Part shown: piece after piece, positions 1-64,000 of the stretch
Position numbering within the stretch: position 1 is the first letter of the stretch
How the letters are laid out: each line of letters begins with the position of its first letter
Assembly (NCBI RefSeq): GCF_000730425.1
Contig: NZ_CP008896.1
Coordinates: 5,766,001-5,830,000, forward strand
DNA: 64,000 nt
Origin: Pseudomonas fluorescens
Lineage (GTDB): Bacteria; Pseudomonadota; Gammaproteobacteria; Pseudomonadales; Pseudomonadaceae
Direction of reading: 5' to 3'
Position numbers and translations under genes: made by a program
Notes under the pieces: model-generated
What the model was told of the DNA's origin: nothing
The model's database searches: none
The model's input: the letters and a program-made list of their open reading frames with translations, nothing else

Positions 1-13
1 AAGGAGCGTGCCG

Positions 14-961
14 ATGTCACAGAGTCAGTTGTATGACGCCTTGCTTGACGCTCTCTACGCTACGTTTGGCAACCACCCCGGGTTTCGGATAGCACATGCC
101 AGGGGCGTTTTGGTCAACGGTACATTTGTTGCGTCAAAAGCTGCACAAGGCCTGAGCCGGGCGGCTCACTTGCAGGGGAATATAGTACCCATCCTGGTGC
201 GGTTCTCGAACTTCAGTGGTGTGCCGTCAACCCGTGACGGGGATCCCGATGCGAGTCCCCATGGCATGGCCATTCGGTTTGAACTGCCGGGGGGGCTGTC
301 CACGGATATTGTCGCGCACTCTTACGATGGCTTCCCCGTGGCTACCCCTGAAGCCTTTCTGGTGTTTCTGCAGGGCATTGCTGCCAGTGTCGCCACGCCT
401 GCCAACCCGGCACCGCTTCAGGCGTTCCTGGCGGATCATCCCAGAGCGCAGGCCTTTCTGGAGGCTGCCAAACCGGCACCACGCAGCTACAGTTCGAGCG
501 AGTATTTTGGGGTCAATAGCCTGGTGTTTGTCGACGCGCAAGGGGGGCGTCATGTTGGCCGTTATCGCATCGAGCCCCAACTGAAGGAACCGCCGCTCGG
601 CAGTGCGCAATTGGCCGCGATGCCTGACGATTATCTGCAACGGGCAATGGCTGGGCGCTTGGCTGTGGGGCCGGTGAATCTGCGTCTGATGCTACAACTG
701 GCCGAGCCCGGTGATGCGATTGGCGATGGTTCCATCCCCTGGCCGCGCCAAGGGGCGCAGGCCCACGCTGAAGTCGAGCTGGGCATATTGACGTTGCGCG
801 CCCTGGTCCCGTCATCCCAGCAAGCGACAGCCCAACAAACCGTGGCCTTTGATCCGGGAGGCCTGGTCGATGGAATAGAAACCAGCACCGACCCGATGAT
901 TGCCGCGCGTCATGAGATCTATCGACGAGCTGCTTTGCGTCGGCGTCAGCCCGGGTCTTGA
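14..961 (+). CDS. Small catalase-family peroxidase
   Basis: A 315-residue protein of the short catalase-related peroxidase group (SrpA-like), which lacks the long C-terminal half of classical catalases (about 480 residues). Heme-dependent peroxide consumption is the expected role. Visible landmarks are the distal His in HARG (near residue 28), the RFSNFSG and SPHGMAIRF core segments, and a proximal R-x-x-x-Y near the C-terminus (RHEIYRR) that would supply the heme-ligand Tyr. A GTG at position 8 is in frame, but AAGGAG at 1-6 sits seven bases before the ATG at 14, so that ATG is taken as start. No signal peptide is evident. The gene is at the window edge, so its upstream partner is unseen. 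Confidence 0.85.
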   Translation: MSQSQLYDALLDALYATFGNHPGFRIAHARGVLVNGTFVASKAAQGLSRAAHLQGNIVPILVRFSNFSGVPSTRDGDPDASPHGMAIRFELPGGLSTDIVAHSYDGFPVATPEAFLVFLQGIAASVATPANPAPLQAFLADHPRAQAFLEAAKPAPRSYSSSEYFGVNSLVFVDAQGGRHVGRYRIEPQLKEPPLGSAQLAAMPDDYLQRAMAGRLAVGPVNLRLMLQLAEPGDAIGDGSIPWPRQGAQAHAEVELGILTLRALVPSSQQATAQQTVAFDPGGLVDGIETSTDPMIAARHEIYRRAALRRRQPGS

Positions 962-1003
962 TGCCGACGAGAGACAGCACCCCGCCCTTGAGAAGGGAAT
1001 GAG

Positions 1004-1906
1004 TTATGCGTGAGTCAGCAACGTTGACTGGGTATTGAGCTGGGCGGGGTGTTTTATGTGCTGCCGGGCAAAATCCAGAAAAGCCTGCACGATGGGGGAG
1101 GTCGTCGGGTGTGAAGGGTAATGCAGGGTGATCTCCAGTTCTGGGAGTGGGTGTTCCTTCAGCAAGGCGACCAACTGATTGTTTTTGATGTGCTCCATTG
1201 CCATGAACGGGGGCAGTTCGGTCAGCACGCCACCTGCCAGGGCGCGGCTGCATAAATGGGCGTAGTCGTTGGTGAGTATTGTCGGGTCAGGTTTGAATAC
1301 TTCCTTTCCCAGGCGCCAACTGGCTGTCGAACCTTGGCTCCAGACGCCACAAGGGAACTTGTGCAGGTCGGTGATCTCGGCAGGCTCGCCCAGACGCTGG
1401 AGCAATGCGGGGGCTGCCACCAGCACGTGGTGGTAGGTGAACACCCGTTGATTGGCCAGGGAGTGCTGAGTACACCGGCCTATGCGAATGATCACATCAA
1501 CGCCATCTTCGGCCAGGCGGTCGGACCTGTCGCTAGCCTGGACCTGCAGCATAATGTCTGGATAACGCTGCTGGAACCTTGAGAGCACTTCCCACCAGGG
1601 CTTGAGCGAAGACGGCAGTGAAAGCCGCAGGAGTCCCTTGAGCCTGGCTTGCTCGTTTTGCAAGGCGCGTTCACCACGGGTCAGTATGTCCAGGCCCCGG
1701 CTGGCGTGCTGGTACAAGCGCATGCCGGCGTCGGTGAGGTAGGTACCGTGCACCGAACGTTGCAGCAGTTGTACGTTGAGCTCCCGCTCCAGGTCCCGGA
1801 CCCGGCGGCTGATGGTAGCAAGCGGGATACCCAGGTGTTCGGCAGCAGCAGTCATGCTGCCCGATTGCGCGATGGCCGCGAACATCCGTAGAGCATTCAG
1901 ATCCAT
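1004..1906 (-). CDS. LysR-family transcriptional regulator
   Basis: A 300-residue LysR regulator. The N-terminal winged HTH is clear (MDLNALRMFAAIAQSGSM, then ATISRRVRDLE as recognition helix), followed by the effector-binding domain with SLPSSLKPWW and a GVDVIIRIG segment typical of the subgroup that regulates quinone and aldehyde reductases. An upstream in-frame start exists at 1942, but the ATG at 1906 begins exactly at the conserved MDLNAL, so it is preferred. The start lies about ten bases inside the 3' end of the upstream oxidoreductase gene, suggesting cotranscription. Its ligand cannot be read from sequence. Confidence 0.88.
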   Translation of the reverse strand: MDLNALRMFAAIAQSGSMTAAAEHLGIPLATISRRVRDLERELNVQLLQRSVHGTYLTDAGMRLYQHASRGLDILTRGERALQNEQARLKGLLRLSLPSSLKPWWEVLSRFQQRYPDIMLQVQASDRSDRLAEDGVDVIIRIGRCTQHSLANQRVFTYHHVLVAAPALLQRLGEPAEITDLHKFPCGVWSQGSTASWRLGKEVFKPDPTILTNDYAHLCSRALAGGVLTELPPFMAMEHIKNNQLVALLKEHPLPELEITLHYPSHPTTSPIVQAFLDFARQHIKHPAQLNTQSTLLTHA

Positions 1907-2898
1907 GTTGCAACTTCTATGGTTTTTGAGCCATAGGCGCAAAGACTCAGTGGGGTTGTCAGGGCGATGGCATCTGCCAGGCCCTCGAGCAGTAACCGCT
2001 CGTTAATCTCGCTATCGAAGTTGGCGCATACAATCAAAGGGTTCTTGAAGGCCGCTCGCAGCCATCGGCGAAAACCTTCGGGGTAGGCCGGCCCTGTACC
2101 TGGCATCCACTCAACCACGTGCAGGTAAGCAATGTGGCGGTGGTTGAGTTCCTCGGCCAGGTACAGGGCCATGGCATGGGGTTCACGATCCTCAATGTCA
2201 TTGAGGCTGCCCCAGGGCGACAAGCGCACACCGACGCGCTCTGCTCCCAGGGTTGCGATCAGGCTATCCACGATTTCCAGCAGGAACCGGGCTCGGTTCT
2301 CCAGCGATCCCCCGTAGTCGTCCTGGCGCAAATTGGTGCCAGTGGCCAGGAATTGTTCAATCAGATAGCCGCTGGCGCCATGTAGCTCAACCAGATCAAA
2401 CCCGGCGGTCATGGCATTCGCCGCTGCGTCGACAAACGCCTGTTGAGCCAGGCGAATGTCTGCCAGTGTCATCTCTCTGGGGCTTGCAGCCGGCGCCCAG
2501 ATACCGGCGCCTTGGTCATCGCGGATGAAAACCTTGGATCGGGTCCTGATGCCCGAAGGCGCAAGCGGCGCACGGTTGCTAGGTTGCAGCGAGCAATGGG
2601 ACACGCGGCCCACATGCCAGAGCTGGGCGACAACCAGGCTGCCAGTTTCATGAAGCGTGTGGGTAACGGCTTTCCAGGCGGCAACCTGCTCCGCCGAATA
2701 GAGACCTGTGGCATCGATATGGCCCAAGCCTTCAGGACAGACAGGTGCACCCTGCGCAATCACCAACCCGGCGCCCACGCATTGAACGTAGCAAGGCGGG
2801 CTGGGTTGGGGTGAAGACGGGATCAGGGGGGTTAAAATTATGCGGTTCTGCAGGGTCCGGGGACCAATATCCAGGGGGGAAAGTAAACGCGTTGTCAC
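1897..2898 (-). CDS. Divergent, probably degenerate old-yellow-enzyme (NADH:flavin oxidoreductase)
   Basis: A roughly 333-residue OYE-family TIM barrel, shorter than the usual 350-370. Family blocks present are QLWHVGRVSH, ELHGASGYLIEQFL, DDYGGSLENRARF and GVRLSP. Several key places are changed: the second catalytic residue of HGA(N/H)GY is Ser; the N-terminal flavin loop reads LTPLIPSS instead of an APLTR-like motif and is about seven residues short; the phosphate-binding Gly pair reads CANFD; and the C-terminal FGRPFIANPDL region is missing, replaced by an unrelated short tail running into the LysR gene. The GTG start at 2898 is chosen because AGAGGA precedes it and family homology begins there. 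It may be a decaying gene or a reprogrammed enzyme. Confidence 0.7.
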   Translation of the reverse strand: MTTRLLSPLDIGPRTLQNRIILTPLIPSSPQPSPPCYVQCVGAGLVIAQGAPVCPEGLGHIDATGLYSAEQVAAWKAVTHTLHETGSLVVAQLWHVGRVSHCSLQPSNRAPLAPSGIRTRSKVFIRDDQGAGIWAPAASPREMTLADIRLAQQAFVDAAANAMTAGFDLVELHGASGYLIEQFLATGTNLRQDDYGGSLENRARFLLEIVDSLIATLGAERVGVRLSPWGSLNDIEDREPHAMALYLAEELNHRHIAYLHVVEWMPGTGPAYPEGFRRWLRAAFKNPLIVCANFDSEINERLLLEGLADAIALTTPLSLCAYGSKTIEVATWI

Positions 2899-2942
2899 AG
2901 AAATCCATCCTCTGGAGCCGGCAGGGAAAACCGGGGCTATAT

Positions 2943-2960
2943 ACATAATGATCACTATGT
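2943..2960. promoter_or_regulatory. Candidate TetR operator 1 (imperfect 18-bp palindrome)
   Basis: ACATAATGATCACTATGT reads as a palindrome with one mismatched pair, centred on TGATCA, in the divergent gap between the OYE-type gene and the TetR gene. Size and position suit an operator for the adjacent regulator; binding is inferred. Confidence 0.45.
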
Positions 2961-2996
2961 AATAATTCACCGAGGTCAGATGTGTCAATATATTTG

Positions 2997-3008
2997 TAAC
3001 GAACGTTA
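2997..3008. promoter_or_regulatory. Candidate TetR operator 2 (TAACG-AA-CGTTA)
   Basis: A 12-bp inverted repeat with perfect 5-bp arms ends 15 bases before the tetR start codon, where a bound repressor would block its own transcription. It is unlike the palindrome at 2943-2960, so probably only one of the two is the true TetR site. Confidence 0.35.
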
Positions 3009-3023
3009 ATTCCAGGGGGAAGC

Positions 3024-3626
3024 ATGGCCGAGCGAGGAAGACCACGCGCCTTTGACCGCGCGCAAGTGCTGGACCGGGCAATGGATGTGTTCTGGTTGCG
3101 GGGATACGAAGGGGCATCGCTGAGCGCGCTGACCCAGGCCATGGGTCTCAATCCACCCAGCCTGTATGCGGCCTTCAAGAACAAGGAAGGTCTGTTTCGG
3201 GCCGCGTTGGATCACTACCTCACGCATCATGGCGCCTATCGCTACAGCGTCCTGGCAGACGCGTCGACGGCTCGCGAAGCGGTGGAGGTCCTGCTTAAGG
3301 AGACGGTCACGCGGTTTTATCGCGGCGACCCGGCCCGTGGTTGTCTGGTGGTGTTGGCGGCGTTGTCCGGAACCCCCGAGAGCCAGGTGATCCAGGACGA
3401 ACTCACTGCCCAGCGCAGAGAAACCCATCGACTGATTGAAGATCGTATCCACCAAGGCCTGCTTGAGGGTGACGTGCCAGCGGATACGAATGTTCAAACG
3501 CTGTCGGGTTTCTATACCACCGTCATGTTTGGCTTGAGCGTGCAGGCCAAGGATCAGGTTCCGTATGAGCAAATGATTGCGTTTGTGGACACTGCGATGA
3601 GCGTTTGGCCGCCGCAACCTTTGTGA
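3024..3626 (+). CDS. TetR/AcrR-family transcriptional regulator
   Basis: A 200-residue TetR regulator beginning MAERGRPRAFDRAQVLDRAM, with the HTH at about residues 25-50 (GASLSALTQAMGLNPPSLYAAFKNKEGL). The C-terminal ligand pocket resembles the group with a TetR_C fold seen next to oxidoreductases and NTF2-like genes (RGCLVVLAAL). The start has an AGGGGGA ribosome site seven bases upstream. It is divergent from the OYE/LysR pair and lies ahead of the SnoaL/quinone-reductase genes, so it probably controls one or both units through the palindromes at 2943-2960 or 2997-3008. The inducer is unknown; a reactive electrophile would fit the neighbours. Confidence 0.9.
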   Translation: MAERGRPRAFDRAQVLDRAMDVFWLRGYEGASLSALTQAMGLNPPSLYAAFKNKEGLFRAALDHYLTHHGAYRYSVLADASTAREAVEVLLKETVTRFYRGDPARGCLVVLAALSGTPESQVIQDELTAQRRETHRLIEDRIHQGLLEGDVPADTNVQTLSGFYTTVMFGLSVQAKDQVPYEQMIAFVDTAMSVWPPQPL

Positions 3627-3780
3627 CCCCGCAAAACTGTATGGCACAACCTTGTTTTTCTGTTCCTTCCATATATGAGAGTGTGATTGTCATTCTGGGT
3701 GGTTAATATCCAATCCTGATTGATAGATAGTGAAGTCACTGGCCCAACGCCGGAACCTTCCAATCAATCGGAGCTTCATC

Positions 3781-4158
3781 ATGACGATCAAATCTGTTCT
3801 CGGCCTTTACGAAACCGCCCTCAACACCAACGACATCAAGACCATTCTCGACCTGTATGGCAGCGACCCGGTGTTCATGCCTCAGCACGCACCTGCCCTG
3901 GTCGGCCGTGACGCGGTGAAAGCCGGTTACGAGCAGGTTTTTGCCACCCTCAAGTTGAATGTCAAGTTCACCATCCATGAGATCGAAGAAGTCGGCAACT
4001 GGGCCTGGGTGCGTACCTCCTCGGCTGGGACCACGCGCATTCTGGCTGCCGGGATTGATGTGACCGAAGGCAACAATGAGTTGTTCGTGTTCCGTAACGA
4101 ACAAGGTAACTGGAAGATTCACCGCTATCTGTTCGCTACCACTCAACCACGTGCCTGA
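3781..4158 (+). CDS. SnoaL/NTF2-like protein (cytoplasmic paralog)
   Basis: A 125-residue single-domain alpha+beta cone-fold protein of the SnoaL/DUF4440 type (YETALNTNDIKTILDLYGSDPVFMP near the start, then GRDAVKAGYEQVF). Such proteins act as small isomerases, hydrolases or binding proteins; no catalytic set can be assigned here. No signal peptide. It is a clear paralog of the exported protein at 5172-5654: both share the VFMPQ, GRDAV, KLNVKFTI and EGN..VF blocks in the same order. The start at 3781 follows GGAGC; upstream in-frame starts lie in non-homologous sequence. It probably heads a transcript with the quinone reductase and the exported paralog. Confidence 0.82.
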   Translation: MTIKSVLGLYETALNTNDIKTILDLYGSDPVFMPQHAPALVGRDAVKAGYEQVFATLKLNVKFTIHEIEEVGNWAWVRTSSAGTTRILAAGIDVTEGNNELFVFRNEQGNWKIHRYLFATTQPRA

Positions 4159-4168
4159 GGCCATTAGC

Positions 4169-5155
4169 ATGAAAGCTTTTGTCATTGAACAAGCAGGTGG
4201 CCCTGAGGCCTTGACGCTCAAAGACATTCCTTCTGTAGAACCCTCCAGCGAGGAGGTGAGGATTCGTGTGCGGGCATTGGGCCTCAACCGTGCGGAAGCC
4301 TATCTGCGTGCCGGGAAAATGGGCCCGATCACGGCTCCGCGGGTACCGGGCATCGAGGCTGTGGGGGAAGTGATTCATGATCCTTCGGGCACTCTGCGTA
4401 CCGGCCAGCGCGTCGCCACCGCCATGGGCGGCATGCAGTTCGCCCGTAATGGGAGCTATGCCGAAGAGGTGACGGTATTGCGCAGCAATGTGATTTCTTT
4501 GGAGGGTTCGACACTTTCATGGGAAGAGCTTGCCGCGTTACCTGAAGCCTACCTCACGGTGTGGGGCGCGCTGGACAAGAGCCTGGCGATCCAGCCAGGC
4601 CAGACGCTGCTGGTTCGCGGCGCAACGTCTTCAGTCGGCCTGGCGGCGCTGACCTATGCCAAGGCCCGCGGCCTGAAAGTGATTGCCACGACCCGCTCGG
4701 CAGACAAGGTCCAGCGCTTGCGCGAGATGGGAGCCGATGACGTGGTGGTCGACAACGGATCGATCGCCGAGCAGGTTCGCCAGCGGGCTCCTCAAGGCGT
4801 TGATGCGGTGCTGGAGGTGGTCGGTGCCGCGACGTTGCGCGACAGCCTCAAGACGGTACGCCCGTTTGGTGCCGTCAGCGTTATCGGATTGCTGGGAGGG
4901 GCACCGGTGCTGGAGCAACTGCACCTGATGCAGGACCTGCCGGCGGCCGTAAAGCTGAACTTCTTCGGCAGTGGCCTGCTCGGCACGCCGGACATGCCCC
5001 TCAAGGACAGCCCGCTTTTGTGGATTGCCAAGGAAGTCGAAGCGGGGCGCATGCCGTCGATCCGCACGAAAACCTTTGAATTCGAGCAGATACCTGATGC
5101 CCATCGCCTGATGGAAAGCGACGGTGCCTTGGGCAAGCTGGTCGTAAAACTCTGA
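4169..5155 (+). CDS. Zinc-independent quinone oxidoreductase (MDR family)
   Basis: A 328-residue medium-chain dehydrogenase/reductase. The N-terminal GroES-like domain runs from MKAFVIEQAGG to about residue 125. The Rossmann domain follows with TLLVRGATSSVGLAAL and IATTRSADK, the latter suggesting NADPH preference. The zinc-binding Cys/His residues of alcohol dehydrogenases are absent, which points to the QOR/enoyl-reductase branch that reduces quinones or enones with NADPH. The ATG at 4169 starts exactly at the family N-terminus, ten bases after the previous stop, and the next gene follows 16 bases downstream, so the three genes are probably an operon. Substrate unknown. Confidence 0.87.
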   Translation: MKAFVIEQAGGPEALTLKDIPSVEPSSEEVRIRVRALGLNRAEAYLRAGKMGPITAPRVPGIEAVGEVIHDPSGTLRTGQRVATAMGGMQFARNGSYAEEVTVLRSNVISLEGSTLSWEELAALPEAYLTVWGALDKSLAIQPGQTLLVRGATSSVGLAALTYAKARGLKVIATTRSADKVQRLREMGADDVVVDNGSIAEQVRQRAPQGVDAVLEVVGAATLRDSLKTVRPFGAVSVIGLLGGAPVLEQLHLMQDLPAAVKLNFFGSGLLGTPDMPLKDSPLLWIAKEVEAGRMPSIRTKTFEFEQIPDAHRLMESDGALGKLVVKL

Positions 5156-5171
5156 CACTAAGGAGCACATC

Positions 5172-5654
5172 ATGCGTACTTCATTACTGGCGCTGACCTT
5201 GGGCGCCTTGCTTCTCCCCGCTATTGCCATGGCGACTCAACCGGCTGGCGCAAAAGAAGCGGTGAAAGAGGCGGTCACTGCCCAGCTGCAGCAATATCAA
5301 ACGGCGTTGAATGCTTCGGACCTGGACCAGGTGATGGCGTTGTACGCAGAGGACGCGGTGTTCATGCCGCAAAACAGTTTGCCTGCCGTTGGGCGTGATG
5401 CCGTGCGCGAGGCCTATCAACGGGTCTTCGCAGCGATCAAGCTCAACGTACGGTTTACGATTGATGAGATTCAGCCGCTGTCACCTGATTGGGCCTTTGC
5501 CCGCACTCGCTCCAACGGTATTGTCAAACCGCTGGCGGCCGCGCAATCGAGCAGCGCTGAAGGGAACCAGGAAGTATTTTTGCTGCACCGTGAAACCGAT
5601 GGAAAATGGCGTTTTGCGCGCTACATTTTCTCTTCTACCAATGCTCCCAAGTGA
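5172..5654 (+). CDS. Exported SnoaL/DUF4440 protein (SgcJ/EcaC-like)
   Basis: A 160-residue protein with a signal peptide (hydrophobic SLLALTLGALLLPAIAMA, cleavage probably after the AMA near residue 22), then one SnoaL/DUF4440 domain. It is the exported paralog of the protein at 3781-4158. AAGGAG lies ten bases before the ATG. The pair suggests one fold used on both sides of the inner membrane around a cytoplasmic NADPH quinone reductase. No catalytic residues can be named. A strong terminator follows at 5703-5734. Confidence 0.82.
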   Translation: MRTSLLALTLGALLLPAIAMATQPAGAKEAVKEAVTAQLQQYQTALNASDLDQVMALYAEDAVFMPQNSLPAVGRDAVREAYQRVFAAIKLNVRFTIDEIQPLSPDWAFARTRSNGIVKPLAAAQSSSAEGNQEVFLLHRETDGKWRFARYIFSSTNAPK

Positions 5655-5702
5655 CAATCGTGTCCTGAATGTGTGGGGGCTGTTTGTAGCGCCGCCTCTA
5701 AA

Positions 5703-5734
5703 AAAAACGCCGCTGTGTCATGAGCGGCGTTTTT
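5703..5734. terminator. Bidirectional Rho-independent terminator
   Basis: A 12-bp perfect stem (AAAAACGCCGCT / AGCGGCGTTTTT) with an 8-nt loop has an A-tract on one side and a T-tract on the other, so it works for both convergent genes: the exported SnoaL protein and the M20 peptidase. Confidence 0.9.
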
Positions 5735-5796
5735 GTTTGCCCGGGATTCAAGGCTGGAGGAACGGACTTGCCTGCAAGGTTGGCCCAATCCTCTGA

Positions 5797-7536
5797 TCAC
5801 AGCTTGGGCAATTGCCCTATACGCCCCATCATCTCGGTCACGATCTGCAGGTCCAGCAGGAACTGTTCGGTTGTCTTGAACTCGTTGTCGGTATGGCCGG
5901 TGTACTTGGCTTCAGGCCGTGCCAGGCCAAATTGCACGCCGTTGGGCAGCTCATGCACCGATGTTGCGCCGGCTGAAGTGCCGAACTTGGATTCCATGCC
6001 CAGGTTTTCCGTGGCCACGGCCAGCAACGCCTTGACCCATTCGCCTTCGGGGTTGCGGTACATCGGCGCGGCAATCGAGTAATCGAACGTCGGTGCGATA
6101 TGGGTCTTGGTGCTCCAGGCGTTCAGCTTGTCGGCGATTTCCTTTTTGAGGGTTTGCGGCGCTTTGCCTTTTGGCACCCGCAGGTTGACTGCCAGCTTGA
6201 AGGTTTTTTCATCGATGCCCACGAAGGTCAGGGAAGTGGTCAGCGGCCCCATGAACTCATCGGAAAACCCCACGCCCAATTTGCCACCCAGGTAGTCCAG
6301 GCCCCAGTTTTCGGCGGCGTAGCGCGCGGCGTCGGTAATCTCGTTGTGCTTGAGCGCCACCTTGCCACCCAGGCTGTTGATAAAGTCCAGCATCCGCGCC
6401 ACCGGGTTGATGCCGGACTCGGGCTCGGAGGAGTGAGCCGATACCCCGGTAACCGTCAGCTTGACGTCTTTGCCGACAACCTTGGCATCTACCGTGAAAT
6501 CACCACCATGGGCCTTGGCATAGGCAGCGCCGGCCTGTTGCAGGCTGGCAGCCAGTTCGGCGGGTTTGTCACTGCGCAAGGTTGCCACCGACGCCGAAGG
6601 GATCTGGTTGGTCGCCAGGCCGCCGGTCATCGCGACGATTTCGGCGCCGTTGCCTTGTGCCTTGCGCTTGGCAAAGGTTGCCATGACCGTGCCATAACCC
6701 TTCTCGGCGATCACTACCGGATAGCCGCCATCCAGTGCCAGGTTGTAGTTTGGTGTCGGGTTGCGTTCAAAGTAATAAGGAATGGCGTCGCCGGTGGTTT
6801 CCTCAGTGGTGTCTACCAGCAGCTTGAAATTGCGTGCCAGTGGCAGCTTTTCTTCCTTGATCACTTTCATGGCGTACAGCGTGACCACGATGCCGTTCTT
6901 GTCATCCTCGGTGCCGCGGCCGTACATGCGGTCGCCAATCAGCGTGACCTTGAATGGGTCGAGGCGCGTGCCGTCGGCCAGTACCCAGTTTTCCGGGGTC
7001 ACCGGCACCACGTCGGCGTGGGCGTGGATGCCGACCACTTCATCGCCAGTGCCTTCCAGGGATATTTCATAGACGCGATTGTCGATGTTGCGAAAGCTCA
7101 GGTTAAAAGACTGGGCCAGGCTCTTGATCTTGTCGGCGATCTTGATGAATTCAGGGTTGTCGTGCTGGGCTACGCCTTCCACCTGGAAGGTCGGAATGGC
7201 CACCAGCTCGCGCAGAGTCTCGGTCGCCGCTGCGCCGTATTTCACCCGGGCGTAGAGGCCCAGCAGGCGGTGAATCTCGTTTTGCTGCTCGGCCGACAGG
7301 CTCTTGTTATCGAGAAAGGCACTGATTGCCGGGGCGAGATCGGCGGTTTTGCCCAGCTCACTCTTGGCCAGGCTACCCAGAAAGGTGCGGAAGTCCTTGA
7401 TCGAGGCGTCATTGAACGTCTTGAGGATGGTCGCGCTCTGTTGTGGGGTGATATTGGCGAAGGCTGGCGTGGTAAAGGCCGACAGGCTGGCGACCATCAG
7501 GGTGGCGGCGGCCAGGTGCTTGAGGGAGAAGTCCAT
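5797..7536 (-). CDS. Exported M20-family dipeptidase
   Basis: A 579-residue zinc peptidase of the M20 clan (PepV/carnosinase-like). It has a signal peptide ending at about AFA (residues 1-27), placing it in the periplasm. Metal-binding landmarks are GIHAHADVVPV (His, Asp), YGRGTEDDKNG (bridging Asp), DTTEETTGD (general-base Glu pair) and, in the lid/dimer region, VSAHSSEPESG. An extra N-terminal helical segment of about 100 residues precedes the catalytic core, which makes it longer than PepV (about 470). Expected role is hydrolysis of dipeptides or acylated amino acids for nutrition. It is a single-gene unit. Confidence 0.85.
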   Translation of the reverse strand: MDFSLKHLAAATLMVASLSAFTTPAFANITPQQSATILKTFNDASIKDFRTFLGSLAKSELGKTADLAPAISAFLDNKSLSAEQQNEIHRLLGLYARVKYGAAATETLRELVAIPTFQVEGVAQHDNPEFIKIADKIKSLAQSFNLSFRNIDNRVYEISLEGTGDEVVGIHAHADVVPVTPENWVLADGTRLDPFKVTLIGDRMYGRGTEDDKNGIVVTLYAMKVIKEEKLPLARNFKLLVDTTEETTGDAIPYYFERNPTPNYNLALDGGYPVVIAEKGYGTVMATFAKRKAQGNGAEIVAMTGGLATNQIPSASVATLRSDKPAELAASLQQAGAAYAKAHGGDFTVDAKVVGKDVKLTVTGVSAHSSEPESGINPVARMLDFINSLGGKVALKHNEITDAARYAAENWGLDYLGGKLGVGFSDEFMGPLTTSLTFVGIDEKTFKLAVNLRVPKGKAPQTLKKEIADKLNAWSTKTHIAPTFDYSIAAPMYRNPEGEWVKALLAVATENLGMESKFGTSAGATSVHELPNGVQFGLARPEAKYTGHTDNEFKTTEQFLLDLQIVTEMMGRIGQLPKL

Positions 7537-7700
7537 TGCTGGGGCATTCCTTTGCAGGTGGTGAGTAGGAAGTTTCTGTCGGTATCATCAGAAATATTTC
7601 CACACACTAGCATCACCCACCCGCCGGAGGGGAGCCTCTGGTGGGGGAGATGTCCTATCGCAGTACGAAAACGCCGCCTGCCACTCACAGGCTGGTGTCG

Positions 7701-8330
7701 TCAGTCGAGGCTATAGCGAACCGACAGCGTGCCCTTTTTCTCGGACAGTCCGAGAATCGTGACTGGACCGATCTGGGCGAGGGTTTGCACGTGAGTGCCG
7801 CCGCAGGCGTAGGACGGCAGCTCCCCAAAGCCGACCTCCCGGGTGCCGCCGTCCAATGTCATATGGCGTGGCAGGTCCGCAGCGATCCATTGGTTGACCT
7901 GATCCTGCAAGGCATCGGCTTCCATGTTTTGTGCCGATTCTCCACGGATAAAACTGATCTTGCCTTCACCTGGCCAGTGGTGGGCCTTGATCGGCATCCA
8001 GCCCAGGGTTTCACCGGCGTTGCCGATCAGATGCCCGGCCGAATGCAGGCGTGTGTGCAGGGCGCGGCGTTCGCCGTCGACCCGCGCTTGCTGGGGGCCA
8101 AGTGCGACGGGCTGGTCCACGTAATGCACGATACGCTGCTCTTCCTGCACCACTTTCAACACATTGCTGTGCCCCAGCCACCCGGTATCAAAGGGTTGGC
8201 CGCCACCCTGGGGATGGAAAATGGTGGACTGCAGGATTACCGCAAACTGCTGTTCATGAGGCGTGCACTCCAGTACATCAACATCGGCAACCAGGTGGTC
8301 ATGGGTAAAAAACAGGCGTTGGGTCATCAT
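7701..8330 (-). CDS. AlaX-type alanyl-tRNA editing protein
   Basis: A 209-residue free-standing editing domain related to the AlaRS C-terminal editing module. It hydrolyses mischarged Ser- or Gly-tRNA(Ala). Zinc-binding motifs are present: HTRLHSAGH (HxxxH) near residues 92-100, and CGGTH near residue 175. The flavin-free N-terminal beta barrel carries the HPQGGGQPFD segment. Start codons at 8330 and 8327 are tandem ATGs and cannot be separated by sequence alone. It is divergent from the LysR gene at 8418 with about 85 bases between them. Confidence 0.88.
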   Translation of the reverse strand: MMTQRLFFTHDHLVADVDVLECTPHEQQFAVILQSTIFHPQGGGQPFDTGWLGHSNVLKVVQEEQRIVHYVDQPVALGPQQARVDGERRALHTRLHSAGHLIGNAGETLGWMPIKAHHWPGEGKISFIRGESAQNMEADALQDQVNQWIAADLPRHMTLDGGTREVGFGELPSYACGGTHVQTLAQIGPVTILGLSEKKGTLSVRYSLD

Positions 8331-8417
8331 CTACATCCACATCAGGGTTCTGCGCCGCAGTATAAGTAGTGCTTGAATGGGTGATAATCCGTTCAAATAT
8401 CAATGGACCTGTGCGTC

Positions 8418-9350
8418 ATGAGCATCAATCTTCCTTTGCCATTGCTGGGTGAAATGGCGATTTTCGTCAAAGTGGTGGAAACCGGCAGCTTTTCTGAGGC
8501 CGCGCGCCAGTTGGGGGCTTCGCCATCGGCGGTGAGCCGTAGCATCTCGCGCCTGGAAAAGGCCCTGGCCACTCGGTTATTGCAGCGCACCACGCGCAAG
8601 CTGCGCTTGAGCGAAGGGGGCGAGGCCGTGTTCAAGCGCTGTCAGGAAATGGTCAACGCGGCGCGCTCGGTCATGGAAATCAGCGGCCAGTACACCCACG
8701 AGGCGGAAGGGCTGGTGCGGGTCAGCGTGCCCAAGGCGGTCGGGCGGTTTGTGGTGCATCCGCATATGCCGCAATTTCTGCGGCGTTATCCCAAGGTCGA
8801 TGTGCAGTTGATCCTGGAGGATCGACCGGTGGATTTGATTGATGACAATGTCGACCTGAGCATCCGTATCACCGACAGCCCACCGCCGGGCTTGGTGGGG
8901 CGCCAGTTACTGCCGATCGAGCATTTGCTGTGTGCCACGCCCCAGTATCTGGCCACCCACGGGATGCCGCTGCACCCCCATGACTTGCTGGAGCACAGTT
9001 GCATCTACCTGGGCGAAACCCCCGGGGATGCGCGCTGGAAATTCCGCCAGGCTGGCAAAACAGTGACGGTGGGTGTACATGGGCGCTATGCGGCCAATCA
9101 CACGGGGGTGCGGTTGGATGCGGTGTTGCAGGACGTGGGGATTGGCAGCTTGCCGTATTTCACTGCGCGCCATGCATTGGAGGAGGGGCGGTTGGTGCAG
9201 GTCCTGGCGCAATGGGATTTCATTGCCTCGTACCATGGTGATGCCTGGTTGCTGCATTCCCCCACACGATACCTGCCGCCGAAGTTGCGGGTGTTTATCG
9301 ATTATCTGGTGGAGTGCATGGCGCGGGAGCCGACATTGCATCGGCGGTAG
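8418..9350 (+). CDS. LysR-family transcriptional regulator
   Basis: A 310-residue LysR regulator of the large DhcR/YafC-like group. The HTH is in ETGSFSEAARQLGASPSAVS, followed by the linker helix SRLEKALATRLLQRTT and the effector domain with VDLSIRITD and IGSLPYF. Neither the ATG at 8418 nor the one at 8403 has a good Shine-Dalgarno site; 8418 is used because it gives the N-terminus usual in the group. Divergent from alaX, which it might regulate; no other partner is visible. Confidence 0.85.
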   Translation: MSINLPLPLLGEMAIFVKVVETGSFSEAARQLGASPSAVSRSISRLEKALATRLLQRTTRKLRLSEGGEAVFKRCQEMVNAARSVMEISGQYTHEAEGLVRVSVPKAVGRFVVHPHMPQFLRRYPKVDVQLILEDRPVDLIDDNVDLSIRITDSPPPGLVGRQLLPIEHLLCATPQYLATHGMPLHPHDLLEHSCIYLGETPGDARWKFRQAGKTVTVGVHGRYAANHTGVRLDAVLQDVGIGSLPYFTARHALEEGRLVQVLAQWDFIASYHGDAWLLHSPTRYLPPKLRVFIDYLVECMAREPTLHRR

Positions 9351-9365
9351 GCGCGCGAGCGAAAA

Positions 9366-9457
9366 TGTGGGAGCGGGCTTGCCCGCGATAGCGGTGTATC
9401 AGTCAACTCATGTATCGACTGGCACTCAGCCATCGCGGGCAAGCCCGCTCCTACACA
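9366..9457. repeat. REPIN (paired REP palindromes)
   Basis: Two inverted copies of the GGGAGCGGGCTTGCCCGCGAT-type REP, about 45 bases apart, form one long hairpin between the convergent LysR gene and the conserved gene at 9495. The spacer and arm ends are diverged. Confidence 0.85.
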
Positions 9458-9494
9458 AGCCCTCTCCACACCTGGATTTTCGGTGCGTTCGGGA

Positions 9495-9902
9495 TCAGTG
9501 CTTGGACTGGTCTTGGGGCATAGCCAGCAACTGCTTTTCCTGGTTCCAGTCGAAAGGCTCGTCGTTCTGCTCGGCTTCGAAGCGGCGTTCTTCCAGGGCC
9601 TGGTACAGGTCCAGTTCATCGTCGGGCATGAAGTGCAGGCAGTCACCGCCGAAAAACCACAGCAGGTCACGTGGCACCAGATGGGCAATCTGCGGGTAGC
9701 GCAGGATGACCTGGCTCATGATGTCCTGGCCCAGGTATTGGCTTTCGATCGGGTCGATGGGCAGCATGGCCCGCAGTTCATCAAAGCGCTCCAGGAACAA
9801 CGCGTGGCTTTCCTCGGGAACCTGTTCGGCTTCGCCGACGGCAACCAGGATACTGCGCAGGTGGTCGAGCAAGACGAGATGATCGGCAACGACGTTGGAC
9901 AC
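9495..9902 (-). CDS. Conserved Pseudomonas protein (PA2817-like)
   Basis: A 135-residue acidic cytoplasmic protein with no membrane segment or catalytic motif that I recognise. Visible features are a helical N-terminus (ADHLVLLDHLRSILVAVGEAE) and a conserved-looking WFFGGDCLHFMPDDEL block. Its place next to fadE matches, from memory, the small hypothetical near PA2815 in P. aeruginosa, so it is a genuine conserved gene of unknown role, perhaps linked to fatty-acid metabolism by context only. Confidence 0.75.
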   Translation of the reverse strand: MSNVVADHLVLLDHLRSILVAVGEAEQVPEESHALFLERFDELRAMLPIDPIESQYLGQDIMSQVILRYPQIAHLVPRDLLWFFGGDCLHFMPDDELDLYQALEERRFEAEQNDEPFDWNQEKQLLAMPQDQSKH

Positions 9903-9979
9903 GGGAGTAAGTCCTCATAAAGCAAAAACGGGCGCGAGAGTATATAGCTCTCGCGCCCGCTTTTATATGACCGCCGGTA

Positions 9980-12427
9980 TTAGCGGACTCTGCCTGGTGC
10001 CTGGGCCAACTCCTCTTTGCTGAAGTCATCCACATCGATCACCTTGCGCCGTGCAGCTTCTGCGTCGCGCAGGGTCTGCGCTTCAGCTGGTTGCAGCACG
10101 CCGGCTTCCAGTGCCGCTTCGATGGCATGCTCCCCTGCGCGGGGCTTGACCTGGCCACTCTTGAGGGCGCTGTGGAGTTTCTTTTGTAGGGGATGGCTGG
10201 CACCCAGCAGGTCGTAGGCATGTTGCAACGCGCCTACCGGGTCTTGCGCCGATTGCGGGCGATAGCAGCCAGCCAGCAGCTCTTCGAGGGTCGGATCCCC
10301 CTTGGCCCGGCCAATCACTGCCGCGACCTCGGCGTCCAGTGCGTCGGACGGGCCTGTGTGGCGGCGACCGAACGGGAACACGATGACCCGCATCAGGCAG
10401 CCCAGCACTTTGTTGGGGAAGTTGCCGAGCAGTTCATCCAGCGCGCGTTCCGACTGGCCCAGGCTTTCTTCCATGGCCCAGGCAAACAGCGGCTCCAGAT
10501 GGTCCGGGGAGTCGAGATCGTGGTAGCGCTTGAGCGCCGCCGAGGCCAGGTACATATGGCTGAGCACATCCCCCAACCGCGCCGACAGGCGTTCGCGACG
10601 CTTCAACTCGCCCCCCAGCAGCATCATGCTCAGGTCCGCCAGTAGGGCGAATGCGGCAGCCTGGCGGTTGAGCGCGCGGAAATAGCCCTGGCTCAAGCGG
10701 TTGCCCGGAGTTTTTTCGAAGTGGCCCAGGCCCAGGTTCAGCACCAGGGTGCTGGCCGCGTTGCTCACGGCAAAGCCGATATGTTGCATCAGTAGCCCAT
10801 CGAACTCCTTGAGGGCCTGATCGCGGTCTTCACGGCCAGCCAGGGCCATTTCCTTGAGCACGAACGGGTGGCAACGGATTGCCCCCTGGCCGAAGATCAT
10901 CAGGTTGCGCGAGAGGATATTCGCGCCTTCGACAGTGATGAAGATCGGCGCCCCTTGCCAGCTGCGGCCCAGGTAATTGTTGGGCCCCATGATGATGCCC
11001 TTGCCACCGTGCACGTCCATGGCATGGCTGATGCATTCGCGGCCGCGCTCGGTCAGGTGGTACTTGAGGATTGCCGAGAGCACCGAGGGCTTTTCCCCCA
11101 GGTCGACGGCATTGGCGGTGAGCATCCGCGCGCTGTCCATCAGCCAGGCATTGCCGCCGATACGGGCCAGGGCTTCCTGGATGCCCTCGAAGGCCGAGAG
11201 TGGCACGTTGAACTGCTCGCGCACTTGGGCGTACTGGCCGGTCACCAGGCTGGTGAACTTGGCGGCGCCAGTGCCCACCGCCGGCAGGGAGATCGAACGG
11301 CCTACCGACAGGCAGTTCATCAGCATCATCCAGCCCTTGCCGAGCATTTCCTGGCCGCCGATCAGGAAGTCCAGGGGAATGAAAACGTCCTTGCCGGAGT
11401 TGGGGCCATTCATGAACGCGGCGCCCAGGGGCAGATGGCGACGGCCGATTTCCACGCCGGGGGTGTCGGTGGGGATCAGCGCCAGGCTGATGCCCAGGTC
11501 TTCTTCTTCACCCAGCAGGTGGTCCGGGTCATGGGCCTTGAAGGCCAGGCCGAGCAGGGTCGCGACCGGTCCCAGGGTGATATAGCGTTTTTCCCAGTTC
11601 AGGCGCAGGCCAAGGGTTTCCTTGCCTTCCCATTCGCCTTTGCAGATTACCCCGGTGTCGGGCATCGCACCGGCATCGGAACCGGCCAGCGGGCCAGTCA
11701 GGGCAAAGCACGGGATGTCATCGCCACGGGCCAGGCGTGGCAGGTAGTGGTTGCGTTGCTCATCGGTGCCGTAGTGCAGCAGCAGTTCTGCCGGGCCCAG
11801 GGAGTTGGGGACCATTACCGTGGAGGCAAGGTCGCCGCTGCGGGTTGCCAGTTTCATCGCCACCTGGGAATGGGCGTAGGCCGAAAAGCCCTTGCCACCG
11901 AACTCCTTGGGGATGATCAGGGCAAAGAAGCCATGTTGCTTGATATGGTCCCAGGCTGCCGGTGGCAGGTCCATGGCCTGGCCGATTTCCCAGTCGGTGA
12001 CCATGGCGCACAGCTCTTCGGTGGGGCCGTCGATAAAGGCCTGTTCTTCTTCGGTCAGTTGCGCCTTGGGGTAGGCCAGCAGCTTGTCCCAGTCGGGGCG
12101 GCCGCTGAACAGTTCGCCGTCCCACCACACGGTACCGGCGTCAATGGCATCGCGCTCGGTCTCGGACATCGGCGGCAAGACTTTCTGGAACCAGTTGAAC
12201 AGCGGTGCGGTGAAGTACTGGCGGCGCAGGTCGGGCAGCAGCAGCGGTGCAGCGACCGCCGCCAGCAGGGCCCAGAACACCAGCAGCAGCCAGCCCGGCG
12301 CATGGCTGAAGGCGCCCATCGCCAACAGGTAGACGGCGACCACGCCCAGGGCGGGCAGGGGGGCGGTACGACGGTGTGCCAGGTAGGCAATGCCGAGCAC
12401 CAGAACCAGTATCCACAACAACAGCAT
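9980..12427 (-). CDS. fadE: Membrane-bound acyl-CoA dehydrogenase FadE
   Basis: An 815-residue acyl-CoA dehydrogenase for the first step of fatty-acid beta-oxidation. Two to three N-terminal hydrophobic helices (residues about 1-65) anchor it to the inner membrane, followed by the ACAD N-terminal, middle (CFALTGPLAGSD flavin region) and C-terminal domains and the long extra C-terminus (DUF1974-like) typical of gamma-proteobacterial FadE. The start is the ATG at 12427, seven bases after GGAGG; an in-frame TTG at 12433 is rejected. A separate transcript from the transglutaminase-like gene, which is divergent across about 200 bases. Confidence 0.93.
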   Translation of the reverse strand: MLLLWILVLVLGIAYLAHRRTAPLPALGVVAVYLLAMGAFSHAPGWLLLVFWALLAAVAAPLLLPDLRRQYFTAPLFNWFQKVLPPMSETERDAIDAGTVWWDGELFSGRPDWDKLLAYPKAQLTEEEQAFIDGPTEELCAMVTDWEIGQAMDLPPAAWDHIKQHGFFALIIPKEFGGKGFSAYAHSQVAMKLATRSGDLASTVMVPNSLGPAELLLHYGTDEQRNHYLPRLARGDDIPCFALTGPLAGSDAGAMPDTGVICKGEWEGKETLGLRLNWEKRYITLGPVATLLGLAFKAHDPDHLLGEEEDLGISLALIPTDTPGVEIGRRHLPLGAAFMNGPNSGKDVFIPLDFLIGGQEMLGKGWMMLMNCLSVGRSISLPAVGTGAAKFTSLVTGQYAQVREQFNVPLSAFEGIQEALARIGGNAWLMDSARMLTANAVDLGEKPSVLSAILKYHLTERGRECISHAMDVHGGKGIIMGPNNYLGRSWQGAPIFITVEGANILSRNLMIFGQGAIRCHPFVLKEMALAGREDRDQALKEFDGLLMQHIGFAVSNAASTLVLNLGLGHFEKTPGNRLSQGYFRALNRQAAAFALLADLSMMLLGGELKRRERLSARLGDVLSHMYLASAALKRYHDLDSPDHLEPLFAWAMEESLGQSERALDELLGNFPNKVLGCLMRVIVFPFGRRHTGPSDALDAEVAAVIGRAKGDPTLEELLAGCYRPQSAQDPVGALQHAYDLLGASHPLQKKLHSALKSGQVKPRAGEHAIEAALEAGVLQPAEAQTLRDAEAARRKVIDVDDFSKEELAQAPGRVR

Positions 12428-12629
12428 ATTCAATCCTCCGTGAAACCAGGGGCAGAAGCACCCTCAGAGCTTAGTCGGCATCCGAAAAAGCGGTGCCTGA
12501 GGGTGTTACGTGGTGTGGCGGGAAGTGCTCTTCAGTCACAGGCAGCAGGCCCCGACATTTGGCCGAATCGTCGTTATCCCTCGGTCGGGCCTGTGGTTAG
12601 ACTCCAGGCTCGCCTCGGAGAAAATTCCC

Positions 12630-13289
12630 ATGAATGCGTACTTGAGTCCCAGCCGCTTCATCGATAGTGACCACCCTGCGGTGGTGGAGTTCGCCGAAAA
12701 ACATCGCGGTTCGAGCCAGGATCCCCGTGACCAGGCAGTCAGTCTCTACTACGCCGTGCGTGAAGCGGTGCGCTACAACCCTTACACCTTCAGTCGCGAT
12801 CCGCAAACCTTGTGTGGCAGCTACGCCCTGGCGGCGGGCCAGAGCTATTGCGTGCCCAAGGCCACCCTGCTGGCGGCCTGCGCCCGGCATTGCGGCATAC
12901 CGTCGCGTATTGGCCTGGCGGATGTGCGCAATCATTTATCGACGCCGCGCCTGATCGAGCTGCTCAAGAGTGATGTGTTCGCCATGCACGGCTACACCGA
13001 GTTGTATCTGGACGGGCGCTGGGTCAAGGCGACGCCGGCGTTCAACCAGCAACTGTGCGAACTGTTCGATGTCCCCCCCCTGGATTTCGACGGGGTCAAT
13101 GACAGTGTTTTCCACCCATTCAACCGCCAGGGCCGGCGTTCCATGGAGTATGTGGTGGACCATGGGCAATTTGCCGAGGTGCCCGAAGAATTCTTCTTTG
13201 CGCACATAAAGAAATGTTACCCACACCTGTTTGGCGAGCAGTCGCCGCAATTGTTAGGTGATATGCAGAGCGATTTGAGTCAGGGCTGA
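12630..13289 (+). CDS. Transglutaminase-like cysteine protein
   Basis: A 219-residue protein of the transglutaminase/arylamine-like core superfamily. The probable Cys-His-Asp triad is Cys in QSYCVPKATLL (about residue 72), His in AMHGYTELYLDGRW, and the Asp just after it. The ACARHCGIPSRIG segment is standard for the fold. No signal peptide, so a cytoplasmic peptidase or hydrolase is expected rather than a cell-wall crosslinker. ATG at 12630 has CGGAG nine bases upstream. Followed 43 bases later by a GST gene, so possibly cotranscribed. Confidence 0.83.
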   Translation: MNAYLSPSRFIDSDHPAVVEFAEKHRGSSQDPRDQAVSLYYAVREAVRYNPYTFSRDPQTLCGSYALAAGQSYCVPKATLLAACARHCGIPSRIGLADVRNHLSTPRLIELLKSDVFAMHGYTELYLDGRWVKATPAFNQQLCELFDVPPLDFDGVNDSVFHPFNRQGRRSMEYVVDHGQFAEVPEEFFFAHIKKCYPHLFGEQSPQLLGDMQSDLSQG

Positions 13290-13332
13290 ACCGGCGTATG
13301 CTGCTGCGGCATTCATCCACTGGGAGGCGGTC

Positions 13333-13950
13333 ATGCTGAAGATCTGGGGTCGTAAAAATTCGTCAAACGTCAGGAAGGCACTCTGGTGCGCCGAGGAACT
13401 CGGCCTGGACTATGAGGCAATTGATGCGGGCGGGGCCTTTGGTGTGGTCGATACGCCGCAGTATCGGGCGTTGAACCCTAATGGCCGGGTGCCGATGATC
13501 GAGGACGGCGAGTTTGTGTTGTGGGAGTCCAACACGATCGTGCGTTATCTGTGCGCCAAACAGGCGTCGAACTGGTACCCCACGGATCTGCAGGCGCGAG
13601 CCAACGCCGAGAAGTGGATGGACTGGACCACTTCGACCTTTGCCGAACCGTTCAAGATTGTGTTCTGGGGCATTCTGCGGACCCCGGCCGATCGGCAGAA
13701 CTGGGACAACATCCATGCCGGGCGCAATGCCTGCATCGAGGTGTTGAAAACCGTGGACCAGGCACTGGCCGAGCAGCCCTACCTGTCCGGCAACGAGATC
13801 GGCATGGGTGATATTCCCCTGGGCAGCTTTATCTATGCCTGGTTCGAGATGCCTATCGAGCGTCCGTCCATGCCCCATCTGGAGGCGTGGTACCAGCGCT
13901 TGCAGCAACGCCCGGCCTATCAGAAAGCGGTGATGACCGCGTTGACTTAA
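13333..13950 (+). CDS. Glutathione S-transferase
   Basis: A 205-residue soluble GST. The N-terminal thioredoxin-like domain holds a Ser-rich active-site loop (GRKNSSNVRKALW, Ser rather than Tyr) and the glutathione gamma-glutamyl contact LWESNTI; the helical C-terminal domain starts near residue 85. GGAGG precedes the ATG. It belongs to the Ser/Cys-type bacterial GSTs (theta/beta-like). It sits between the transglutaminase-like gene and an ABC exporter, the same order I remember in P. aeruginosa PA2811-PA2814. Confidence 0.9.
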   Translation: MLKIWGRKNSSNVRKALWCAEELGLDYEAIDAGGAFGVVDTPQYRALNPNGRVPMIEDGEFVLWESNTIVRYLCAKQASNWYPTDLQARANAEKWMDWTTSTFAEPFKIVFWGILRTPADRQNWDNIHAGRNACIEVLKTVDQALAEQPYLSGNEIGMGDIPLGSFIYAWFEMPIERPSMPHLEAWYQRLQQRPAYQKAVMTALT

Positions 13951-13985
13951 TACTGACTATTAATACAGGTGACTGTACTTGTACG

Positions 13986-14014
13986 GCGCCGGCAAGCACC
14001 ATGCCTGCCGGCGC
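13986..14014. terminator. GC-rich hairpin after the GST gene
   Basis: A 9-bp perfect stem (GCGCCGGCA / TGCCGGCGC) with an 11-nt loop lies between the GST and ABC genes. There is no clean T-tract, so it may be an attenuating structure rather than a full terminator. Confidence 0.4.
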
Positions 14015-14083
14015 TGTGGTTGTATTTCGTATGGCACGCCCTTATCTATTCTTCCTATTCCCTTCCTTGGTGCGTAATCCGAT

Positions 14084-15016
14084 ATGAGTTCCGCTCTGTC
14101 CATCCGGCAGCTAACCAAAACCTACGGCAACGGTTTCCAGGCCCTGAGTGGTATCGATCTGGATGTCGCCGAAGGTGATTTCTTTGCCTTGCTTGGCCCC
14201 AACGGTGCCGGCAAGTCGACCACCATCGGCATTCTGTCGACCCTGGTCAACAAGACCAGTGGCACCGTGAATATCTTTGGCCATGACCTGGATAAATCCC
14301 CCGCCGCGCTCAAGCGCAGCATCGGCGTGGTGCCCCAGGAGTTCAACTTCAACCAGTTTGAAAAGACCTTTGATATCGTCGTGACCCAGGCCGGTTACTA
14401 CGGCATCCCGCCGAAGATCGCCAAGGAGCGTGCCGAGCAGTACCTGACCCAATTGGGGCTGTGGGACAAGCGTGACGTGCCATCGCGCTCCCTGTCCGGC
14501 GGCATGAAGCGACGCCTGATGATCGCCCGCGCCCTGGTGCACGAGCCACGCTTGCTGATCCTCGACGAGCCGACGGCGGGGGTCGATATTGAGTTGCGTC
14601 GCTCGATGTGGACGTTCCTTACCGAACTGAACCAGAAAGGCATCACCATCATCCTCACCACCCATTACCTGGAGGAGGCTGAACAGTTATGCCGCAACAT
14701 CGGCATCATCGACCACGGCACCATTGTCGAGAACACCAGCATGCGCAACCTGCTGGGCCAGTTGCATGTGGAGACGTTCGTGCTCGACTTGAAGAACAAT
14801 CTGTCGGAGCCACCGCAGCTGATTGGCTACCCAACCCGCCTGGTAGACAGCCATACGCTGGAAGTCCAGGTCGATAAAGCCGTAGGCATCACCGCGCTGT
14901 TCAGCCAGTTGGCCCTGCAGAACATTGAAGTGTTGAGCCTGCGTAACAAAACCAATCGCCTTGAGGAGCTGTTCGTGTCCCTGGTGGAGAAAAATCTGGC
15001 GAAGGTGGCGGTATGA
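14084..15016 (+). CDS. ABC exporter ATP-binding protein
   Basis: A 310-residue ATPase of the DrrA/CcmA-like ABC-2 exporter class. Walker A is GPNGAGKST (about residues 37-45), the signature is LSGGMKRR, Walker B is LLILDEPTAG, and the switch His is in LTTHYLEE. About 80 extra C-terminal residues after the nucleotide-binding domain are usual for this class. It overlaps the permease gene by four bases (ATGA), so the two are translationally coupled. Substrate not predictable; drug or polysaccharide-precursor export is possible. Confidence 0.92.
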   Translation: MSSALSIRQLTKTYGNGFQALSGIDLDVAEGDFFALLGPNGAGKSTTIGILSTLVNKTSGTVNIFGHDLDKSPAALKRSIGVVPQEFNFNQFEKTFDIVVTQAGYYGIPPKIAKERAEQYLTQLGLWDKRDVPSRSLSGGMKRRLMIARALVHEPRLLILDEPTAGVDIELRRSMWTFLTELNQKGITIILTTHYLEEAEQLCRNIGIIDHGTIVENTSMRNLLGQLHVETFVLDLKNNLSEPPQLIGYPTRLVDSHTLEVQVDKAVGITALFSQLALQNIEVLSLRNKTNRLEELFVSLVEKNLAKVAV

Positions 15017-15792
15017 GTTCCGAGTTCCAACCCAACCTGGTAGCGCTCAATACCATCGTCTACCGCGAAGTGAAGCGCTTCATGCGCATCTGGCCGCAAA
15101 CCTTGCTGCCGCCGGCGATCACCATGGTCCTGTATTTCGTGATCTTCGGGAACCTGATCGGTCGACAGATCGGCGATATGGGTGGCTTCACCTACATGGA
15201 GTACATTGTGCCGGGGCTGATCATGATGTCGGTGATCACCAACTCCTACGGCAACGTGGTGTCGAGTTTCTTTGGCAGCAAGTTCCAGCGTTCCATCGAA
15301 GAGCTGATGGTTTCGCCGGTGTCGCCGCACACCATCCTGATTGGCTACACCCTGGGCGGCGTACTGCGCGGCTTGATGGTCGGGGCGATTGTGACGGTGC
15401 TGTCGATGTTTTTCACCGACCTGCAGGTGCATCACCTGGGGGTGACGATCCTGGTGGTGGTGCTGACAGCGACGATCTTCTCGCTGCTGGGCTTTATCAA
15501 CGCAGTGTTTGCGCGCAACTTCGATGACATTTCAATCATCCCGACCTTTGTGTTGACGCCGCTGACCTACCTGGGCGGGGTGTTTTATTCGATCACCTTG
15601 CTGCCGCCATTCTGGCAAACGGTGTCGATGGCCAACCCGGTGCTGCACATGGTCAACGCCTTCCGCTACGGGATCCTGGGTGTGTCGGATATCAAGATCA
15701 GCGTGGCGATCACCTTCATGATCGTGGCGACGGTGGTGTTGTACATCGGGTGCGCACGGTTGCTGGTGAGTGGGCGTGGGATGCGTACCTGA
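15013..15792 (+). CDS. ABC-2 type exporter permease
   Basis: A 259-residue inner-membrane protein with about six hydrophobic helices and the ABC-2 family signature region (FVLTPLTYLGGVFYSI) between the fifth and sixth. It pairs with the ATPase encoded immediately upstream through a four-base overlap and would act as a homodimer. A REPIN follows the stop. Confidence 0.92.
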   Translation: MSSEFQPNLVALNTIVYREVKRFMRIWPQTLLPPAITMVLYFVIFGNLIGRQIGDMGGFTYMEYIVPGLIMMSVITNSYGNVVSSFFGSKFQRSIEELMVSPVSPHTILIGYTLGGVLRGLMVGAIVTVLSMFFTDLQVHHLGVTILVVVLTATIFSLLGFINAVFARNFDDISIIPTFVLTPLTYLGGVFYSITLLPPFWQTVSMANPVLHMVNAFRYGILGVSDIKISVAITFMIVATVVLYIGCARLLVSGRGMRT

Positions 15793-15820
15793 GCAAGGTC
15801 TAAAAATGTGAGAGCGGGTT

Positions 15821-15914
15821 TGTGTGGGAGCGGGCTTGCTCGCCAATGCGTTGGGTCAGCCAATACATGTACTGACTGGCACAGCGCATTCGCGAGCAAG
15901 CCCGCTCCCACATT
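15821..15914. repeat. REPIN
   Basis: Paired REP palindromes (GTGGGAGCGGGCTTGCTCGC and its complement) about 45 bases apart, right after the permease gene. A partial extra REP-like start, GAGAGCGGGTTTGTG, lies just before it at 15809-15823. Confidence 0.85.
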
Positions 15915-16327
15915 TGGATTTGTGTGCTGCCCTGGCAACGCTCCAGAATCACCTGTAACTGCCCACCCAGAATCGTCACGCAGTACCCCGGCGTCTGGCT
16001 GCACTGCGCATCGCGCATCATATTGCGCCCCGGTTCCGAGTTCATCTCGTCCAGGTACTGTTCAGTCCAGGCGCGCGGGGCGTTTTGCCTGCCGTCTTTG
16101 TTGGCAGGCAATCTGACCCGCAGTTTTGGCCTGATCGCCGCCACTGATGGCTACGGTGTGGTGCTGATTGTATTGGCGCTTGGCGCTCTGTTTGGCTTGA
16201 TGAAGCAAGTACCGATCAAGGCTTCATATAGGTAAAATAGATAACAGTTAGAGATATTACCCGTTATATAGATATTCGCTTGGCTTCTATCATGGGCTCA
16301 ACCTCATACGAGGAAGAGGATTGAGCC
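15915..16327. other. Intergenic stretch with possible gene remnants
   Basis: About 410 bases without a convincing complete gene. On the minus strand, 15940-16134 has protein-like composition (a TPGYCVTILGGQLQVILER block) but its frame runs on into the REPIN. On the plus strand, the last 100 bases before 16235 encode a hydrophobic run, YGVVLIVLALGALFGL, like the end of a membrane transporter. A 9-bp hairpin (TTGCCTGCC / GGCAGGCAA, 16085-16111) lies between. From 16230 the DNA becomes AT-rich, presumably the promoter of the TDT gene. Confidence 0.35.
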
Positions 16328-17482
16328 ATGACGTGCCCCAATAGCATCACCCCCAACTACAAATTGTTCAGCCACCTGGCCGCTCCCAGGGAAGTGATTC
16401 GCCAGTTCACCCCCAACTGGTTCGCCGCCACCATGGGGACCGGCGTGCTGGCGTTGGCCCTGGCGCAATTGCCGGTACAACTGCCGGGTGTCTATGCCAT
16501 CGCCGAAGGGCTGTGGCTGCTGACGATCTTTCTGTTTGTGTTGTTCAGCGGTTTGTACGCGGCGCGTTGGGTGATGTTTTTTCACGAAGCGCGGCGAATT
16601 TTCGGGCATTCCACCGCCTCGATGTTCTTTGGCACCATCCCCATGGGCCTGGCGACCATCATCAATGGTCTGCTGTTGTTTGGCCTGCCGCGCTGGGGTG
16701 AGGGTGTGGTGCCACTGGCTGAGGCGCTATGGTGGCTGGACGTGGCCATGGCCCTGGCATGCGGGGTGTTGATCCCGTTCATGATGTTTACCCGCCAGGA
16801 ACACAGCATTGATCAGATGACTGCGGTCTGGCTGCTGCCGGTAGTGGCTGCCGAAGTCGCGGCGGCCAGTGGTGGCCTGTTGGCGCCGCACTTGGCTGAC
16901 GCCCATTCACAATGGGTAATGTTGGTGACCAGCTACGTGCTCTGGGCGTTTTCCCTACCGATAGCATTCAGCATTCTGACGATCCTGATGCTGCGCATGG
17001 CCCTGCATAAACTGCCCCACGCCAATATGGCCGCGTCGAGCTGGCTGGCCCTTGGCCCGATCGGCACGGGGGCTCTGGGCATGTTGTTGCTGGGCCAGGA
17101 TTCGCCAGCGATTTTCGCCGCCAATGGCTTTGCCGGTATCGGTGAGATTGCTGCAGGCCTGGGGCTCGTTGCCGGCATCACCCTATGGGGGCTGGGCTTG
17201 TGGTGGATGTTGATAGCGGTGCTGATCACCCTGCGTTACCTGCGCGCCGGCATTCCGTTCAACCTGGGCTGGTGGGGCTTCACCTTCCCGCTGGGGGTCT
17301 ATGCCCTGACTACCTTGAAACTGGGCAGCACCTTGCACCTGGCGTTTTTCAGCGTGACCGGCAGCGTACTGGTGGCCGCACTGGCCCTGATGTGGCTGGT
17401 GGTCAGCAAGCGCACCGTGCAGGGGGCGTACAAAGGTGAGCTGTTTGTTTCACCGTGCATTGCAGGAGTGGGGAATAAGTAA
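16328..17482 (+). CDS. TDT/SLAC1-family transporter (TehA/sulfite-exporter type)
   Basis: A 384-residue polytopic inner-membrane protein with about ten hydrophobic helices and the N-terminal TPNWFAATMGTGVL block characteristic of the tellurite-resistance/dicarboxylate transporter (TDT) family. Relatives export C4-dicarboxylates or sulfite or act as anion channels (TehA, SSU1). The cytoplasmic N-terminus is short. GGAAGAGGA precedes the ATG. It stands alone. The exact substrate is uncertain. Confidence 0.85.
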   Translation: MTCPNSITPNYKLFSHLAAPREVIRQFTPNWFAATMGTGVLALALAQLPVQLPGVYAIAEGLWLLTIFLFVLFSGLYAARWVMFFHEARRIFGHSTASMFFGTIPMGLATIINGLLLFGLPRWGEGVVPLAEALWWLDVAMALACGVLIPFMMFTRQEHSIDQMTAVWLLPVVAAEVAAASGGLLAPHLADAHSQWVMLVTSYVLWAFSLPIAFSILTILMLRMALHKLPHANMAASSWLALGPIGTGALGMLLLGQDSPAIFAANGFAGIGEIAAGLGLVAGITLWGLGLWWMLIAVLITLRYLRAGIPFNLGWWGFTFPLGVYALTTLKLGSTLHLAFFSVTGSVLVAALALMWLVVSKRTVQGAYKGELFVSPCIAGVGNK

Positions 17483-17549
17483 GCAGGATTAGGTAAAGTC
17501 GTGGCCTGAAAAATCAATAAAGCCTTCAGGCCACGCAGGAACACGGACG

Positions 17550-19424
17550 ATGAGTCACCCCTCGCAATTCACCTTGCTGCGCAAACGGCGCTTTCTGCCG
17601 TTTTTCATCACCCAATCCTTGGGCGCGTTCAACGACAACATCTTCAAGCAGTCGTTGATCCTCGCCATTCTCTACAAGCTGGCCATCGAGGGCGACCGCT
17701 CTATCTGGGTCAATCTGTGCGCCTTGCTGTTTATCCTGCCCTTCTTCCTGTTCTCGGCCCTGGCCGGGCAGTTTGGCGAAAAATTCAACAAGGATGCGTT
17801 GATCCGTGCGATCAAGATCGGTGAAATCGTGATCATGGCCATCGGCGCCGTGGGCTTTATGACCAATCACCTGGAATTGATGCTGCTGGCGTTGTTTGCC
17901 ATGGGCACCCACTCGGCGCTGTTTGGCCCGGTGAAGTACTCGATCATGCCGCAAGCGTTGCACGAAGAAGAGTTGGTCGGCGGCAACGGCCTGGTGGAGA
18001 TGGGCACGTTCCTGGCGATTCTCGCCGGGACTATCGGCGCCGGGGTCATGATGTCCTCTGCGCACTACGCACCAGTGGTGTCCACGGCGATTGTCGCGAT
18101 TGCGGTACTGGGCTACCTGGCCAGCCGGGGGATCCCGCGGGCAGCAGCGTCCAGCCCCGAGATGCGCCTGGACTGGAATATCTTCAGCCAATCCTGGGCC
18201 ACCTTGCGCCTGGGCCTGGGGCAGACGCCCGCTGTGTCGCGTTCGATTGTCGGCAACTCGTGGTTCTGGTTTGTCGGGGCGATCTACCTCACGCAAATCC
18301 CCGCCTACGCCAAAGAGTGGCTGTATGGCGATGAGACCGTGGTGACCCTGATCCTCACGGTGTTCTCGGTGGGTATCGCCCTGGGTTCGATGCTCTGCGA
18401 AAAACTCTCCGGGCGTAAGGTGGAAATCGGCCTGGTGCCCTTTGGTTCGTTCGGCCTGACGGTATTTGGCCTGTTGCTGTGGTGGCATTCCGACGGCTTC
18501 CCGCAGAACGTCCAGGCCAACGACTGGTTGGCGGTGTTGGGTTATGGCCAGGCCTGGTGGGTGTTGTTCGATATCCTTGGGCTGGGAGTATTTGGTGGTT
18601 TCTACATCGTGCCACTGTACGCCTTGATCCAGTCGCGTACCGCCGAGAACGAGCGGGCGCGGGTGATTGCCGCGAACAATATACTCAATGCGCTGTTCAT
18701 GGTGGTCTCGGCGATTTTCACCATCCTGCTTCTCAGCGTGGCCAAGCTATCGATCCCCGAGCTGTTCCTGGTGGTGTCGCTGCTTAATATCGCGGTCAAC
18801 ACCTACATCTTCAGGATTGTTCCCGAGTTCACCATGCGCTTCATGATCTGGCTGCTCGGCCACTCCATGTACCGCGTGCAGCATCGCGACCTGCAATACA
18901 TCCCGGATGAAGGGGCGGCGTTGCTGGTGTGCAACCATGTGTCGTTTGTCGATGCACTGCTGATGGGTGGCGCGGTGCGTCGGCCGATTCGCTTTGTGAT
19001 GTATTACAAGATCTACCGCTTGCCAGTGCTCAACTTTATCTTCCGGACAGCGGGCGCGATTCCGATTGCCGGGCGCCATGAGGATTTGGACACCTACGAA
19101 AAGGCCTTCCAGCGCATCAGCCAATACCTGAAGGCTGGCGAGCTGGTGTGCATCTTCCCGGAAGGAAAATTGACCGCCGACGGCGAGATGAATGAGTTCA
19201 AGAGTGGGGTGACGCGGATTCTTGAGGAGACGCCGGTACCGGTGATTCCCATGGCGTTGCAGGGGTTATGGGGGAGCTTCTTCAGCCGCGATCCGAACAA
19301 AGGGATCTTTCACCGGATCTGGTCGCGGGTGACGTTAGTGGCGGGGCCGCCGTTGGCGGTGGAGGCGGCTACGCCGCAGGCGTTGCAGGCGCAGGTGCTG
19401 GCACTGCGTGGCAGCACCCGGTAG
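17550..19424 (+). CDS. MFS lysophospholipid transporter-PlsC acyltransferase fusion
   Basis: A 624-residue fusion. Residues about 1-420 are an MFS transporter of the LplT type (FLPFFITQSLGAFNDNIFKQ, then 11-12 helices). Residues about 440-620 are a PlsC-type 1-acylglycerophosphate acyltransferase with the catalytic NHVSFVD at 462-468 and FPEGK at 536-540. The expected job is to flip lysophospholipids inward and re-acylate them. In many relatives a third AMP-binding acyl-ACP ligase domain follows; here the protein ends after PlsC, so the acyl donor must come from elsewhere. Confidence 0.88.
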   Translation: MSHPSQFTLLRKRRFLPFFITQSLGAFNDNIFKQSLILAILYKLAIEGDRSIWVNLCALLFILPFFLFSALAGQFGEKFNKDALIRAIKIGEIVIMAIGAVGFMTNHLELMLLALFAMGTHSALFGPVKYSIMPQALHEEELVGGNGLVEMGTFLAILAGTIGAGVMMSSAHYAPVVSTAIVAIAVLGYLASRGIPRAAASSPEMRLDWNIFSQSWATLRLGLGQTPAVSRSIVGNSWFWFVGAIYLTQIPAYAKEWLYGDETVVTLILTVFSVGIALGSMLCEKLSGRKVEIGLVPFGSFGLTVFGLLLWWHSDGFPQNVQANDWLAVLGYGQAWWVLFDILGLGVFGGFYIVPLYALIQSRTAENERARVIAANNILNALFMVVSAIFTILLLSVAKLSIPELFLVVSLLNIAVNTYIFRIVPEFTMRFMIWLLGHSMYRVQHRDLQYIPDEGAALLVCNHVSFVDALLMGGAVRRPIRFVMYYKIYRLPVLNFIFRTAGAIPIAGRHEDLDTYEKAFQRISQYLKAGELVCIFPEGKLTADGEMNEFKSGVTRILEETPVPVIPMALQGLWGSFFSRDPNKGIFHRIWSRVTLVAGPPLAVEAATPQALQAQVLALRGSTR

Positions 19425-19505
19425 GCGCCTGGCTTGCCAGCGATGGCGCCCGACAATCCAGCACAGGATTCAAGGGCTTCATCGCCGGCAAACCGGCACC
19501 TACGA
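19421..19505. repeat. Diverged REPIN
   Basis: Imperfect inverted arms of the GGCTTGCCAGCGATGG / CATCGCCGGCAAACCGG kind lie between two convergent genes. The cores carry substitutions, so this looks like an old copy. Confidence 0.6.
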
Positions 19506-19510
19506 CGGCA

Positions 19511-19825
19511 TCAGGCGCTGACTTTGAGGCCGATCAACCCGGCAATGATCAGGGCCACACTGGCCAACCGAAACAGCGCCATGGACTCCCCAAACAGGAT
19601 AATCCCGGCAATCACCGTGCCCACTGCGCCGACGCCGGTCCAGATGGCATAGGCGGTACCCAGTGGCAACTCCTTCATGGCCAGCCCCAGCAGGCCAAGG
19701 CTGACGGCCATGGCGCCAATCGTCAGGGCGGTGGGCAGCGGCTTGCTGAAGCCGTCGGTGTACTTCAGGCCGATGGCCCAGCCAACTTCAAACAGCCCGG
19801 CGAAAAACAGAATGACCCAGGACAT
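19511..19825 (-). CDS. sugE: SMR-family guanidinium exporter Gdx (SugE)
   Basis: A 104-residue small multidrug resistance protein with four transmembrane helices. The membrane-embedded Glu is in [19 protein letters not shown] (about residue 13), and the [15 protein letters not shown] block of helix 3 is the Gdx/SugE type rather than EmrE. Gdx proteins export guanidinium in exchange for protons. The ATG at 19825 follows AAGGAAGGTCTT. A longer in-frame reading from 19969 is rejected because it would translate the riboswitch hairpins. The guanidine-II riboswitch directly upstream confirms the guanidinium-exporter assignment. Confidence 0.95.
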
Positions 19826-19842
19826 AAAGACCTTCCTTTTAG

Positions 19843-19898
19843 ACGTGGGGCCGTCCCCGGATTGAATGCTCGAACGAGTCGTGGGGTCGTCCCCGCGA
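19843..19898 (-). promoter_or_regulatory. Guanidine-II (mini-ykkC) riboswitch upstream of sugE
   Basis: In the sugE sense, two short stem-loops occur in tandem: GGGG-ACGA-CCCC (complement of 19883-19894) and GGGG-ACGG-CCCC (complement of 19847-19858), separated by about 24 bases. Paired P1/P2 hairpins with ACGR tetraloops are the definition of guanidine-II RNA, which binds two guanidinium ions through loop-loop contact and opens the ribosome binding site. The second hairpin ends some 20 bases before the sugE start, next to AAGGAAG. Confidence 0.93.
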
Positions 19899-19931
19899 AG
19901 GCTCGTAGAGTGCCGAAAAGCGCGCGCCCGA

Positions 19932-20888
19932 TCAAGTTTCGGCGAGGATCCTGCGATCTTCCTTTTCACTCATCCGGCGGAAATACGTCGACAGCAACGC
20001 CCCGGAAATATTGTGCCAGACGCTGAACAGCGCACTGGGTACCGCCGCCAGTGGCGAGAAGTGCGCACTGGCCAGTGCGGCGCCCAGCCCCGAGTTCTGC
20101 ATGCCTACTTCCAGTGCCAACGACTTGCGTTGGGCCAGCGGCAGCTTGAACACGCGGCCGGTAAAGTAGCCCAGCAAGTAGCCGAAGCTGTTGTGCAGTA
20201 TCACCACCGCCATGATCAGCAGGCCTGATTCGGCAATCTTCGCCTGGCTCGCCGCGACCACCGCCGCGACGATAATCACGATACTCACCACCGAGACCAA
20301 TGGCAGCACATCGACGGCATGCCGCACGCGATCACCCAACAAGCGTTGCGCCAATACCCCGAGGACGATGGGTAGCAGCACCACTTGCAGGATCGACCAG
20401 AACAGCTCCATGAACGACACCGGCAGCCACGCCGAGGCCAGCAGCCAGATCAGTGCCGGGGTCAGCAACGGGGCGAGGAGGGTGGTAACGGCGGCGATGG
20501 CCACCGACAGCGCCAGGTCGCCCCGGGCCAGCCAGGTCATCACGTTGGATGAAGTGCCGCTTGGGCAGCAGCCGACCAGGATCACGCCGACGGCAATTTC
20601 CGGTGGCAGCTGGAAGGCCTGGCACAGCAACCAGGCCACGCCGGGCATGATCACGAAGTGCGCGACCACCCCCAGGGCCACACGCCACGGGTGGCGTGCG
20701 ACCTCGGCGAAATCTTCAAGTTTGAGGGTCAGGCCCATGCCGAACATCACCAGGCCCAGCAGTGGCACGATGGCGCTTTTCAGGCCGATAAACCAACTGG
20801 GCTGGAGGAACGCGACCACGGCAAAGATCAGCACCCAGTAGGCGAAGGTATTGCCGACGAAACGGCTCAAGGCGGCGAGTGCGCGCAT
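19932..20888 (-). CDS. BASS-family (bile acid:sodium symporter-like) transporter
   Basis: A 318-residue inner-membrane protein with about ten helices. The first repeat has [14 protein letters not shown], and the [19 protein letters not shown] block is the sodium/substrate site of the BASS/ASBT superfamily. Substrate in bacteria is usually an organic acid, pantoate or pyruvate-like. It starts at the ATG at 20888. Its stop lies only 34 bases before the guanidine-II element, so readthrough into sugE is possible, though sugE most likely has its own promoter. Confidence 0.88.
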
Positions 20889-20937
20889 GGCGGTGTCCTT
20901 ATTATTAGAAAGGTAACCAGGGTGGAAACCGGATCAA

Positions 20938-21028
20938 ATGTGGGAGCGGGCTTGCTCGCGAAGGCGGAGGGTCAGTCAATTGTTCATCAACTGACCCTCC
21001 GCCTTCGCGAGCAAGCCCGCTCCCACAT
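20938..21028. repeat. REPIN with perfect 39-bp arms
   Basis: Left arm 20938-20976 and right arm 20990-21028 are perfect reverse complements over 39 bases with a 13-nt loop. The REP core is only the outer ~22 bp; the identity extends through the usually variable inner part. Confidence 0.95.
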
Positions 21029-21045
21029 TTTGATCTTCACACGGC

Positions 21046-21966
21046 TTAGATACCTTGCGGGGTCTCTTCACCGCCCAATGCTTCCACCAACGCCGGCAGG
21101 AAGTCGCCAAAGGTCAGCATCATCAGGGTAAAGCTGGCATCCAGTTGGCCCAGGGCTTCGTCGCCGCCGTCCTGTTCGGCCTGGTCTTGCAGCAGGTCTT
21201 CGAACTTCAGGCGCTTGACCGTCATCTTGTCGTCGAGCATGAACGACAGCTTGTCCTGCCAGGCCAGGGACAGTTGGGTCACGACTTTGCCGGTGGTCAG
21301 GTGCAGTTGGATTTCTTCGCCGGTCAGGTCCTGGCGCTTGCAGCGCACGATGCCGCCGTCTTCGTGGGTGTCGCGCAGTTCGCACTCGTCGAGGACGAAG
21401 AAGTCATCAGCCGGTTTCTGGGTGGTGACCCAGTCGGTCATGATCGCGGTGGGTGCGGTTTTCACGGTCAGCGGGCGTACCGGCAGGGTGCCGATCACTT
21501 CACGCAGGGTCGACAGTAAATCTTCGGCGCGCTTGGGGCTGGCCGAGTTGACCAGGATCAGGCCCTGTTTCGGCGCGATGGCGGCGAAAGTCGACGAGCG
21601 CCGGATAAAGGCGCGGGGCAGGAAGGCCTGGATGATTTCATCCTTGATCTGGTCCCGCTCCTTTTTATAGACCTTGCGCATTTGCTCGGCTTCGATCTCT
21701 TCGACCTTTTCCTTCACCGCATCACGCACCACGCTACCCGGCAGGATGCGTTCTTCCTTGCGTGCGGCGATCATCAGGAAATCACCACTGACGTGCACCA
21801 GGGGCGCATCTTCACCTTTACCGAAAGGCGCGACGAAGCCGTAAGTGGTCAACTCCTGGCTTGCACAAGGGCGCGCCGGTTTGGTGGCCATTGCAGTTTC
21901 CAACGCCTCGGCATCAACAGGCAGATCTTGGGTCAGGCGATAGATAAGCAGGTTCTTGAACCACAT
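21046..21966 (-). CDS. rdgC: Recombination-associated protein RdgC
   Basis: A 306-residue RdgC, a ring-shaped dimeric DNA-binding protein that restrains RecA filament formation. The N-terminus [12 protein letters not shown] and the blocks YGFVAPFG and LPRAFIRRS are family signatures; the length equals the usual ~303-306. The ATG at 21966 is chosen over an in-frame ATG at 21990 because MWFKN is the conserved start. It is monocistronic, with a REPIN after it. Confidence 0.95.
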
Positions 21967-22076
21967 GGGGTGAGTCTCTCCTTTATACAAAGTGGGGCAT
22001 TATTCTCTTGATAACGCCTGAGGCCAACCCTGCCTAAGCCATTGGAAGGGCTGAAAAAAAAGATTTAAGAAAGTGC

Positions 22077-22105
22077 TTGCCAGACTTGGGGACGCTCCGT
22101 AGAAT
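22077..22105 (+). promoter_or_regulatory. Sigma-70 promoter for the first tRNA cassette
   Basis: TTGCCA (22077-22082) and TAGAAT (22100-22105) with a 17-bp spacer lie 20 bases before tRNA-Val. The GC-rich discriminator (GCGCGCC) right after the -10 is typical of stringently controlled stable-RNA promoters. Confidence 0.7.
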
Positions 22106-22125
22106 GCGCGCCACACCGAAACGAA

Positions 22126-22201
22126 GGGTGATTAGCTCAGCTGGGAGAGCATCTGCCTTACAAGCAGAGGGTCGGCGGTTCGATCCCGTCATCACCCACC
22201 A
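22126..22201 (+). tRNA. tRNA-Val (anticodon TAC), copy 1
   Basis: A 76-nt cloverleaf: acceptor GGGTGAT pairs with ATCACCC, D-arm AGCTCAGCTGGGAGAGC, anticodon loop CTTACAA (TAC), T-loop GTTCGATCC, and an encoded CCA end. Identical to copy 2 at 26675-26750. Confidence 0.97.
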
Positions 22202-22220
22202 TTCGCTTCATGTGTTACGC

Positions 22221-22297
22221 GCAGCGGTAGTTCAGTCGGTTAGAATACCGGCCTGTCACGCCGGGGGTCGCGGGTTCGAGTCCCGTCCGCTGCGCCA
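22221..22297 (+). tRNA. tRNA-Asp (anticodon GTC), copy 1
   Basis: A 77-nt cloverleaf: acceptor GCAGCGG pairs with CCGCTGC, anticodon loop CTGTCAC (GTC), T-loop GTTCGAGTC, discriminator G and encoded CCA. It follows tRNA-Val by 19 bases on the same transcript and is identical to copy 2. Confidence 0.97.
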
Positions 22298-22339
22298 TAT
22301 TCGGTAACTTGGAACACTGAACGCCAGGTCACCACAGGA

Positions 22340-22364
22340 AGCCCGCTCATCGAGCGGGCTTTTT
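22340..22364 (+). terminator. Rho-independent terminator of tRNA cassette 1
   Basis: A 9-bp stem AGCCCGCTC / GAGCGGGCT with a 3-nt loop runs into TTTT. Part of the block conserved after both tRNA cassettes. Confidence 0.88.
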
Positions 22365-22394
22365 GCTGCCTGGGGTTTGCTAAAACCTTCGGCC

Positions 22395-22439
22395 AAAAAA
22401 ACGCCCCCGGTCATTTCCGATGACCGGGGGCGTTTTTTA
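22395..22439. terminator. Terminator of the TonB receptor gene (bidirectional)
   Basis: AAAAAACGCCCCCGGTCAT and its exact complement flank a 5-nt loop. A-tract and T-tract on opposite sides let it stop the leftward receptor transcript just after its stop codon as well as rightward tRNA readthrough. Confidence 0.93.
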
Positions 22440-22446
22440 TGGGGTT

Positions 22447-24885
22447 TTAGAAATCCCAGCGCGTGGTGACCATGAAATTACGCGGTTCACCGTAGGCGGC
22501 AGAGTTATAGAAGCCGATATTGGTGTAGTAGGACTTGTCGAAGATGTTATTGACGTTCAGTGTCGCTGACAGGTTCTTGGTGACCTGGTAGCGGGTCATC
22601 AGGTCCACCAGCCAGTAGGCCTCCTGGGAGAACTCTTCGTATCCGTTATGAGGCGTGTTGTAGATATCCTGCCAGCCCACGCTCTGCCAGCGCACGCCAC
22701 CGCCGACGGTCAACTTGTCGAGGTTGCCCTTGAGCTTGTAGGTGGTGTACAGCTTGATCTGGTCTTCAGGCTCGAACGTGGAGATCTTCACGTCTTTGTC
22801 ATCGCGCACAATCTTGTGGGTATAGCCGGCCTGAAGCTGCCAGCCGGGGGCAATCTCGCCGGACATTTCCACTTCATAGCCCTTGGTCACCGCCTTGCTG
22901 CTCTTGTAGGCGTAGTTGGACGGCTGGGGCTTCTGGTTGTTGTACGCGTCATCGGACAGCGCGCGATTGGATTCATGGATTTCAAAGTACGCCGCGCTGG
23001 CGTTCACCCGGCCGTCGAGGAAGTCGGCTTTCACGCCCAATTCCCAGTTCTGCCCTTCATCCGGCTCAAGCAGCTTGTTTTCCCGGTCGCGGTTGTAGTT
23101 TTCCTGGGGCATGAAGATATCGGTGTAGCTGGCATATACCGAGTAGGTGTCGTTCAAGTCGTAGACCGCGCCAACATATGGTACGAAGCGACCGGACTCG
23201 CGATAACTGGGGTTATAGCCGGTGACCTGATAGTTGACCAGGCGCCCGCCCAGCAGCAGCTTGAGGTCATCGGCCAGGTTCAGGCGCGTGGTCACATACG
23301 CGCCGGTCTGGCGGATGGTGTCGTCGATCAGCGATTGTGCATTGCCCCAGTCCGGCATCGCGCCGTGGCCATGCCAGTTATTGAAGTCGACCATGTTCGG
23401 GTCGAGGTTCCAGTAGCCTTTGCCTTTCCATTGTGAGGCGCTGATCGAGCCGCCCAATACCAGTTCGTGCTCACGCCCGCCGAAGCTGAACGGGCCACTG
23501 ACATATAGGTCGGCCGAGTCGCTGACGGTTTCCCCGGTGTACTTGCCCGAGGTCAGGTGCGCGCTGCCGTCGGGTTGCGGCTGATCGCCCTGGATCGAAC
23601 CCATCAGTGCGTGATAACCGTTGATCTTGTGGTCCAGTTGCAGCTTGGTCACCCAGCCATTGCCCAGGTCGTGTTCGAGCATGGCGAACACGGTACGGGT
23701 GTATTGCTCCCAACTGCTCCAGTCGGCGGCGTTGTTGAACGAGCGCTTGACCTTGTTGCGATCCCCCTTGGAGTTGATCAGCGGGAAGCTGCCTGACCAG
23801 GAGGAGCCCTTGGGCAGCGTGTCCTGGTAGTCACCGCCGACGGTCAGCAGGGTGTCCGGCGACAGGTCGAACTCCATGATGCCGTAGTACGTCGGACTCT
23901 TGCGCGAGTAATGGTCCATGAACGAGTGCTTGTCCTGGTAGGCGGCAACCGCCCGGCCACGCACATGGCCGCTCTCGGTCAGCGGGCCGCTGACGTCCAG
24001 TTCGCTGCGGTAATTGTCCCAGGAGCCGGCGCCGAGCGTGGCATGCCCCTGGAAGTCGGCGGTGGGTTTCTTGCGCACCAGGTTGATCGTCGCACCCAGT
24101 GAGCCGGCGCCGGTGAGCAGGCCGGTGGCCCCCTTGAGCACTTCGACGCGGTCGTAGATCGCCATGTCACTCAAGGTGTTGCCGGCGGAGTAGGCAACGT
24201 TGCGCGCCGTCGAAGGGATGCCGTCGTACTGGAAGTTATTGATCGAAAAACCGCGGGCGTAGTAGTTGCTGCGCTCGCTGTCGAAGGCCGACACGGTGAT
24301 GCCCGGCGTATGGCGCATCACATCGTCGACGTTGTTCAGGCCGAAGTCATCCATGTGCTGGCGCGTAACAACGCTGACGGACTGCGGAGTTTCCTTGGGC
24401 GTCAATACCAGGCGCGTCGCGGTGGCGATGCTGCCAGGCGTGTAGGAGCCGCTGTCTTCGGTGACGTTACCCAACTGGTTGCCGCTGACCTGTGTCGGGC
24501 CCAACTCCAGGGTGCCGTTGCTGGCAGCAGGCGCGGGTTGCAGGGCATACACCTGATCGCCCTTTATCGCAACGTAGCCGCTGCCTTGCAGCAGCCGGTC
24601 GAAACCGTCCTGTATCCCGTAGTTGCCTTGCAGGCCAGGCCCTTTGAGGCCTTCCAGTTCCCGGGACTGGAACACAATGGCCACGCCGGCCTGCTGGGCG
24701 AAACGGTTGAGCGAGCTGCCCAGTGGTCCGGCGGGAATGTTGTAAGCCTGGGCGGCGGTGCTGGCCGTATCCGCCTGGGCCGGGTTGATTTGCAATGCGC
24801 CAACGGTGGCGGCGAGCAAAGCCAGGGAAAACGGCGCGCTTCTCAGCAGGCCAGAGCGCCCACGCGGGTAGGAAGGGGTGTGCAT
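22447..24885 (-). CDS. TonB-dependent siderophore receptor with STN signalling domain
   Basis: An 812-residue outer-membrane receptor of the FpvA/FecA transducer type. The order is signal peptide (to about 38), STN domain (about 45-120; YNIPAGPLGSSLNRFAQQAGV) that contacts FecR, plug with ETPQSVSVVT and YARGFSINNFQYDGI, then the 22-strand barrel ending VTTRWDF with the terminal Phe needed for outer-membrane insertion. The QSVSVVT/GSLGATINLVRKKPT plug type is that of ferric pyoverdine/hydroxamate receptors. The siderophore is not identifiable. It follows fecI and fecR on the same strand and is probably switched on by that pair. Confidence 0.93.
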   Translation of the reverse strand: MHTPSYPRGRSGLLRSAPFSLALLAATVGALQINPAQADTASTAAQAYNIPAGPLGSSLNRFAQQAGVAIVFQSRELEGLKGPGLQGNYGIQDGFDRLLQGSGYVAIKGDQVYALQPAPAASNGTLELGPTQVSGNQLGNVTEDSGSYTPGSIATATRLVLTPKETPQSVSVVTRQHMDDFGLNNVDDVMRHTPGITVSAFDSERSNYYARGFSINNFQYDGIPSTARNVAYSAGNTLSDMAIYDRVEVLKGATGLLTGAGSLGATINLVRKKPTADFQGHATLGAGSWDNYRSELDVSGPLTESGHVRGRAVAAYQDKHSFMDHYSRKSPTYYGIMEFDLSPDTLLTVGGDYQDTLPKGSSWSGSFPLINSKGDRNKVKRSFNNAADWSSWEQYTRTVFAMLEHDLGNGWVTKLQLDHKINGYHALMGSIQGDQPQPDGSAHLTSGKYTGETVSDSADLYVSGPFSFGGREHELVLGGSISASQWKGKGYWNLDPNMVDFNNWHGHGAMPDWGNAQSLIDDTIRQTGAYVTTRLNLADDLKLLLGGRLVNYQVTGYNPSYRESGRFVPYVGAVYDLNDTYSVYASYTDIFMPQENYNRDRENKLLEPDEGQNWELGVKADFLDGRVNASAAYFEIHESNRALSDDAYNNQKPQPSNYAYKSSKAVTKGYEVEMSGEIAPGWQLQAGYTHKIVRDDKDVKISTFEPEDQIKLYTTYKLKGNLDKLTVGGGVRWQSVGWQDIYNTPHNGYEEFSQEAYWLVDLMTRYQVTKNLSATLNVNNIFDKSYYTNIGFYNSAAYGEPRNFMVTTRWDF

Positions 24886-24951
24886 GGTAAAGGCAATCCT
24901 TTATGTGTCGAACTACCTTGCTTGACGGGCAACGGCGCAAAAACCGGAAGC

Positions 24952-24970
24952 AAATGCGAATAATTATTTA
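24952..24970 (-). promoter_or_regulatory. Possible Fur box before the receptor gene
   Basis: AAATGCGAATAATTATTTA overlaps the fecR stop and lies about 70 bases upstream of the receptor start. It resembles Fur sites (GATAATGATAATCATTATC) in its AT-rich paired GAATAATTATT core. Weaker than the site before fecI. Confidence 0.35.
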
Positions 24971-25947
24971 TTGGGTGTTGGCGCGGGGGTTACGACGATC
25001 AGCCATGGCGTAAAGGTGCGCACGTTTATCGGCAGGGTTTTTGCCAGTAATTGCAAGGCGTGGTCGCTGTCATCCAGCGGGATCACGGCTGATACCCGCA
25101 GGCCCTGTAGCGCGGCACGATCAAATTGCAGGCGGCCTGCGCGGTGCCGCGAGATTTCGTCCAGGACCTCGGGCAATGGCCGGTTTTCCACCACCAGTTG
25201 ATGCCGGCGCCAGGCTTCGTTGATGCTCGCCGGGTCGATGCTGCCGATCAGGCGGACGCTGTCGTTGCTGATCAGGGCCTGGGCGCCGGCGGCCACTTCC
25301 AGGGTCTGCCGGGCATCGGCGCTGTGTGCGGCCACGCGGGATTCGAGCAGGGTCAGTACGGTGCTATCGCCCTCGCGCTTGACCACAAACCGCGTGCCCA
25401 GTGCGCGCATGCTGCCTTGGGCGGTCTGTACGATGAACGGCCGCGCCTGATCGTGGGCCACGTCCACCAGGATCTCGCCTTGCAACAGTTCGATGCGCCG
25501 TTGTGTGGCGTCGAAATGCAGGTTGGCCGCGCTGATGCCGTTCAGGCTCAGTGCCGAACCGTCCGCCAGAGTCAGGGTTTGCCATTGGCCCGGGCCGTTG
25601 CGCACGTCAGCCATCCACTGCCGGGGATAAGGGCTAACGAGCAGTGCCGCTGTGGGAATTGCCAGGCTGCAAGCCAGCAGCAGGGCACGCAGTGCATTTG
25701 TGTTGCGACGCGTTTTTTTATCGGCGAAGGCCGCATTCAGTGCTGCCCGTGCCGGGGACTTTTTCCCGCGCAGGGCCTGCATCCGTGAAATCACCGCTTC
25801 CATGCGTGCGGCGGCCGCGGCGTAGTGCGGGCCTTGTTGTTTCCAGCACTCGAACGCCAGGCGCTGTGCCTCGGTCATCTCGCCGTCATGCAGGCGCAGC
25901 ATCCACTCGGCAGCTTGTTCTTCGATCTGTTGGCGGGCGTCGGGCAT
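24964..25947 (-). CDS. fecR: FecR-type anti-sigma regulator
   Basis: A 327-residue signal transducer. The N-terminal cytoplasmic anti-sigma domain has the paired Trp of the family (EQAAEWMLRLHDG, FECWKQQGP). One transmembrane helix follows (ALLLACSLAIPTAALLV, residues about 88-104), then the periplasmic FecR domain (LADGSALSLNGIS, GSMRALGTRFVVKREG) and a C-terminal STN-like segment that binds the receptor. It starts seven bases after the fecI stop. It transmits siderophore binding from the receptor to the sigma factor. Confidence 0.92.
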   Translation of the reverse strand: MPDARQQIEEQAAEWMLRLHDGEMTEAQRLAFECWKQQGPHYAAAAARMEAVISRMQALRGKKSPARAALNAAFADKKTRRNTNALRALLLACSLAIPTAALLVSPYPRQWMADVRNGPGQWQTLTLADGSALSLNGISAANLHFDATQRRIELLQGEILVDVAHDQARPFIVQTAQGSMRALGTRFVVKREGDSTVLTLLESRVAAHSADARQTLEVAAGAQALISNDSVRLIGSIDPASINEAWRRHQLVVENRPLPEVLDEISRHRAGRLQFDRAALQGLRVSAVIPLDDSDHALQLLAKTLPINVRTFTPWLIVVTPAPTPNK

Positions 25948-25954
25948 GGGGGCG

Positions 25955-26473
25955 TCAGGTGTCCATGCTATGGCCGCAATGCATCAGGGCCTGGATCAGG
26001 TATTTGCGCACGGTACGTTCCGAGAGTTTGAGCTGACGGGCGATCTGTTGTTGGGTCAGTTCTTCCAGGTAATAGAGCACAAACGCCTGGCGCGAATACT
26101 CATGCATGCCTTCGAGGATAAACGCGATCTGTTCCAGGGCCTCAAGGGTGGTGTGGATCTGCTCCGGCGACTGGAATCCCTCCAGCGCGTCTACCGTCAG
26201 CGCCAGCTCCTGCAGGTAGGCCTGTTCGATCTGCCTGCGCCGGGCCTGGTCGATGATCAGTCGCCGGGCGGTGGTGCTCAGATAGGCCCTGGGTTCACGG
26301 ATCGTCGCCACCGACTCACGGGTGTTCAGGATGCGTGCGAAAGTGTCCTGTGCCAGGTCGGCGGCGTTGTGCCGACAGCCCAACTTGCGCCGCAACCAGG
26401 TGAGCAGCCAGCCATGGTGCTCGCTGTAGAGCTGGGTTATTTCCCGTTGGAATGGCGGTTCACCCACAGACAT
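25955..26473 (-). CDS. fecI: FecI-type ECF sigma factor
   Basis: A 172-residue iron-starvation ECF sigma. Region 2 includes LAQDTFARIL, and region 4 holds the HTH (LTQQQIARQLKLSERTVRKYLIQAL). No other domains. First gene of the unit with fecR and, behind it, the receptor it should activate. A Fur-like palindrome sits 19-37 bases upstream of the start, so low iron would release its transcription. Confidence 0.93.
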   Translation of the reverse strand: MSVGEPPFQREITQLYSEHHGWLLTWLRRKLGCRHNAADLAQDTFARILNTRESVATIREPRAYLSTTARRLIIDQARRRQIEQAYLQELALTVDALEGFQSPEQIHTTLEALEQIAFILEGMHEYSRQAFVLYYLEELTQQQIARQLKLSERTVRKYLIQALMHCGHSMDT

Positions 26474-26491
26474 AGGCGCGGCTCAGGTGTT

Positions 26492-26510
26492 ATTGAGAAT
26501 GGTTTCTAAT
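26492..26510 (-). promoter_or_regulatory. Candidate Fur box upstream of fecI
   Basis: The 19-bp palindrome ATTGAGAATGGTTTCTAAT reads, on the fecI strand, as paired TAGAAA/TCTCAA hexamers about a C-C-A centre. Its position 19 bases before the fecI ATG and the fecI-fecR-receptor context support Fur control. Confidence 0.55.
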
Positions 26511-26674
26511 TGTGGGGCCGGGGCCGGGTAAACACAAGAGACCCGCGTTTACACGCTACAAGCGCCGTTTTTCCGGGGTGTAGGTTGCCGACGGAAAGAT
26601 ATTTCAAATAAATTGCATTTAAATCAACACATTGCAGTTTTTTCGTATATGATGCGCCCCGCACCGAACGTAAA

Positions 26675-26750
26675 GGGTGATTAGCTCAGCTGGGAGAGCA
26701 TCTGCCTTACAAGCAGAGGGTCGGCGGTTCGATCCCGTCATCACCCACCA
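26675..26750 (+). tRNA. tRNA-Val (anticodon TAC), copy 2
   Basis: A 76-nt gene identical in sequence to 22126-22201, with encoded CCA. Sequence before the tRNA differs from that of copy 1, so the promoter region is not part of the duplication. Confidence 0.97.
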
Positions 26751-26768
26751 TTACGTCCAATGCTACGC

Positions 26769-26845
26769 GCAGCGGTAGTTCAGTCGGTTAGAATACCGGC
26801 CTGTCACGCCGGGGGTCGCGGGTTCGAGTCCCGTCCGCTGCGCCA
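26769..26845 (+). tRNA. tRNA-Asp (anticodon GTC), copy 2
   Basis: A 77-nt gene identical to 22221-22297, 18 bases after tRNA-Val. The following 40 bases are also nearly the same as after copy 1. Confidence 0.97.
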
Positions 26846-26885
26846 TATTCGGAAACCTGGAATACTGAACGCCAGGTCACCACAC

Positions 26886-26913
26886 AAAGCCCGCTCACTG
26901 AGCGGGCTTTTTT
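26886..26913 (+). terminator. Rho-independent terminator of tRNA cassette 2
   Basis: AAAGCCCGCTC / GAGCGGGCTTT stem with 3-nt loop and TTTTTT tail, homologous to the one at 22340-22364. Confidence 0.88.
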
Positions 26914-27049
26914 GTGCCTGGAATTTTGCGACCAGGGACAAATCCTCCCATACACGTTGACCTACACCCACGCGAAGAGGCGCCAGCATGCCGGCGATGG
27001 CGTCCGATAAAACACCGTAGGGTGTCAGGTAACCAGCGTCATCGTTAAC

Positions 27050-27078
27050 GAACATCGCGGGCAAGCCCGCGAGGCGTT
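27050..27078. repeat. Single REP palindrome
   Basis: CATCGCGGGCAAGCCCGCGA, half of a REPIN, sits just before the convergent catalase-like gene end. The other half at 26985-27003 (CCAGCATGCCGGCGATGG) is too diverged to call with confidence. Confidence 0.5.
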
Positions 27079-27090
27079 CGCTTCAAAAGA

Positions 27091-28257
27091 TCAGGGGGTG
27101 TTGCGGCTATGCCGATAGTCACTCACCGCCTCGTACACCGCCTTGCGCAGCCGGTTGATCCCCCCAATCGGCCGGTGTTCCTCTATGCCAAACCAGGGGT
27201 TGAATGACTGGTTGTCGCAGGCCAGGTTCAAGGCCTGGGTATCGAAGTCCTGCGCCGGAATGCGGATCTTTGCCACGCTCTCGTAGGGCGCGTCGCTTTC
27301 CTTCCATTCGATGCTGGTGTCTTCGATGGGCATGTATTTCTGTGGGTTCTGGCGTTGGATCTGCAACACAAAGCAGGCATCGACCCGGTCGGTGGACAGT
27401 TGCTGGCTCAAGGCGCTGCGCAAGAAGTTCGGCAAGTCCTGGTTCTGCTTGGGCAAGCTGTATTGCGGGCAGCTTTGCGGGTCTGGGGCGACGCGGAACT
27501 TGGCGTTGGCGGTGCCGAACTTGTAGGGCGATACCGAAAAATACGTTGCCTCGGTCGGGCTGGCCGGTGCCGGTGCGAGTGTGGCCAGGGCGATAAACAG
27601 ATGCCGTACCTGCCAGCTGCGCGGGTCGAGGCTGGGGAAAAACGCCATGGCTTTCTTGCCATCGGCCTGGGCCCCGACGTTCTGCGCGTATTCCGCCACG
27701 TCGCTGACGAAGAAATTGGGGTGGCTGAACATCACAAAGTCCTGCTCGGCGCGGGCTTGCTGGTCGGCCAGCAGTTGCTTGCCCGGCACGTCCAGCAACT
27801 TGATCGCCATGCCGCGGGCGTCGCGGATGCTATCGAACTGAGGATAAGCGTTGCCGTTGGACAGGCGCATCATCGCCTGCCAGGTCTTGCCCGGCTCGGC
27901 GAACACCCCCTGGCGCAGCGCCGGGTCAAGGTCCGGCAGCACACTGACTTCGGCCTTCACGCAACCGTGGGCCTTGGCATGGGCATCACGCAGGTAACGG
28001 GTGCCTTCGCGATGCTGGTCGACGATGCGCACTGCCGTCTGAATGATGCCTTGGGTCATGGCGGCTTCCCCCGGTGGAATCTGTTCCTCTGCCGACACCG
28101 GGCCGCGGTGATGCCAGGTGAACCACAGGGTCGACAGCAACCAGCCGAGCAGGCCCAGGCCTACCAGCCATAACAGCGTCTTGCCGAGAAACGCGCCGAG
28201 GCGCAGCCACAGTCGAGCGAGCATGGAGCGGTCCTTGTGTCGAAATGGGGAAGTCAT
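27091..28257 (-). CDS. Membrane-anchored catalase-fold protein
   Basis: A 388-residue protein with one N-terminal transmembrane helix (LLWLVGLGLLGWLLSTLWF, about residues 29-47), then a catalase-like domain. Family blocks include MMRLSNGNAYPQFDSIRDARGMAIKLLDV and DFVMFSHPNFFVSDV. The distal-His motif of active catalases (HxxG) is changed to AHGCVKAEV, so heme binding is doubtful. Start overlaps the stop of the di-heme cytochrome gene by four bases, so the two are coupled and probably work together in the periplasm. Confidence 0.83.
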   Translation of the reverse strand: MTSPFRHKDRSMLARLWLRLGAFLGKTLLWLVGLGLLGWLLSTLWFTWHHRGPVSAEEQIPPGEAAMTQGIIQTAVRIVDQHREGTRYLRDAHAKAHGCVKAEVSVLPDLDPALRQGVFAEPGKTWQAMMRLSNGNAYPQFDSIRDARGMAIKLLDVPGKQLLADQQARAEQDFVMFSHPNFFVSDVAEYAQNVGAQADGKKAMAFFPSLDPRSWQVRHLFIALATLAPAPASPTEATYFSVSPYKFGTANAKFRVAPDPQSCPQYSLPKQNQDLPNFLRSALSQQLSTDRVDACFVLQIQRQNPQKYMPIEDTSIEWKESDAPYESVAKIRIPAQDFDTQALNLACDNQSFNPWFGIEEHRPIGGINRLRKAVYEAVSDYRHSRNTP

Positions 28258-30062
28258 GGCAGTTGCTGCTCCAGCGGGCCGCCCAGTACTTTCAGGTATT
28301 CCAGCAGGGCCCAGCGCTCCTCAGGTTCCAATCCCCGGCCAATGACCCCGTTGCCGCGCTTGCCCGCGCGAAATTCGTGGCCGCTGTTGTGGTTGCCGGT
28401 GATGTTCGTATCGAACAGGAACGCGTTTTTAAAGGCCTCGGTGCGATAGCCCAGGTGACGCGGGTCGTAGTCGAAGGTGCCTTTATAGAAGGTGCGGCTG
28501 CGCTCGTACTGGGGTGAAAGCAACTGGTAGAGCGTGGGCACCGAGCCGTTGTGCAAGAACGGCGGCGTGGCCCACACCCCAGCCAGCGGCCGGGCCTTGT
28601 AGGCGCGCAGTTCGCGCACCCCGATGGGCAGGCCGTAGCCGTCCAGGCGCGGGCGTTCGGCCGGGGTGATGCCGGCGGCGCGGTAGGCGTGCTCTTCGAC
28701 AAACGCGGTGACATAAGCCAGGCCCTTGGCCACGGACAGGCTGCGCAGGTTCAGCGGTTCAGTCGGCGTGGGATGCAGTTCGACGTTCAACTGTGCCAGC
28801 TCGGCCGGGTCCCATTGCAGGGCACTGAGGTCGTAGCGCTGGTCGGCAATGTTGCTGGCAGTGCCAGGGTCTGTGCCGATGTAGTCCACCGGCAGCATTT
28901 TCAGCTGCTGCACCGCACGCCCGTTGACCTCGGTTACGCTGGGTACATGGCAGGCTGCGCAGTTTTGCGCGAACAGCACGCGGCCACGGGCGGCCAGGGG
29001 CTTGTCGATGGCGCCGAACAGCGCTTCAGGCCAAACCGGCGGCTTGAGCCGTTGCAGGGTTTCTTCGATCAGGTTCAGGTCGCGCACCCGCACGCTGGAA
29101 GGGTAGCGTGCATCGCCCTTGAGGGGCTGGCCAGCGCTGTCGAAGAACGCCAGGGTCGCGCCTACGCCCAAGGCCTCACCGATGTTGCGCGCCATGGGTT
29201 GCTGGGCCGAGCCGTTCCATTGCACCCAGTCGAAGGTCCACATGTCCCACAGCTGCGGGTAGTCCACCGGCGCGTTGGCGATACGGTAGTTGTCCGGCGA
29301 AATGGCGTCGCCAAAGCTGGCGTTGGCAATGCGGCCGAAAGCGTCGGTGCGCCCCGGGCCTTCTTCGGTGGGGTAGAGGCCACGGTGGGTATCGTTCCAG
29401 GCCACCTTGAGGAAGTTGTCCAGGGATTTTTTGAAGTCCTGGCGCAACTGATCGTACTGGGCGTCGTATTGGTCCCCCAGCACACTGTGGGCAAAGCGCC
29501 GGAACTTCAGCGGGTTGTAGTAGGTGGAAGCGAGGCTGGCCACCAGGGCCTGGCCGAAGCTGCCGCCGCGCAGGGTCGGCACACTGGAGGGCAGTACATG
29601 CTGGGCTGAGCCACCGTCGATGCGCAGGGCCTGGCCATTGAAGTGCAACTCGCCGGTGTGGCAGGCGGCACAGGTGATATCGAGAAATTCATCATTGCTG
29701 CCGGCATTCTTGTGTCGGGTGAAGCCCACGGGCAGGTTGCCGGGGTTCTGGGCTGTGGCCTGTTGTCGCGGGTCTACGAGGAAACCGAAGCGCGCCAGGT
29801 TGGCCGGCTCGGCAAAGCGCTGCTCGGAAAACGGCAGCTCCAGCGCGGTGAACCAGTTGTAGCGCAGGCCCTTGACCTGGGTGCCCTGGGGGGTGAAGTA
29901 GTAGGCCTGGCGGTCGGCAGCGCTCCATTGGTCCTGGTAGTGCACCTGCTGTACCGGCACGTAATCCGGCAGCTTCGGGTTGGCCACGTAGTAAAGGATC
30001 ACGGCCAGCGCGAGTCCCATAAGTGACAGGATCAGGAGTAAAACACGGGAAAAAATGCGCAA
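28254..30062 (-). CDS. Di-heme cytochrome c peroxidase/RoxA-like oxygenase
   Basis: A 602-residue periplasmic protein anchored by an uncleaved N-terminal helix (VLLLILSLMGLALAVILYY). Two c-type heme sites are present: CAACH at 131-135 and CAACH at 368-372. The overall architecture and length match the RoxA/RoxB-like branch (rubber or polyisoprenoid oxygenases) better than classic ~330-residue CcpA, though substrate is unknown. Further family blocks are LPSSVPTLRGGSFGQ and ATPPFLHNGSVPTLY, the latter shared with MauG/BCCP enzymes. Upstream, 30063-30320 is the divergent promoter region shared with the FKBP gene. Confidence 0.83.
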   Translation of the reverse strand: MRIFSRVLLLILSLMGLALAVILYYVANPKLPDYVPVQQVHYQDQWSAADRQAYYFTPQGTQVKGLRYNWFTALELPFSEQRFAEPANLARFGFLVDPRQQATAQNPGNLPVGFTRHKNAGSNDEFLDITCAACHTGELHFNGQALRIDGGSAQHVLPSSVPTLRGGSFGQALVASLASTYYNPLKFRRFAHSVLGDQYDAQYDQLRQDFKKSLDNFLKVAWNDTHRGLYPTEEGPGRTDAFGRIANASFGDAISPDNYRIANAPVDYPQLWDMWTFDWVQWNGSAQQPMARNIGEALGVGATLAFFDSAGQPLKGDARYPSSVRVRDLNLIEETLQRLKPPVWPEALFGAIDKPLAARGRVLFAQNCAACHVPSVTEVNGRAVQQLKMLPVDYIGTDPGTASNIADQRYDLSALQWDPAELAQLNVELHPTPTEPLNLRSLSVAKGLAYVTAFVEEHAYRAAGITPAERPRLDGYGLPIGVRELRAYKARPLAGVWATPPFLHNGSVPTLYQLLSPQYERSRTFYKGTFDYDPRHLGYRTEAFKNAFLFDTNITGNHNSGHEFRAGKRGNGVIGRGLEPEERWALLEYLKVLGGPLEQQLP

Positions 30063-30320
30063 GATAACTATCCTTGTCGAGTTGTTGCGTCCTTATGCCA
30101 CTGAGCGCGGCAGGCGGCAAGTAGCCATGATCCGTCTACGCAGGCGGCTTTTGGTACGCCGGCTGTCCTTCGCCGGGCTTTGGGGCAGATGAAAATGCTT
30201 TTAAACACGTGAACTTATCAGAAGTTTCCTGCTCACATGCCGGTAGCCATTGGTCGTGGCCGCCTGATAAGCTCGCGACTTTATTCGAATGCCCTTTTGG
30301 CGCATGAACAAGGAAATAGC

Positions 30321-31049
30321 ATGAAACAGCATCGGTTGGCGGCGGCGGTGGCCCTGGTTAGCCTGGTACTTGCGGGTTGTGATTCGCAAACCAGCGTAGA
30401 GCTGAAAACCCCGGCGCAGAAAGCTTCCTACGGTATCGGCCTGAACATGGGCAAAAGCCTGGCTCAGGAAGGTATGGATGACCTGGACTCCAAGGCAGTT
30501 GCCCAAGGCATCGAAGATGCCGTCGGCAAGAAAGAACAGAAGCTGAAGGACGAAGAACTGGTCGAAGCGTTTTCCGCACTGCAAAAGCGTGCTGAAGAAC
30601 GCATGACCAAGATGAGCGAAGAGTCGGCAGCTGCCGGCAAGAAATACCTCGAAGACAATGCCAAGAAAGACGGCGTAGTCACCACCGCTTCCGGCCTGCA
30701 ATACAAGATCGTGAAGAAGGCCGAAGGCGCCCAGCCCAAGCCTACCGACGTCGTGACTGTGCACTACACCGGCAAGCTGACCAACGGCACCACCTTTGAC
30801 AGCTCCGTGGAACGCGGTAGCCCGATTGACCTGCCGGTCAGCGGCGTGATCCCGGGTTGGGTCGAAGGCCTGCAACTGATGCACGTGGGCGAGAAGGTCG
30901 AGTTGTACATCCCGTCCGACCTGGCCTACGGCGCCCAGAGCCCGAGCCCGGCGATTCCAGCCAACTCCGTACTGGTCTTCGACCTGGAGCTGCTGGCAAT
31001 CAAGGACCCGGCCAAGGCCGACGCTCCTGAGGCACCGGCTGCCAAGTAA
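30321..31049 (+). CDS. FKBP-type peptidyl-prolyl isomerase lipoprotein (FkpA/Mip-like)
   Basis: A 242-residue protein with a lipobox (LVLAGC, Cys20), hence a lipoprotein of the periplasmic face. An N-terminal dimerisation helix bundle (about residues 30-125, SYGIGLNMGKSLAQEG) is followed by one FKBP domain (TVHYTGKLTNGTTFDSS, VIPGWVEGLQLM, IPSDLAYG), which accelerates proline isomerisation and acts as a folding chaperone. The ATG at 30321 follows AAGGAA; an upstream in-frame ATG at 30237 would bury the signal peptide. A strong terminator follows. Confidence 0.93.
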   Translation: MKQHRLAAAVALVSLVLAGCDSQTSVELKTPAQKASYGIGLNMGKSLAQEGMDDLDSKAVAQGIEDAVGKKEQKLKDEELVEAFSALQKRAEERMTKMSEESAAAGKKYLEDNAKKDGVVTTASGLQYKIVKKAEGAQPKPTDVVTVHYTGKLTNGTTFDSSVERGSPIDLPVSGVIPGWVEGLQLMHVGEKVELYIPSDLAYGAQSPSPAIPANSVLVFDLELLAIKDPAKADAPEAPAAK

Positions 31050-31066
31050 GCCGCTGCTGAACACCC

Positions 31067-31090
31067 AACGCCCCGTTTATACGGGGCGTT
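31067..31090 (+). terminator. Rho-independent terminator after the FKBP gene
   Basis: A 10-bp perfect stem AACGCCCCGT / ACGGGGCGTT with TTAT loop, followed by a short T-rich run. Confidence 0.85.
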
Positions 31091-31118
31091 GTTGTTTCTG
31101 GCGCCCGCAGAGTTTTTT

Positions 31119-31214
31119 AGGAGCCGGCTTGCCGGCGAAAAACGTCAACGACAACGCGGAGTGTCTGATACCCCGCGTCGTTCTCAGGTTTTCGCCGGCA
31201 AGCCGGCTCCTGCA
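31119..31214. repeat. REPIN (GGAGCCGGCTTGCCGGCGA type)
   Basis: Arms AGGAGCCGGCTTGCCGGCGAAAA (31119-31141) and its complement (31189-31211) flank a 47-base spacer that itself has ACGCGGAGTG/CCCCGCGT pairing. This is the second REP class in the window. Confidence 0.88.
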
Positions 31215-31217
31215 GGA

Positions 31218-31318
31218 AATCAGAACGAACGCCCGCGACTTAGAGCAGTCTGATGCTATACATCGGCACGGCTAGCCGCAGATATCCCCCAAGTCAATGA
31301 AATCTTGGGATTTTTTTA
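31218..31318 (+). ncRNA. Candidate small RNA with Rho-independent terminator
   Basis: CCCAAG (31288-31293) and CTTGGG (31304-31309) followed by ATTTTTTT form a clear intrinsic terminator with no gene ending before it. A GCTATAC element (31254-31260) resembles an RpoS-type extended -10. The position, between an FKBP gene and a YkvA gene, recalls the Pseudomonas RgsA/P16 sRNA, but I cannot confirm the sequence. The 5' end is uncertain. Confidence 0.35.
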
Positions 31319-31395
31319 TGTGCGCAAAAAACGCCCGATCTGACTCTGGGCCTTGTATTACGTGGCTTTCAGCCGCGAAAATGGCCTCTGTTCAC

Positions 31396-31426
31396 AAGGT
31401 TATCCACAAGTTGTGTGGATAACCTT
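31396..31426. repeat. Hairpin of two facing DnaA-box sequences
   Basis: Perfect 13-bp arms (AAGGTTATCCACA 31396-31408 and its complement 31414-31426) with a 5-nt loop. Each arm contains a consensus DnaA box TTATCCACA (31400-31408; complement 31414-31422). A TTTT tail follows, so it could also serve as a terminator ahead of the YkvA gene. Confidence 0.6.
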
Positions 31427-31452
31427 TTCTCTCGCCTGGAACTGGAGTGACG

Positions 31453-31908
31453 ATGAAAGCACCCTGGAATTTCACCCGCTTCCTGCCATTGGCCGCACGC
31501 CTGATTGGGCGTGGGCGCCTGCCGACCCTGTTGTTCGCGGTTGCTGCCAAAGGTTCAAGCCAGGGCAACCGCCTGGGCAAGCTCAAGGACGACCTCAAGC
31601 TGCTCCAGGCGCTGTGCCTGGCCTACTGGCGCGGCGAGTACCGGGCCATCAGCCCCAAGGCGCTGATATCGGTGGTTGCGGGCCTGATGTACTTCCTCAG
31701 CCCGATTGATGCGATTCCGGACTTCTTGCCGATGTTCGGCATGCTCGATGACATTGCGGTACTGGCCTGGGTCATGAAGTCCCTGGATGGCGAGTTGAAT
31801 GCCTTCCGCGCCTGGCGTGAACGCCAGCGCCCGGAGAAGTTGGTGGTGGTCGAGCGCTTGCCCGCCACGCCACAGCTTCTGGAGCAGGAAAATCCGAAAA
31901 AAAACTGA
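31453..31908 (+). CDS. YkvA-family (DUF1232) membrane protein
   Basis: A 151-residue protein with the DUF1232 core: ALISVVAGLMYFLSPIDAIPDFLPMFGMLDDIAVLAWVMKSL, here residues about 73-115, containing the SPIDAIPDFLP signature. One or two hydrophobic helices make membrane association likely. Function is unknown across the family. GTG at 31447 is in frame but TGGAG spacing favours the ATG at 31453. Just downstream of the DnaA-box hairpin. Confidence 0.85.
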   Translation: MKAPWNFTRFLPLAARLIGRGRLPTLLFAVAAKGSSQGNRLGKLKDDLKLLQALCLAYWRGEYRAISPKALISVVAGLMYFLSPIDAIPDFLPMFGMLDDIAVLAWVMKSLDGELNAFRAWRERQRPEKLVVVERLPATPQLLEQENPKKN

Positions 31909-31968
31909 ACGTGCGGATTATCCCCATGCGCTCTTTGTGGCTGTTAGGATTACACTCCTAAGGAAAGT

Positions 31969-31983
31969 ACTTACTTCGTAAGT
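31969..31983. promoter_or_regulatory. Candidate autoregulatory operator of the XRE gene
   Basis: ACTTAC-TTC-GTAAGT is a perfect 6-bp inverted repeat 23 bases before the XRE-protein start. It lies inside a broader symmetry (AGGATTACACT at 31948-31958 facing AGTGTTGTGATCCT). XRE repressors commonly bind such sites in their own promoters. Confidence 0.5.
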
Positions 31984-32005
31984 GTTGTGATCCTACGGGG
32001 CAGTC

Positions 32006-32344
32006 ATGGATATACAAATCATTTCACGGGATGGCGAGCCCGAATACGCGGTGCTGCCATGGGCTGACTACCAGGCGCTGTTAACAGCCGCCGGCCTGCA
32101 GCAACCAGCCACTCCTTCTGTACAGACCCCTCACGCCGCTGCCGAGCAGGATCTACGCCCCCTGGAACACTTGCGCAGCCTGCGCGAAGCCAAGGGCCTG
32201 GCTATCGAGGTATTGGCCCGCACGGTAGGCATCAGCCCGTCCTATCTGGGGTTGATTGAAAGGGGTGAGCGCCAGCCGGATGCTGCGATCCGTCGCAGCC
32301 TGGCCTGGGAGTTGGGGATTGCGGGTTGGAGGGATGAAATGTGA
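32006..32344 (+). CDS. XRE-family HTH regulator with Phd/YefM-like N-terminus
   Basis: A 112-residue protein. Residues 1-30 (MDIQIISRDGEPEYAVLPWADYQALL) look like the start of a Phd/YefM-type antitoxin, followed by a Pro-rich linker and a helix-turn-helix (about 52-105; LREAKGLAIEVLARTVGISPSYLGLIERGERQPD). The layout fits a small DNA-binding repressor, possibly autoregulating through 31969-31983. The next gene overlaps its stop by four bases. No toxin is recognisable next to it, so calling it an antitoxin would go beyond the evidence. Confidence 0.78.
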   Translation: MDIQIISRDGEPEYAVLPWADYQALLTAAGLQQPATPSVQTPHAAAEQDLRPLEHLRSLREAKGLAIEVLARTVGISPSYLGLIERGERQPDAAIRRSLAWELGIAGWRDEM

Positions 32345-32712
32345 GTGTGCGCATCAGCCGTCAACATTGGGATGGATTGCTCAACGAACTTGATCAGGCC
32401 CGTCGCCAACGACATCTTTTGACCTATCGTGCATTGCTTGAGCGCCTGCAGTTTCCGACGCCGGCGATGCAGACCCTGACCGCTGCCCTGGAACACCTGG
32501 CTGCCCTGGATGCCAAGGCGGAGCAACCCTTGCGCAGTTCCCTGGTGATCAGCCAGGGCGCGAGCCGGTTGCCGCGTACCGGTTTTTTTGAATGTGTCGA
32601 GCGCCTTGGGCGTTTTTGCGGACCGTCCGATGGCGTCGCAGCGGCGTCCTGGCATGCCTCGGAAGTGGTCCGTGTGTTCGAGTACGAATATCCTGAGTCA
32701 GCGGAGGCCTGA
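32341..32712 (+). CDS. Hypothetical protein coupled to the XRE gene
   Basis: A 123-residue soluble protein that I do not recognise. GTG start at 32341 overlaps the XRE stop (GTGA), so it is translationally coupled. The sequence is helical at the N-terminus (WDGLLNELDQARRQRHLLTYRALLERLQF) and has a later ISQGASRLPRTGFFECVERLGR block. Not membrane-bound. Its stop is directly followed by the GTG start of the Sel1 protein. Confidence 0.7.
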   Translation: MSVRISRQHWDGLLNELDQARRQRHLLTYRALLERLQFPTPAMQTLTAALEHLAALDAKAEQPLRSSLVISQGASRLPRTGFFECVERLGRFCGPSDGVAAASWHASEVVRVFEYEYPESAEA

Positions 32713-33099
32713 GTGTTCTGGAAGCTCAAAGCGTATGCCAGCTATTGGCTGGCACGCAGATTGTTTCATTGGTCGTGGTTTGTGCGTCAGCCTCGGGGCT
32801 GGCACTGGCTGGAGGGTCAGTTTGCGCGCATGGCCAACCTGGGTAATGTCGAGGCACAAAGTTTTTATGGGCATATCCTGACCTTTCGTGGCCAAGGGCT
32901 TGGCGCGCGGGAAGAAGGCGTGCGCTTGCTGCGCCTGGCGGGGCAGGCGGGGGATGGCAAGGCGGCTTATCAAGTGGGGGTGCTGAGCCTGGCGGGGAGC
33001 CTGGGCAAGGCGCCGGACCCTGCAGAAGCCGCGCGCTGGTGGGCCATCGCCGCCAAGGCTGGGCATCCGCTTGCGCAAATACGCCTGGAACAACTGTAG
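32713..33099 (+). CDS. Sel1-repeat protein
   Basis: A 128-residue protein with two to three Sel1-like (TPR-related) repeats: NVEAQSFYGHILTF, EEGVRLLRLAGQAGDGKAAYQVGVL and EAARWWAIAAKAGHPLAQIRL. The N-terminus is aromatic and basic (WKLKAYASYWLARRLFHWSWF) and may lie on the membrane surface. GTG start, no gap from the previous gene, hence same operon. Sel1 repeats mediate protein-protein contacts; partner unknown. Confidence 0.82.
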   Translation: MFWKLKAYASYWLARRLFHWSWFVRQPRGWHWLEGQFARMANLGNVEAQSFYGHILTFRGQGLGAREEGVRLLRLAGQAGDGKAAYQVGVLSLAGSLGKAPDPAEAARWWAIAAKAGHPLAQIRLEQL

Positions 33100-33113
33100 G
33101 AGCCGGCTCCTAT
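33096..33113. repeat. Collapsed REP remnant over a stop codon
   Basis: A 14-bp palindrome AGGAGCCGGCTCCT (33098-33111) is a REP of the GGAGCCGGCTTG class with the centre deleted. The TAG stop of the EAL protein (33110-33112) falls inside it. Confidence 0.55.
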
Positions 33114-34867
33114 AGGAGTTCGCGGCTGTCGATTACGTGGATGCTGTAACCGGCAACATCCTTGGCGTGATGCTTGGCCTGGGAGGCCAGTTCCGCCAAT
33201 TGGCTGGCATCCAGGAGCCCACAGCTCAACGGATGCAGATGCACCACGCCAATGGACAACGACAGCAAGGCAAACTCCTGGCGCAGCCCCTGGCGATTCA
33301 GGGCGATAAAACAGCCCGCGTCCAAATGCTCGCTACGGTAGAAGCGCCGGCACTGGGTCTGGAAGTCATCCACCAACTGATTGAGGCGCTTGCGCCAATC
33401 CTGGGCGCCCAACACCAGTAAAAAATCATCGCCGCCAATATGTCCGACAAAATCCCGGCTGGGGTCCACCCGGTCGTTCAGGCACTGCGCCAGGCACAGC
33501 AACACTTCATCCCCACGGCCATAGCCGTAGATATCGTTGAACGGCTTGAAGCTGTCGATATCCACATAACAAATCACCGATTCACGCTGTTGCTGCAACA
33601 GCCGTGTCAGGCATTGCTGGATCGGTACGTTGCCCGGCAGCAGGGTCAGCGGGTTGGCGTAGCGCGCCTGTTGGATTTTCAGTTCGGTAATCAGCTTGAG
33701 TACGTCAATCACCCGGCCCAATCCCAGGTAGTTGCCGTTCTGGGTGATGATGAAATCTTCTTCGATACGTTGCCGAGCCCGGCTGGTCAGCAGGCGGCTG
33801 ACCTGTTGCAGCGACTGGCTCAACTCTACGGCCAGGAAGTCGTCGCTCATCAAGCGACTGATGGGCTTGCGCGCAAACAGGTCGGTGGCGAACGGCTTGA
33901 GCAGGGCGTCGGACAGCGAGTGCCGATGCACGATCCCGATAGGCTGGCCGCGTCCATCCAGCACCGCCAGGGAGTTGAGGTTGGCCTGGCTGCGAAAGGC
34001 TTCCAGCACTTTGGCGGTCGCGGTGTCCTGGGCCACGGCCGGTTGCTCGTTGAGCAGGGCGCTGAGGTCACTGGCTTCCTCGTTGAGCGAGACGCTGGTG
34101 CTGTCGGGCTTGGCCAACATCAATCGCGCTTCGGTCGGCGGATGCTCCTGGGGGCGGCACAGCAGGTAGCCCTGGATCAGGTCCACGCCCATTTCCGTGA
34201 GCACCGCCAGTTCTTCCGGTAATTCGATGCCTTCGGCAATCACCTGCGCGCGCGACGCCCTGGCGATCTGCAGGATCGAGCCGACAAACTCGCGCTTGAG
34301 CGCATCCTGATGAATGCCGTCGATAAAATGCCGGTCGATCTTCACGTAGTCCGGGCGCAACTCGGACCACAAGCGCAGGCTGGAGTAACCGGCGCCCAAG
34401 TCATCCAGTGCAATCGAAAAACCCATGTCACGGTAGTGGTGCAGGGCGGTTTGCAGCAGTTGGAAGTCGTCGGTCGGGGCTTGTTCCGTGAGTTCGATCA
34501 CAATCTGGCTGGGGGCGATTCCGTGCTCGCGCAGCATATGCAGGGTGCGCCCCGGTTGATGGGTGGTCTCCAGCAGGGATTCTGGCGAGACGTTGAGAAA
34601 CAGCTTGCCCGGCAGATTCTGCTCACTGAAGCGTTTGCAGGCGCTCTGCCGGCAGGCCATCTCCAGTTCATTCAGGCGCCCGGCCTGGCGTGCCACCGAA
34701 AACAACGCGAGAGGCGAGTGCAGTGGGCTGTTGGACGGGCCGCGGCTCAGGGCTTCGTAGCCAAGGATGCGGCGTTCGCAGAGGCTGATGATGGGTTGGA
34801 ACAGACTGTGCAAACTGCCTTGAGCCAAGATGGAGCCCAAGGCATTCAGCTGTTCGGTCATGGTCAT
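33110..34867 (-). CDS. EAL-CBS-GGDEF cyclic-di-GMP phosphodiesterase/sensor
   Basis: A 585-residue cytoplasmic protein with an unusual order: EAL domain first (E38-A-L, ELTEQ, IALDDLGAGYSSL, DYVKIDRHFI, VIAEGIE, QGYLLCRP all present, so likely catalytically active), then a CBS pair (about 280-400), then GGDEF with the variant GGDDF at 478-482. Expected activity is c-di-GMP breakdown, with CBS and GGDEF as nucleotide-sensing parts; GGDDF could still be active. From memory this matches P. aeruginosa PA3258 next to prc. Start is the ATG at 34867, tandem with another at 34861. Confidence 0.92.
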   Translation of the reverse strand: MTMTEQLNALGSILAQGSLHSLFQPIISLCERRILGYEALSRGPSNSPLHSPLALFSVARQAGRLNELEMACRQSACKRFSEQNLPGKLFLNVSPESLLETTHQPGRTLHMLREHGIAPSQIVIELTEQAPTDDFQLLQTALHHYRDMGFSIALDDLGAGYSSLRLWSELRPDYVKIDRHFIDGIHQDALKREFVGSILQIARASRAQVIAEGIELPEELAVLTEMGVDLIQGYLLCRPQEHPPTEARLMLAKPDSTSVSLNEEASDLSALLNEQPAVAQDTATAKVLEAFRSQANLNSLAVLDGRGQPIGIVHRHSLSDALLKPFATDLFARKPISRLMSDDFLAVELSQSLQQVSRLLTSRARQRIEEDFIITQNGNYLGLGRVIDVLKLITELKIQQARYANPLTLLPGNVPIQQCLTRLLQQQRESVICYVDIDSFKPFNDIYGYGRGDEVLLCLAQCLNDRVDPSRDFVGHIGGDDFLLVLGAQDWRKRLNQLVDDFQTQCRRFYRSEHLDAGCFIALNRQGLRQEFALLSLSIGVVHLHPLSCGLLDASQLAELASQAKHHAKDVAGYSIHVIDSRELL

Positions 34868-34887
34868 GATGATCTCGGTCGAAAAAA

Positions 34888-34916
34888 AAGGACCGGTGCC
34901 TGGGGCGCCGGTCCTT
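34888..34916 (-). terminator. Terminator of prc
   Basis: On the minus strand, a long stem (AAGGACCGG-x-GCC / GGC-x-CCGGTCCTT) is followed by TTTTTTTT, placed 70 bases after the prc stop and just before the EAL gene. Confidence 0.85.
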
Positions 34917-34983
34917 CATTTCACGACAGAATGATGTCTATTTGATGACGCTCAGTGGGGCGGCAACATTAAATCGCCATCAC

Positions 34984-37065
34984 TTATTGCTTGGCCACCG
35001 TCTTACTGATTTTCAGGTAGTCCAGCAGAATCCGCCCGGTTTCGCTCAGGTAGGCATCATCTTCCGGCTTGGTCTTTTCAGGCTCAGTCGGCAGTGCGTC
35101 TTCGTCTTCTTTCTTCAGCTCCTTGAGCGGGTCTTCACCCTTGGCCTTGCGGCGGGTGTTTTCCAGGGCAAGTTGCTGGTTCTCGATATCGGTGTGCTGC
35201 GCACGGCGGTCCACTTCATTGAGGCTGACGGTTTTCTCAGCCATCAGCTTCTTGGCCAGGGCCAGCTTGTCGCGGATAAACACGAACTCGGGGTCCTTGG
35301 CGGAGCGCAGGTCATGTTCAGCCTTGAGTTGGGCCAGGTAGGGCTTGAAGGGGTCCGATGCGGGCTTGATGGCCGGGCGGATGGTGTCCCACGGCATGGC
35401 TTCGGGCAGGGCGCTTTCGCCGATTTCCTTGGTGTCGATGATCGACGGGAAATCGATGTCCGGCAGTACGCCCTGGTGCTGGGTGCTCTGCCCGGAAACC
35501 CGGTAGAACTTGGCCAGGGTCAGCTTCAGTTCGCCATGGTTGAGCGGCTGGATAGTCTGCACTGTGCCTTTGCCGAAGGTCTGGCCACCGATGATCAGCG
35601 CGCGATGGTAGTCCTGCATCGCGCCGGCAAAAATCTCCGAGGCCGAAGCCGAGAGACGGTTGACCAGCAACGCCATCGGGCCTTTGTAGAAGGCGCCCGG
35701 GTTTTCGTCTTCCAGTACATCCACACGGCCGTCAGCGTTGCGTACCAACACGGTCGGGCCCTTGTCGATAAACAGGCTGGTCAGCTCGGTGGCTTCCTGC
35801 AATGAGCCGCCACCGTTGTTGCGCAGGTCGATGACCACGCCGTCGACTTTCTCTTTGGTCAGCTCGGTGAGGATCTTCTTCACGTCGCGGGTGGTGCTCT
35901 TGTAGTCCGGATCGCCGGCACGGAAGGCCTTGAAGTCCAGGTAGAACGCCGGAATCTCAATGACGCCCAGCTTGTAGTCCTTGCCATCCTGCTTGAGGTT
36001 GAGGACTTTCTTCTGCACGGCCTGGTCTTCGAGCTTCACTGCTTCGCGGGTGATCGACACGACCTTGCTGGTCTGGTCGTTCGGCGCATTGGTGTGCGGA
36101 ATCACTTCCAGGCGCACCACGCTGCCTTTGGGCCCACGGATCAGCTTGACCACTTCGTCCAGGCGCCAGCCGACCACGTCGACCATTTCCTTGTCAGCCT
36201 GGGCTACGCCAATGATCTTGTCGGCCGGGGCGACCTGCTTGGTCTTGTCCGCCGGGCCTGCTGGCACCAGGCGCACGATCTTGACCTGATCGTTGTCGCT
36301 CTGCAGCACGGCACCGATGCCTTCGAGGGACAGACTCATGTTGATATCAAAATTCTCCGCGTTATCTGGTGACAGATAATTGGTGTGCGGATCGTAGGAC
36401 ATCGCGAAGGTGTTGATATAGGCCTGGAAGATGTCTTCGGCGCGGGTCTGCTCCAGGCGGCTCAGCTGATTCTTGTAGCGCTTGGTCAGCAGTTCCTGGA
36501 TTGCTTTTGGCTCTTTGCCAGCGATCTTCAGGCGCAGCACTTCATCCTTGACGCGCTTGCGCCACAGGTCATCCAGGGCGGCGGTGCTGGTCAGCCAAGG
36601 GGCCTCCTTGCGATCCACCAGCAGGGTTTCCTTCTGGGTGAAGTCGAGCTTGTCGACGCCTTTGTTCAGCTCACCCAGGGCGAAGTCCAGACGCGCTTTG
36701 ACACGGTCCAGGTAACGCTTGTAGATGGTGAAGCCAGGCTGCAGGTCGCCGCTCTTGAGGAAGTCGTCGAACTGAGTCTTCCATTTGTCGAACTCGGCGA
36801 TATCGCTGGCCAGGAAGTAGCTGCGCGAGGGATCCAGCAGCTTGAGGTAGCTGTCGTAGATGATCACCGAGCGCGCATCGTCCAGCGGCGGCTTGCTGTA
36901 ATGGTGGCGCTTGAGCAACTCGACGACGTTAAGGCTGGCAATCACCTCGTCGCGATCAGGCTGAAGCTTGTCCCAGCTGTTGGCTGCGAACGTATTGGTC
37001 GACAACGGCAAAAGGCCGAGACCAATGAAGAGAGCGAGGGCGGTGCTGGGGAACAGATGCTTCAT
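34984..37065 (-). CDS. prc: Tail-specific periplasmic protease Prc (Tsp)
   Basis: A 693-residue S41 protease that removes misfolded or tagged periplasmic proteins and trims envelope factors. Order: signal peptide (MKHLFPSTALALFIGLGLLPLS..TFAA), helical N-terminal domain, PDZ (about 235-320), catalytic core with VNRLSASASEIFAGAMQ (nucleophile Ser) and QTFGKGTVQT (general-base Lys), then the C-terminal DUF3340-like region. An ATG at 37098 would add 11 residues before the signal peptide, so 37065 is preferred; neither has a strong ribosome site. Confidence 0.93.
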   Translation of the reverse strand: MKHLFPSTALALFIGLGLLPLSTNTFAANSWDKLQPDRDEVIASLNVVELLKRHHYSKPPLDDARSVIIYDSYLKLLDPSRSYFLASDIAEFDKWKTQFDDFLKSGDLQPGFTIYKRYLDRVKARLDFALGELNKGVDKLDFTQKETLLVDRKEAPWLTSTAALDDLWRKRVKDEVLRLKIAGKEPKAIQELLTKRYKNQLSRLEQTRAEDIFQAYINTFAMSYDPHTNYLSPDNAENFDINMSLSLEGIGAVLQSDNDQVKIVRLVPAGPADKTKQVAPADKIIGVAQADKEMVDVVGWRLDEVVKLIRGPKGSVVRLEVIPHTNAPNDQTSKVVSITREAVKLEDQAVQKKVLNLKQDGKDYKLGVIEIPAFYLDFKAFRAGDPDYKSTTRDVKKILTELTKEKVDGVVIDLRNNGGGSLQEATELTSLFIDKGPTVLVRNADGRVDVLEDENPGAFYKGPMALLVNRLSASASEIFAGAMQDYHRALIIGGQTFGKGTVQTIQPLNHGELKLTLAKFYRVSGQSTQHQGVLPDIDFPSIIDTKEIGESALPEAMPWDTIRPAIKPASDPFKPYLAQLKAEHDLRSAKDPEFVFIRDKLALAKKLMAEKTVSLNEVDRRAQHTDIENQQLALENTRRKAKGEDPLKELKKEDEDALPTEPEKTKPEDDAYLSETGRILLDYLKISKTVAKQ

Positions 37066-37203
37066 GCTGATTCGACGCGGGGGCAATTGATAACGCATAT
37101 TAGGCCGTCTTTGAAGTCGCCGGTTCCATGTGGGCCGGTCGCATAATGCAAAAAGCCCGGCGCTACAGCAACGGGCTCAGTCCAGACTCACTATGGAGGC
37201 ACT

Positions 37204-38166
37204 GTGAAAGCATTGCAAGGCGTTGAAGGTCATGTGGAGTGGGTTGAGGTCCCGAGTCCTACGTGCGATGTAGGGCAAGTTCGCATTCAAGTGGCGGCAG
37301 CCGGCCTGAATCGGGCGGATTTATTACAGTGTGCGGGGCTCTATCCGCCACCGCCCGGGGCCAGCGACGTGTTGGGCCTGGAGTGTTCCGGGGTGATCAG
37401 CGAGGTCGGTGCCGGCTCGTCCTGGCAAGTGGGGGATCGGGTCTGTGCGCTGCTGGCGGGCGGTGGCATGGCGCAGGAAGTGGTGGTGGATGCGCGCCAC
37501 GTGCTGCCGGTGCCGGAGGGCCTGTCCCTGGCTGAAGCGGCTGCTTTGCCTGAGGTGTACAGCACTGCCTGGCTGAATCTGTTCCAACTGGCGGCACTCA
37601 AGCCGGGTGAAAAGGTGCTGTTGCACGCGGGCGCCAGTGGCGTCGGTTCGGCGGCGATCCAGTTGTGCAAGGCGTTTGGCAGCCCATGCTGGGTCAGTGT
37701 TGGTTCGGCGGATCGCCTGGACTATTGCGAAGACCTCGGCGCCCAGGGCGGTGTGGTGCGTACCGACGGTATCGAGAGCCTGAGTGATTTCGGCCCGTTC
37801 GATGTGATTCTCGACCCGGTAGGCGGCAACTACGCAGCCACCAATCTCAAGCTGCTGGCCCGTGACGGTCGGTGGGTACTGATTGGCTTGATGGGCGGTC
37901 GCGCGGCCCAGTTGGACCTGGCGCAGGTGCTGGCCAAGCGCGTGCAACTGCTGGGCTCGACCTTGCGCAGTCGTGATGAGCAGTTCAAGGCTGATCTGCT
38001 GAGTGACCTGGGCCAGCAGGTGTGGCCCTTGTTCGGTGAAGGGCGCTTGAGCCCGCAGTTGGCCAAGACCTTTGCGATCAAGGATGCGCAAATGGCGTTT
38101 GCGGAACTGGCGACCAACCAGATTTCCGGGAAGTTGGTGTTGGTGATCGACGACAGCCTGGCTTAA
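37204..38166 (+). CDS. NAD(P)H quinone oxidoreductase (PIG3-like MDR)
   Basis: A 320-residue zinc-free MDR enzyme of the TP53I3/PIG3 type. N-terminal GroES fold (LNRADLLQCAGLYPPPPGASDVLGLE); Rossmann domain with VLLHAGASGVGSAAIQLCKAFG; and the catalytic-loop ILDPVGG. It should reduce quinones with NADPH, with semiquinone side-products. GTG start with GGAGG five bases upstream. Divergent from prc. A REPIN with perfect arms follows. Confidence 0.9.
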   Translation: MKALQGVEGHVEWVEVPSPTCDVGQVRIQVAAAGLNRADLLQCAGLYPPPPGASDVLGLECSGVISEVGAGSSWQVGDRVCALLAGGGMAQEVVVDARHVLPVPEGLSLAEAAALPEVYSTAWLNLFQLAALKPGEKVLLHAGASGVGSAAIQLCKAFGSPCWVSVGSADRLDYCEDLGAQGGVVRTDGIESLSDFGPFDVILDPVGGNYAATNLKLLARDGRWVLIGLMGGRAAQLDLAQVLAKRVQLLGSTLRSRDEQFKADLLSDLGQQVWPLFGEGRLSPQLAKTFAIKDAQMAFAELATNQISGKLVLVIDDSLA

Positions 38167-38197
38167 ATGCCAATCCCGAATTGAACCGGGTCAAAAG

Positions 38198-38287
38198 TGT
38201 GGGAGCGGGCTTGCTCGCGAAAGCGGTGTATCAGTCAACAACTATGTCGACTGATACACCGCTTTCGCGAGCAAGCCCGCTCCCACA
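38198..38287. repeat. REPIN with perfect 39-bp arms
   Basis: Arms 38198-38236 and 38249-38287 are exact complements over 39 bp with a 12-nt loop; the perfect pairing extends through the normally variable inner segment. Confidence 0.95.
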
Positions 38288-38320
38288 TTTTGATTGGGTT
38301 TCAAGTCAGGAAACGCGCTG

Positions 38321-38974
38321 TCAGGCCCACTGGTGGATCGGCCAGCCGGCCTGTTCGGCATGGGCCCGCAGCACAGGATCCGGGTTGACCACCTGGGGGT
38401 GATCAACCTGGCTCAACAGCGGCAGGTCGTTGCGCGAATCCGAATAGAAGTACGCACCCTCCAGGCTTTCTCCTGCCTGCTCCAGCCACTGCATCAGCCG
38501 GGTGATCTTGCCTTCGCGGTAGGTCAGTACACCCACAGTCTTGCCGCTGTACACGCCGTGGGCCACGTCCAGTTCAATCCCCAACACCTCATCGATGCCA
38601 ATGCGCGCCGCAATCGGCGTGACCAGATGGGTGCCCGACGCCGAGATCACCAGGATCCGGTCACCGTTCTGGCGGTGGCGGGCGATGGTCCGGGTGGCGT
38701 CGCTGTAGATCAGCGGTTCGATAACATCTTCCACCCACGGCTCGACCAGGTGCGCGACTTCTTCCGGGGTGCGCCCGATCATCGGTTCCAGGCTGAAGTC
38801 CATGAACGCTTCCATCTTCAACTCGCCGCGACTGTAGGCAGCCATCAGTTCGTGGTTCTTGCGCATGAACGATTCGGGGTCCACCCAGCCCAGGCGGCCC
38901 ATTTGTTCGCTCCACAAGGTGGCGCAATCGCCGTGGATCAGGGTGTCGTCCAGATCAAAAATTACCAAAGCCAT
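38321..38974 (-). CDS. HAD-superfamily phosphatase (subfamily IB)
   Basis: A 217-residue HAD hydrolase. Motif I is DLDDTL (Asp nucleophile near residue 7), motif II ISASG, motif III Lys in GKITRLMQW, motif IV SDSRNDLPLL. The helical cap between motifs I and II is of the SerB/YfhB type. It dephosphorylates a small phosphomonoester. It ends the operon that encodes the ABC uptake system, 31 bases after the ATPase gene, so its substrate probably comes from the imported compound. Confidence 0.9.
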   Translation of the reverse strand: MALVIFDLDDTLIHGDCATLWSEQMGRLGWVDPESFMRKNHELMAAYSRGELKMEAFMDFSLEPMIGRTPEEVAHLVEPWVEDVIEPLIYSDATRTIARHRQNGDRILVISASGTHLVTPIAARIGIDEVLGIELDVAHGVYSGKTVGVLTYREGKITRLMQWLEQAGESLEGAYFYSDSRNDLPLLSQVDHPQVVNPDPVLRAHAEQAGWPIHQWA

Positions 38975-39005
38975 CAGTCATGCTTCCTCAATAAACGCTG
39001 CATCC

Positions 39006-39995
39006 TCAGGCTACCTCACACAGCGCACTGGGATCGATGGAAAGTGCCAGGCGTTGCCCGTCTGGGTGCAGATCCTGGGCCGAGCGGTTGAGCACGTCCA
39101 CCACCAATTCGATGCCCCGGGCTTCGACATGGTAGCGAATCACGTTGCCCAGCAGGCTGTGGCTGCGTACCAGGGCGTCCAGTTCGCCACTGCGGTTCAG
39201 CACGATGGCTTCGGGACGGATGGCGATGCGCCCGCTGACCGGGCGTTGCAACAGCTTGCTGGCCTGCTCGGCGTCCAGCAGGTTGTAGTTGCCGATAAAG
39301 CCGGCGGCAAAGGCATCCACCGGCGTGGTGTAGAGGGTCTCGGCGTCGCCACTCTGCACGATCTTGCCCTGGTTCATCAGGAAGATGCGGTCGGACATGA
39401 CCAGGGCTTCTTCCTGGTCGTGGGTCACGAAGATGGTCGTCAGCCCCAGTTCACGCTGGATCTGGCGGATCTGTTCGCGCAGGTGTTTGCGAATCCGCGC
39501 ATCCAGGGCCGACAGGGGCTCATCGAGCAATAGCAGGCGCGGCCGGGTGACCAGGGAACGGGCGAGGGCCACACGCTGGCACTGGCCACCGGACATCTGG
39601 TGCGGATAGCGCCCGGCAAGGTCTTTGAGTTCCACCAGTTGCAGCACTTCCTGTACCCGCTTATGGCGGTCATCGGCATTGACCTTCTGCATGCGCAGGC
39701 CGAAGGCAACGTTTTGTTCCACGGTCATATTGGGGAACAGCGCGTAGCTCTGGAACACCATGCCGATATGACGCTTCTGCGGGCTCAGTGGAACGATATC
39801 CTGGCCGTCCAGCAGGATCTGCCCGCTGTCCACCGGTGTCAGGCCGGCGATGCAGCGCAGCAGCGTGGACTTACCGCAGCCGGACGGGCCGAGGAGGGTG
39901 ACGAATTCGCCCTTGGCGATCTGGCAGTTGATATCGCTGAACACCGGGGTGGCGGCGTAGCTTTTTTGCAGGTGCTGGACGCTGACGAAGCTCAT
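39006..39995 (-). CDS. ABC importer ATP-binding protein (AEP/Fe3+ class)
   Basis: A 329-residue ATPase of the FbpC/PotA/PhnT kind. Walker A GPSGCGKST, signature MSGGQCQRVALARSL, Walker B LLLLDEP, switch IFVTHDQEEAL, then a TOBE-like C-terminal domain from about residue 240. Overlaps the upstream permease by four bases. The operon (two PotB/C-type permeases, one Fbp-like binding protein, two phosphatase-type enzymes) resembles 2-aminoethylphosphonate systems (PhnSTUV/Aep) in layout, but substrate is inferred. Confidence 0.9.
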   Translation of the reverse strand: MSFVSVQHLQKSYAATPVFSDINCQIAKGEFVTLLGPSGCGKSTLLRCIAGLTPVDSGQILLDGQDIVPLSPQKRHIGMVFQSYALFPNMTVEQNVAFGLRMQKVNADDRHKRVQEVLQLVELKDLAGRYPHQMSGGQCQRVALARSLVTRPRLLLLDEPLSALDARIRKHLREQIRQIQRELGLTTIFVTHDQEEALVMSDRIFLMNQGKIVQSGDAETLYTTPVDAFAAGFIGNYNLLDAEQASKLLQRPVSGRIAIRPEAIVLNRSGELDALVRSHSLLGNVIRYHVEARGIELVVDVLNRSAQDLHPDGQRLALSIDPSALCEVA

Positions 39996-40792
39996 TGGCT
40001 TTTGTCCTTGTTCAAGAGGTTGGCGGCCCAGGTGAGCAGCAGCACAAAAAGGAAATAGGAAATGACCACGGCGCTGGTGAAGTGGCCGCTGCTGTTGCGC
40101 ATATTGTTGAGGTACACCTGCAAGGTCTCGTAGCGCGTGCCGACGAGGATATTGGCGAACACAAACTCGCCGAACAGGAACGAGAACGACAACAGCAAGG
40201 CGACCATCAGGCCCTTGCGCAGGTTGGGCAGCACCACCAGGATCGCCGCCTGCCAGGTGCTGGCGCCGAGCAGTTGGGCGGCGTCCATCAGGTCACGCAG
40301 GTTGATCGCCTGCAGGTTGTTGGTGATCGCGCGGTACATGAAGGGCAGCGCCACGGTGAAGTAGCAGCCGATCAGGATCCACGGCGTGCCGACCATGGCC
40401 AGCGGCCCTGAGCCATACAGCTGCAAAAGCCCCACCGACGACACCACCGGCGGCACTGCGAAGGGCAGCAGGATCAGGATATTCATCAGCGCATCAAGCC
40501 GGGGGAAGTGGTAGTGCACCACGAACAGCAGCGGCAGGATCAGCACCACCGACAGGATCAGCGCACCGACGCATACCAGCAGCGATTGGCCAAAGGCATG
40601 CAGAAAGCGCGGGTCGCTCCACAGCTGCACATACCATTTGAAGGTAAAACCTGCGGGCAGGATGGTGGCCGACCAACTGCTGGCGAGTGAGTACACCAGG
40701 GTGCCAATCAGCGGCAGCACCAGGATCGCGAACAGCAGGTACACCACCACGCGATGATAGAGGGCAACGGGGCTGGCTTCAGCGCGAGACAT
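39992..40792 (-). CDS. ABC importer permease 2
   Basis: A 266-residue inner-membrane permease with six helices and the EAA coupling loop (DAAQLLGASTWQAAILVVLPNLRKG, about residues 170-195). PotC/PhnV-type partner of the permease encoded upstream; the genes overlap by 14 bases at one end and by four bases with the ATPase at the other. Confidence 0.9.
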   Translation of the reverse strand: MSRAEASPVALYHRVVVYLLFAILVLPLIGTLVYSLASSWSATILPAGFTFKWYVQLWSDPRFLHAFGQSLLVCVGALILSVVLILPLLFVVHYHFPRLDALMNILILLPFAVPPVVSSVGLLQLYGSGPLAMVGTPWILIGCYFTVALPFMYRAITNNLQAINLRDLMDAAQLLGASTWQAAILVVLPNLRKGLMVALLLSFSFLFGEFVFANILVGTRYETLQVYLNNMRNSSGHFTSAVVISYFLFVLLLTWAANLLNKDKSQ

Positions 40793-41624
40793 GGTAGCTC
40801 CTCTTGAGCAGCAGTTGATGGACCACAGTGACCACGGTCATCAGCGCCACCAGGATCACGGCCAGGGCGCTGGCCATGTTCGGGTCCAGGGAAATATCAC
40901 CGGAAACCATCGCCGCGATGCGGATCGGCAGCACGTTGAAGTTGCCGGTGGTCAACGCATACACCGTGGCATAGGCCCCCAGGGCGTTGGCCACCAGGAT
41001 CACGAAAGTACCCAGCAGCGCCGGGGCCAGCACCGGCAGGCCGATATGCCGCCAGTACTGCCAGCCATTGGCGCCCAGGAGCGCTGCGGACTCGCGCCAG
41101 TCTTCGCGCAGGGCATCGAAGGCCGGGTACAGCAGCAACACGCCCAGGGGGATTTGGAAATAGGTGTACAGGATGATCAGGCCGGTCTTGGAGTACAGGT
41201 TGAAGTCCTGAATGATCCCGGCCTGCTTGAGCATGATGGTGATGCTGCCGTTGAACCCCAGCAGGATGATGAAGGCAAAGGCCAAGGGCACGCCGGAGAA
41301 GTTGCTGGTCATGTTGGCGAAGGCCGTGACGAAGTTGCGCAGCGGCGAATCCACCTTGCGCAGCGAATAGCTGCCCAGCACGGCGATGAGGATGCCGAAG
41401 ACGCTGGAGTAGAAACTCAGCTCCAGGCTGTACTGGATCGCCTGCAGGTAGAACTTCGAGCTGAAGATCTTGCTGAAGTTGGCCAGGCCCCAGCCGAACT
41501 CTTCCGATTGCAGGCTGTTGACCATCACCCAGAACAACGGCGCGATCTGGAACACGATAAAAAACAGGGCGAAAGGTATCAGGCACAAGGCGGCCAGCCA
41601 TTTGCCACGGATCACTGAACTCAC
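40779..41624 (-). CDS. ABC importer permease 1
   Basis: A 281-residue permease with six helices and an EAA loop (ESAALLGANGWQYWRHIGLPVLAP). GTG start at 41624 overlaps the hydrolase stop (GTGA). PotB/PhnU-type. Together with permease 2 it forms the translocation pore. Confidence 0.9.
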   Translation of the reverse strand: MSSVIRGKWLAALCLIPFALFFIVFQIAPLFWVMVNSLQSEEFGWGLANFSKIFSSKFYLQAIQYSLELSFYSSVFGILIAVLGSYSLRKVDSPLRNFVTAFANMTSNFSGVPLAFAFIILLGFNGSITIMLKQAGIIQDFNLYSKTGLIILYTYFQIPLGVLLLYPAFDALREDWRESAALLGANGWQYWRHIGLPVLAPALLGTFVILVANALGAYATVYALTTGNFNVLPIRIAAMVSGDISLDPNMASALAVILVALMTVVTVVHQLLLKRSYHVSR

Positions 41625-42427
41625 TTCAACAGCTCCTGGCAGACAGGTTTGTCGTGGGCGACGCCCAGCAGGGCGCAGACGGTGCCGCAGATATCGGTTT
41701 GCTTGGGCCGGGCCTTGGGATCGAAGCTGAAGGCGTCACCAAGGACAAACAGCGGTACTTCGCGCTCTTGCGGCAACAGGCCGTTGTGGGAGCGGTCGTT
41801 GTTCATGCCGTGGTCGGCGGTTACCAGCACCTGATAACCGGCGTCGAGCCAACCTTGCAGGTAGTCGGCCAGGATGATGTCGGCGGAACGGGCAGTGTTG
41901 CGGTATTGCGGGGTGTCGAGGCCGTGCTTGTGGCCAGCGTCGTCGATGTTCATCGGGTGCACCACTAAAAAGTTCGGCGCATGTTTGAGGCGCAGGCTTT
42001 CGGCATCGGTAAACAGGTGGGCGTCCGGGTAATGGTCGCTCCAGTAGAAGTGCCCGTGCTGGATGGCCAGGGTCTTGTCATCGGTGTGCCGGTCACGGGC
42101 CGCGATGAAGGGCGAGCGGTTGTACAACTCGCTGACCCAGTGGTAAGCCGCCGCGGCGGTGGTCAGGCCAGCGTCGCGGGCGTAATGGAAAATGCTGCGC
42201 TGGTTGGACAGGCGCGAGACGTGGTTGTGCACGATGCCGCTGTCGATTGGCGGTACGCCGGTGAGGATGCATTCGTACAACGGCCGCGAAAGGGCGGGCA
42301 ATTCGCACTCCAGCTTGTAGAGCGCCGCACGCCCTGCGCCGACGTAGGCCAGCAGATGCCCCATGGCATGCCGGGCGACCTCGTAGTTCAGGCCGTCGAG
42401 CACCACAAGGATGACGTTGTGCTTCAT
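41621..42427 (-). CDS. Alkaline-phosphatase-superfamily hydrolase
   Basis: A 268-residue metal-dependent hydrolase of the nucleotide pyrophosphatase/phosphonoacetate-hydrolase type. The first metal Asp is in VLVVLDGLNYE; the nucleophile is probably Thr in CILTGVPP; later metal ligands are DDAGHKHG and TADHGMN. There is no signal peptide, so it acts on the compound after import. Being inside the ABC operon and between binding protein and permeases, it likely cleaves a phosphodiester or phosphonate, with the HAD enzyme acting on the product. It is smaller than typical PhnA (about 400). Confidence 0.85.
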   Translation of the reverse strand: MKHNVILVVLDGLNYEVARHAMGHLLAYVGAGRAALYKLECELPALSRPLYECILTGVPPIDSGIVHNHVSRLSNQRSIFHYARDAGLTTAAAAYHWVSELYNRSPFIAARDRHTDDKTLAIQHGHFYWSDHYPDAHLFTDAESLRLKHAPNFLVVHPMNIDDAGHKHGLDTPQYRNTARSADIILADYLQGWLDAGYQVLVTADHGMNNDRSHNGLLPQEREVPLFVLGDAFSFDPKARPKQTDICGTVCALLGVAHDKPVCQELLK

Positions 42428-42472
42428 AGGGGGTGGGGCTCCGCTCGGTGGATCTGCTTGAACCGGATCAAC

Positions 42473-42562
42473 TGTAGGAGCCGGCTTGCCGGCGATAGCG
42501 GTCTACCTGTCAACGGCATGGTTGAATATCAGGCCGCCATCGCCGGCAAGCCGGCTCCTGCA
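42473..42562. repeat. REPIN inside the ABC operon
   Basis: TGTAGGAGCCGGCTTGCCGGCGAT and its complement, 40 bases apart, lie between the binding-protein gene and the hydrolase gene. A stem here would protect the binding-protein mRNA and lower distal expression. Confidence 0.88.
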
Positions 42563-42571
42563 TTGGTTGTG

Positions 42572-43639
42572 TTATTGCATGTTGATGATGACTTCTTCCT
42601 GCCACTTCTGCGGCAAGCTCTTGGAGGTCTTCTCCCAGGCATCGGCGTCCTTGATCGGAGTCACACCCTTGTACTGCTCGTTGGGCAGCAGCTTGGCCTG
42701 CACTTCGGCGGGCAGGGTCAGGTGCTCGGCACGAATCGGCCGTGCATTGCCCTTGGCCAGGTTGATCTGCCCGGCATCGCTGAAGATGTACTCGCGGGTC
42801 AGCTTGGCCGCGTTGGGGTGCTTGGCGTATTTGTTGATGATGGTGGTGTAGCCGGAAATCACCGAGCCATCCGACGGGATCAGCACCACGTAATCATCCG
42901 GGTTGGCCATCTTGGCCTTGTAGCTCAGGCCGTTGAAGTCCCAGACCACGCCCACTTCCACTTCGCCCTTTTCCATGGTGGCGATGGTCGGGTTGGCCAG
43001 GGAAATACGCCCCTGCTTGGCGATTTCGGCGAACATCAGCAGCGCCGGCTGGATGTTCTTCTCGTCGCCACCGTTGGCCAGGGCTGCGGCCAGCACACCG
43101 TTGGCGGCCTGGGCGGCGGTGCTCACATCACCAATCGAGACTTTGTACTTGCCGCTCTTCAGGTCAGACCACTTGGTCGGGACTTCGGAGCCGTGCAGCA
43201 GCTTCTTGTTGACGATAAACGCGATGGTGCCGGTATACGCCAGTGCCCAATTGCCGTCCTTGTCCTTGGCCCAGTCTGGGATCTGCTCCCAGGTGCTGGG
43301 TTTGTAGGGTTGGGTCACGCCCTGCTTGACCGCAATCGGCCCGAAGGCAGCACCCACGTCACCGATATCGGCACTGGCATTGTCTTTTTCGGCTGCGAAC
43401 TTGGCGATTTCCTGGGCCGAGCTCATGTCGGTGTCGATGTGCTTGAGGCCGTACTTGGCCGCCAGGTCTTCCCAGGTGCCTCTCCAGTTGGCCCAGTCAT
43501 TGGGCATGCCGACGCTGTTCACGGCGCCTTCTGCCTTGGCGGCAGCTTCCAGGGTTTTCAAATCGGTGTCAGCGGCCATGGCGGCGGTGCACATGGCAAT
43601 GGTCGAGCCTAACAGTGATGCCAGGAAAAGCTGTTTCAT
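42572..43639 (-). CDS. ABC importer periplasmic binding protein
   Basis: A 355-residue solute-binding protein of the Fbp/PotD-like cluster. Signal peptide to AMA (about residue 22), mature DTDLKTLEAAAKAEG, hinge features GDVGAAFGPIAVKQG and VWDFNGLSYKAKM. The Fe-binding Tyr pair of ferric-binding proteins is not evident, which favours an organic ligand such as a phosphonate. First gene of the operon; a HutC-type operator lies 55-67 bases upstream. Confidence 0.88.
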   Translation of the reverse strand: MKQLFLASLLGSTIAMCTAAMAADTDLKTLEAAAKAEGAVNSVGMPNDWANWRGTWEDLAAKYGLKHIDTDMSSAQEIAKFAAEKDNASADIGDVGAAFGPIAVKQGVTQPYKPSTWEQIPDWAKDKDGNWALAYTGTIAFIVNKKLLHGSEVPTKWSDLKSGKYKVSIGDVSTAAQAANGVLAAALANGGDEKNIQPALLMFAEIAKQGRISLANPTIATMEKGEVEVGVVWDFNGLSYKAKMANPDDYVVLIPSDGSVISGYTTIINKYAKHPNAAKLTREYIFSDAGQINLAKGNARPIRAEHLTLPAEVQAKLLPNEQYKGVTPIKDADAWEKTSKSLPQKWQEEVIINMQ

Positions 43640-43694
43640 CCGAAGCTCCTTTGGGCGTTTTCAACGCTGCGTTTTTTTGATGGCGCGGTTGGTT

Positions 43695-43706
43695 TGGTCT
43701 AGGTCA
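43695..43706. promoter_or_regulatory. Candidate HutC-type GntR operator (operon side)
   Basis: TGGTCTAGGTCA shares the TGGTCTAG half of the HutC/DasR-type consensus TGGTCTAGACCA and lies just upstream of the binding-protein gene. Confidence 0.5.
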
Positions 43707-43961
43707 GCAATACACGAGCCAATTTAGGCGCGCTGGATGACAGTTTCATGTCGATGCCGTTTTTCAAGTGCCTGGGCAGGCGCCCGCCGGGTAAGCGTAG
43801 ACCAAGGCCAGAACCCCGTAATCCCTGGACTTGGCCGGGGTATTGCAGGGTGGGTGAGGCGGCGGCGCAAGGCGCTGTCATCTGTCGGTCATGTGGGATG
43901 CCTAGGCTTGCACGCAGTGGCCGCCGCCCATTCCAGGGCATTGGGCGCACCCAAACAGTGC

Positions 43962-43973
43962 TGGCCTAGTCCA
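43962..43973. promoter_or_regulatory. Candidate HutC-type GntR operator (regulator side)
   Basis: TGGCCTAGTCCA is a 10/12 palindrome centred on CTAG, 15 bases before the gntR start, suited to autorepression. Similar to the site at 43695-43706. Confidence 0.55.
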
Positions 43974-43987
43974 GATAGGTAACGTTG

Positions 43988-44701
43988 ATGCGCGATGAGA
44001 CAACCAAAGCGGTGACAGCCATTGGCCAGGCGCTGCAAGAGCAGATCAGCCACGGTTTATTGAGCCCCGCGAGCAAGTTGCCCGCTGAGCGCAAACTCAG
44101 TGAGTTGTTTGGGACCACCCGCATCACCGTGCGCGAGGCCTTGCTGCAACTGGAAGCCCAGGGCCGGATCTACCGCGAGGAGCGCCGTGGCTGGTTTGTG
44201 TCGCCACCCCGGCTGGCCTACAACCTGATGCAGCGCAGCCACTTCCACGCCATGGTCAGCGCCCAGGGGCGGGTGCCTTCCACCGAAGTCATTTCGGCGC
44301 GCCTGCAACCCGCCTCGGCCGCCGTGTGCGCGTGGCTGCAACTGCCGGCGCTATCGAGCGTGATCCAGATCTGCCGCGGGCGGCGTATTGATGGGCGGCT
44401 GGTGTTGTATGTGGAGCACTACCTCAACCCCCGGTATTTCCCGGGGATCCTGGCATGTGACCTGAACGAGTCGATGACCGAGTTGTACGCCCGCAAGTAC
44501 GATCTGCACTATGGCCGCGTGCGCTTCGAAATCGTGCCGACCTCATTGCAAGTGGAGGCGGCGGCGGCCCTCAAGGTCTCGGTGGGCAGCCCCGGGCTGC
44601 GCATTGCCCGGGTCAATTACGATCAGCATCAGCGCCTGATCGATTGCGACCTGGAGTTCTGGCGCCATGATGCGATTCACGTCGGGGTCGATGTGGCCTG
44701 A
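43988..44701 (+). CDS. GntR-family regulator, HutC/UTRA type
   Basis: A 237-residue regulator: N-terminal winged HTH (LPAERKLSELFGTTRITVREALLQLEAQG) and a C-terminal UTRA ligand domain (about 85-230; LVLYVEHYLNPRYFPGILACDL). UTRA regulators typically sense the substrate of the neighbouring catabolic or uptake operon. Divergent from the ABC operon, with matching palindromes in the intervening region. The ATG at 43988 is used; a TTG codon precedes it. Its 3' end overlaps the convergent channel gene by 25 bases. Confidence 0.9.
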   Translation: MRDETTKAVTAIGQALQEQISHGLLSPASKLPAERKLSELFGTTRITVREALLQLEAQGRIYREERRGWFVSPPRLAYNLMQRSHFHAMVSAQGRVPSTEVISARLQPASAAVCAWLQLPALSSVIQICRGRRIDGRLVLYVEHYLNPRYFPGILACDLNESMTELYARKYDLHYGRVRFEIVPTSLQVEAAAALKVSVGSPGLRIARVNYDQHQRLIDCDLEFWRHDAIHVGVDVA

Positions 44702-46854
44702 GCGTCCTGCGGCCCGCTCGCCGCCGTCACCACCTGCACACTCAAGCGCGGCATCGCCAGGTCCATCCCGGCCTCATCCAGGTGGCGCTTGAGCGACAGA
44801 TTGAACGCCCGTGAGACTTCCCATTGCTTGATCGGCGCGGTCTTGAAGCGCGCGCGCAGAATGGCGTTGCCGGACTCGAAACTCTCCACACCCTGGAACT
44901 CCAGGGGCGACCAGATATTGCGGCGTTGCAGGGGATCGGTGCGCATTTTCTGGCCGACATCGCGCATCAGCTTGATCGCGGTGTCGATGTCCATGCTGGC
45001 GGGCACCGCCACGCGGAAAATCGCATAGCCGAATTCCCGCGAGTAATTCTTGATGCTCTTGATCTCGCTGAACGGGATGGTATGCACGATACCGTCGATA
45101 TCGCGCAGGCGCACGGTGCGGATGGTCAGGCCTTCGACGGTGCCAAGGTGGCCGCCGACGTCCACATAGTCATCGATGGCCAGGGAGTCTTCGATGATGA
45201 TGAACAGGCCGGTGATCAGGTCCGCCACCAGTGACTGTGCGCCAAAACCGATGGCCAGGCCGATCACACCGGCACCGGCCAGCAGGGGCGTGACGTTCAT
45301 GCCCATGTTCGCCAGGGCGACGATGGCGGCGATGATAAAGATCGTCACGAACAGTACGTTGCGGATCAACGGCATCATCGTCTGCGCCCGCGCATTGGCC
45401 AGGCCTTTGCGCGAGCGCGTGAGGGCGTGGTGGATGGCGGTGTCGCTGAGGATCCAGATCAGCCAGGCGAACAGCAGGGTGCCCGCGAGGCCGAACAGCT
45501 TGACGCTGATTTCATGCCCGTCGCCTTCGGTAAAGCGGATCAGCGACCAGCCCCAGACCCGCAGCCCCAGTTCGATGAACACCAACCACACCACCAGGTG
45601 GGCCAGGGTGTAGACGAAGCTTTTCAGGCGCTCGGAATACAACGCATGGCGCTTGTGCCCGCGCTGGGGCTTGAGGGCGTGGCGGCGCACCAGGCCGTTG
45701 ATCACCATGCACAGCACCAGCAACACCGTGCACAGCAATGACTGGCGCAAGGCGGTGCTGGTATCGCCGGCGGACACGAAGGTGGCAAACAGCGAAATGC
45801 CCACCAACAGCAGCGCGGGCAGGTACCAGAAGGTGCCGATGATCTCGATGGTGTCGCTCAGCGCACGGCGGGTCAGGCGCCGGGACAGTGGCTGGTTGCG
45901 GATCAGGTGTGCGATGGGGCGGCGGAAGCGCAGGATAAACACGCCGGTGGACAGCGCGGCCAGGACATTGGCGACGGTCGCCGCGCTGTGCGCCAGGTGG
46001 GTGCCCAGGGCTTCGGTCAGGCGTGGATCGCTCAGGGCCTCGCCGAAGGCGGCGAAGCTGCCGATCAGCCACAACGGCCGAAACGCCTGGTGGCGCAGGA
46101 TATACAGGGCCCGGTGGCGGTGTGGGCCGTCGAGCACGGAAAAGGCAATGACGCAGATCGCTGAAAAGCAGGTGCCGACCACCAGTGCGTAGGCCAGCAC
46201 CATCGCCAGGGACTTGCCCAGGGACGAGGGTAGGGCGTAGCTCAGGTAGACGGTGATCACCAGGGCAATCAGCCAGGGGCCGAGCTTGCGCAAGGCAAAA
46301 CGTAACATGTCCCAGGTCTTGGGGTGTTGTGGCAGTTCTTCACTGAGGCCAAAGCGCAGGCGCACGCGGTGGCTGAGCCAGATCAGCGCGGCGGCCAGCA
46401 GGCTCCAGAGCATCAGCACCATGGCAAAGCCAAAGATGATCGGCAGCCATTCGCTGGCGGGCAGCATCAGTGCTGCCAGTTCGGTCTTGGCCTGGTCGAA
46501 CTCCACGGACCAGCGGTTGAGTGGGCTATCGGCACCGGACAGTTGCTGTTCGAGGTTGGCCAGAGTGCCACCGATCAAGCCCAGTACCCCTTGCTCGGCC
46601 GCCGGCTGGGCCTTTTTCGTGGCTTCGCGCAACTTTTTCAGGTCGGCCAGCAGCTTGGCGCGTTGCTGGTCGTTTTCCAGATTCTTGATCACTTCGTCCA
46701 GGGATTGCCCCAACGGCACGTCGGCCTGTGGTTGGGCCTTGGTGGTACTGCCCAGGATGCCTGGCAGGCCGACCGCCTGGGCTGGGGCGATGGGCAACAG
46801 GATCAGCAGGCAAAGCAGCAGGCAGTGGGGCAGGGCAAACAGACGGGCAAGCAC
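44677..46854 (-). CDS. Large MscS-family mechanosensitive channel
   Basis: A 725-residue inner-membrane channel. Signal-like N-terminus (LLLCLLILLPIAPAQA), a periplasmic helical segment, about ten transmembrane helices, then the MscS pore helix (PLLAGAGVIGLAIGFGAQSLVADLITGLFIIIED) and the beta domain (DYVDVGGHLGTVEGLTIRTVRLRD). Releases solutes upon hypo-osmotic shock. Begins with GTG at 46854. Tail-to-tail overlap with the GntR gene. Confidence 0.9.
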   Translation of the reverse strand: MLARLFALPHCLLLCLLILLPIAPAQAVGLPGILGSTTKAQPQADVPLGQSLDEVIKNLENDQQRAKLLADLKKLREATKKAQPAAEQGVLGLIGGTLANLEQQLSGADSPLNRWSVEFDQAKTELAALMLPASEWLPIIFGFAMVLMLWSLLAAALIWLSHRVRLRFGLSEELPQHPKTWDMLRFALRKLGPWLIALVITVYLSYALPSSLGKSLAMVLAYALVVGTCFSAICVIAFSVLDGPHRHRALYILRHQAFRPLWLIGSFAAFGEALSDPRLTEALGTHLAHSAATVANVLAALSTGVFILRFRRPIAHLIRNQPLSRRLTRRALSDTIEIIGTFWYLPALLLVGISLFATFVSAGDTSTALRQSLLCTVLLVLCMVINGLVRRHALKPQRGHKRHALYSERLKSFVYTLAHLVVWLVFIELGLRVWGWSLIRFTEGDGHEISVKLFGLAGTLLFAWLIWILSDTAIHHALTRSRKGLANARAQTMMPLIRNVLFVTIFIIAAIVALANMGMNVTPLLAGAGVIGLAIGFGAQSLVADLITGLFIIIEDSLAIDDYVDVGGHLGTVEGLTIRTVRLRDIDGIVHTIPFSEIKSIKNYSREFGYAIFRVAVPASMDIDTAIKLMRDVGQKMRTDPLQRRNIWSPLEFQGVESFESGNAILRARFKTAPIKQWEVSRAFNLSLKRHLDEAGMDLAMPRLSVQVVTAASGPQDAQATSTPT

Positions 46855-46927
46855 GAGGCGGTCAACCTTGGAAACGACAGATCGACCGAGTGTACGAGGG
46901 CGCTATGCCCAATGCGAGTGCATTTGT

Positions 46928-47104
46928 CTATTCGGCCAGTTTGGCAAGGATGCGGTAGACGATGGTGCCGAGAATCAGCAGCATGCCGACCCACATGCCA
47001 AACACACCCAGGTTCTTGTCGCGGAAGTTGAAGCCAACGGCCAGCAGGATCATGCCCGTGAGGATGGGAATGAGCATGGCGTGGAAGGCGGACATCGGGA
47101 TCAT
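46928..47104 (-). CDS. 58-residue two-helix membrane protein
   Basis: A small protein with two hydrophobic segments: FHAMLIPILTGMILLAVGF (about residues 7-25) and GVFGMWVGMLLILGTIVY (33-50), separated by the polar NFRDKN and ending in RILAKLAE. Codon usage fits a real Pseudomonas gene and the reading frame is clean, with stop TAG at 46928. The ribosome site is weak. It sits between the channel gene and apeB; function unknown, perhaps an accessory of the channel. Confidence 0.72.
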   Translation of the reverse strand: MIPMSAFHAMLIPILTGMILLAVGFNFRDKNLGVFGMWVGMLLILGTIVYRILAKLAE

Positions 47105-47206
47105 GGTGGGGACGGCCTTGTCGTTGGAAGATGATGACCAGTCTAGGCGTGTTTGGCGCAGGGTGCCTTGATGTGTGTCAGATAGAGAGGTCGTGCGGTC
47201 GAAATC

Positions 47207-47279
47207 GCCATCGCGGGCAAGCCCGCTCCCACATTTGGATGCGGTGTCTTGTGGGAGCGGGCTTGCCCGCGATTGGCAG
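47207..47279. repeat. REPIN
   Basis: CATCGCGGGCAAGCCCGCTCCCACA and its complement with a 20-base spacer, just before the apeB stop. Confidence 0.88.
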
Positions 47280-47289
47280 CAGCGCCTCC

Positions 47290-48579
47290 TCAGGGCAAGT
47301 CACGACTCGCATAGAACGCGCTCAACACCTTCACCAGGTGCGCCAGGTCGTGGCTGCCGCACAGCTCGCGGATCGAGTGCATGGCAAATGTCGGCAGGCC
47401 GATATCCACGGTGCGCACGCCCAGGTGGCTGGCGGTGATCGGGCCGATGGTCGAGCCACAGCCCATGTCGCTGCGCACCACGAAACTCTGCACGGGCACT
47501 TCTTCGGCCATGCACAGGTGGCGGAAGAACCCGGCGGTTTCGCTGTTGGTGGCGTAGCGCTGGTTGCTGTTGACCTTGATCACCGGGCCGGCATTGAGTT
47601 TCGGGCCGTGGTTGGCGTCGTGCTTGTCGGCATAGTTGGGGTGGATGCCATGGGCGTTGTCGGCGGATACCAGCAGCGACTTCTGAATCGCGCGTACAAA
47701 CTCATCACCTTCAGGCAGCAGGCGACGCAGGGTCTGTTCCAGCATCGGCCCGTCGGCACCGCAGGCCGAGCAGGAGCCGACTTCTTCGTGGTCGGTACAC
47801 ACCAGCACGCAGGTTTCGTCGGTCTCGCTGGTGAGCAGGGCCTGCAGGCCGGCGTAGCACGACAGCAGGTTGTCCAGGCGGGCGCCGGCGATAAAGTCGC
47901 CATGCAGGCCGATCACCGCCGCGCCTTGGGTATCGTAGAAGCTCAGCTCGTAGTCGAGCACCACATCAGCGTTCAACCCATGTTCGCGGGCCAGTTGGTC
48001 GGTGAGTACGGCGCGAAAGTCCACGCGCTCATCACCGGCAAACTGGGCGAGGATCGGCGGCAGCTCGGTCTGGGCATTGATTGCCCAGCCCTGGTTGGCT
48101 TCACGGTTCAGGTGGATGGCCAGGTTGGGGATGATGGCGATCGGCAGCTTGAAGTCGATCAACTGGCTTTCGACCTTGCCGTCACGTCGGAACGTCACGC
48201 GGCCGGCCAGGGACAGGTCACGGTCGAACCATGGCGCCAGCAGCGCGCCGCCGTAGACTTCCACGCCCAGTTGCCAGAAGCCCTGACGCTGCAGCTCAGG
48301 TTGCGGCTTGACCCGCAGGCACGGGCTGTCGGTGTGGGCGCCGACCAGGCGGATGCCGTCGTGCAGGGGCGATTGGCGGCCCATCTTGAACGCGATGATG
48401 GAGGAGTCGTTGCGGGTCACGTAGTAGCGACCATTGGCCTCGATGGCCCAGGTCTCGCGCTCGTCGAGGCGCTGGAAACCGGCAGCTTCCAGGCGCTGGG
48501 CCAGGGCGGCAGTGGCATGAAAAGGGGTGGGAGAGGCCTTGAGGAAGTCGATCAGGCCTTGATTCAACGCTTCGCGCAT
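47290..48579 (-). CDS. apeB: M18-family aspartyl/general aminopeptidase ApeB
   Basis: A 429-residue cytoplasmic metallo-aminopeptidase of family M18. Metal and catalytic motifs: [36 protein letters not shown] (Glu pair), [11 protein letters not shown] and MHSIRELCG (His). It forms dodecamers that degrade peptides with N-terminal acidic or neutral residues. An in-frame ATG at 48633 is rejected; the start at 48579 gives the family N-terminus ([13 protein letters not shown]). Confidence 0.92.
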
Positions 48580-48640
48580 AAGTAGCTCCAGACAGCAATG
48601 GCGCGAGTTTACCGTCCGATGTGATAAGTGCACAGAACAA

Positions 48641-48735
48641 ATGTGGGAGCGGGCTTGCTCGCGAATGCGGTGGATCAGTTAGCTTATTCAGCGACTGGCA
48701 CAACGTATTCGCGGGCAAGCCCGCTCCCACATTTT
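48641..48735. repeat. REPIN
   Basis: GTGGGAGCGGGCTTGCTCGCGAATGC and a slightly changed complement about 45 bases on, between apeB and the rluA-like gene. Confidence 0.85.
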
Positions 48736-48750
48736 GATTGCGTTTACCTA

Positions 48751-49386
48751 CTAGAACGGCGCAGGGCACTCGAACCGCAATCGCTCACCGCTTTGCGGGT
48801 GGGTAAAGCTCAGCATGCTCGCGTGCAGGCACAGGCGTGGCCAGGCGGCCAGGGCCTGTTCGTGGGCATACAAGCCATCACCGAGGAGCGGATGGCCGAT
48901 GGACAGCATATGTACCCGCAGTTGGTGCGAACGCCCGGTAATCGGCGTCAGTTCGACCCGGCACCAATCCCCGCAACGCTCCAGTACCTTCCAGAACGTC
49001 AGGGCGTGTTTGCCGAACTCGTGGTCTACCACGTGCCGGGGCTTGGTCGGCGGGTCATAGCGCAGCGGCAGGTCGATGCTGCCGCTGTCCAGTTGTGGCT
49101 GGCCCCAGCACAAGGCGGTGTAGGCTTTTTCGGTTTCGCGGTCGTGAAACTGGCGAGACAGTTCGCGATGAGTGTCGGCATCCCTGGCCAGCAGGATGAT
49201 CCCCGAGGTTTCCCAGTCCAGTCGATGGACGATACGGGCTTCGGGATAACCGTTTTCCTGCAGGCGGGTGATCAGGCAGTCCTTGTTGTCGTCGGCGCGA
49301 CCTGGCACCGACAGCAGCAGGGTAGGCTTGTTCACCACCAGGACGGCGTCGTCCTGGTGAAGGATATGGATATTGGACAGCGGCAT
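48751..49386 (-). CDS. RluA-family pseudouridine synthase
   Basis: A 211-residue RNA pseudouridine synthase. Catalytic motif HRLDWETSG (Asp) and the later RSHQLRVHM block are intact. No S4 domain, which fits the RluA rather than RluC/D type (23S U746 and tRNA U32 in E. coli). The ATG at 49386 is preferred over 49404. It follows minE on the same strand, but the long inverted repeat between them should separate transcripts. Confidence 0.92.
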   Translation of the reverse strand: MPLSNIHILHQDDAVLVVNKPTLLLSVPGRADDNKDCLITRLQENGYPEARIVHRLDWETSGIILLARDADTHRELSRQFHDRETEKAYTALCWGQPQLDSGSIDLPLRYDPPTKPRHVVDHEFGKHALTFWKVLERCGDWCRVELTPITGRSHQLRVHMLSIGHPLLGDGLYAHEQALAAWPRLCLHASMLSFTHPQSGERLRFECPAPF

Positions 49387-49410
49387 TAAACAGCCTCGTA
49401 ACAAACGCCA

Positions 49411-49488
49411 ACGGCGGCTGCGCTACCCGGCTCCCTGTAGGCGCGAGCAAGCTCGCTCCTACAGGGAGCCGGGTAGCGCAGCCGCCGT
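49411..49488. repeat. 31-bp perfect inverted repeat between minE and the rluA-like gene
   Basis: Arm 49411-49441 and arm 49458-49488 are exact complements, and the 16-base centre is itself nearly palindromic (GCGAGC-AA-GCTCGC), so some 78 bases fold into one hairpin with a single C/T mismatch. Its centre is a GTAGGNGCGAGCAAGCTCGCTCCTAC-type REP, while the outer arms are new sequence. Confidence 0.92.
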
Positions 49489-49505
49489 GGCGACCGCCTG
49501 TTCGA

Positions 49506-49760
49506 TCAACGATCAGGCAGGGTGATATTGAGTTCCAGAATCGAGCAGCTGCCGTCGTTTTCCAGAGCGACATGCACGTCATCGTTGCCGATATTGACGT
49601 ACTTGCGGATCACCTCTACCAGTTCCTTCTGCAAGGCTGGCAGGTAGTCCGGGGTACTGCGTTGGCCGCGTTCGTGCGCCACGATGATCTGTAGACGCTC
49701 TTTCGCGACCGACGCGGTGCTTGGCTTTTTGTTGGCGCGAAAGAAGTCGAGAAATTTCAT
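49506..49760 (-). CDS. minE: Cell division topological factor MinE
   Basis: An 84-residue MinE. The N-terminal membrane-targeting/anti-MinCD segment ([27 protein letters not shown]) is followed by the topological-specificity domain. It stimulates MinD ATPase and drives pole-to-pole oscillation. It starts three bases after minD ends. Confidence 0.96.
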
Positions 49761-49763
49761 TAT

Positions 49764-50576
49764 TTAGTTGCCTCCAAAGATACGCTCGAAGAATCCCTTC
49801 TTCTTTACATCGAGGAAGCGATGTTCCACGGTCTTGCCCAGCAGGCGATCGACAGCATCGCTGTATGCCTGGCCGGCGTCGCTCTGGTCGTCAAGAATCA
49901 CCGGTACGCCCTGGTTGGAAGCCTTGAGCACGGCCTGGGATTCCGGGATCACGCCCAGCAGGGTCACCGCGAGGATTTCCTTGACGTCTTCAACACCGAG
50001 CATTTCGCCATTGCTGACGCGCTCAGGGTTGTAGCGGGTGAGCAGCAGGTGCTCCTTGATCGGGTCCTGATTTTCTTCGGCGCGCTTGGACTTGCTGGCC
50101 AACAGGCCGAGCATGCGGTCCGAGTCACGTACCGAGGACACTTCCGGGTTGGTCACGACGATGGCTTCATCGGCGAAATACATCGCCAGGTGAGCACCGG
50201 TCTCGATACCCGCCGGGGAATCGCAGACCACGTATTCGAAGGTTTCTTTCAACTCGGCCAGAACTTTGCCCACGCCTTCCTTGGTCAGCGCGTCTTTGTC
50301 GCGGGTCTGGCTGGCGGCCAGTACATACAGGTTCTCAAGGCGCTTGTCCTTGATCAGGGCCTGCTGCAGGTTGGCTTCGCCGTTGACCACGTTGACGAAG
50401 TCGTACACCACGCGGCGTTCACAGCCCATGATCAGGTCGAGGTTACGCAAGCCGACGTCGAAGTCGACGATGACTGTCTTGTGGCCGCGCAGAGCGAGGC
50501 CGGTACCGATAGCGGCGCTGGTGGTGGTCTTACCCACACCACCCTTGCCGGATGTAACCACGAGAATCTTGGCCAA
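49764..50576 (-). CDS. minD: Septum site-determining ATPase MinD
   Basis: A 270-residue deviant-Walker ATPase: KGGVGKTT at residues 11-18, switch I/II VDFDVGLRNLDLIMG and CDSPAGIE, and a C-terminal amphipathic membrane-targeting helix (KKGFFERIFGGN). Recruits MinC to the membrane and is displaced by MinE. Spaced 200 bases from minC. Confidence 0.97.
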   Translation of the reverse strand: MAKILVVTSGKGGVGKTTTSAAIGTGLALRGHKTVIVDFDVGLRNLDLIMGCERRVVYDFVNVVNGEANLQQALIKDKRLENLYVLAASQTRDKDALTKEGVGKVLAELKETFEYVVCDSPAGIETGAHLAMYFADEAIVVTNPEVSSVRDSDRMLGLLASKSKRAEENQDPIKEHLLLTRYNPERVSNGEMLGVEDVKEILAVTLLGVIPESQAVLKASNQGVPVILDDQSDAGQAYSDAVDRLLGKTVEHRFLDVKKKGFFERIFGGN

Positions 50577-50777
50577 GGTGTTTCACCCCTAAGGAAAAAG
50601 GACCTCTCAGTCCCTGAAAAACATCTCTTGAAACTCGCTGCAGGCGGACAGCCTTCGTAGGAAAAAGACGTGCTTCCCGTAGGGGATACACCAACTTTCA
50701 GTTATTCCTACGCAAGTCTTGCCGGTTTCGCTGTGCTATCAGAGTCCAGAGATGCTTGGAAAATGCGGCAGTATCCG

Positions 50778-51515
50778 TTAAAGACGGATGATGTTCAACA
50801 CATCGCCCGACAGGCTGACTTGTACCCCGGCCCCCCACAGCGGATCACGGCGCAAATCTTCCGAAACCTTGTACTGGCCGGCGATGGATACCAGCTCAGC
50901 GCTCAATTGCTGGCAGAAGATCCGGGCCTTGGTATCGCCCTTGACCCCAGCCAGTGCCCGACCGCGCATTGGGCCGTATACATGGATGTTGCCATCGGCG
51001 AGAAGTTCCGCGCCGGGACTGACCGGGGCGACTACCACCAGGTCGCCGCCCTGGGCGTAAATCTGCTGCCCACCGCGTACGGGAGAGGTGATGATCCTTG
51101 TAGGCTTGATCGTCGGCTCTGGCGGTTTTTCCGGTTTTTTCTTCACTTCACCTTCCACCGGGTCGAGCACACGCTCGCGGGCGCCGGAGGGTGGCAATAC
51201 TGGCAGTTCAATGGCGATGGCGGCTGCGATGTCTTCGATACGGCTGGCGCGAATGGCCAGGGTGCGCAGACCATGTTGACGGCAAACACGCATCAGCCCA
51301 GGCAGGTCGACCGCGCCCTGGCCAGCCGGCAATTTATCCAGGGCCAGCACCAGCGGCGCGTTGTTGAAAAAATTCGGCGCCAGGGCGACTTTGGCGGCGA
51401 GCTGGCGATCCAGGGCATCAAGGTCGTTACGGGCCAGCTCCAGCACAGTAATGGCGAGCATGCTGCCTTTGAGCTGGAATACGGGATCTTGGTCTAGCGA
51501 TTCAGTTTGGCTCAT
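50778..51515 (-). CDS. minC: Division inhibitor MinC
   Basis: A 245-residue FtsZ polymerisation inhibitor. N-terminal domain ([19 protein letters not shown]) contacts FtsZ; the C-terminal beta-helix ([46 protein letters not shown]) binds MinD. ATG at 51515 preferred over 51524. Divergent from the lauroyl transferase. The 201-base minC-minD gap is unusually long for this operon, so minDE may have a promoter of their own. Confidence 0.95.
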
Positions 51516-51632
51516 GGTCGGCAAAGCGGCTTGTCACGAAAAGTGTCGAGACTTATAACGAGAACAACCGCTAGCCGCAAGCCGGGTCGAACCGTTGTAG
51601 AATGCGCGGCCCTGTCTTTACCGGAATCTGTA

Positions 51633-52565
51633 ATGGATCGCCCGCGTTTTCGAGCTGTATTTTTTCACCCGCGCTTCTGGCTGCTATGGCTGGGGCTCGG
51701 CCTGCTGTGGCTGATCACCCAGTTGCCATACCGGGTGCTACTGGGCATTGGCCGTGTATTGGGTGCGTTTATGTACCGCGTGGCCGGTGAACGTCGGCGC
51801 ATTGCTGCGCGAAACCTGGAGCTGTGCTTCCCGCAAATGCCTGTCCAGGAGCGTAAACATTTGCTCAAGGAAAACTTCGCGTCCACGGGCATCGCCTTCT
51901 TTGAAATGGCCATGAGTTGGTGGTGGTCCAAGCCGCGTCTGGCACGCCTGGCCCATGTCGAAGGGCTGGAACACCTCAAGCAGGCGCAACTGGAAGGCAA
52001 GGGCGTGATCCTCATGGCCCTGCATTTCACCACCCTGGAGATCGGCGCGGCCTTGCTGGGGCAGAAGCACACCATCGACGGCATGTACCGCCAGCATGGC
52101 AATCCGTTGTTCGATTTTATCCAGCGTCGTGGTCGCGAGCGGCACAACCTCGATTCCCTGGCGGTAGAGCGTGAAGACGTACGCGGCATGCTCAAACTGC
52201 TGCGCGCCGGCCGGGCGATCTGGTACGCGCCGGACCAGGACTACGGCGCCAAGCAAAGCATTTTTGTGCCGTTGTTCGGCATCCAGGCCGCCACCGTCAC
52301 GGCGACCAGCAAATTCGCGCGCCTGGGCAAGGCGTTGGTGGTGCCGTTTACCCAGGAGCGCCTGGCCGATGGCAGTGGCTACCGTATGGTGATTCACCCG
52401 CCGTTGAGCGACTTCCCCGGTGAATCCGATGAAGCCGACTGCCTGCGCATCAACCAATGGGTCGAAACCGCGGTACGCCAGTGCCCTGAGCAATACCTGT
52501 GGGCTCATCGCCGCTTCAAGAGCCGGCCACCAGGCGAACCCAAACTGTACGAAAAGCGCCGCTGA
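51633..52565 (+). CDS. Lipid A late acyltransferase (HtrB/LpxL type)
   Basis: A 310-residue inner-membrane acyltransferase that adds a secondary laurate to lipid A. One N-terminal hydrophobic helix (FWLLWLGLGLLWLITQLPY), catalytic H-x4-E in LHFTTLEIG, and YAPDQDYG. ATG at 51633 is two bases after TGTA; in-frame codons before it lie in the minC promoter. From memory it matches P. aeruginosa PA3242 (htrB2). Confidence 0.92.
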   Translation: MDRPRFRAVFFHPRFWLLWLGLGLLWLITQLPYRVLLGIGRVLGAFMYRVAGERRRIAARNLELCFPQMPVQERKHLLKENFASTGIAFFEMAMSWWWSKPRLARLAHVEGLEHLKQAQLEGKGVILMALHFTTLEIGAALLGQKHTIDGMYRQHGNPLFDFIQRRGRERHNLDSLAVEREDVRGMLKLLRAGRAIWYAPDQDYGAKQSIFVPLFGIQAATVTATSKFARLGKALVVPFTQERLADGSGYRMVIHPPLSDFPGESDEADCLRINQWVETAVRQCPEQYLWAHRRFKSRPPGEPKLYEKRR

Positions 52566-52600
52566 ACAAACGGATTATTCCCCGCCCATGGAGTGATGCA

Positions 52601-53755
52601 ATGCGTCCAACTGAACCGGTCACAGGCTTGATTCTTTCTGGCGGCGGGGCGCGTGCGGCCTATCAGGTCGGGGTACTGGCGGCGATTGCCGAACTGTTGC
52701 CGCCGGGGGCAGCCAATCCCTTCCCGGTGATTGTCGGTACGTCGGCCGGGGCGATCAACGCGGTGAGCCTGGCCAGTGGCGCCATGGACTTTCGCGCGGC
52801 AATCGCGCGCCTCACTGCATTCTGGCAGGGCTTTCGCAGCCACTTGGTGCTGCGCAGCGATTGGCCTGGGGTGATTCACCAGGCCAGCCGCTTTCTGACC
52901 CGAAGCCTGCTGGGCCTGGGCTCACCCGTGCCGGTGGCGTTGCTCGACAGCTCGCCGCTGCGGGCGTTGCTGCAAGACAAACTGCACTTTGAAGGCATCA
53001 ATGAGGCAATCGGCAACAAACACCTGCACGCCGTAGCCGTGACGGCGTTCGGCTATGAGTCAGGGCAGGCGGTGACGTTCTATCAGGGCGGCGGCACCAT
53101 CGATGCCTGGCTGCGCCACCGGCGCATTGGCGTGCCCACGCAGTTGACGGTGGAGCATCTGCTGGCCAGTTCGGCGATTCCATTGCTGTTTGCGCCGGTC
53201 AAACTTGATCAGGAATATTTTGGCGATGGGGCTGTCCGGCAATCGGCGCCTATCAGCCCGGCATTGCACCTGGGGGCCAGTCGGGTGCTGGTAGTGGGGG
53301 TCAGCGGTAACCCGCGCTCCATCGACCCATCGGCGCCCCAGCAACGCACCTATACCGGCCAGGAGCCGACCCTGGCGCAGATTGGTGGGCATATGCTCAA
53401 CAGCACGTTCATTGACAGCCTTGAGAGTGATATCGAGTTGCTGGAGCGCCTCAACCAGTTCAGCCATCTGCAGCCGGCCGACAGTGCCGCGCGCGGGCTT
53501 GCCCCCGTAGAGGTACTGGTGATTGCCCCCAGCCAGCCCATCGATGAGATCGCGGCCCGCCATCGTCAGGAACTGCCGGCGGCCTTGCGCTTGTTTTTGC
53601 GTGGGCCAGGAGCGACCAAGACCAGCGGGGCCGGGGTGCTCAGTTATCTGTTGTTCGAGGCGGGGTATTGCAGCGAGCTGATCGAGTTGGGCCGGCGCGA
53701 TGCGCTGGCCAAGCGTGAGGAGTTATCACGCTTCCTAGGAATTGCGCCGATCTAA
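52601..53755 (+). CDS. Patatin-like phospholipase
   Basis: A 384-residue patatin-family lipolytic enzyme. The oxyanion loop is GGGARAAY (about 14-21), the nucleophile Ser48 is in GTSAG (46-50), and the dyad Asp209 is in DGA. Unlike secreted ExoU or PlpD it has no barrel or signal, so it is cytoplasmic. GGAG eight bases before the ATG at 52601; earlier in-frame codons overlap the acyltransferase gene. Closely follows that gene, so a role in lipid turnover is a fair guess. Confidence 0.9.
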   Translation: MRPTEPVTGLILSGGGARAAYQVGVLAAIAELLPPGAANPFPVIVGTSAGAINAVSLASGAMDFRAAIARLTAFWQGFRSHLVLRSDWPGVIHQASRFLTRSLLGLGSPVPVALLDSSPLRALLQDKLHFEGINEAIGNKHLHAVAVTAFGYESGQAVTFYQGGGTIDAWLRHRRIGVPTQLTVEHLLASSAIPLLFAPVKLDQEYFGDGAVRQSAPISPALHLGASRVLVVGVSGNPRSIDPSAPQQRTYTGQEPTLAQIGGHMLNSTFIDSLESDIELLERLNQFSHLQPADSAARGLAPVEVLVIAPSQPIDEIAARHRQELPAALRLFLRGPGATKTSGAGVLSYLLFEAGYCSELIELGRRDALAKREELSRFLGIAPI

Positions 53756-53756
53756 A

Positions 53757-53787
53757 ATGTGGGAGCGGGCAAGCCCGCTCCCACAGT
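53757..53787. repeat. Short REP palindrome (terminator-like)
   Basis: ATGTGGGAGCGGGC-aag-CCCGCTCCCACA hairpin, a REPIN with the spacer lost, between convergent patatin and tsx-like genes. Confidence 0.75.
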
Positions 53788-53793
53788 GGGGCC

Positions 53794-54579
53794 TTAGAAG
53801 TGGTACTTGACCAACAGGCTGGCGGTGTCCTGGTTGGTCTCGAATGCACCGCTGTCCTGGATCCCGTACTTGTTCTTCCAGTAGTCGTATTCAAAACCCA
53901 CATACAACTGCTTGGCGCCCCAGTTCATGGCCTTGCCCAAGTCATATTTGACCTGCGGGTTGAAGTGCAGGTTGGCGTGGTAAGTGCCACGGGCGTTCTT
54001 GTCGTTATCCACCACCCAGTCCATGAAGCCGTCGATCAGCACGTCGGAGTTGCCCACGGGAATGGTGTACGACCATACCGGGGTGATTTGCCATACGCCG
54101 TCACCGGGGCGATTGCCTTCGGTCTGACGCTGGTAGAAGTTCAACTGGAAGTAGTCGAAGCCGGGGATATTCAGGTCGAATCCCGGGCCTAGCAGGTAGG
54201 ACTCATTGTCGCCTTCGCCGAACTCGTAGGTGAACGCCAGCAATACATCTTTGATCGGGCCGAAGGACAAGTCTTTATCGAAGATCTTGCCAAACGACAA
54301 CCGTGGGCTGAACTCGCCGTAGTAAGTATTGGGGCCGGCGTTGCCGTCTTCCTTGCCGTTGTAAAAGATACGGTCGAGGAAGAAGAAGTTGTCGCCGTAC
54401 TTCCATGCATCGGCATGTTCAAAGGTGACGGTTTGCTGGACTTGCGGGTTGACCTTGAAGTCCTTGCCCCACAGGTAAGTCAGGCTGTTGTTCTGCCACT
54501 GCAGCAGGTCACCCGCCATTGCCTGGCCCCCGGCCAGCAGGGATCCGGCCAACATCAGGCTGTTCACGGTACGTTTCAT
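53794..54579 (-). CDS. Tsx/OmpK-type nucleoside channel
   Basis: A 261-residue outer-membrane barrel. Signal peptide to AMA (residue 22), then LQWQNNSLTYLWG, ARGTYHANLHFNPQ and the closing WGAKQLYVGFEYDYWKNKYG. The last residue is Phe (LLVKYHF), as outer-membrane barrels need. Tsx passes nucleosides; next to urate genes it probably lets purines through the outer membrane. Separate from the permease gene by 435 bases. Confidence 0.88.
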   Translation of the reverse strand: MKRTVNSLMLAGSLLAGGQAMAGDLLQWQNNSLTYLWGKDFKVNPQVQQTVTFEHADAWKYGDNFFFLDRIFYNGKEDGNAGPNTYYGEFSPRLSFGKIFDKDLSFGPIKDVLLAFTYEFGEGDNESYLLGPGFDLNIPGFDYFQLNFYQRQTEGNRPGDGVWQITPVWSYTIPVGNSDVLIDGFMDWVVDNDKNARGTYHANLHFNPQVKYDLGKAMNWGAKQLYVGFEYDYWKNKYGIQDSGAFETNQDTASLLVKYHF

Positions 54580-55015
54580 TCGGTTGCTCCCGAGCTAAGG
54601 TTTTGTGGTTTTTCTTCTACGCAGGCGCTCTGGTGTGGCGCCTTTTGGTTCGCTGCAAAAATCGTCTGTTCGGTCAGCTTTGATGCTTTTAGCAAGAGCT
54701 GCGCCAAAGTGTTTGAAAAGCCAAAAAATCCCCGCCGACTACATCGGATGCAGTCGGATTCAGAGGACTTTTGCGCACTTTGGCAGCGGACATAGGGCCG
54801 GGATAAGTTGGCCTTTAAGTCAGCTTTTACATTCGCTGTTTTTTTTTGAGTCGATTCGAGCGGGCGCGGAGAATACTGGCTCCAGAGCCTGTGCTCAAGT
54901 GCGCTGTAAACGAGCGCGGGGGGCGAGAATGGGGCACGGTGTGTGGCCGGCCCCAGGTCTAGGGTGTGCATGCGGATGTTCCCTGTTCGTTGTTATTTTT
55001 GTAGTCACGAAGGAA
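54580..55015. other. Intergenic region upstream of the tsx-like gene
   Basis: About 435 bases without a plausible gene; codon pattern is lost in every frame. It includes an AT-rich patch near 54835-54850 and some imperfect dyads, but no riboswitch, tRNA or repeat that I can name. It presumably holds the tsx promoter. Confidence 0.55.
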
Positions 55016-56362
55016 TCAATGCGTATGGGCGACTGCGGGGCGTTCTGAACCGCCCAGAATGTTGAACAGCACGTTCAGCGATAACGCGCTGAGCGTGGCC
55101 ATGGCAATGCCGCTATGGGTAATCGGGCTCATCCACAGGGGCAGTTGCGCGAAGAACTCCGGGCGTACCACCGGGATCAGGCCCATGCCGATGCTGACCG
55201 CCACCAGCAACTGGTTGCGACGGTCAGCGATGTCGGCTTCCTGCAGGATCTTGATCCCGGTCGCCGCCACCATGCCGAACATCGCGATCGCCGCGCCGCC
55301 CAGCACCGCCGGAGGAATCGAGGCCACCAGGAACGCCGCCTTGGGCAGCAGGCTGAGGACAATCAGGAAGGCCCCGGCCATGATCGTCACCGAGCGGCAG
55401 CGCACACCGGTCATCTGCACCAGGCCGATGTTCTGGGCGAAAGAGGAGTGGGTGAAGGTATTGAAGAACCCGGCGAAGAACGACGCACCGGCATCGCACA
55501 ACAGGCCGCGGCGCAGCATTTTCGGGGTGACTTCCTGGCCGGTGATCTTGCCCAGGGCGAGGAACATGCCAGTGGACTCGACAAAGATAATCACCACCAC
55601 CAGGCACATCGACAGGATCGGCGCCAGCTCGAACTTGGGCATGCCAAAGTGCAACGGCGTGACCACTTGTACCCACGGCGCCTGTTCCAGGCCGCCGAGG
55701 TCGACCATGCCGAGCAATCCGCATAAGGCGTAGCCCAGGGCCATACCGATCAGTACCGAGATATTGACCCAGAAGCCGCGCATGAAACGGTTGATCAACA
55801 AGATGGTGGCGAGCACCAGGCCAGCAATGGCCAGGTAGATCGGCGAGCCGAACTGCACGGCAGTGGCGCCGCCGCCAGCCCAGTTCACCGCCACGGGAAA
55901 CAACGAAAGACCGATGGCCGTGATCACGGTACCGGTCACCAACGGTGGGAAGAAACGCACCACCTTGGACATGAATGGCGCGATGACCATGCCAAAGAAT
56001 CCGGCGGCGATGGTCGCGCCAAAGATCCCTTGCAGGCCGATCCCCGGCATGCCCGCCATGGCGACCATGCTGCCGACGGCGGCGAAACTGGCGCCCATCA
56101 TCACCGGCATCCGGATGCCCAGGGGGCCGATTCCGAAGGACTGGACCATGGTGGCGATCCCCGCCACCAGCAGGTCGGCGTTGATCAAAAAGGCGATTTC
56201 TTCACGACTCAAGCCCGCGGCTTGTCCGATGATCAACGGCACGGCCACTGCACCGCCATACATCAGCAGTACATGTTGCAGGCCTACCAGGATCAGTTGC
56301 AAAAGGGGCAGCCGCACCATGGCGGGTGCGGCAGGAATCTGCGGTTCGGCTAACTCGGACAT
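55016..56362 (-). CDS. uacT: NCS2-type urate/xanthine permease
   Basis: A 448-residue proton symporter of the nucleobase-ascorbate transporter branch (UacT/XanQ). About 14 helices; the NAT signature region QNIGLVQMTGVRCRSVTIMAGAFL with Gln-x-(Glu/Asn)-x-Gly is present, as is the FFAGFFNTFTHSSF stretch. Urate or xanthine is the expected cargo because the urate oxidase gene precedes it. ATG at 56362; the longer in-frame start at 56452 would run into a REP. The symbol is an inference. Confidence 0.87.
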   Translation of the reverse strand: MSELAEPQIPAAPAMVRLPLLQLILVGLQHVLLMYGGAVAVPLIIGQAAGLSREEIAFLINADLLVAGIATMVQSFGIGPLGIRMPVMMGASFAAVGSMVAMAGMPGIGLQGIFGATIAAGFFGMVIAPFMSKVVRFFPPLVTGTVITAIGLSLFPVAVNWAGGGATAVQFGSPIYLAIAGLVLATILLINRFMRGFWVNISVLIGMALGYALCGLLGMVDLGGLEQAPWVQVVTPLHFGMPKFELAPILSMCLVVVIIFVESTGMFLALGKITGQEVTPKMLRRGLLCDAGASFFAGFFNTFTHSSFAQNIGLVQMTGVRCRSVTIMAGAFLIVLSLLPKAAFLVASIPPAVLGGAAIAMFGMVAATGIKILQEADIADRRNQLLVAVSIGMGLIPVVRPEFFAQLPLWMSPITHSGIAMATLSALSLNVLFNILGGSERPAVAHTH

Positions 56363-56416
56363 GCAACACCTCGGATCTTTTTTATTTTTGTGTTGTTTGG
56401 CAACCGCTGGGCGGTT

Positions 56417-56480
56417 GATCGCCAGCAAGCCGGCTCCTACAGGTGAATGCAACCCTTGTAGGAGCCGGCTTGCCGGCGAT
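56417..56480. repeat. REPIN between puuD and the permease gene
   Basis: GATCGCCAGCAAGCCGGCTCCTACAG and its near-complement TGTAGGAGCCGGCTTGCCGGCGAT, 16 bases apart. Confidence 0.85.
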
Positions 56481-56504
56481 GGCGGCCGTCAAGCCACCAA
56501 AGAT

Positions 56505-57803
56505 TTAATTGGTGCGGGCCCCCTGATTGATCCAACTGCCAATCAAGTCCCGTTCCTGCTGGGTCATCTGGGTAATGTTGCCCAGCGGCATGATCTGGCT
56601 GGCAACCGCCTGTGCCTGGATGCGCGCTGCCTGCTGCTGGATCTGCGCCGGGGTATCGAACATCACTCCGGCCGGCGCGGCACTGAACAGCGGGCTGGTG
56701 GGTTTGGCCGAATGGCACACCGTGCAGCGTTGTTCAATCACGCTATGGACCTTGCCAAAGTCAGTCGAGGCCTGGGCCGGAGCCGCTTCTGCCGCCGGTG
56801 CTGGCGCGGCGGGGGCTGCTGGCTTGAGGCCGCCACCCAAGGCCGTTTCTGGCAATGGCTGGTACTCGATGGCCGCAGGTGCCTTGGCCACGTCCGGTGT
56901 GCTAGCCACGGGTTTCGGCCCAGTGACATAAGCCAGGCAGATCATCGCCAGGGCGCCGACCGGCAGGGTCCAGGCGTATTTCTGGCTGTCATGGCGGGTG
57001 TTGAAGTAGTGCCGCACCAACACCGCCGCCACTGCGATCCCGGCCAGGATCAACCAGTTGTACTGGCTGCCGTAGGTGCTCGGGAAATGGTTGCTGATCA
57101 TGATGAACAGCACCGGCAGAGTGAAGTAGTTGTTGTGCCGCGAACGCAACAGGCCCTTGGCCGGCAGTGCGGGATCCGGCGTGCGGTTTTCTGCAATCGC
57201 TGCCACCAGCGCACGTTGGGCGGGCATGATGATGCGGAACACGTTACCGACCATGATGGTGCCGATGATCGCACCCACATGCAGGTATGCACCGCGACCG
57301 CTGAACACCTTGCTGAAGCCATAGGCGGCGCCGATCAACAGCACGAACAGGATGAAACCGAGCAGGGCAGGGCGTTTACCCAGGGCCGAGTCGCAGAGAA
57401 AGGAGTAGATGAACCAGCCGGCGAACAGTGAGCCAATGCCCAGCAATACGCCTTCGGTGCCACTGAGGCTGCTGCCGGGGGCCAGCAGGTACAGCGTCGG
57501 GTTGAGGTAGAACACCACGCAGAGCAGCGCGACGCCCGACATCCAGGTGAAATAGGCTTCCCATTTGAACCAGTGCAGGTTGTCCGGCATGGTCGGCGGG
57601 GCCAGTTTGTATTTTTCCAGGTGGTAGATACCGCCACCGTGGATCGCCCATAAATCGCCAGCCAGGCCGTTTTTGGGGTTGACGCGGTTAAGGTTGTTTT
57701 CCAGCCATACGAAATAGAAAGACGCACCGATCCAGGCCACGCCAGTGATCATATGAACCCAGCGCACGCTAAGGTTCAGCCATTCCAACAGATGTGCTTC
57801 CAC
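56505..57803 (-). CDS. puuD: PuuD-type membrane urate oxidase with cytochrome c domain
   Basis: A 432-residue enzyme that oxidises urate to 5-hydroxyisourate and hands electrons to a respiratory chain rather than making peroxide. Eight or nine transmembrane helices of the DUF989/urate hydroxylase type (residues 1-300; VRWVHMITGVAWIGASFYFVWLE) precede an Ala/Pro linker and a C-terminal cytochrome c domain with CTVCH at 360-364 and a likely axial Met at 405 (MPLGN). The product is taken by HIU hydrolase. Third gene upstream is the permease side of the same cluster. Confidence 0.93.
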   Translation of the reverse strand: MEAHLLEWLNLSVRWVHMITGVAWIGASFYFVWLENNLNRVNPKNGLAGDLWAIHGGGIYHLEKYKLAPPTMPDNLHWFKWEAYFTWMSGVALLCVVFYLNPTLYLLAPGSSLSGTEGVLLGIGSLFAGWFIYSFLCDSALGKRPALLGFILFVLLIGAAYGFSKVFSGRGAYLHVGAIIGTIMVGNVFRIIMPAQRALVAAIAENRTPDPALPAKGLLRSRHNNYFTLPVLFIMISNHFPSTYGSQYNWLILAGIAVAAVLVRHYFNTRHDSQKYAWTLPVGALAMICLAYVTGPKPVASTPDVAKAPAAIEYQPLPETALGGGLKPAAPAAPAPAAEAAPAQASTDFGKVHSVIEQRCTVCHSAKPTSPLFSAAPAGVMFDTPAQIQQQAARIQAQAVASQIMPLGNITQMTQQERDLIGSWINQGARTN

Positions 57804-57854
57804 AGTCTTTACCTCTCGCCCGTCACCCTTGTTGTCGGGTGATCGGACCTTCTC

Positions 57855-58358
57855 TTATTGGTGGGGGGCGAGGATCAACCGCTCATCCTCTTTGAAAAAA
57901 TGCTCATCGCAGTTATTGCCTGTGCCACTGCGATCAACCACCAGGAAGTCATCCCGCTTTTCGATCGTCAGCACCGGGTGGTGCCAGACGCCGCGATGGT
58001 AATTAATGCCCTGCCTGCCGTTGGTGACGAAGGCGCGGACCAAGCCTGATACAGGTGCATCGCCAACGGGCGCGACCACGATCAGAAAGGGGTTGCCGAG
58101 CAGCGGAATAAAGGCCTGGCTGCCCAGCGGGTGTCTTTCCAGCATGCACACGGTCAGCGGCATGTCCTGCGCATCGGCGCGGAAGATGCTGATGATGGCG
58201 TGGTCCTCTGGCGTGGCGGTCTCGACCGTCGCCAGTTTATGAAAGCGCATGGTCGAGCCGTTGTTGATCATGAAGTGATCGCTGCCTTCGGTTTCGATAA
58301 CGTCTCCGAAAGGGGCAAAGGCTTCTTTGGTCAAGGGTTCGATCATCAGTGTGCGCAT
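57855..58358 (-). CDS. allA: Ureidoglycolate lyase
   Basis: A 167-residue cupin-fold enzyme that splits ureidoglycolate to glyoxylate and urea. Family blocks: FAPFGDVIETEG, MLERHPLGSQAFIPL, YHRGVWHHPVLTI. The ATG at 58358 gives the standard MRTLMIEPLTKEAF start; codons further upstream cross a REPIN. Encoded after allantoicase. Confidence 0.92.
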   Translation of the reverse strand: MRTLMIEPLTKEAFAPFGDVIETEGSDHFMINNGSTMRFHKLATVETATPEDHAIISIFRADAQDMPLTVCMLERHPLGSQAFIPLLGNPFLIVVAPVGDAPVSGLVRAFVTNGRQGINYHRGVWHHPVLTIEKRDDFLVVDRSGTGNNCDEHFFKEDERLILAPHQ

Positions 58359-58399
58359 GGCTGTCTTCTTATCCGGATTCTGTGTTGTTTGTTCTGGCG

Positions 58400-58469
58400 C
58401 CTTCGCGAGCAAGCCCGCTCCCACATTTGGAATGCATTCCCCTGTGGGAGCGGGCTTGCTCGCGAATGG
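58400..58469. repeat. REPIN between allantoicase and lyase genes
   Basis: CTTCGCGAGCAAGCCCGCTCCCACA and its complement, with a 20-base spacer. A third REP hairpin inside the urate cluster. Confidence 0.88.
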
Positions 58470-58478
58470 CATCACCGC

Positions 58479-59474
58479 TTACTTCGAAACCTTGCCGAAA
58501 ACCCGCAGGCGGCTTACACCACCATCCGGGAATACGTTGAGGCGGATGTGGGTGATCGGGCCCAGTGCCTTGATCTGCTCGGCAAAGGTGTGTTCGGCGT
58601 GCATTTCCAGCTTCTGCGCCGGCAGCAGCTCGCGCCAGAACAGCGATTGGGTCTCGATCTGGCTGTCGGTACCGCCTTTGACGAACGCGCCCTGGATCGA
58701 GCAAGTGTCCGGGTAGTTGCCCTTGAAGTGCAGGGTGTCGACCACCACTTTCTCGATCTCGCCGGCATGCCCCAGTGCGACGATCACCCAGTCATTGCCA
58801 GGTGTGCGGCGGCGGGCGGTTTCCCAGCCGTCGCCCATGTTGATGCCACGGCCCGGGTTGAGGATGTTGCCCATGCGCCCGAAGTGTTCGTCGGAGCACG
58901 CCAGGGCACGCCCGCCATTGAGGGAGGAGGCCAGGTCCACTTGCTCGTTGTCGCCTACCGCCGACCAGTCGCGGAACGGAATGCCATACACGCGCAGGCG
59001 AGCCACGCCACCATCCGGGAAGATGTTGAAGCGCAGGTGGCTGAATGCCTGGTCGTTGTTGATTTCGTGGAAATGATGGCTGTTGCCCTGCAACTCTACG
59101 GCAGACAACACTTCGACCCACTGGGTGTTGTCATTGGGCTCGCCCGACGCCAGGAAGCAACCTTCAAGGGACGCCGATGGCGGGAAGTTGCCGGTGAAGA
59201 ATGAAGTGTCGATGTCCACGCCTTTGATCGAGCCCGGTACGCCCAGGCGGATCACCGCGCTGTCGAAGCCTTCGAAGCGCTTGCGGCGTGACTCCCAGCC
59301 GTCCATCCACTTGCCGTTATCATCGAAAACGCCCTCCTTCCATACGGCCGGGGTCGGCTGGAACAGTCGGTTGGCGTCGGCGAACCAGTCATCGGTCACA
59401 GAGATGATCTTGGTGCCCAGGCGGGCGTCGGCCAGGTTGACGAACTTCTCGAAAGGTACGGGTTGCGCTTTCAT
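58479..59474 (-). CDS. alc: Allantoicase
   Basis: A 331-residue two-domain enzyme that hydrolyses allantoate to ureidoglycolate and urea. Both jelly-roll repeats are visible: first with [25 protein letters not shown] and [16 protein letters not shown], second with [21 protein letters not shown] and [19 protein letters not shown] at 59474 chosen because [11 protein letters not shown] is the family start. Confidence 0.94.
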
Positions 59475-59515
59475 TCTTCTTGTCTGCCTTAGATAGAGTG
59501 GCTGGGGATGGTGGT

Positions 59516-60031
59516 TTAGAGGGTCAATAAACGGAACAACGCGATCTTGTTGATCTCTGCCAGCGCGCACTTGAACTCGGTTTCGACCGGGTTGTGGATG
59601 CGCGTTTCAAACGCGGCGAGGATCTGATGCCGGTTGCTGCCTTTTACCGCCATGATGAAGGGAAACTTGAACTTGGCCTTGTAGGCGTTGTTCAGCTCGG
59701 TGAAGCGTGAAAACTCGTCGCTCGAGCATTGGTGGATACCGGCGCCAGCCTGTTCATTCGTGCTGGCTTCGGTCAGTTGGCCCTGGACGGCCGCACGGCC
59801 TGCCAGGTCCGGGTGAGCGTTGATCAGGGCCAGTTGCCTGGTGTGATCGGCGCTCAATAGGATATCGCTCATGCGCTGGTGCAGGGTCTCGATCTCATCG
59901 ATCGAGGCGTCCTGGCCCAGGTCGAAGGCCTTTTCGGCCACCCATGGCGAGTGTTCATAGATATCGGCGAAGGCAGCGACGAACTCGTCGCGGCTGAGGG
60001 CCGAGGGTTTCAGGGTTTGGAAAGCAGTCAT
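59516..60031 (-). CDS. uraD: OHCU decarboxylase
   Basis: A 171-residue all-helical enzyme that converts OHCU to S-allantoin. The catalytic His is in [11 protein letters not shown]; Glu in STNEQAGAG; substrate loop FPFIMAVKG. Overlaps the allantoinase gene by four bases, so the two are coupled. Confidence 0.94.
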
Positions 60032-60954
60032 TTGGCGGCTCCCTGCAAAGGGTGTACGTCATGCCAGTGGCGGGCAATGTCGACGCGGCGGGTGAACCAC
60101 ACCTGGTCATGGCCCTTGGCGTATTCGATAAAGCGCTTGAGTGCGGCCAGGCGCGCCGGGCGGCCGATCAGGCGGCAATGCAGGCCGATGGACAGCATTT
60201 TTGGCGCCTCGGCCCCTTCGGCATACAGCACATCGAAGGCGTCCTTGAGGTATTCGAAGAAGTCGTCGCCCTTGTTGAAGCCCTGGACCTGGGTGAAGCG
60301 CATGTCGTTGGTGTCCAGGGTGTAGGGGATCACCAGGTGCGGCTTGCCGGTCGGGTTGTTCGGTTCCCAGTAGGGCAGGTCGTCGTCGTAGGTGTCGCAG
60401 TCATACAGGAAGCCGCCTTCCTCCATCACCAGCCGCCGCGTATTCGGGCCGGTGCGTCCGGTGTACCAGCCCAGTGGGCGCTCGCCGGTCAGTTCAGTGA
60501 GGATACGGATGGCTTCGAGCATATGCTCGCGCTCCTGGGCCTCGTCCATGTATTGGTAGTCGATCCAGCGGTAGCCGTGGCTGCAGATCTCGTGGCCGGC
60601 GGCGACCATGGCGCGGATGACATCGGGATGACGCTGGGCGGCCATGGCCACGGCGAAGATGGTCAGCGGAATGTCGAATGCCTTGAACAGCTTGAGGATG
60701 CGCCACACACCGGCACGGCTGCCGTATTCATATAGCGACTCCATGCTCATATTGCGTGCGCCTTGCAGCGGTTGGGCCGAGACCATTTCCGAGAGGAAGG
60801 CTTCCGACTCTTTGTCACCGTGCAGGATATTGCGTTCACCACCTTCTTCGTAATTGAGTACGAACGACAAGGCGATACGCGCATTGCCCGGCCAGTGTGG
60901 GTGCACAGGGTTACTGCCGTAACCGATCAGGTCGCGTGGGTAGTCAGCGCTCAC
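60028..60954 (-). CDS. puuE: Cofactor-free allantoinase PuuE
   Basis: A 308-residue member of the polysaccharide-deacetylase fold (NodB-like), not the amidohydrolase DAL type. It opens allantoin to allantoate. Blocks: YPRDLIGYG start, LNYEEGGERNIL, EICSHGYRWIDY, RTGPNTRRLV and a late SIGLHCRLIGRPAR. GTG at 60954 is taken as start: AAGGAAG stands a few bases before it and the resulting length matches the family. First gene of the leftward urate transcript. Confidence 0.94.
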   Translation of the reverse strand: MSADYPRDLIGYGSNPVHPHWPGNARIALSFVLNYEEGGERNILHGDKESEAFLSEMVSAQPLQGARNMSMESLYEYGSRAGVWRILKLFKAFDIPLTIFAVAMAAQRHPDVIRAMVAAGHEICSHGYRWIDYQYMDEAQEREHMLEAIRILTELTGERPLGWYTGRTGPNTRRLVMEEGGFLYDCDTYDDDLPYWEPNNPTGKPHLVIPYTLDTNDMRFTQVQGFNKGDDFFEYLKDAFDVLYAEGAEAPKMLSIGLHCRLIGRPARLAALKRFIEYAKGHDQVWFTRRVDIARHWHDVHPLQGAAK

Positions 60955-61018
60955 TGCAGTCTTCCTTCTTATTCGTGATCGATGGTGTGGCGGTCGTGGC
61001 GTCACAGCGATGGGCTGA

Positions 61019-61028
61019 TTGTATACAA
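61019..61028. promoter_or_regulatory. Candidate FadR-type GntR operator (puuE side)
   Basis: TTGTATACAA is a perfect 10-bp palindrome 65 bases before puuE and fits the GntR/FCD core (GT-AT-AC). A partner near the HIU hydrolase gene has the same form. Confidence 0.5.
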
Positions 61029-61149
61029 CTTGTCGGTCACTTTGTAAGCCTGTATTTCTGCATTTTTTCCAAGCGGTAGCAGCGGCCTATCTTTGCAAGA
61101 AACCTGCCTGGTCGGTCAACTAAAATCTCAAAAGCCTACGGCACTGCTC

Positions 61150-61242
61150 TCCTGTGGGAGCTGGCTTGCCAGCGCTAGCGATCTTCCTGCAACGGTATTG
61201 CTCGCTGATACACCGCCATCGACGGCAAGCCGGTTCCTATAG
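61150..61242. repeat. Diverged REPIN
   Basis: GGGAGCTGGCTTGCCAGCG and CATCGACGGCAAGCCGGTTCC arms with several changes, an old element between the two urate promoters. Confidence 0.6.
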
Positions 61243-61269
61243 GGGGGGGAGGGATGTTTGTTGAATTTA

Positions 61270-61279
61270 TTGTGTACAA
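61270..61279. promoter_or_regulatory. Candidate FadR-type GntR operator (HIU hydrolase side)
   Basis: TTGTGTACAA, a one-step variant of the palindrome at 61019-61028, lies about 98 bases before the HIU hydrolase start and within an AT-rich promoter patch. Confidence 0.45.
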
Positions 61280-61376
61280 TTTTTTTGAAAAGTGTCTTAA
61301 TCAGCCATCGCCGGCTTTTTCAGTGCCCCATAAAAGTGCGGCCTCTTATTAATCGATGACACGGGAGCTCCGATCC

Positions 61377-61730
61377 ATGGGACGACTGACCACACACGTA
61401 CTGGACGCCGCGCACGGCTGTCCAGGTAGCGCCATCAAGGTTGAACTGTACCGCGTCGAAGGCGCGCAACTGGAGCTGGTCGCCAGCGCCCTGACCAACA
61501 GCGATGGCCGTTGCGACGCGCCGCTGCTGCAAGGTGATGACTACCGCAGTGGGGTCTACCAGTTGCAGTTCAGTGCCGGGGATTACTACCGCGCCCGTGG
61601 TGTGCAACTGCCCCAGCCAGCGTTTCTTGATGTGGTGGTGCTGCGCTTTGGCATCAGCGCCGAACAGGATCACTACCATGTACCCCTGCTGATTTCGCCT
61701 TACAGCTATTCGACCTATCGCGGTAGCTGA
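61377..61730 (+). CDS. hiuH: 5-hydroxyisourate hydrolase (transthyretin-like)
   Basis: A 117-residue periplasm- or cytosol-type HIU hydrolase, second step of urate breakdown. Catalytic His in LTTHVLD (residue about 6), Arg in the central strand region, His in DHYHVPLLISP, and the C-terminal YRGS tetrapeptide that defines the family. No signal peptide. GGAG about ten bases before the ATG. Divergent from the other urate genes and followed by its own terminator. Confidence 0.95.
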   Translation: MGRLTTHVLDAAHGCPGSAIKVELYRVEGAQLELVASALTNSDGRCDAPLLQGDDYRSGVYQLQFSAGDYYRARGVQLPQPAFLDVVVLRFGISAEQDHYHVPLLISPYSYSTYRGS

Positions 61731-61774
61731 GTCGTCACCTCGCTTCACACCCCCAAATGCTCTTCGTTGGTTTC

Positions 61775-61801
61775 GCCCGCTCACACTGCGGGCTTTTTTT
61801 T
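61775..61801 (+). terminator. Terminator of the HIU hydrolase gene
   Basis: GCCCGC-tcacact-GCGGGC stem followed by eight T. Confidence 0.9.
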
Positions 61802-61813
61802 GCCTGGGGAAAA

Positions 61814-61839
61814 GTAGGGGCGAGCAAGCTCGCTCCTAC
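61814..61839. repeat. Short REP palindrome
   Basis: GTAGGGGCGAGCAAGCTCGCTCCTAC, the same class as the core of the 31-bp inverted repeat near minE. Confidence 0.65.
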
Positions 61840-61863
61840 AGTGGGCACCAGGGCCCGGATCCC

Positions 61864-62490
61864 TTAGCCCCTGAGCAGCGACGCCGCCCCGGCGCTGCCA
61901 AACAACCCGGCACTGAAGCGGTTGAACCAGCTCTGGCCCTTGCCGGTGCGCAAATAGCGCGCCGCGCCGTGGGCTCCCAGGCCGTAGGCCAGCTTGCACA
62001 GCAGGTCCAGCACGGTCCAGGTGGCAATCATGATCAACAGCTGCGGCAGAAATGGCTGTTGGCTGCTGAGAAACTGCGGCAGGAACGCGGCGAAAAACAG
62101 AATGTCCTTGGGGTTGCTGGCACCCAGCACAAAGGCCCGGCCAAACAGCGCACGAAAGCGCGGCACGGGCGCTGCGTCCGGCACCACGGCGCCCTGGGAC
62201 GGCAGGCGTGACTGCTGCCAGCTCTGCCAGGCCAGGTAGAACAGATACAGTGCGCCGACGATCTTCAAGGCGCTGAACAACTGCTCCGACGCCAGCAACA
62301 GCGCCCCCAGGCCCAGGGCCGAGGCGCTCAGCAGGCAGATCGAGGCAAACACCCCGCCCAGAAAGGCCGGGTACGACCGGCGCAGGCCGTAGTTCAGGCT
62401 GTTGCTGATCATCAGCAGTGACAGCGGCCCCGGGATCAGAATCACGATCAAAGCAGCGCCGCTGAACAGCAGCCAGGTTTCCACGCTCAT
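61864..62490 (-). CDS. LysE-family exporter
   Basis: A 208-residue transporter with six helices; N-terminal IVILIPGPLSLLMISNSLNYGLRRS is the RhtB/LysE signature. Exports amino acids or similar metabolites. ATG at 62490. It is 63 bases after the NCS2 permease gene, with a terminator between. Confidence 0.88.
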   Translation of the reverse strand: MSVETWLLFSGAALIVILIPGPLSLLMISNSLNYGLRRSYPAFLGGVFASICLLSASALGLGALLLASEQLFSALKIVGALYLFYLAWQSWQQSRLPSQGAVVPDAAPVPRFRALFGRAFVLGASNPKDILFFAAFLPQFLSSQQPFLPQLLIMIATWTVLDLLCKLAYGLGAHGAARYLRTGKGQSWFNRFSAGLFGSAGAASLLRG

Positions 62491-62510
62491 TACATTCCTC
62501 CATACATGCA

Positions 62511-62536
62511 AAAGCCCCACCCGGAGGTGAGGCGGT
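62511..62536 (-). terminator. Terminator of the NCS2 purine permease gene
   Basis: On the minus strand CCGCCTCACC-TCCG-GGTGGGGC followed by TTTT, located 18 bases after the permease stop. Confidence 0.75.
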
Positions 62537-62553
62537 TTTCGCCGGTTTCCGAG

Positions 62554-63915
62554 TTACAGGAAGACAAACTTGGCGATGAAAATCGCGCACAGCACCCACA
62601 GGCTGATGGATATCTGCTTGTACTTGCCCGTGCCGGCCTTGAGGGCTACATACGTGATAAAGCCCAGGGCGATGCCGTCGGCGACCGAGAAGGTCAGGGG
62701 CATCATGATTGCGGTGACAATCGCCGGAATGCTGTCCGTGGCGTCGTCCCACTCGATATGGGCCATGCCGCTCATCATCAGCATTGCCACATAAATCAAC
62801 GCGCCGGCGGTGGCGTACGCAGGAATCATGCCCGCCAGTGGAGCGAAAAACATCGCCGCCACAAACAGCACGCCCACGGTCACGGCTGTCAGTCCGGTGC
62901 GCCCGCCGGCAGCCACGCCTGCGGCGCTTTCCACGTAACTGGTGACGGGCGGCACACCGACCACCGCGCCAAACACGCTGGAGGCGCTATCGGCTTTCAA
63001 GGCTCGCGAGAGGTTTTCGATCTTACCATCGGCCTTCACCAGGCCGGCGCGCTGGGCGACGCCCATCAGGGTGCCGGCGGTGTCGAACATATGCACAAAC
63101 AAGAAGGCAAACACCACGCTGATCATGCTGACGTTGAACACACCCATCACGTCCATCGCCATCCAGGTTGGTGCCAGGCTCGGCGGGGCGGCAACGATGC
63201 CCTGGTAATGCACCAGGCCCAGGCCCCAGCCGGCCAGGGTGACGGCGATGATGCTGATCAGGATCGCGCCGAATACCCGGTGGTAGCTGAGGATCGCGAT
63301 CAGCAGGAAGCAAATGGCCGCCAGCAGTGGACCTGGCTCATGCAGGGAACCGAGCTTGATCAGGGTGGCGGGGCTGGCAACGATAATGCCGGCGGTTTTC
63401 AGACCGATCACCCCCAGGAACAGACCCACCCCGGCGCCCATGGCATGGCGCAGGCTTACCGGAATGCTGTTGAGCAGCCATTCGCGGATGCGCGACAGCG
63501 TCAGGATCATGAACAGCACGCCGGAGATAAACACCGCACCCAGCGCGGTCTCCCAGGTGTAGCCCATGGTACCGACCACGGTGTAGGTAAAAAATGCATT
63601 CAAGCCCATGCCTGGCGCCAGGCCGACTGGCCAGTTGGCGTACAGGCCCATCAACAGGCAACCGAGGGCGGCAGCGATGCAGGTGGCGACAAAGGCGGCA
63701 CCGTGGTCGATGCCGGCATCGGCCATGATGTTGGGGTTGACGAAGATGATGTAGGCCATGGTGATAAACGTGGTGAGGCCGGCGATCAATTCGGTCTTCA
63801 CTGTGGTGCCATGCAAGCTGAGTTTGAACAGGCGCTCCAGCCAGCCCTGCTTTGTGGTTGAAAGATGGGGCGGACTGAGGTCCAGGGTCGGGGCGTCGGA
63901 TTTATGGCTTTCCAC
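62554..63915 (-). CDS. NCS2/AzgA-type purine permease
   Basis: A 453-residue proton symporter of the AzgA (adenine/guanine/hypoxanthine) branch. About 13 helices; signatures ELIAGLTTFITMAYIIFVNP, GMGLNAFFTYTVV, FLFVHMFDTAGTLMGVAQRAG and VVGVPPVTSYVESAAGVAAGGRTGLTA are all intact. This branch differs from the NAT-type urate permease at 55016. Start ATG at 63915 with GAGGAGT upstream. A strand-distinct transcript that completes the purine-uptake side of the region. Confidence 0.92.
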   Translation of the reverse strand: MESHKSDAPTLDLSPPHLSTTKQGWLERLFKLSLHGTTVKTELIAGLTTFITMAYIIFVNPNIMADAGIDHGAAFVATCIAAALGCLLMGLYANWPVGLAPGMGLNAFFTYTVVGTMGYTWETALGAVFISGVLFMILTLSRIREWLLNSIPVSLRHAMGAGVGLFLGVIGLKTAGIIVASPATLIKLGSLHEPGPLLAAICFLLIAILSYHRVFGAILISIIAVTLAGWGLGLVHYQGIVAAPPSLAPTWMAMDVMGVFNVSMISVVFAFLFVHMFDTAGTLMGVAQRAGLVKADGKIENLSRALKADSASSVFGAVVGVPPVTSYVESAAGVAAGGRTGLTAVTVGVLFVAAMFFAPLAGMIPAYATAGALIYVAMLMMSGMAHIEWDDATDSIPAIVTAIMMPLTFSVADGIALGFITYVALKAGTGKYKQISISLWVLCAIFIAKFVFL

Positions 63916-64000
63916 AGCAAGTACTCCTCAAGAGTTTTATTGTTATTTCCAGCGCCGGACACATGAGTGGGCAGCGGCGCTTTGAGGTACCAGCGGGCTT

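Follow-up and report, generated by a model that had tools for sequence, protein, structure and literature searches.

The closest described counterparts of the RNA considered here are the guanidine-II riboswitches of Pseudomonas aeruginosa and Escherichia coli. The former precedes a multidrug-type transporter gene, has a solved structure for its P2 hairpin (5VJ9) and responds to guanidine, not to urea, in a translation assay; a helix formed by its flanks, P0, has been proposed to hide the Shine-Dalgarno sequence (PMC9561414). The latter stands before sugE and combines a P1 loop ACGA, the stronger binding site, with a P2 loop ACGG (PMC9300104), and its proposed platform is an anti-Shine-Dalgarno segment within the linker (PMC9300104; PMC9094411), which is 13 nt long (PMC9300104). 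Linkers of the class range from 7 to 40 nt (PMC7544219).

We analysed a window of 64,000 nucleotides of Pseudomonas fluorescens DNA (NZ_CP008896.1, positions 5,766,001 to 5,830,000), part of a genome assembled as one contig of 6.06 Mb. The window contains a standard member of this known, widespread riboswitch class, standing before a gene that is usually under its control. When the whole window was searched against 4227 Rfam families, RF01068 (Guanidine-II) matched at 19898-19846 on the minus strand over the full length of the model (positions 1-48 of 48) with 39.2 bits, the gathering score being 32 (E 0.00026), which is more than chance; this is the covariance-model check named by an earlier note on this DNA, and the identification of a guanidine-II RNA made there passed it. 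The two G-C-rich hairpins with ACGR loops by which the class is recognized are both present (loops ACGA and ACGG; table 1), their P1-P2 linker of 20 nt (19878-19859, minus strand) lies inside the class range, and guanidine-related genes follow, gdx in the window and a carboxylase gene at a second copy elsewhere in the genome. The GGGG/CCCC inner stems are perfect in both hairpins, as the earlier note had said in placing them directly before sugE, and P1 as a whole forms 7 of its 8 pairs, with one C.A mismatch. Where that note spoke of two tandem hairpins, P1 and P2 are indeed there, but the description omits a linker hairpin, frequent in related leaders and here weak, with 3 bp. The loop pair equals that of E. 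coli sugE, whereas the linkers differ, the E. coli one carrying the proposed anti-Shine-Dalgarno and the longer one of the window a weak hairpin. With P. aeruginosa the window shares the RNA class, a transporter gene and a possible pairing of flank and Shine-Dalgarno, a likeness drawn by description and not letter by letter, the P0 helix and the response of the window's RNA being putative. Taken together, the short 5' leader of gdx (sugE) is very probably a guanidine-II (mini-ykkC) riboswitch that works as proposed below. The motif, the gene family, the guanidine genes of the genome and covarying pairs of P1 and the linker hairpin in relatives are observed; ligand binding, the direction of control, the P0 helix and export are inferred. 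As annotation this is routine: it names the inducer and the likely substrate of one gene of the small multidrug resistance (SMR) family and sets its start codon.

Table 1. Features of the gdx leader and gene in the window (coordinates are those of the window).
Feature	Position	Strand	Sequence, basis or remark
Possible -35	19930..19935	-	TTGATC; overlaps stop codon of upstream gene; counterparts in related leaders
Possible -10	19907..19912	-	CACTCT; 17 nt after -35; far from TATAAT consensus
5' flank	19897..19902	-	GCCUUC; possible P0 5' strand; last two bases also base of P1
P1 hairpin	19879..19898	-	UCGCGGGG-ACGA-CCCCACGA; loop ACGA; RF01068 match; covarying P1 pairs in 30 leaders
Linker hairpin, 3 bp	19869..19878	-	CUC-GUUC-GAG; weak third hairpin; in MFE and centroid structures of leader
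Remaining linker, 10 nt	19859..19868	-	From sequence
P2 hairpin	19847..19858	-	GGGG-ACGG-CCCC; loop ACGG; RF01068 match
Shine-Dalgarno region	19830..19838	-	AAGGAAGGU; from sequence; 19835-19830 possible P0 3' strand
gdx (sugE), 104 aa, predicted guanidinium exporter of SMR family	19511..19825	-	Homology to NF008512, PF00893 and PDB 6wk5

The gene opens with ATG 19825, and the longest mechanical frame, from GTG 19969, would span the riboswitch. The shorter start, already preferred in the earlier note, is borne out by AAGGAAGG just 5' of this ATG, by an MSW protein start that is kept among relatives while the longer frame is not conserved, and by some relatives in which the open frame extends no more than a few codons beyond this start (frames of 107 aa in G017 and 108 aa in G010). 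The protein exceeds the cut-off of the NCBIfam SugE equivalog NF008512 (141.3 bits against 126) and matches PF00893 of Pfam with 95.4 bits. Its nearest solved structure is PDB 6wk5 (E 4.1e-29, aligned residues 1-103), that is, Gdx-Clo, deposited with PMC7695847, where E13, W16, S42, Y59 and W62 surround the substrate; all five residues are present in the window's protein, so that the attribution to Gdx-type SMR proteins stands on the equivalog, the nearest structure and the site residues alike. Gdx-Clo comes from another organism; proton-coupled export of guanidinium, the activity of the Gdx subtype, is for the window's protein a prediction by homology. The claim that the RNA fixes the substrate goes too far; what the RNA does is to point to guanidinium as the inducer and the likely substrate. 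The genome encodes three SMR genes; in the leaders of the remaining two, inspection by eye revealed no hairpins of this kind, and a genome-wide search gave no guanidine-II match there. The gene upstream of the leader (19932-20888, minus strand) encodes a member of the bile acid:sodium symporter family whose nearest match is PanS, although below the curated cut-off (306.9 against 400 bits), and its stop codon lies 33 bases from P1.

Besides this copy, the genome has two more guanidine riboswitches: the one at 5431806-5431760 is again a guanidine-II (37.6 bits), the other, at 5436077-5435977, a guanidine-I (94.5 bits). Both guanidine-II copies thus exceed the gathering score of RF01068. The second one stands before the genes for a 1186-aa protein matching TIGR02712 (urea carboxylase) and then allophanate hydrolase, and UAAP2, UAAP1 and an ABC transporter are encoded between it and the guanidine-I. 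We take UAAP1/UAAP2 to be the carboxyguanidine deaminase. The whole forms a guanidine-use operon at 5.43 Mb, outside the window (positions 2357-12078 of locus L033), with the guanidine-I before the ABC transporter and the guanidine-II before the carboxylase. The same layout is described for guanidine users, where the importer and carboxyguanidine deaminase are under guanidine-I and the carboxylase and hydrolase under guanidine-II (PMC12186494). This layout together with gdx leads to the prediction that the bacterium would both use and export guanidine. Unlike the copy in the window, the one controlling the 1186-aa carboxylase has a linker of 11 nt without a hairpin.

The class is near-universal in Pseudomonas. 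At E 0.001, guanidine-II matched in 37 of 57 genomes of the order: 33 of the 36 that belong to the genus, among them the window's own, and 4 of the 21 outside it. A wider draw at E 0.01 gave matches in 288 of 298 genomes of the genus, 283 of them over the gathering score; these genus-wide counts take in matches of either type, gdx or carboxylase. Among the ten genomes of the genus with no match, three have a close Gdx ortholog (85-88% identity) and one a homolog of 50%, and all four of the respective leaders show two ACGR hairpins by eye. In G206, with Gdx homologs of 49 and 44%, no motif was seen in the leader stretch viewed; the best Gdx matches of four further genomes reach 31-35%, and one genome, 78% complete, has none. 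The Rfam search hence missed motif-bearing gdx leaders in G012, G084 and G275 as well as the leader of the 50% homolog in G026. By eye, the leaders of loci L086, L211, L212 and L213, whose guanidine-II motifs the Rfam search left unreported, include three with long linker hairpins that have CACCCUG-like arms and a fourth with arms CCCA/UGGG, which stands before a Gdx of 50% identity.

Leaders were parsed from two collections. The first comprises 69 leaders of the genus, namely 30 of a first set and 39 of 40 added later (L102 was dropped, as the start pattern found no MSW start in it; the leader of L087 was read from L050, the same place in the genome). The 40 were hand-picked from at least 47 candidates of gdx-type length (51-54 nt) and are not a random sample, as the matches listed favour good scores. 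The second collection derives from the 80 best named loci out of 533 relatives, the 80 being all Pseudomonas, with P. gessardii at 97%; four loci (L151, L161, L166 and L167) were dropped, as the start pattern did not match. The two-hairpin motif precedes gdx in the 69 parsed leaders of the first collection and in 76 of the 80 loci of the second. The loop pair of the window, ACGA/ACGG, occurs in 25 of the 69, next to ACGA/ACGA (42), ACGC/ACGA (1) and ACGG/ACGG (1); the 76 leaders from the best 80 named relatives have ACGA/ACGA in 47 cases, ACGA/ACGG in 21 and ACGG/ACGG in 8.

This recurrence before gdx across the genus bears on the idea that the hairpins arose by chance before an efflux gene of the Qac type (quaternary ammonium), with no guanidine function at all. 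The NCBIfam name of the gene family, 'quaternary ammonium compound efflux SMR transporter SugE', would suit such an idea, and the motif is small, with a moderate Rfam E-value, yet the genome's two other guanidine switches speak against it, as does W16, a residue conserved in Gdx and replaced by glycine or alanine in the Qac subtype (PMC7695847). We consider the idea extremely improbable and continue with a guanidine-responsive leader of gdx.

How such a leader may work can be outlined from the described relatives. Without guanidinium, the Shine-Dalgarno sequence would be paired, most likely with the 5' flank in a P0-type helix, and possibly also with bases of the linker or the coding sequence. 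Guanidinium would bind to both loops, with that of P1 (ACGA) as the stronger site and that of P2 (ACGG) as the weaker one. Kissing of the two loops would bring P1 and P2 into an end-to-end alignment and pull the flanks apart, with the ribosome site opening, Gdx being made and guanidinium being exported. The 20-nt linker may meanwhile fold into its small hairpin, weak here and clear in many relatives, and so absorb its extra length.

In the window, the 5' flank may form a P0-type helix with the Shine-Dalgarno sequence, a possibility that has modest support. GCCUUC at 19902-19897 can pair with GAAGGU at 19835-19830, with -9.3 kcal/mol for the flank-tail duplex and -4.2 kcal/mol for the linker-tail one. 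Over 67 leaders, flank-tail pairing has a native mean of -6.97 versus -6.28 when tails are swapped between leaders, and none of 200 swaps was as good; 2 of 200 were among 63 unseen leaders, and the 7 unseen leaders of the window's type, taken alone, showed no advantage (30 of 200 swaps as good). The stability of the leader as such is nothing out of the ordinary (z -0.38). When P1 and P2 are imposed on the fold and the coding sequence is included, the Shine-Dalgarno sequence stays mostly paired; the predicted folds offer no clean switch, and the switching step therefore rests on knowledge of the class.

The RNA may instead be a true guanidine-II switch with a platform of the E. coli kind, its anti-Shine-Dalgarno lying in the linker (e.g. 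UCC 19861-19859) and not in the 5' flank. The minimum free energy structure of the leader does pair this UCC with the Shine-Dalgarno sequence, with P2 refolded, and in both leader sets linker-tail pairing outdoes most swaps (8 and 1 of 200 were as good), in line with the E. coli model (PMC9300104; PMC9094411). Against this stand the weaker linker-tail duplex of the window and the lack of a significant anticorrelation between the strengths of the two pairings, so that the data yield no division of the leaders into two types; we regard a linker-based platform as rather unlikely here. A strict alternative, with P0 in some leaders and a linker anti-Shine-Dalgarno in the others, found no support for the same reason (135 leaders, rho -0.13, p 0.14).

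For the preferred P0-type pairing, the position of the promoter matters. Pairs resembling TTG[AC]NN-N16/17-NANNNT were found in 56 of 68 distinct upstream stretches, against at most 3 of 68 in shuffled ones (200 draws), by a pattern drawn up after the leaders had been viewed; a sigma-70 consensus scan does not list the window's candidate, TTGATC-N17-CACTCT (19935-19907). Transcription from this candidate promoter would begin no more than a few bases from P1, so that the exact start is decisive for P0: an mRNA beginning at 19900 or later would cut it.

The linker hairpin is the one part of this system for which an earlier report may be lacking. The linker of guanidine-II RNAs has been called flexible (PMC7544219) and poorly conserved (PMC9561414). 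Kissing aligns the stems, and in the G. violaceus RNA a linker of 14 nt must span 49 A in a well-extended form (PMC5486947); a state with P2 open and paired to the linker has also been described (PMC9094411). In the parts of the guanidine-II literature covered here, to which the founding papers do not belong, we found no mention of a separate linker hairpin, and an earlier mention is possible.

Directly after P1, the linkers of many gdx leaders carry complementary arms such as GCUC/GAGU, ACGC/GCGU, CGCU/AGCG, ACUC/GAGU, CACCCUG/CAGGGUG or CACUUGAUC/GAUCAAGUG. RNAalifold on a plain alignment of 30 leaders returns P1 and P2 only, with no linker hairpin. The arms are out of register in the alignment, and register-free recombination tests were therefore used. 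Stems of at least 4 bp occur in 46 of 60 distinct linkers, compared with a mean of 23.0 (maximum 31) for recombined and 18.6 (maximum 26) for shuffled linkers (300 draws each), and in 38 of 47 unseen linkers, compared with means of 18.8 (maximum 28) and 15.5 (maximum 23), respectively (200 draws each). In the 84 stem-bearing linkers of both sets pooled (107 linkers), the third pair of the stem is U-A in 28, C-G in 24, G-C in 30 and A-U in 2. The signal is specific to pairing of the linker with itself: the linker-linker score is 1147 against a swap mean of 861 (maximum 982), with at least 4 bp in 88 of 105 (swap maximum 60). The 3' arm of P1 paired with the linker scores 885 against a swap mean of 888, with 4 bp in 62 of 105 (swap mean 55.7, maximum 64), and an anti-P1 helix of these two segments was rejected, its score being at swap level.

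Stem and linker length go together. A stem is present in all 9 linkers over 21 nt and absent from both linkers under 15 nt; individual hairpins include one of 4 bp (L118) and one of 9 bp (L069). The free linker outside the hairpin measures 7-10 nt in 82 of the 84 stem-bearing cases. None of 19 parsed linkers of the carboxylase type has a 4-bp stem; these distinct linkers (11-14 nt, mostly 12-14) came from a looser pattern, a stricter one having found none, and include that of L032, which at 6 nt looks mis-parsed, and that of L004, with a 3-bp stem.

These comparisons of related leaders suggest that in Pseudomonas gdx leaders the linker, of some 20 nt, usually folds into a third, covarying hairpin, of which the window has a weak copy of 3 bp. 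We lean towards viewing the gdx-type guanidine-II of Pseudomonas as a three-hairpin RNA, in which the hairpin after P1 would keep the free linker at about 7-10 nt, so that linkers of roughly 18-34 nt could bridge the same distance as the shorter ones of the carboxylase type and of E. coli, which have no hairpin. The hairpin may also hold or release the linker bases that pair with the Shine-Dalgarno sequence, and copies with long linkers would be under-detected owing to a standard model that lacks this helix.

A rather unlikely competitor is that the linker hairpin is no structure and that its arms are a by-product of kinship or of other selection (promoter-proximal repeats, an anti-Shine-Dalgarno or duplication of the P1 arm). 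The leaders are related, and the at least 14 changes of arm class counted on the Gdx tree rest on a weakly resolved topology (3 of 27 branches starred). Besides the RNAalifold result and the shortness of the window's copy, a first, looser shuffle test with stems allowed anywhere was marginal (28 distinct linkers; 278 against a mean of 227.8 and a maximum of 268 in 500 shuffles). Linker cleavage was moreover enhanced on guanidine binding in an RNA studied earlier (PMC5486947 citing Sherlock 2017), an observation that favours an open linker in that RNA. Such a by-product is, however, hard to reconcile with stem counts above the recombined maxima in both the first and the unseen linkers, with the many pair types per position, with the silence of the control helix involving the P1 3' arm and with the occurrence of long stems in long linkers. 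If borne out by probing, the three-hairpin fold would revise the view of the linker as flexible and poorly conserved, give a reason for the large variation in linker length and provide a better search model.

Elsewhere, the plus strand of the window has two copies of a tRNA-Val(tac)/tRNA-Asp(gtc) pair, at 22124-22378 and 26673-26926, lying 4548-4549 bases apart and sharing one stretch of 80 nt that is identical and another of 166 nt that is 93% identical. Between them lie a gene for a TonB siderophore receptor (22447-24885) and two frames (24964-25947 and 25955-26473) that by eye encode a putative FecR-type anti-sigma factor and a putative ECF sigma factor, which together suggest an iron-uptake signalling module flanked by the duplicated tRNA pairs.
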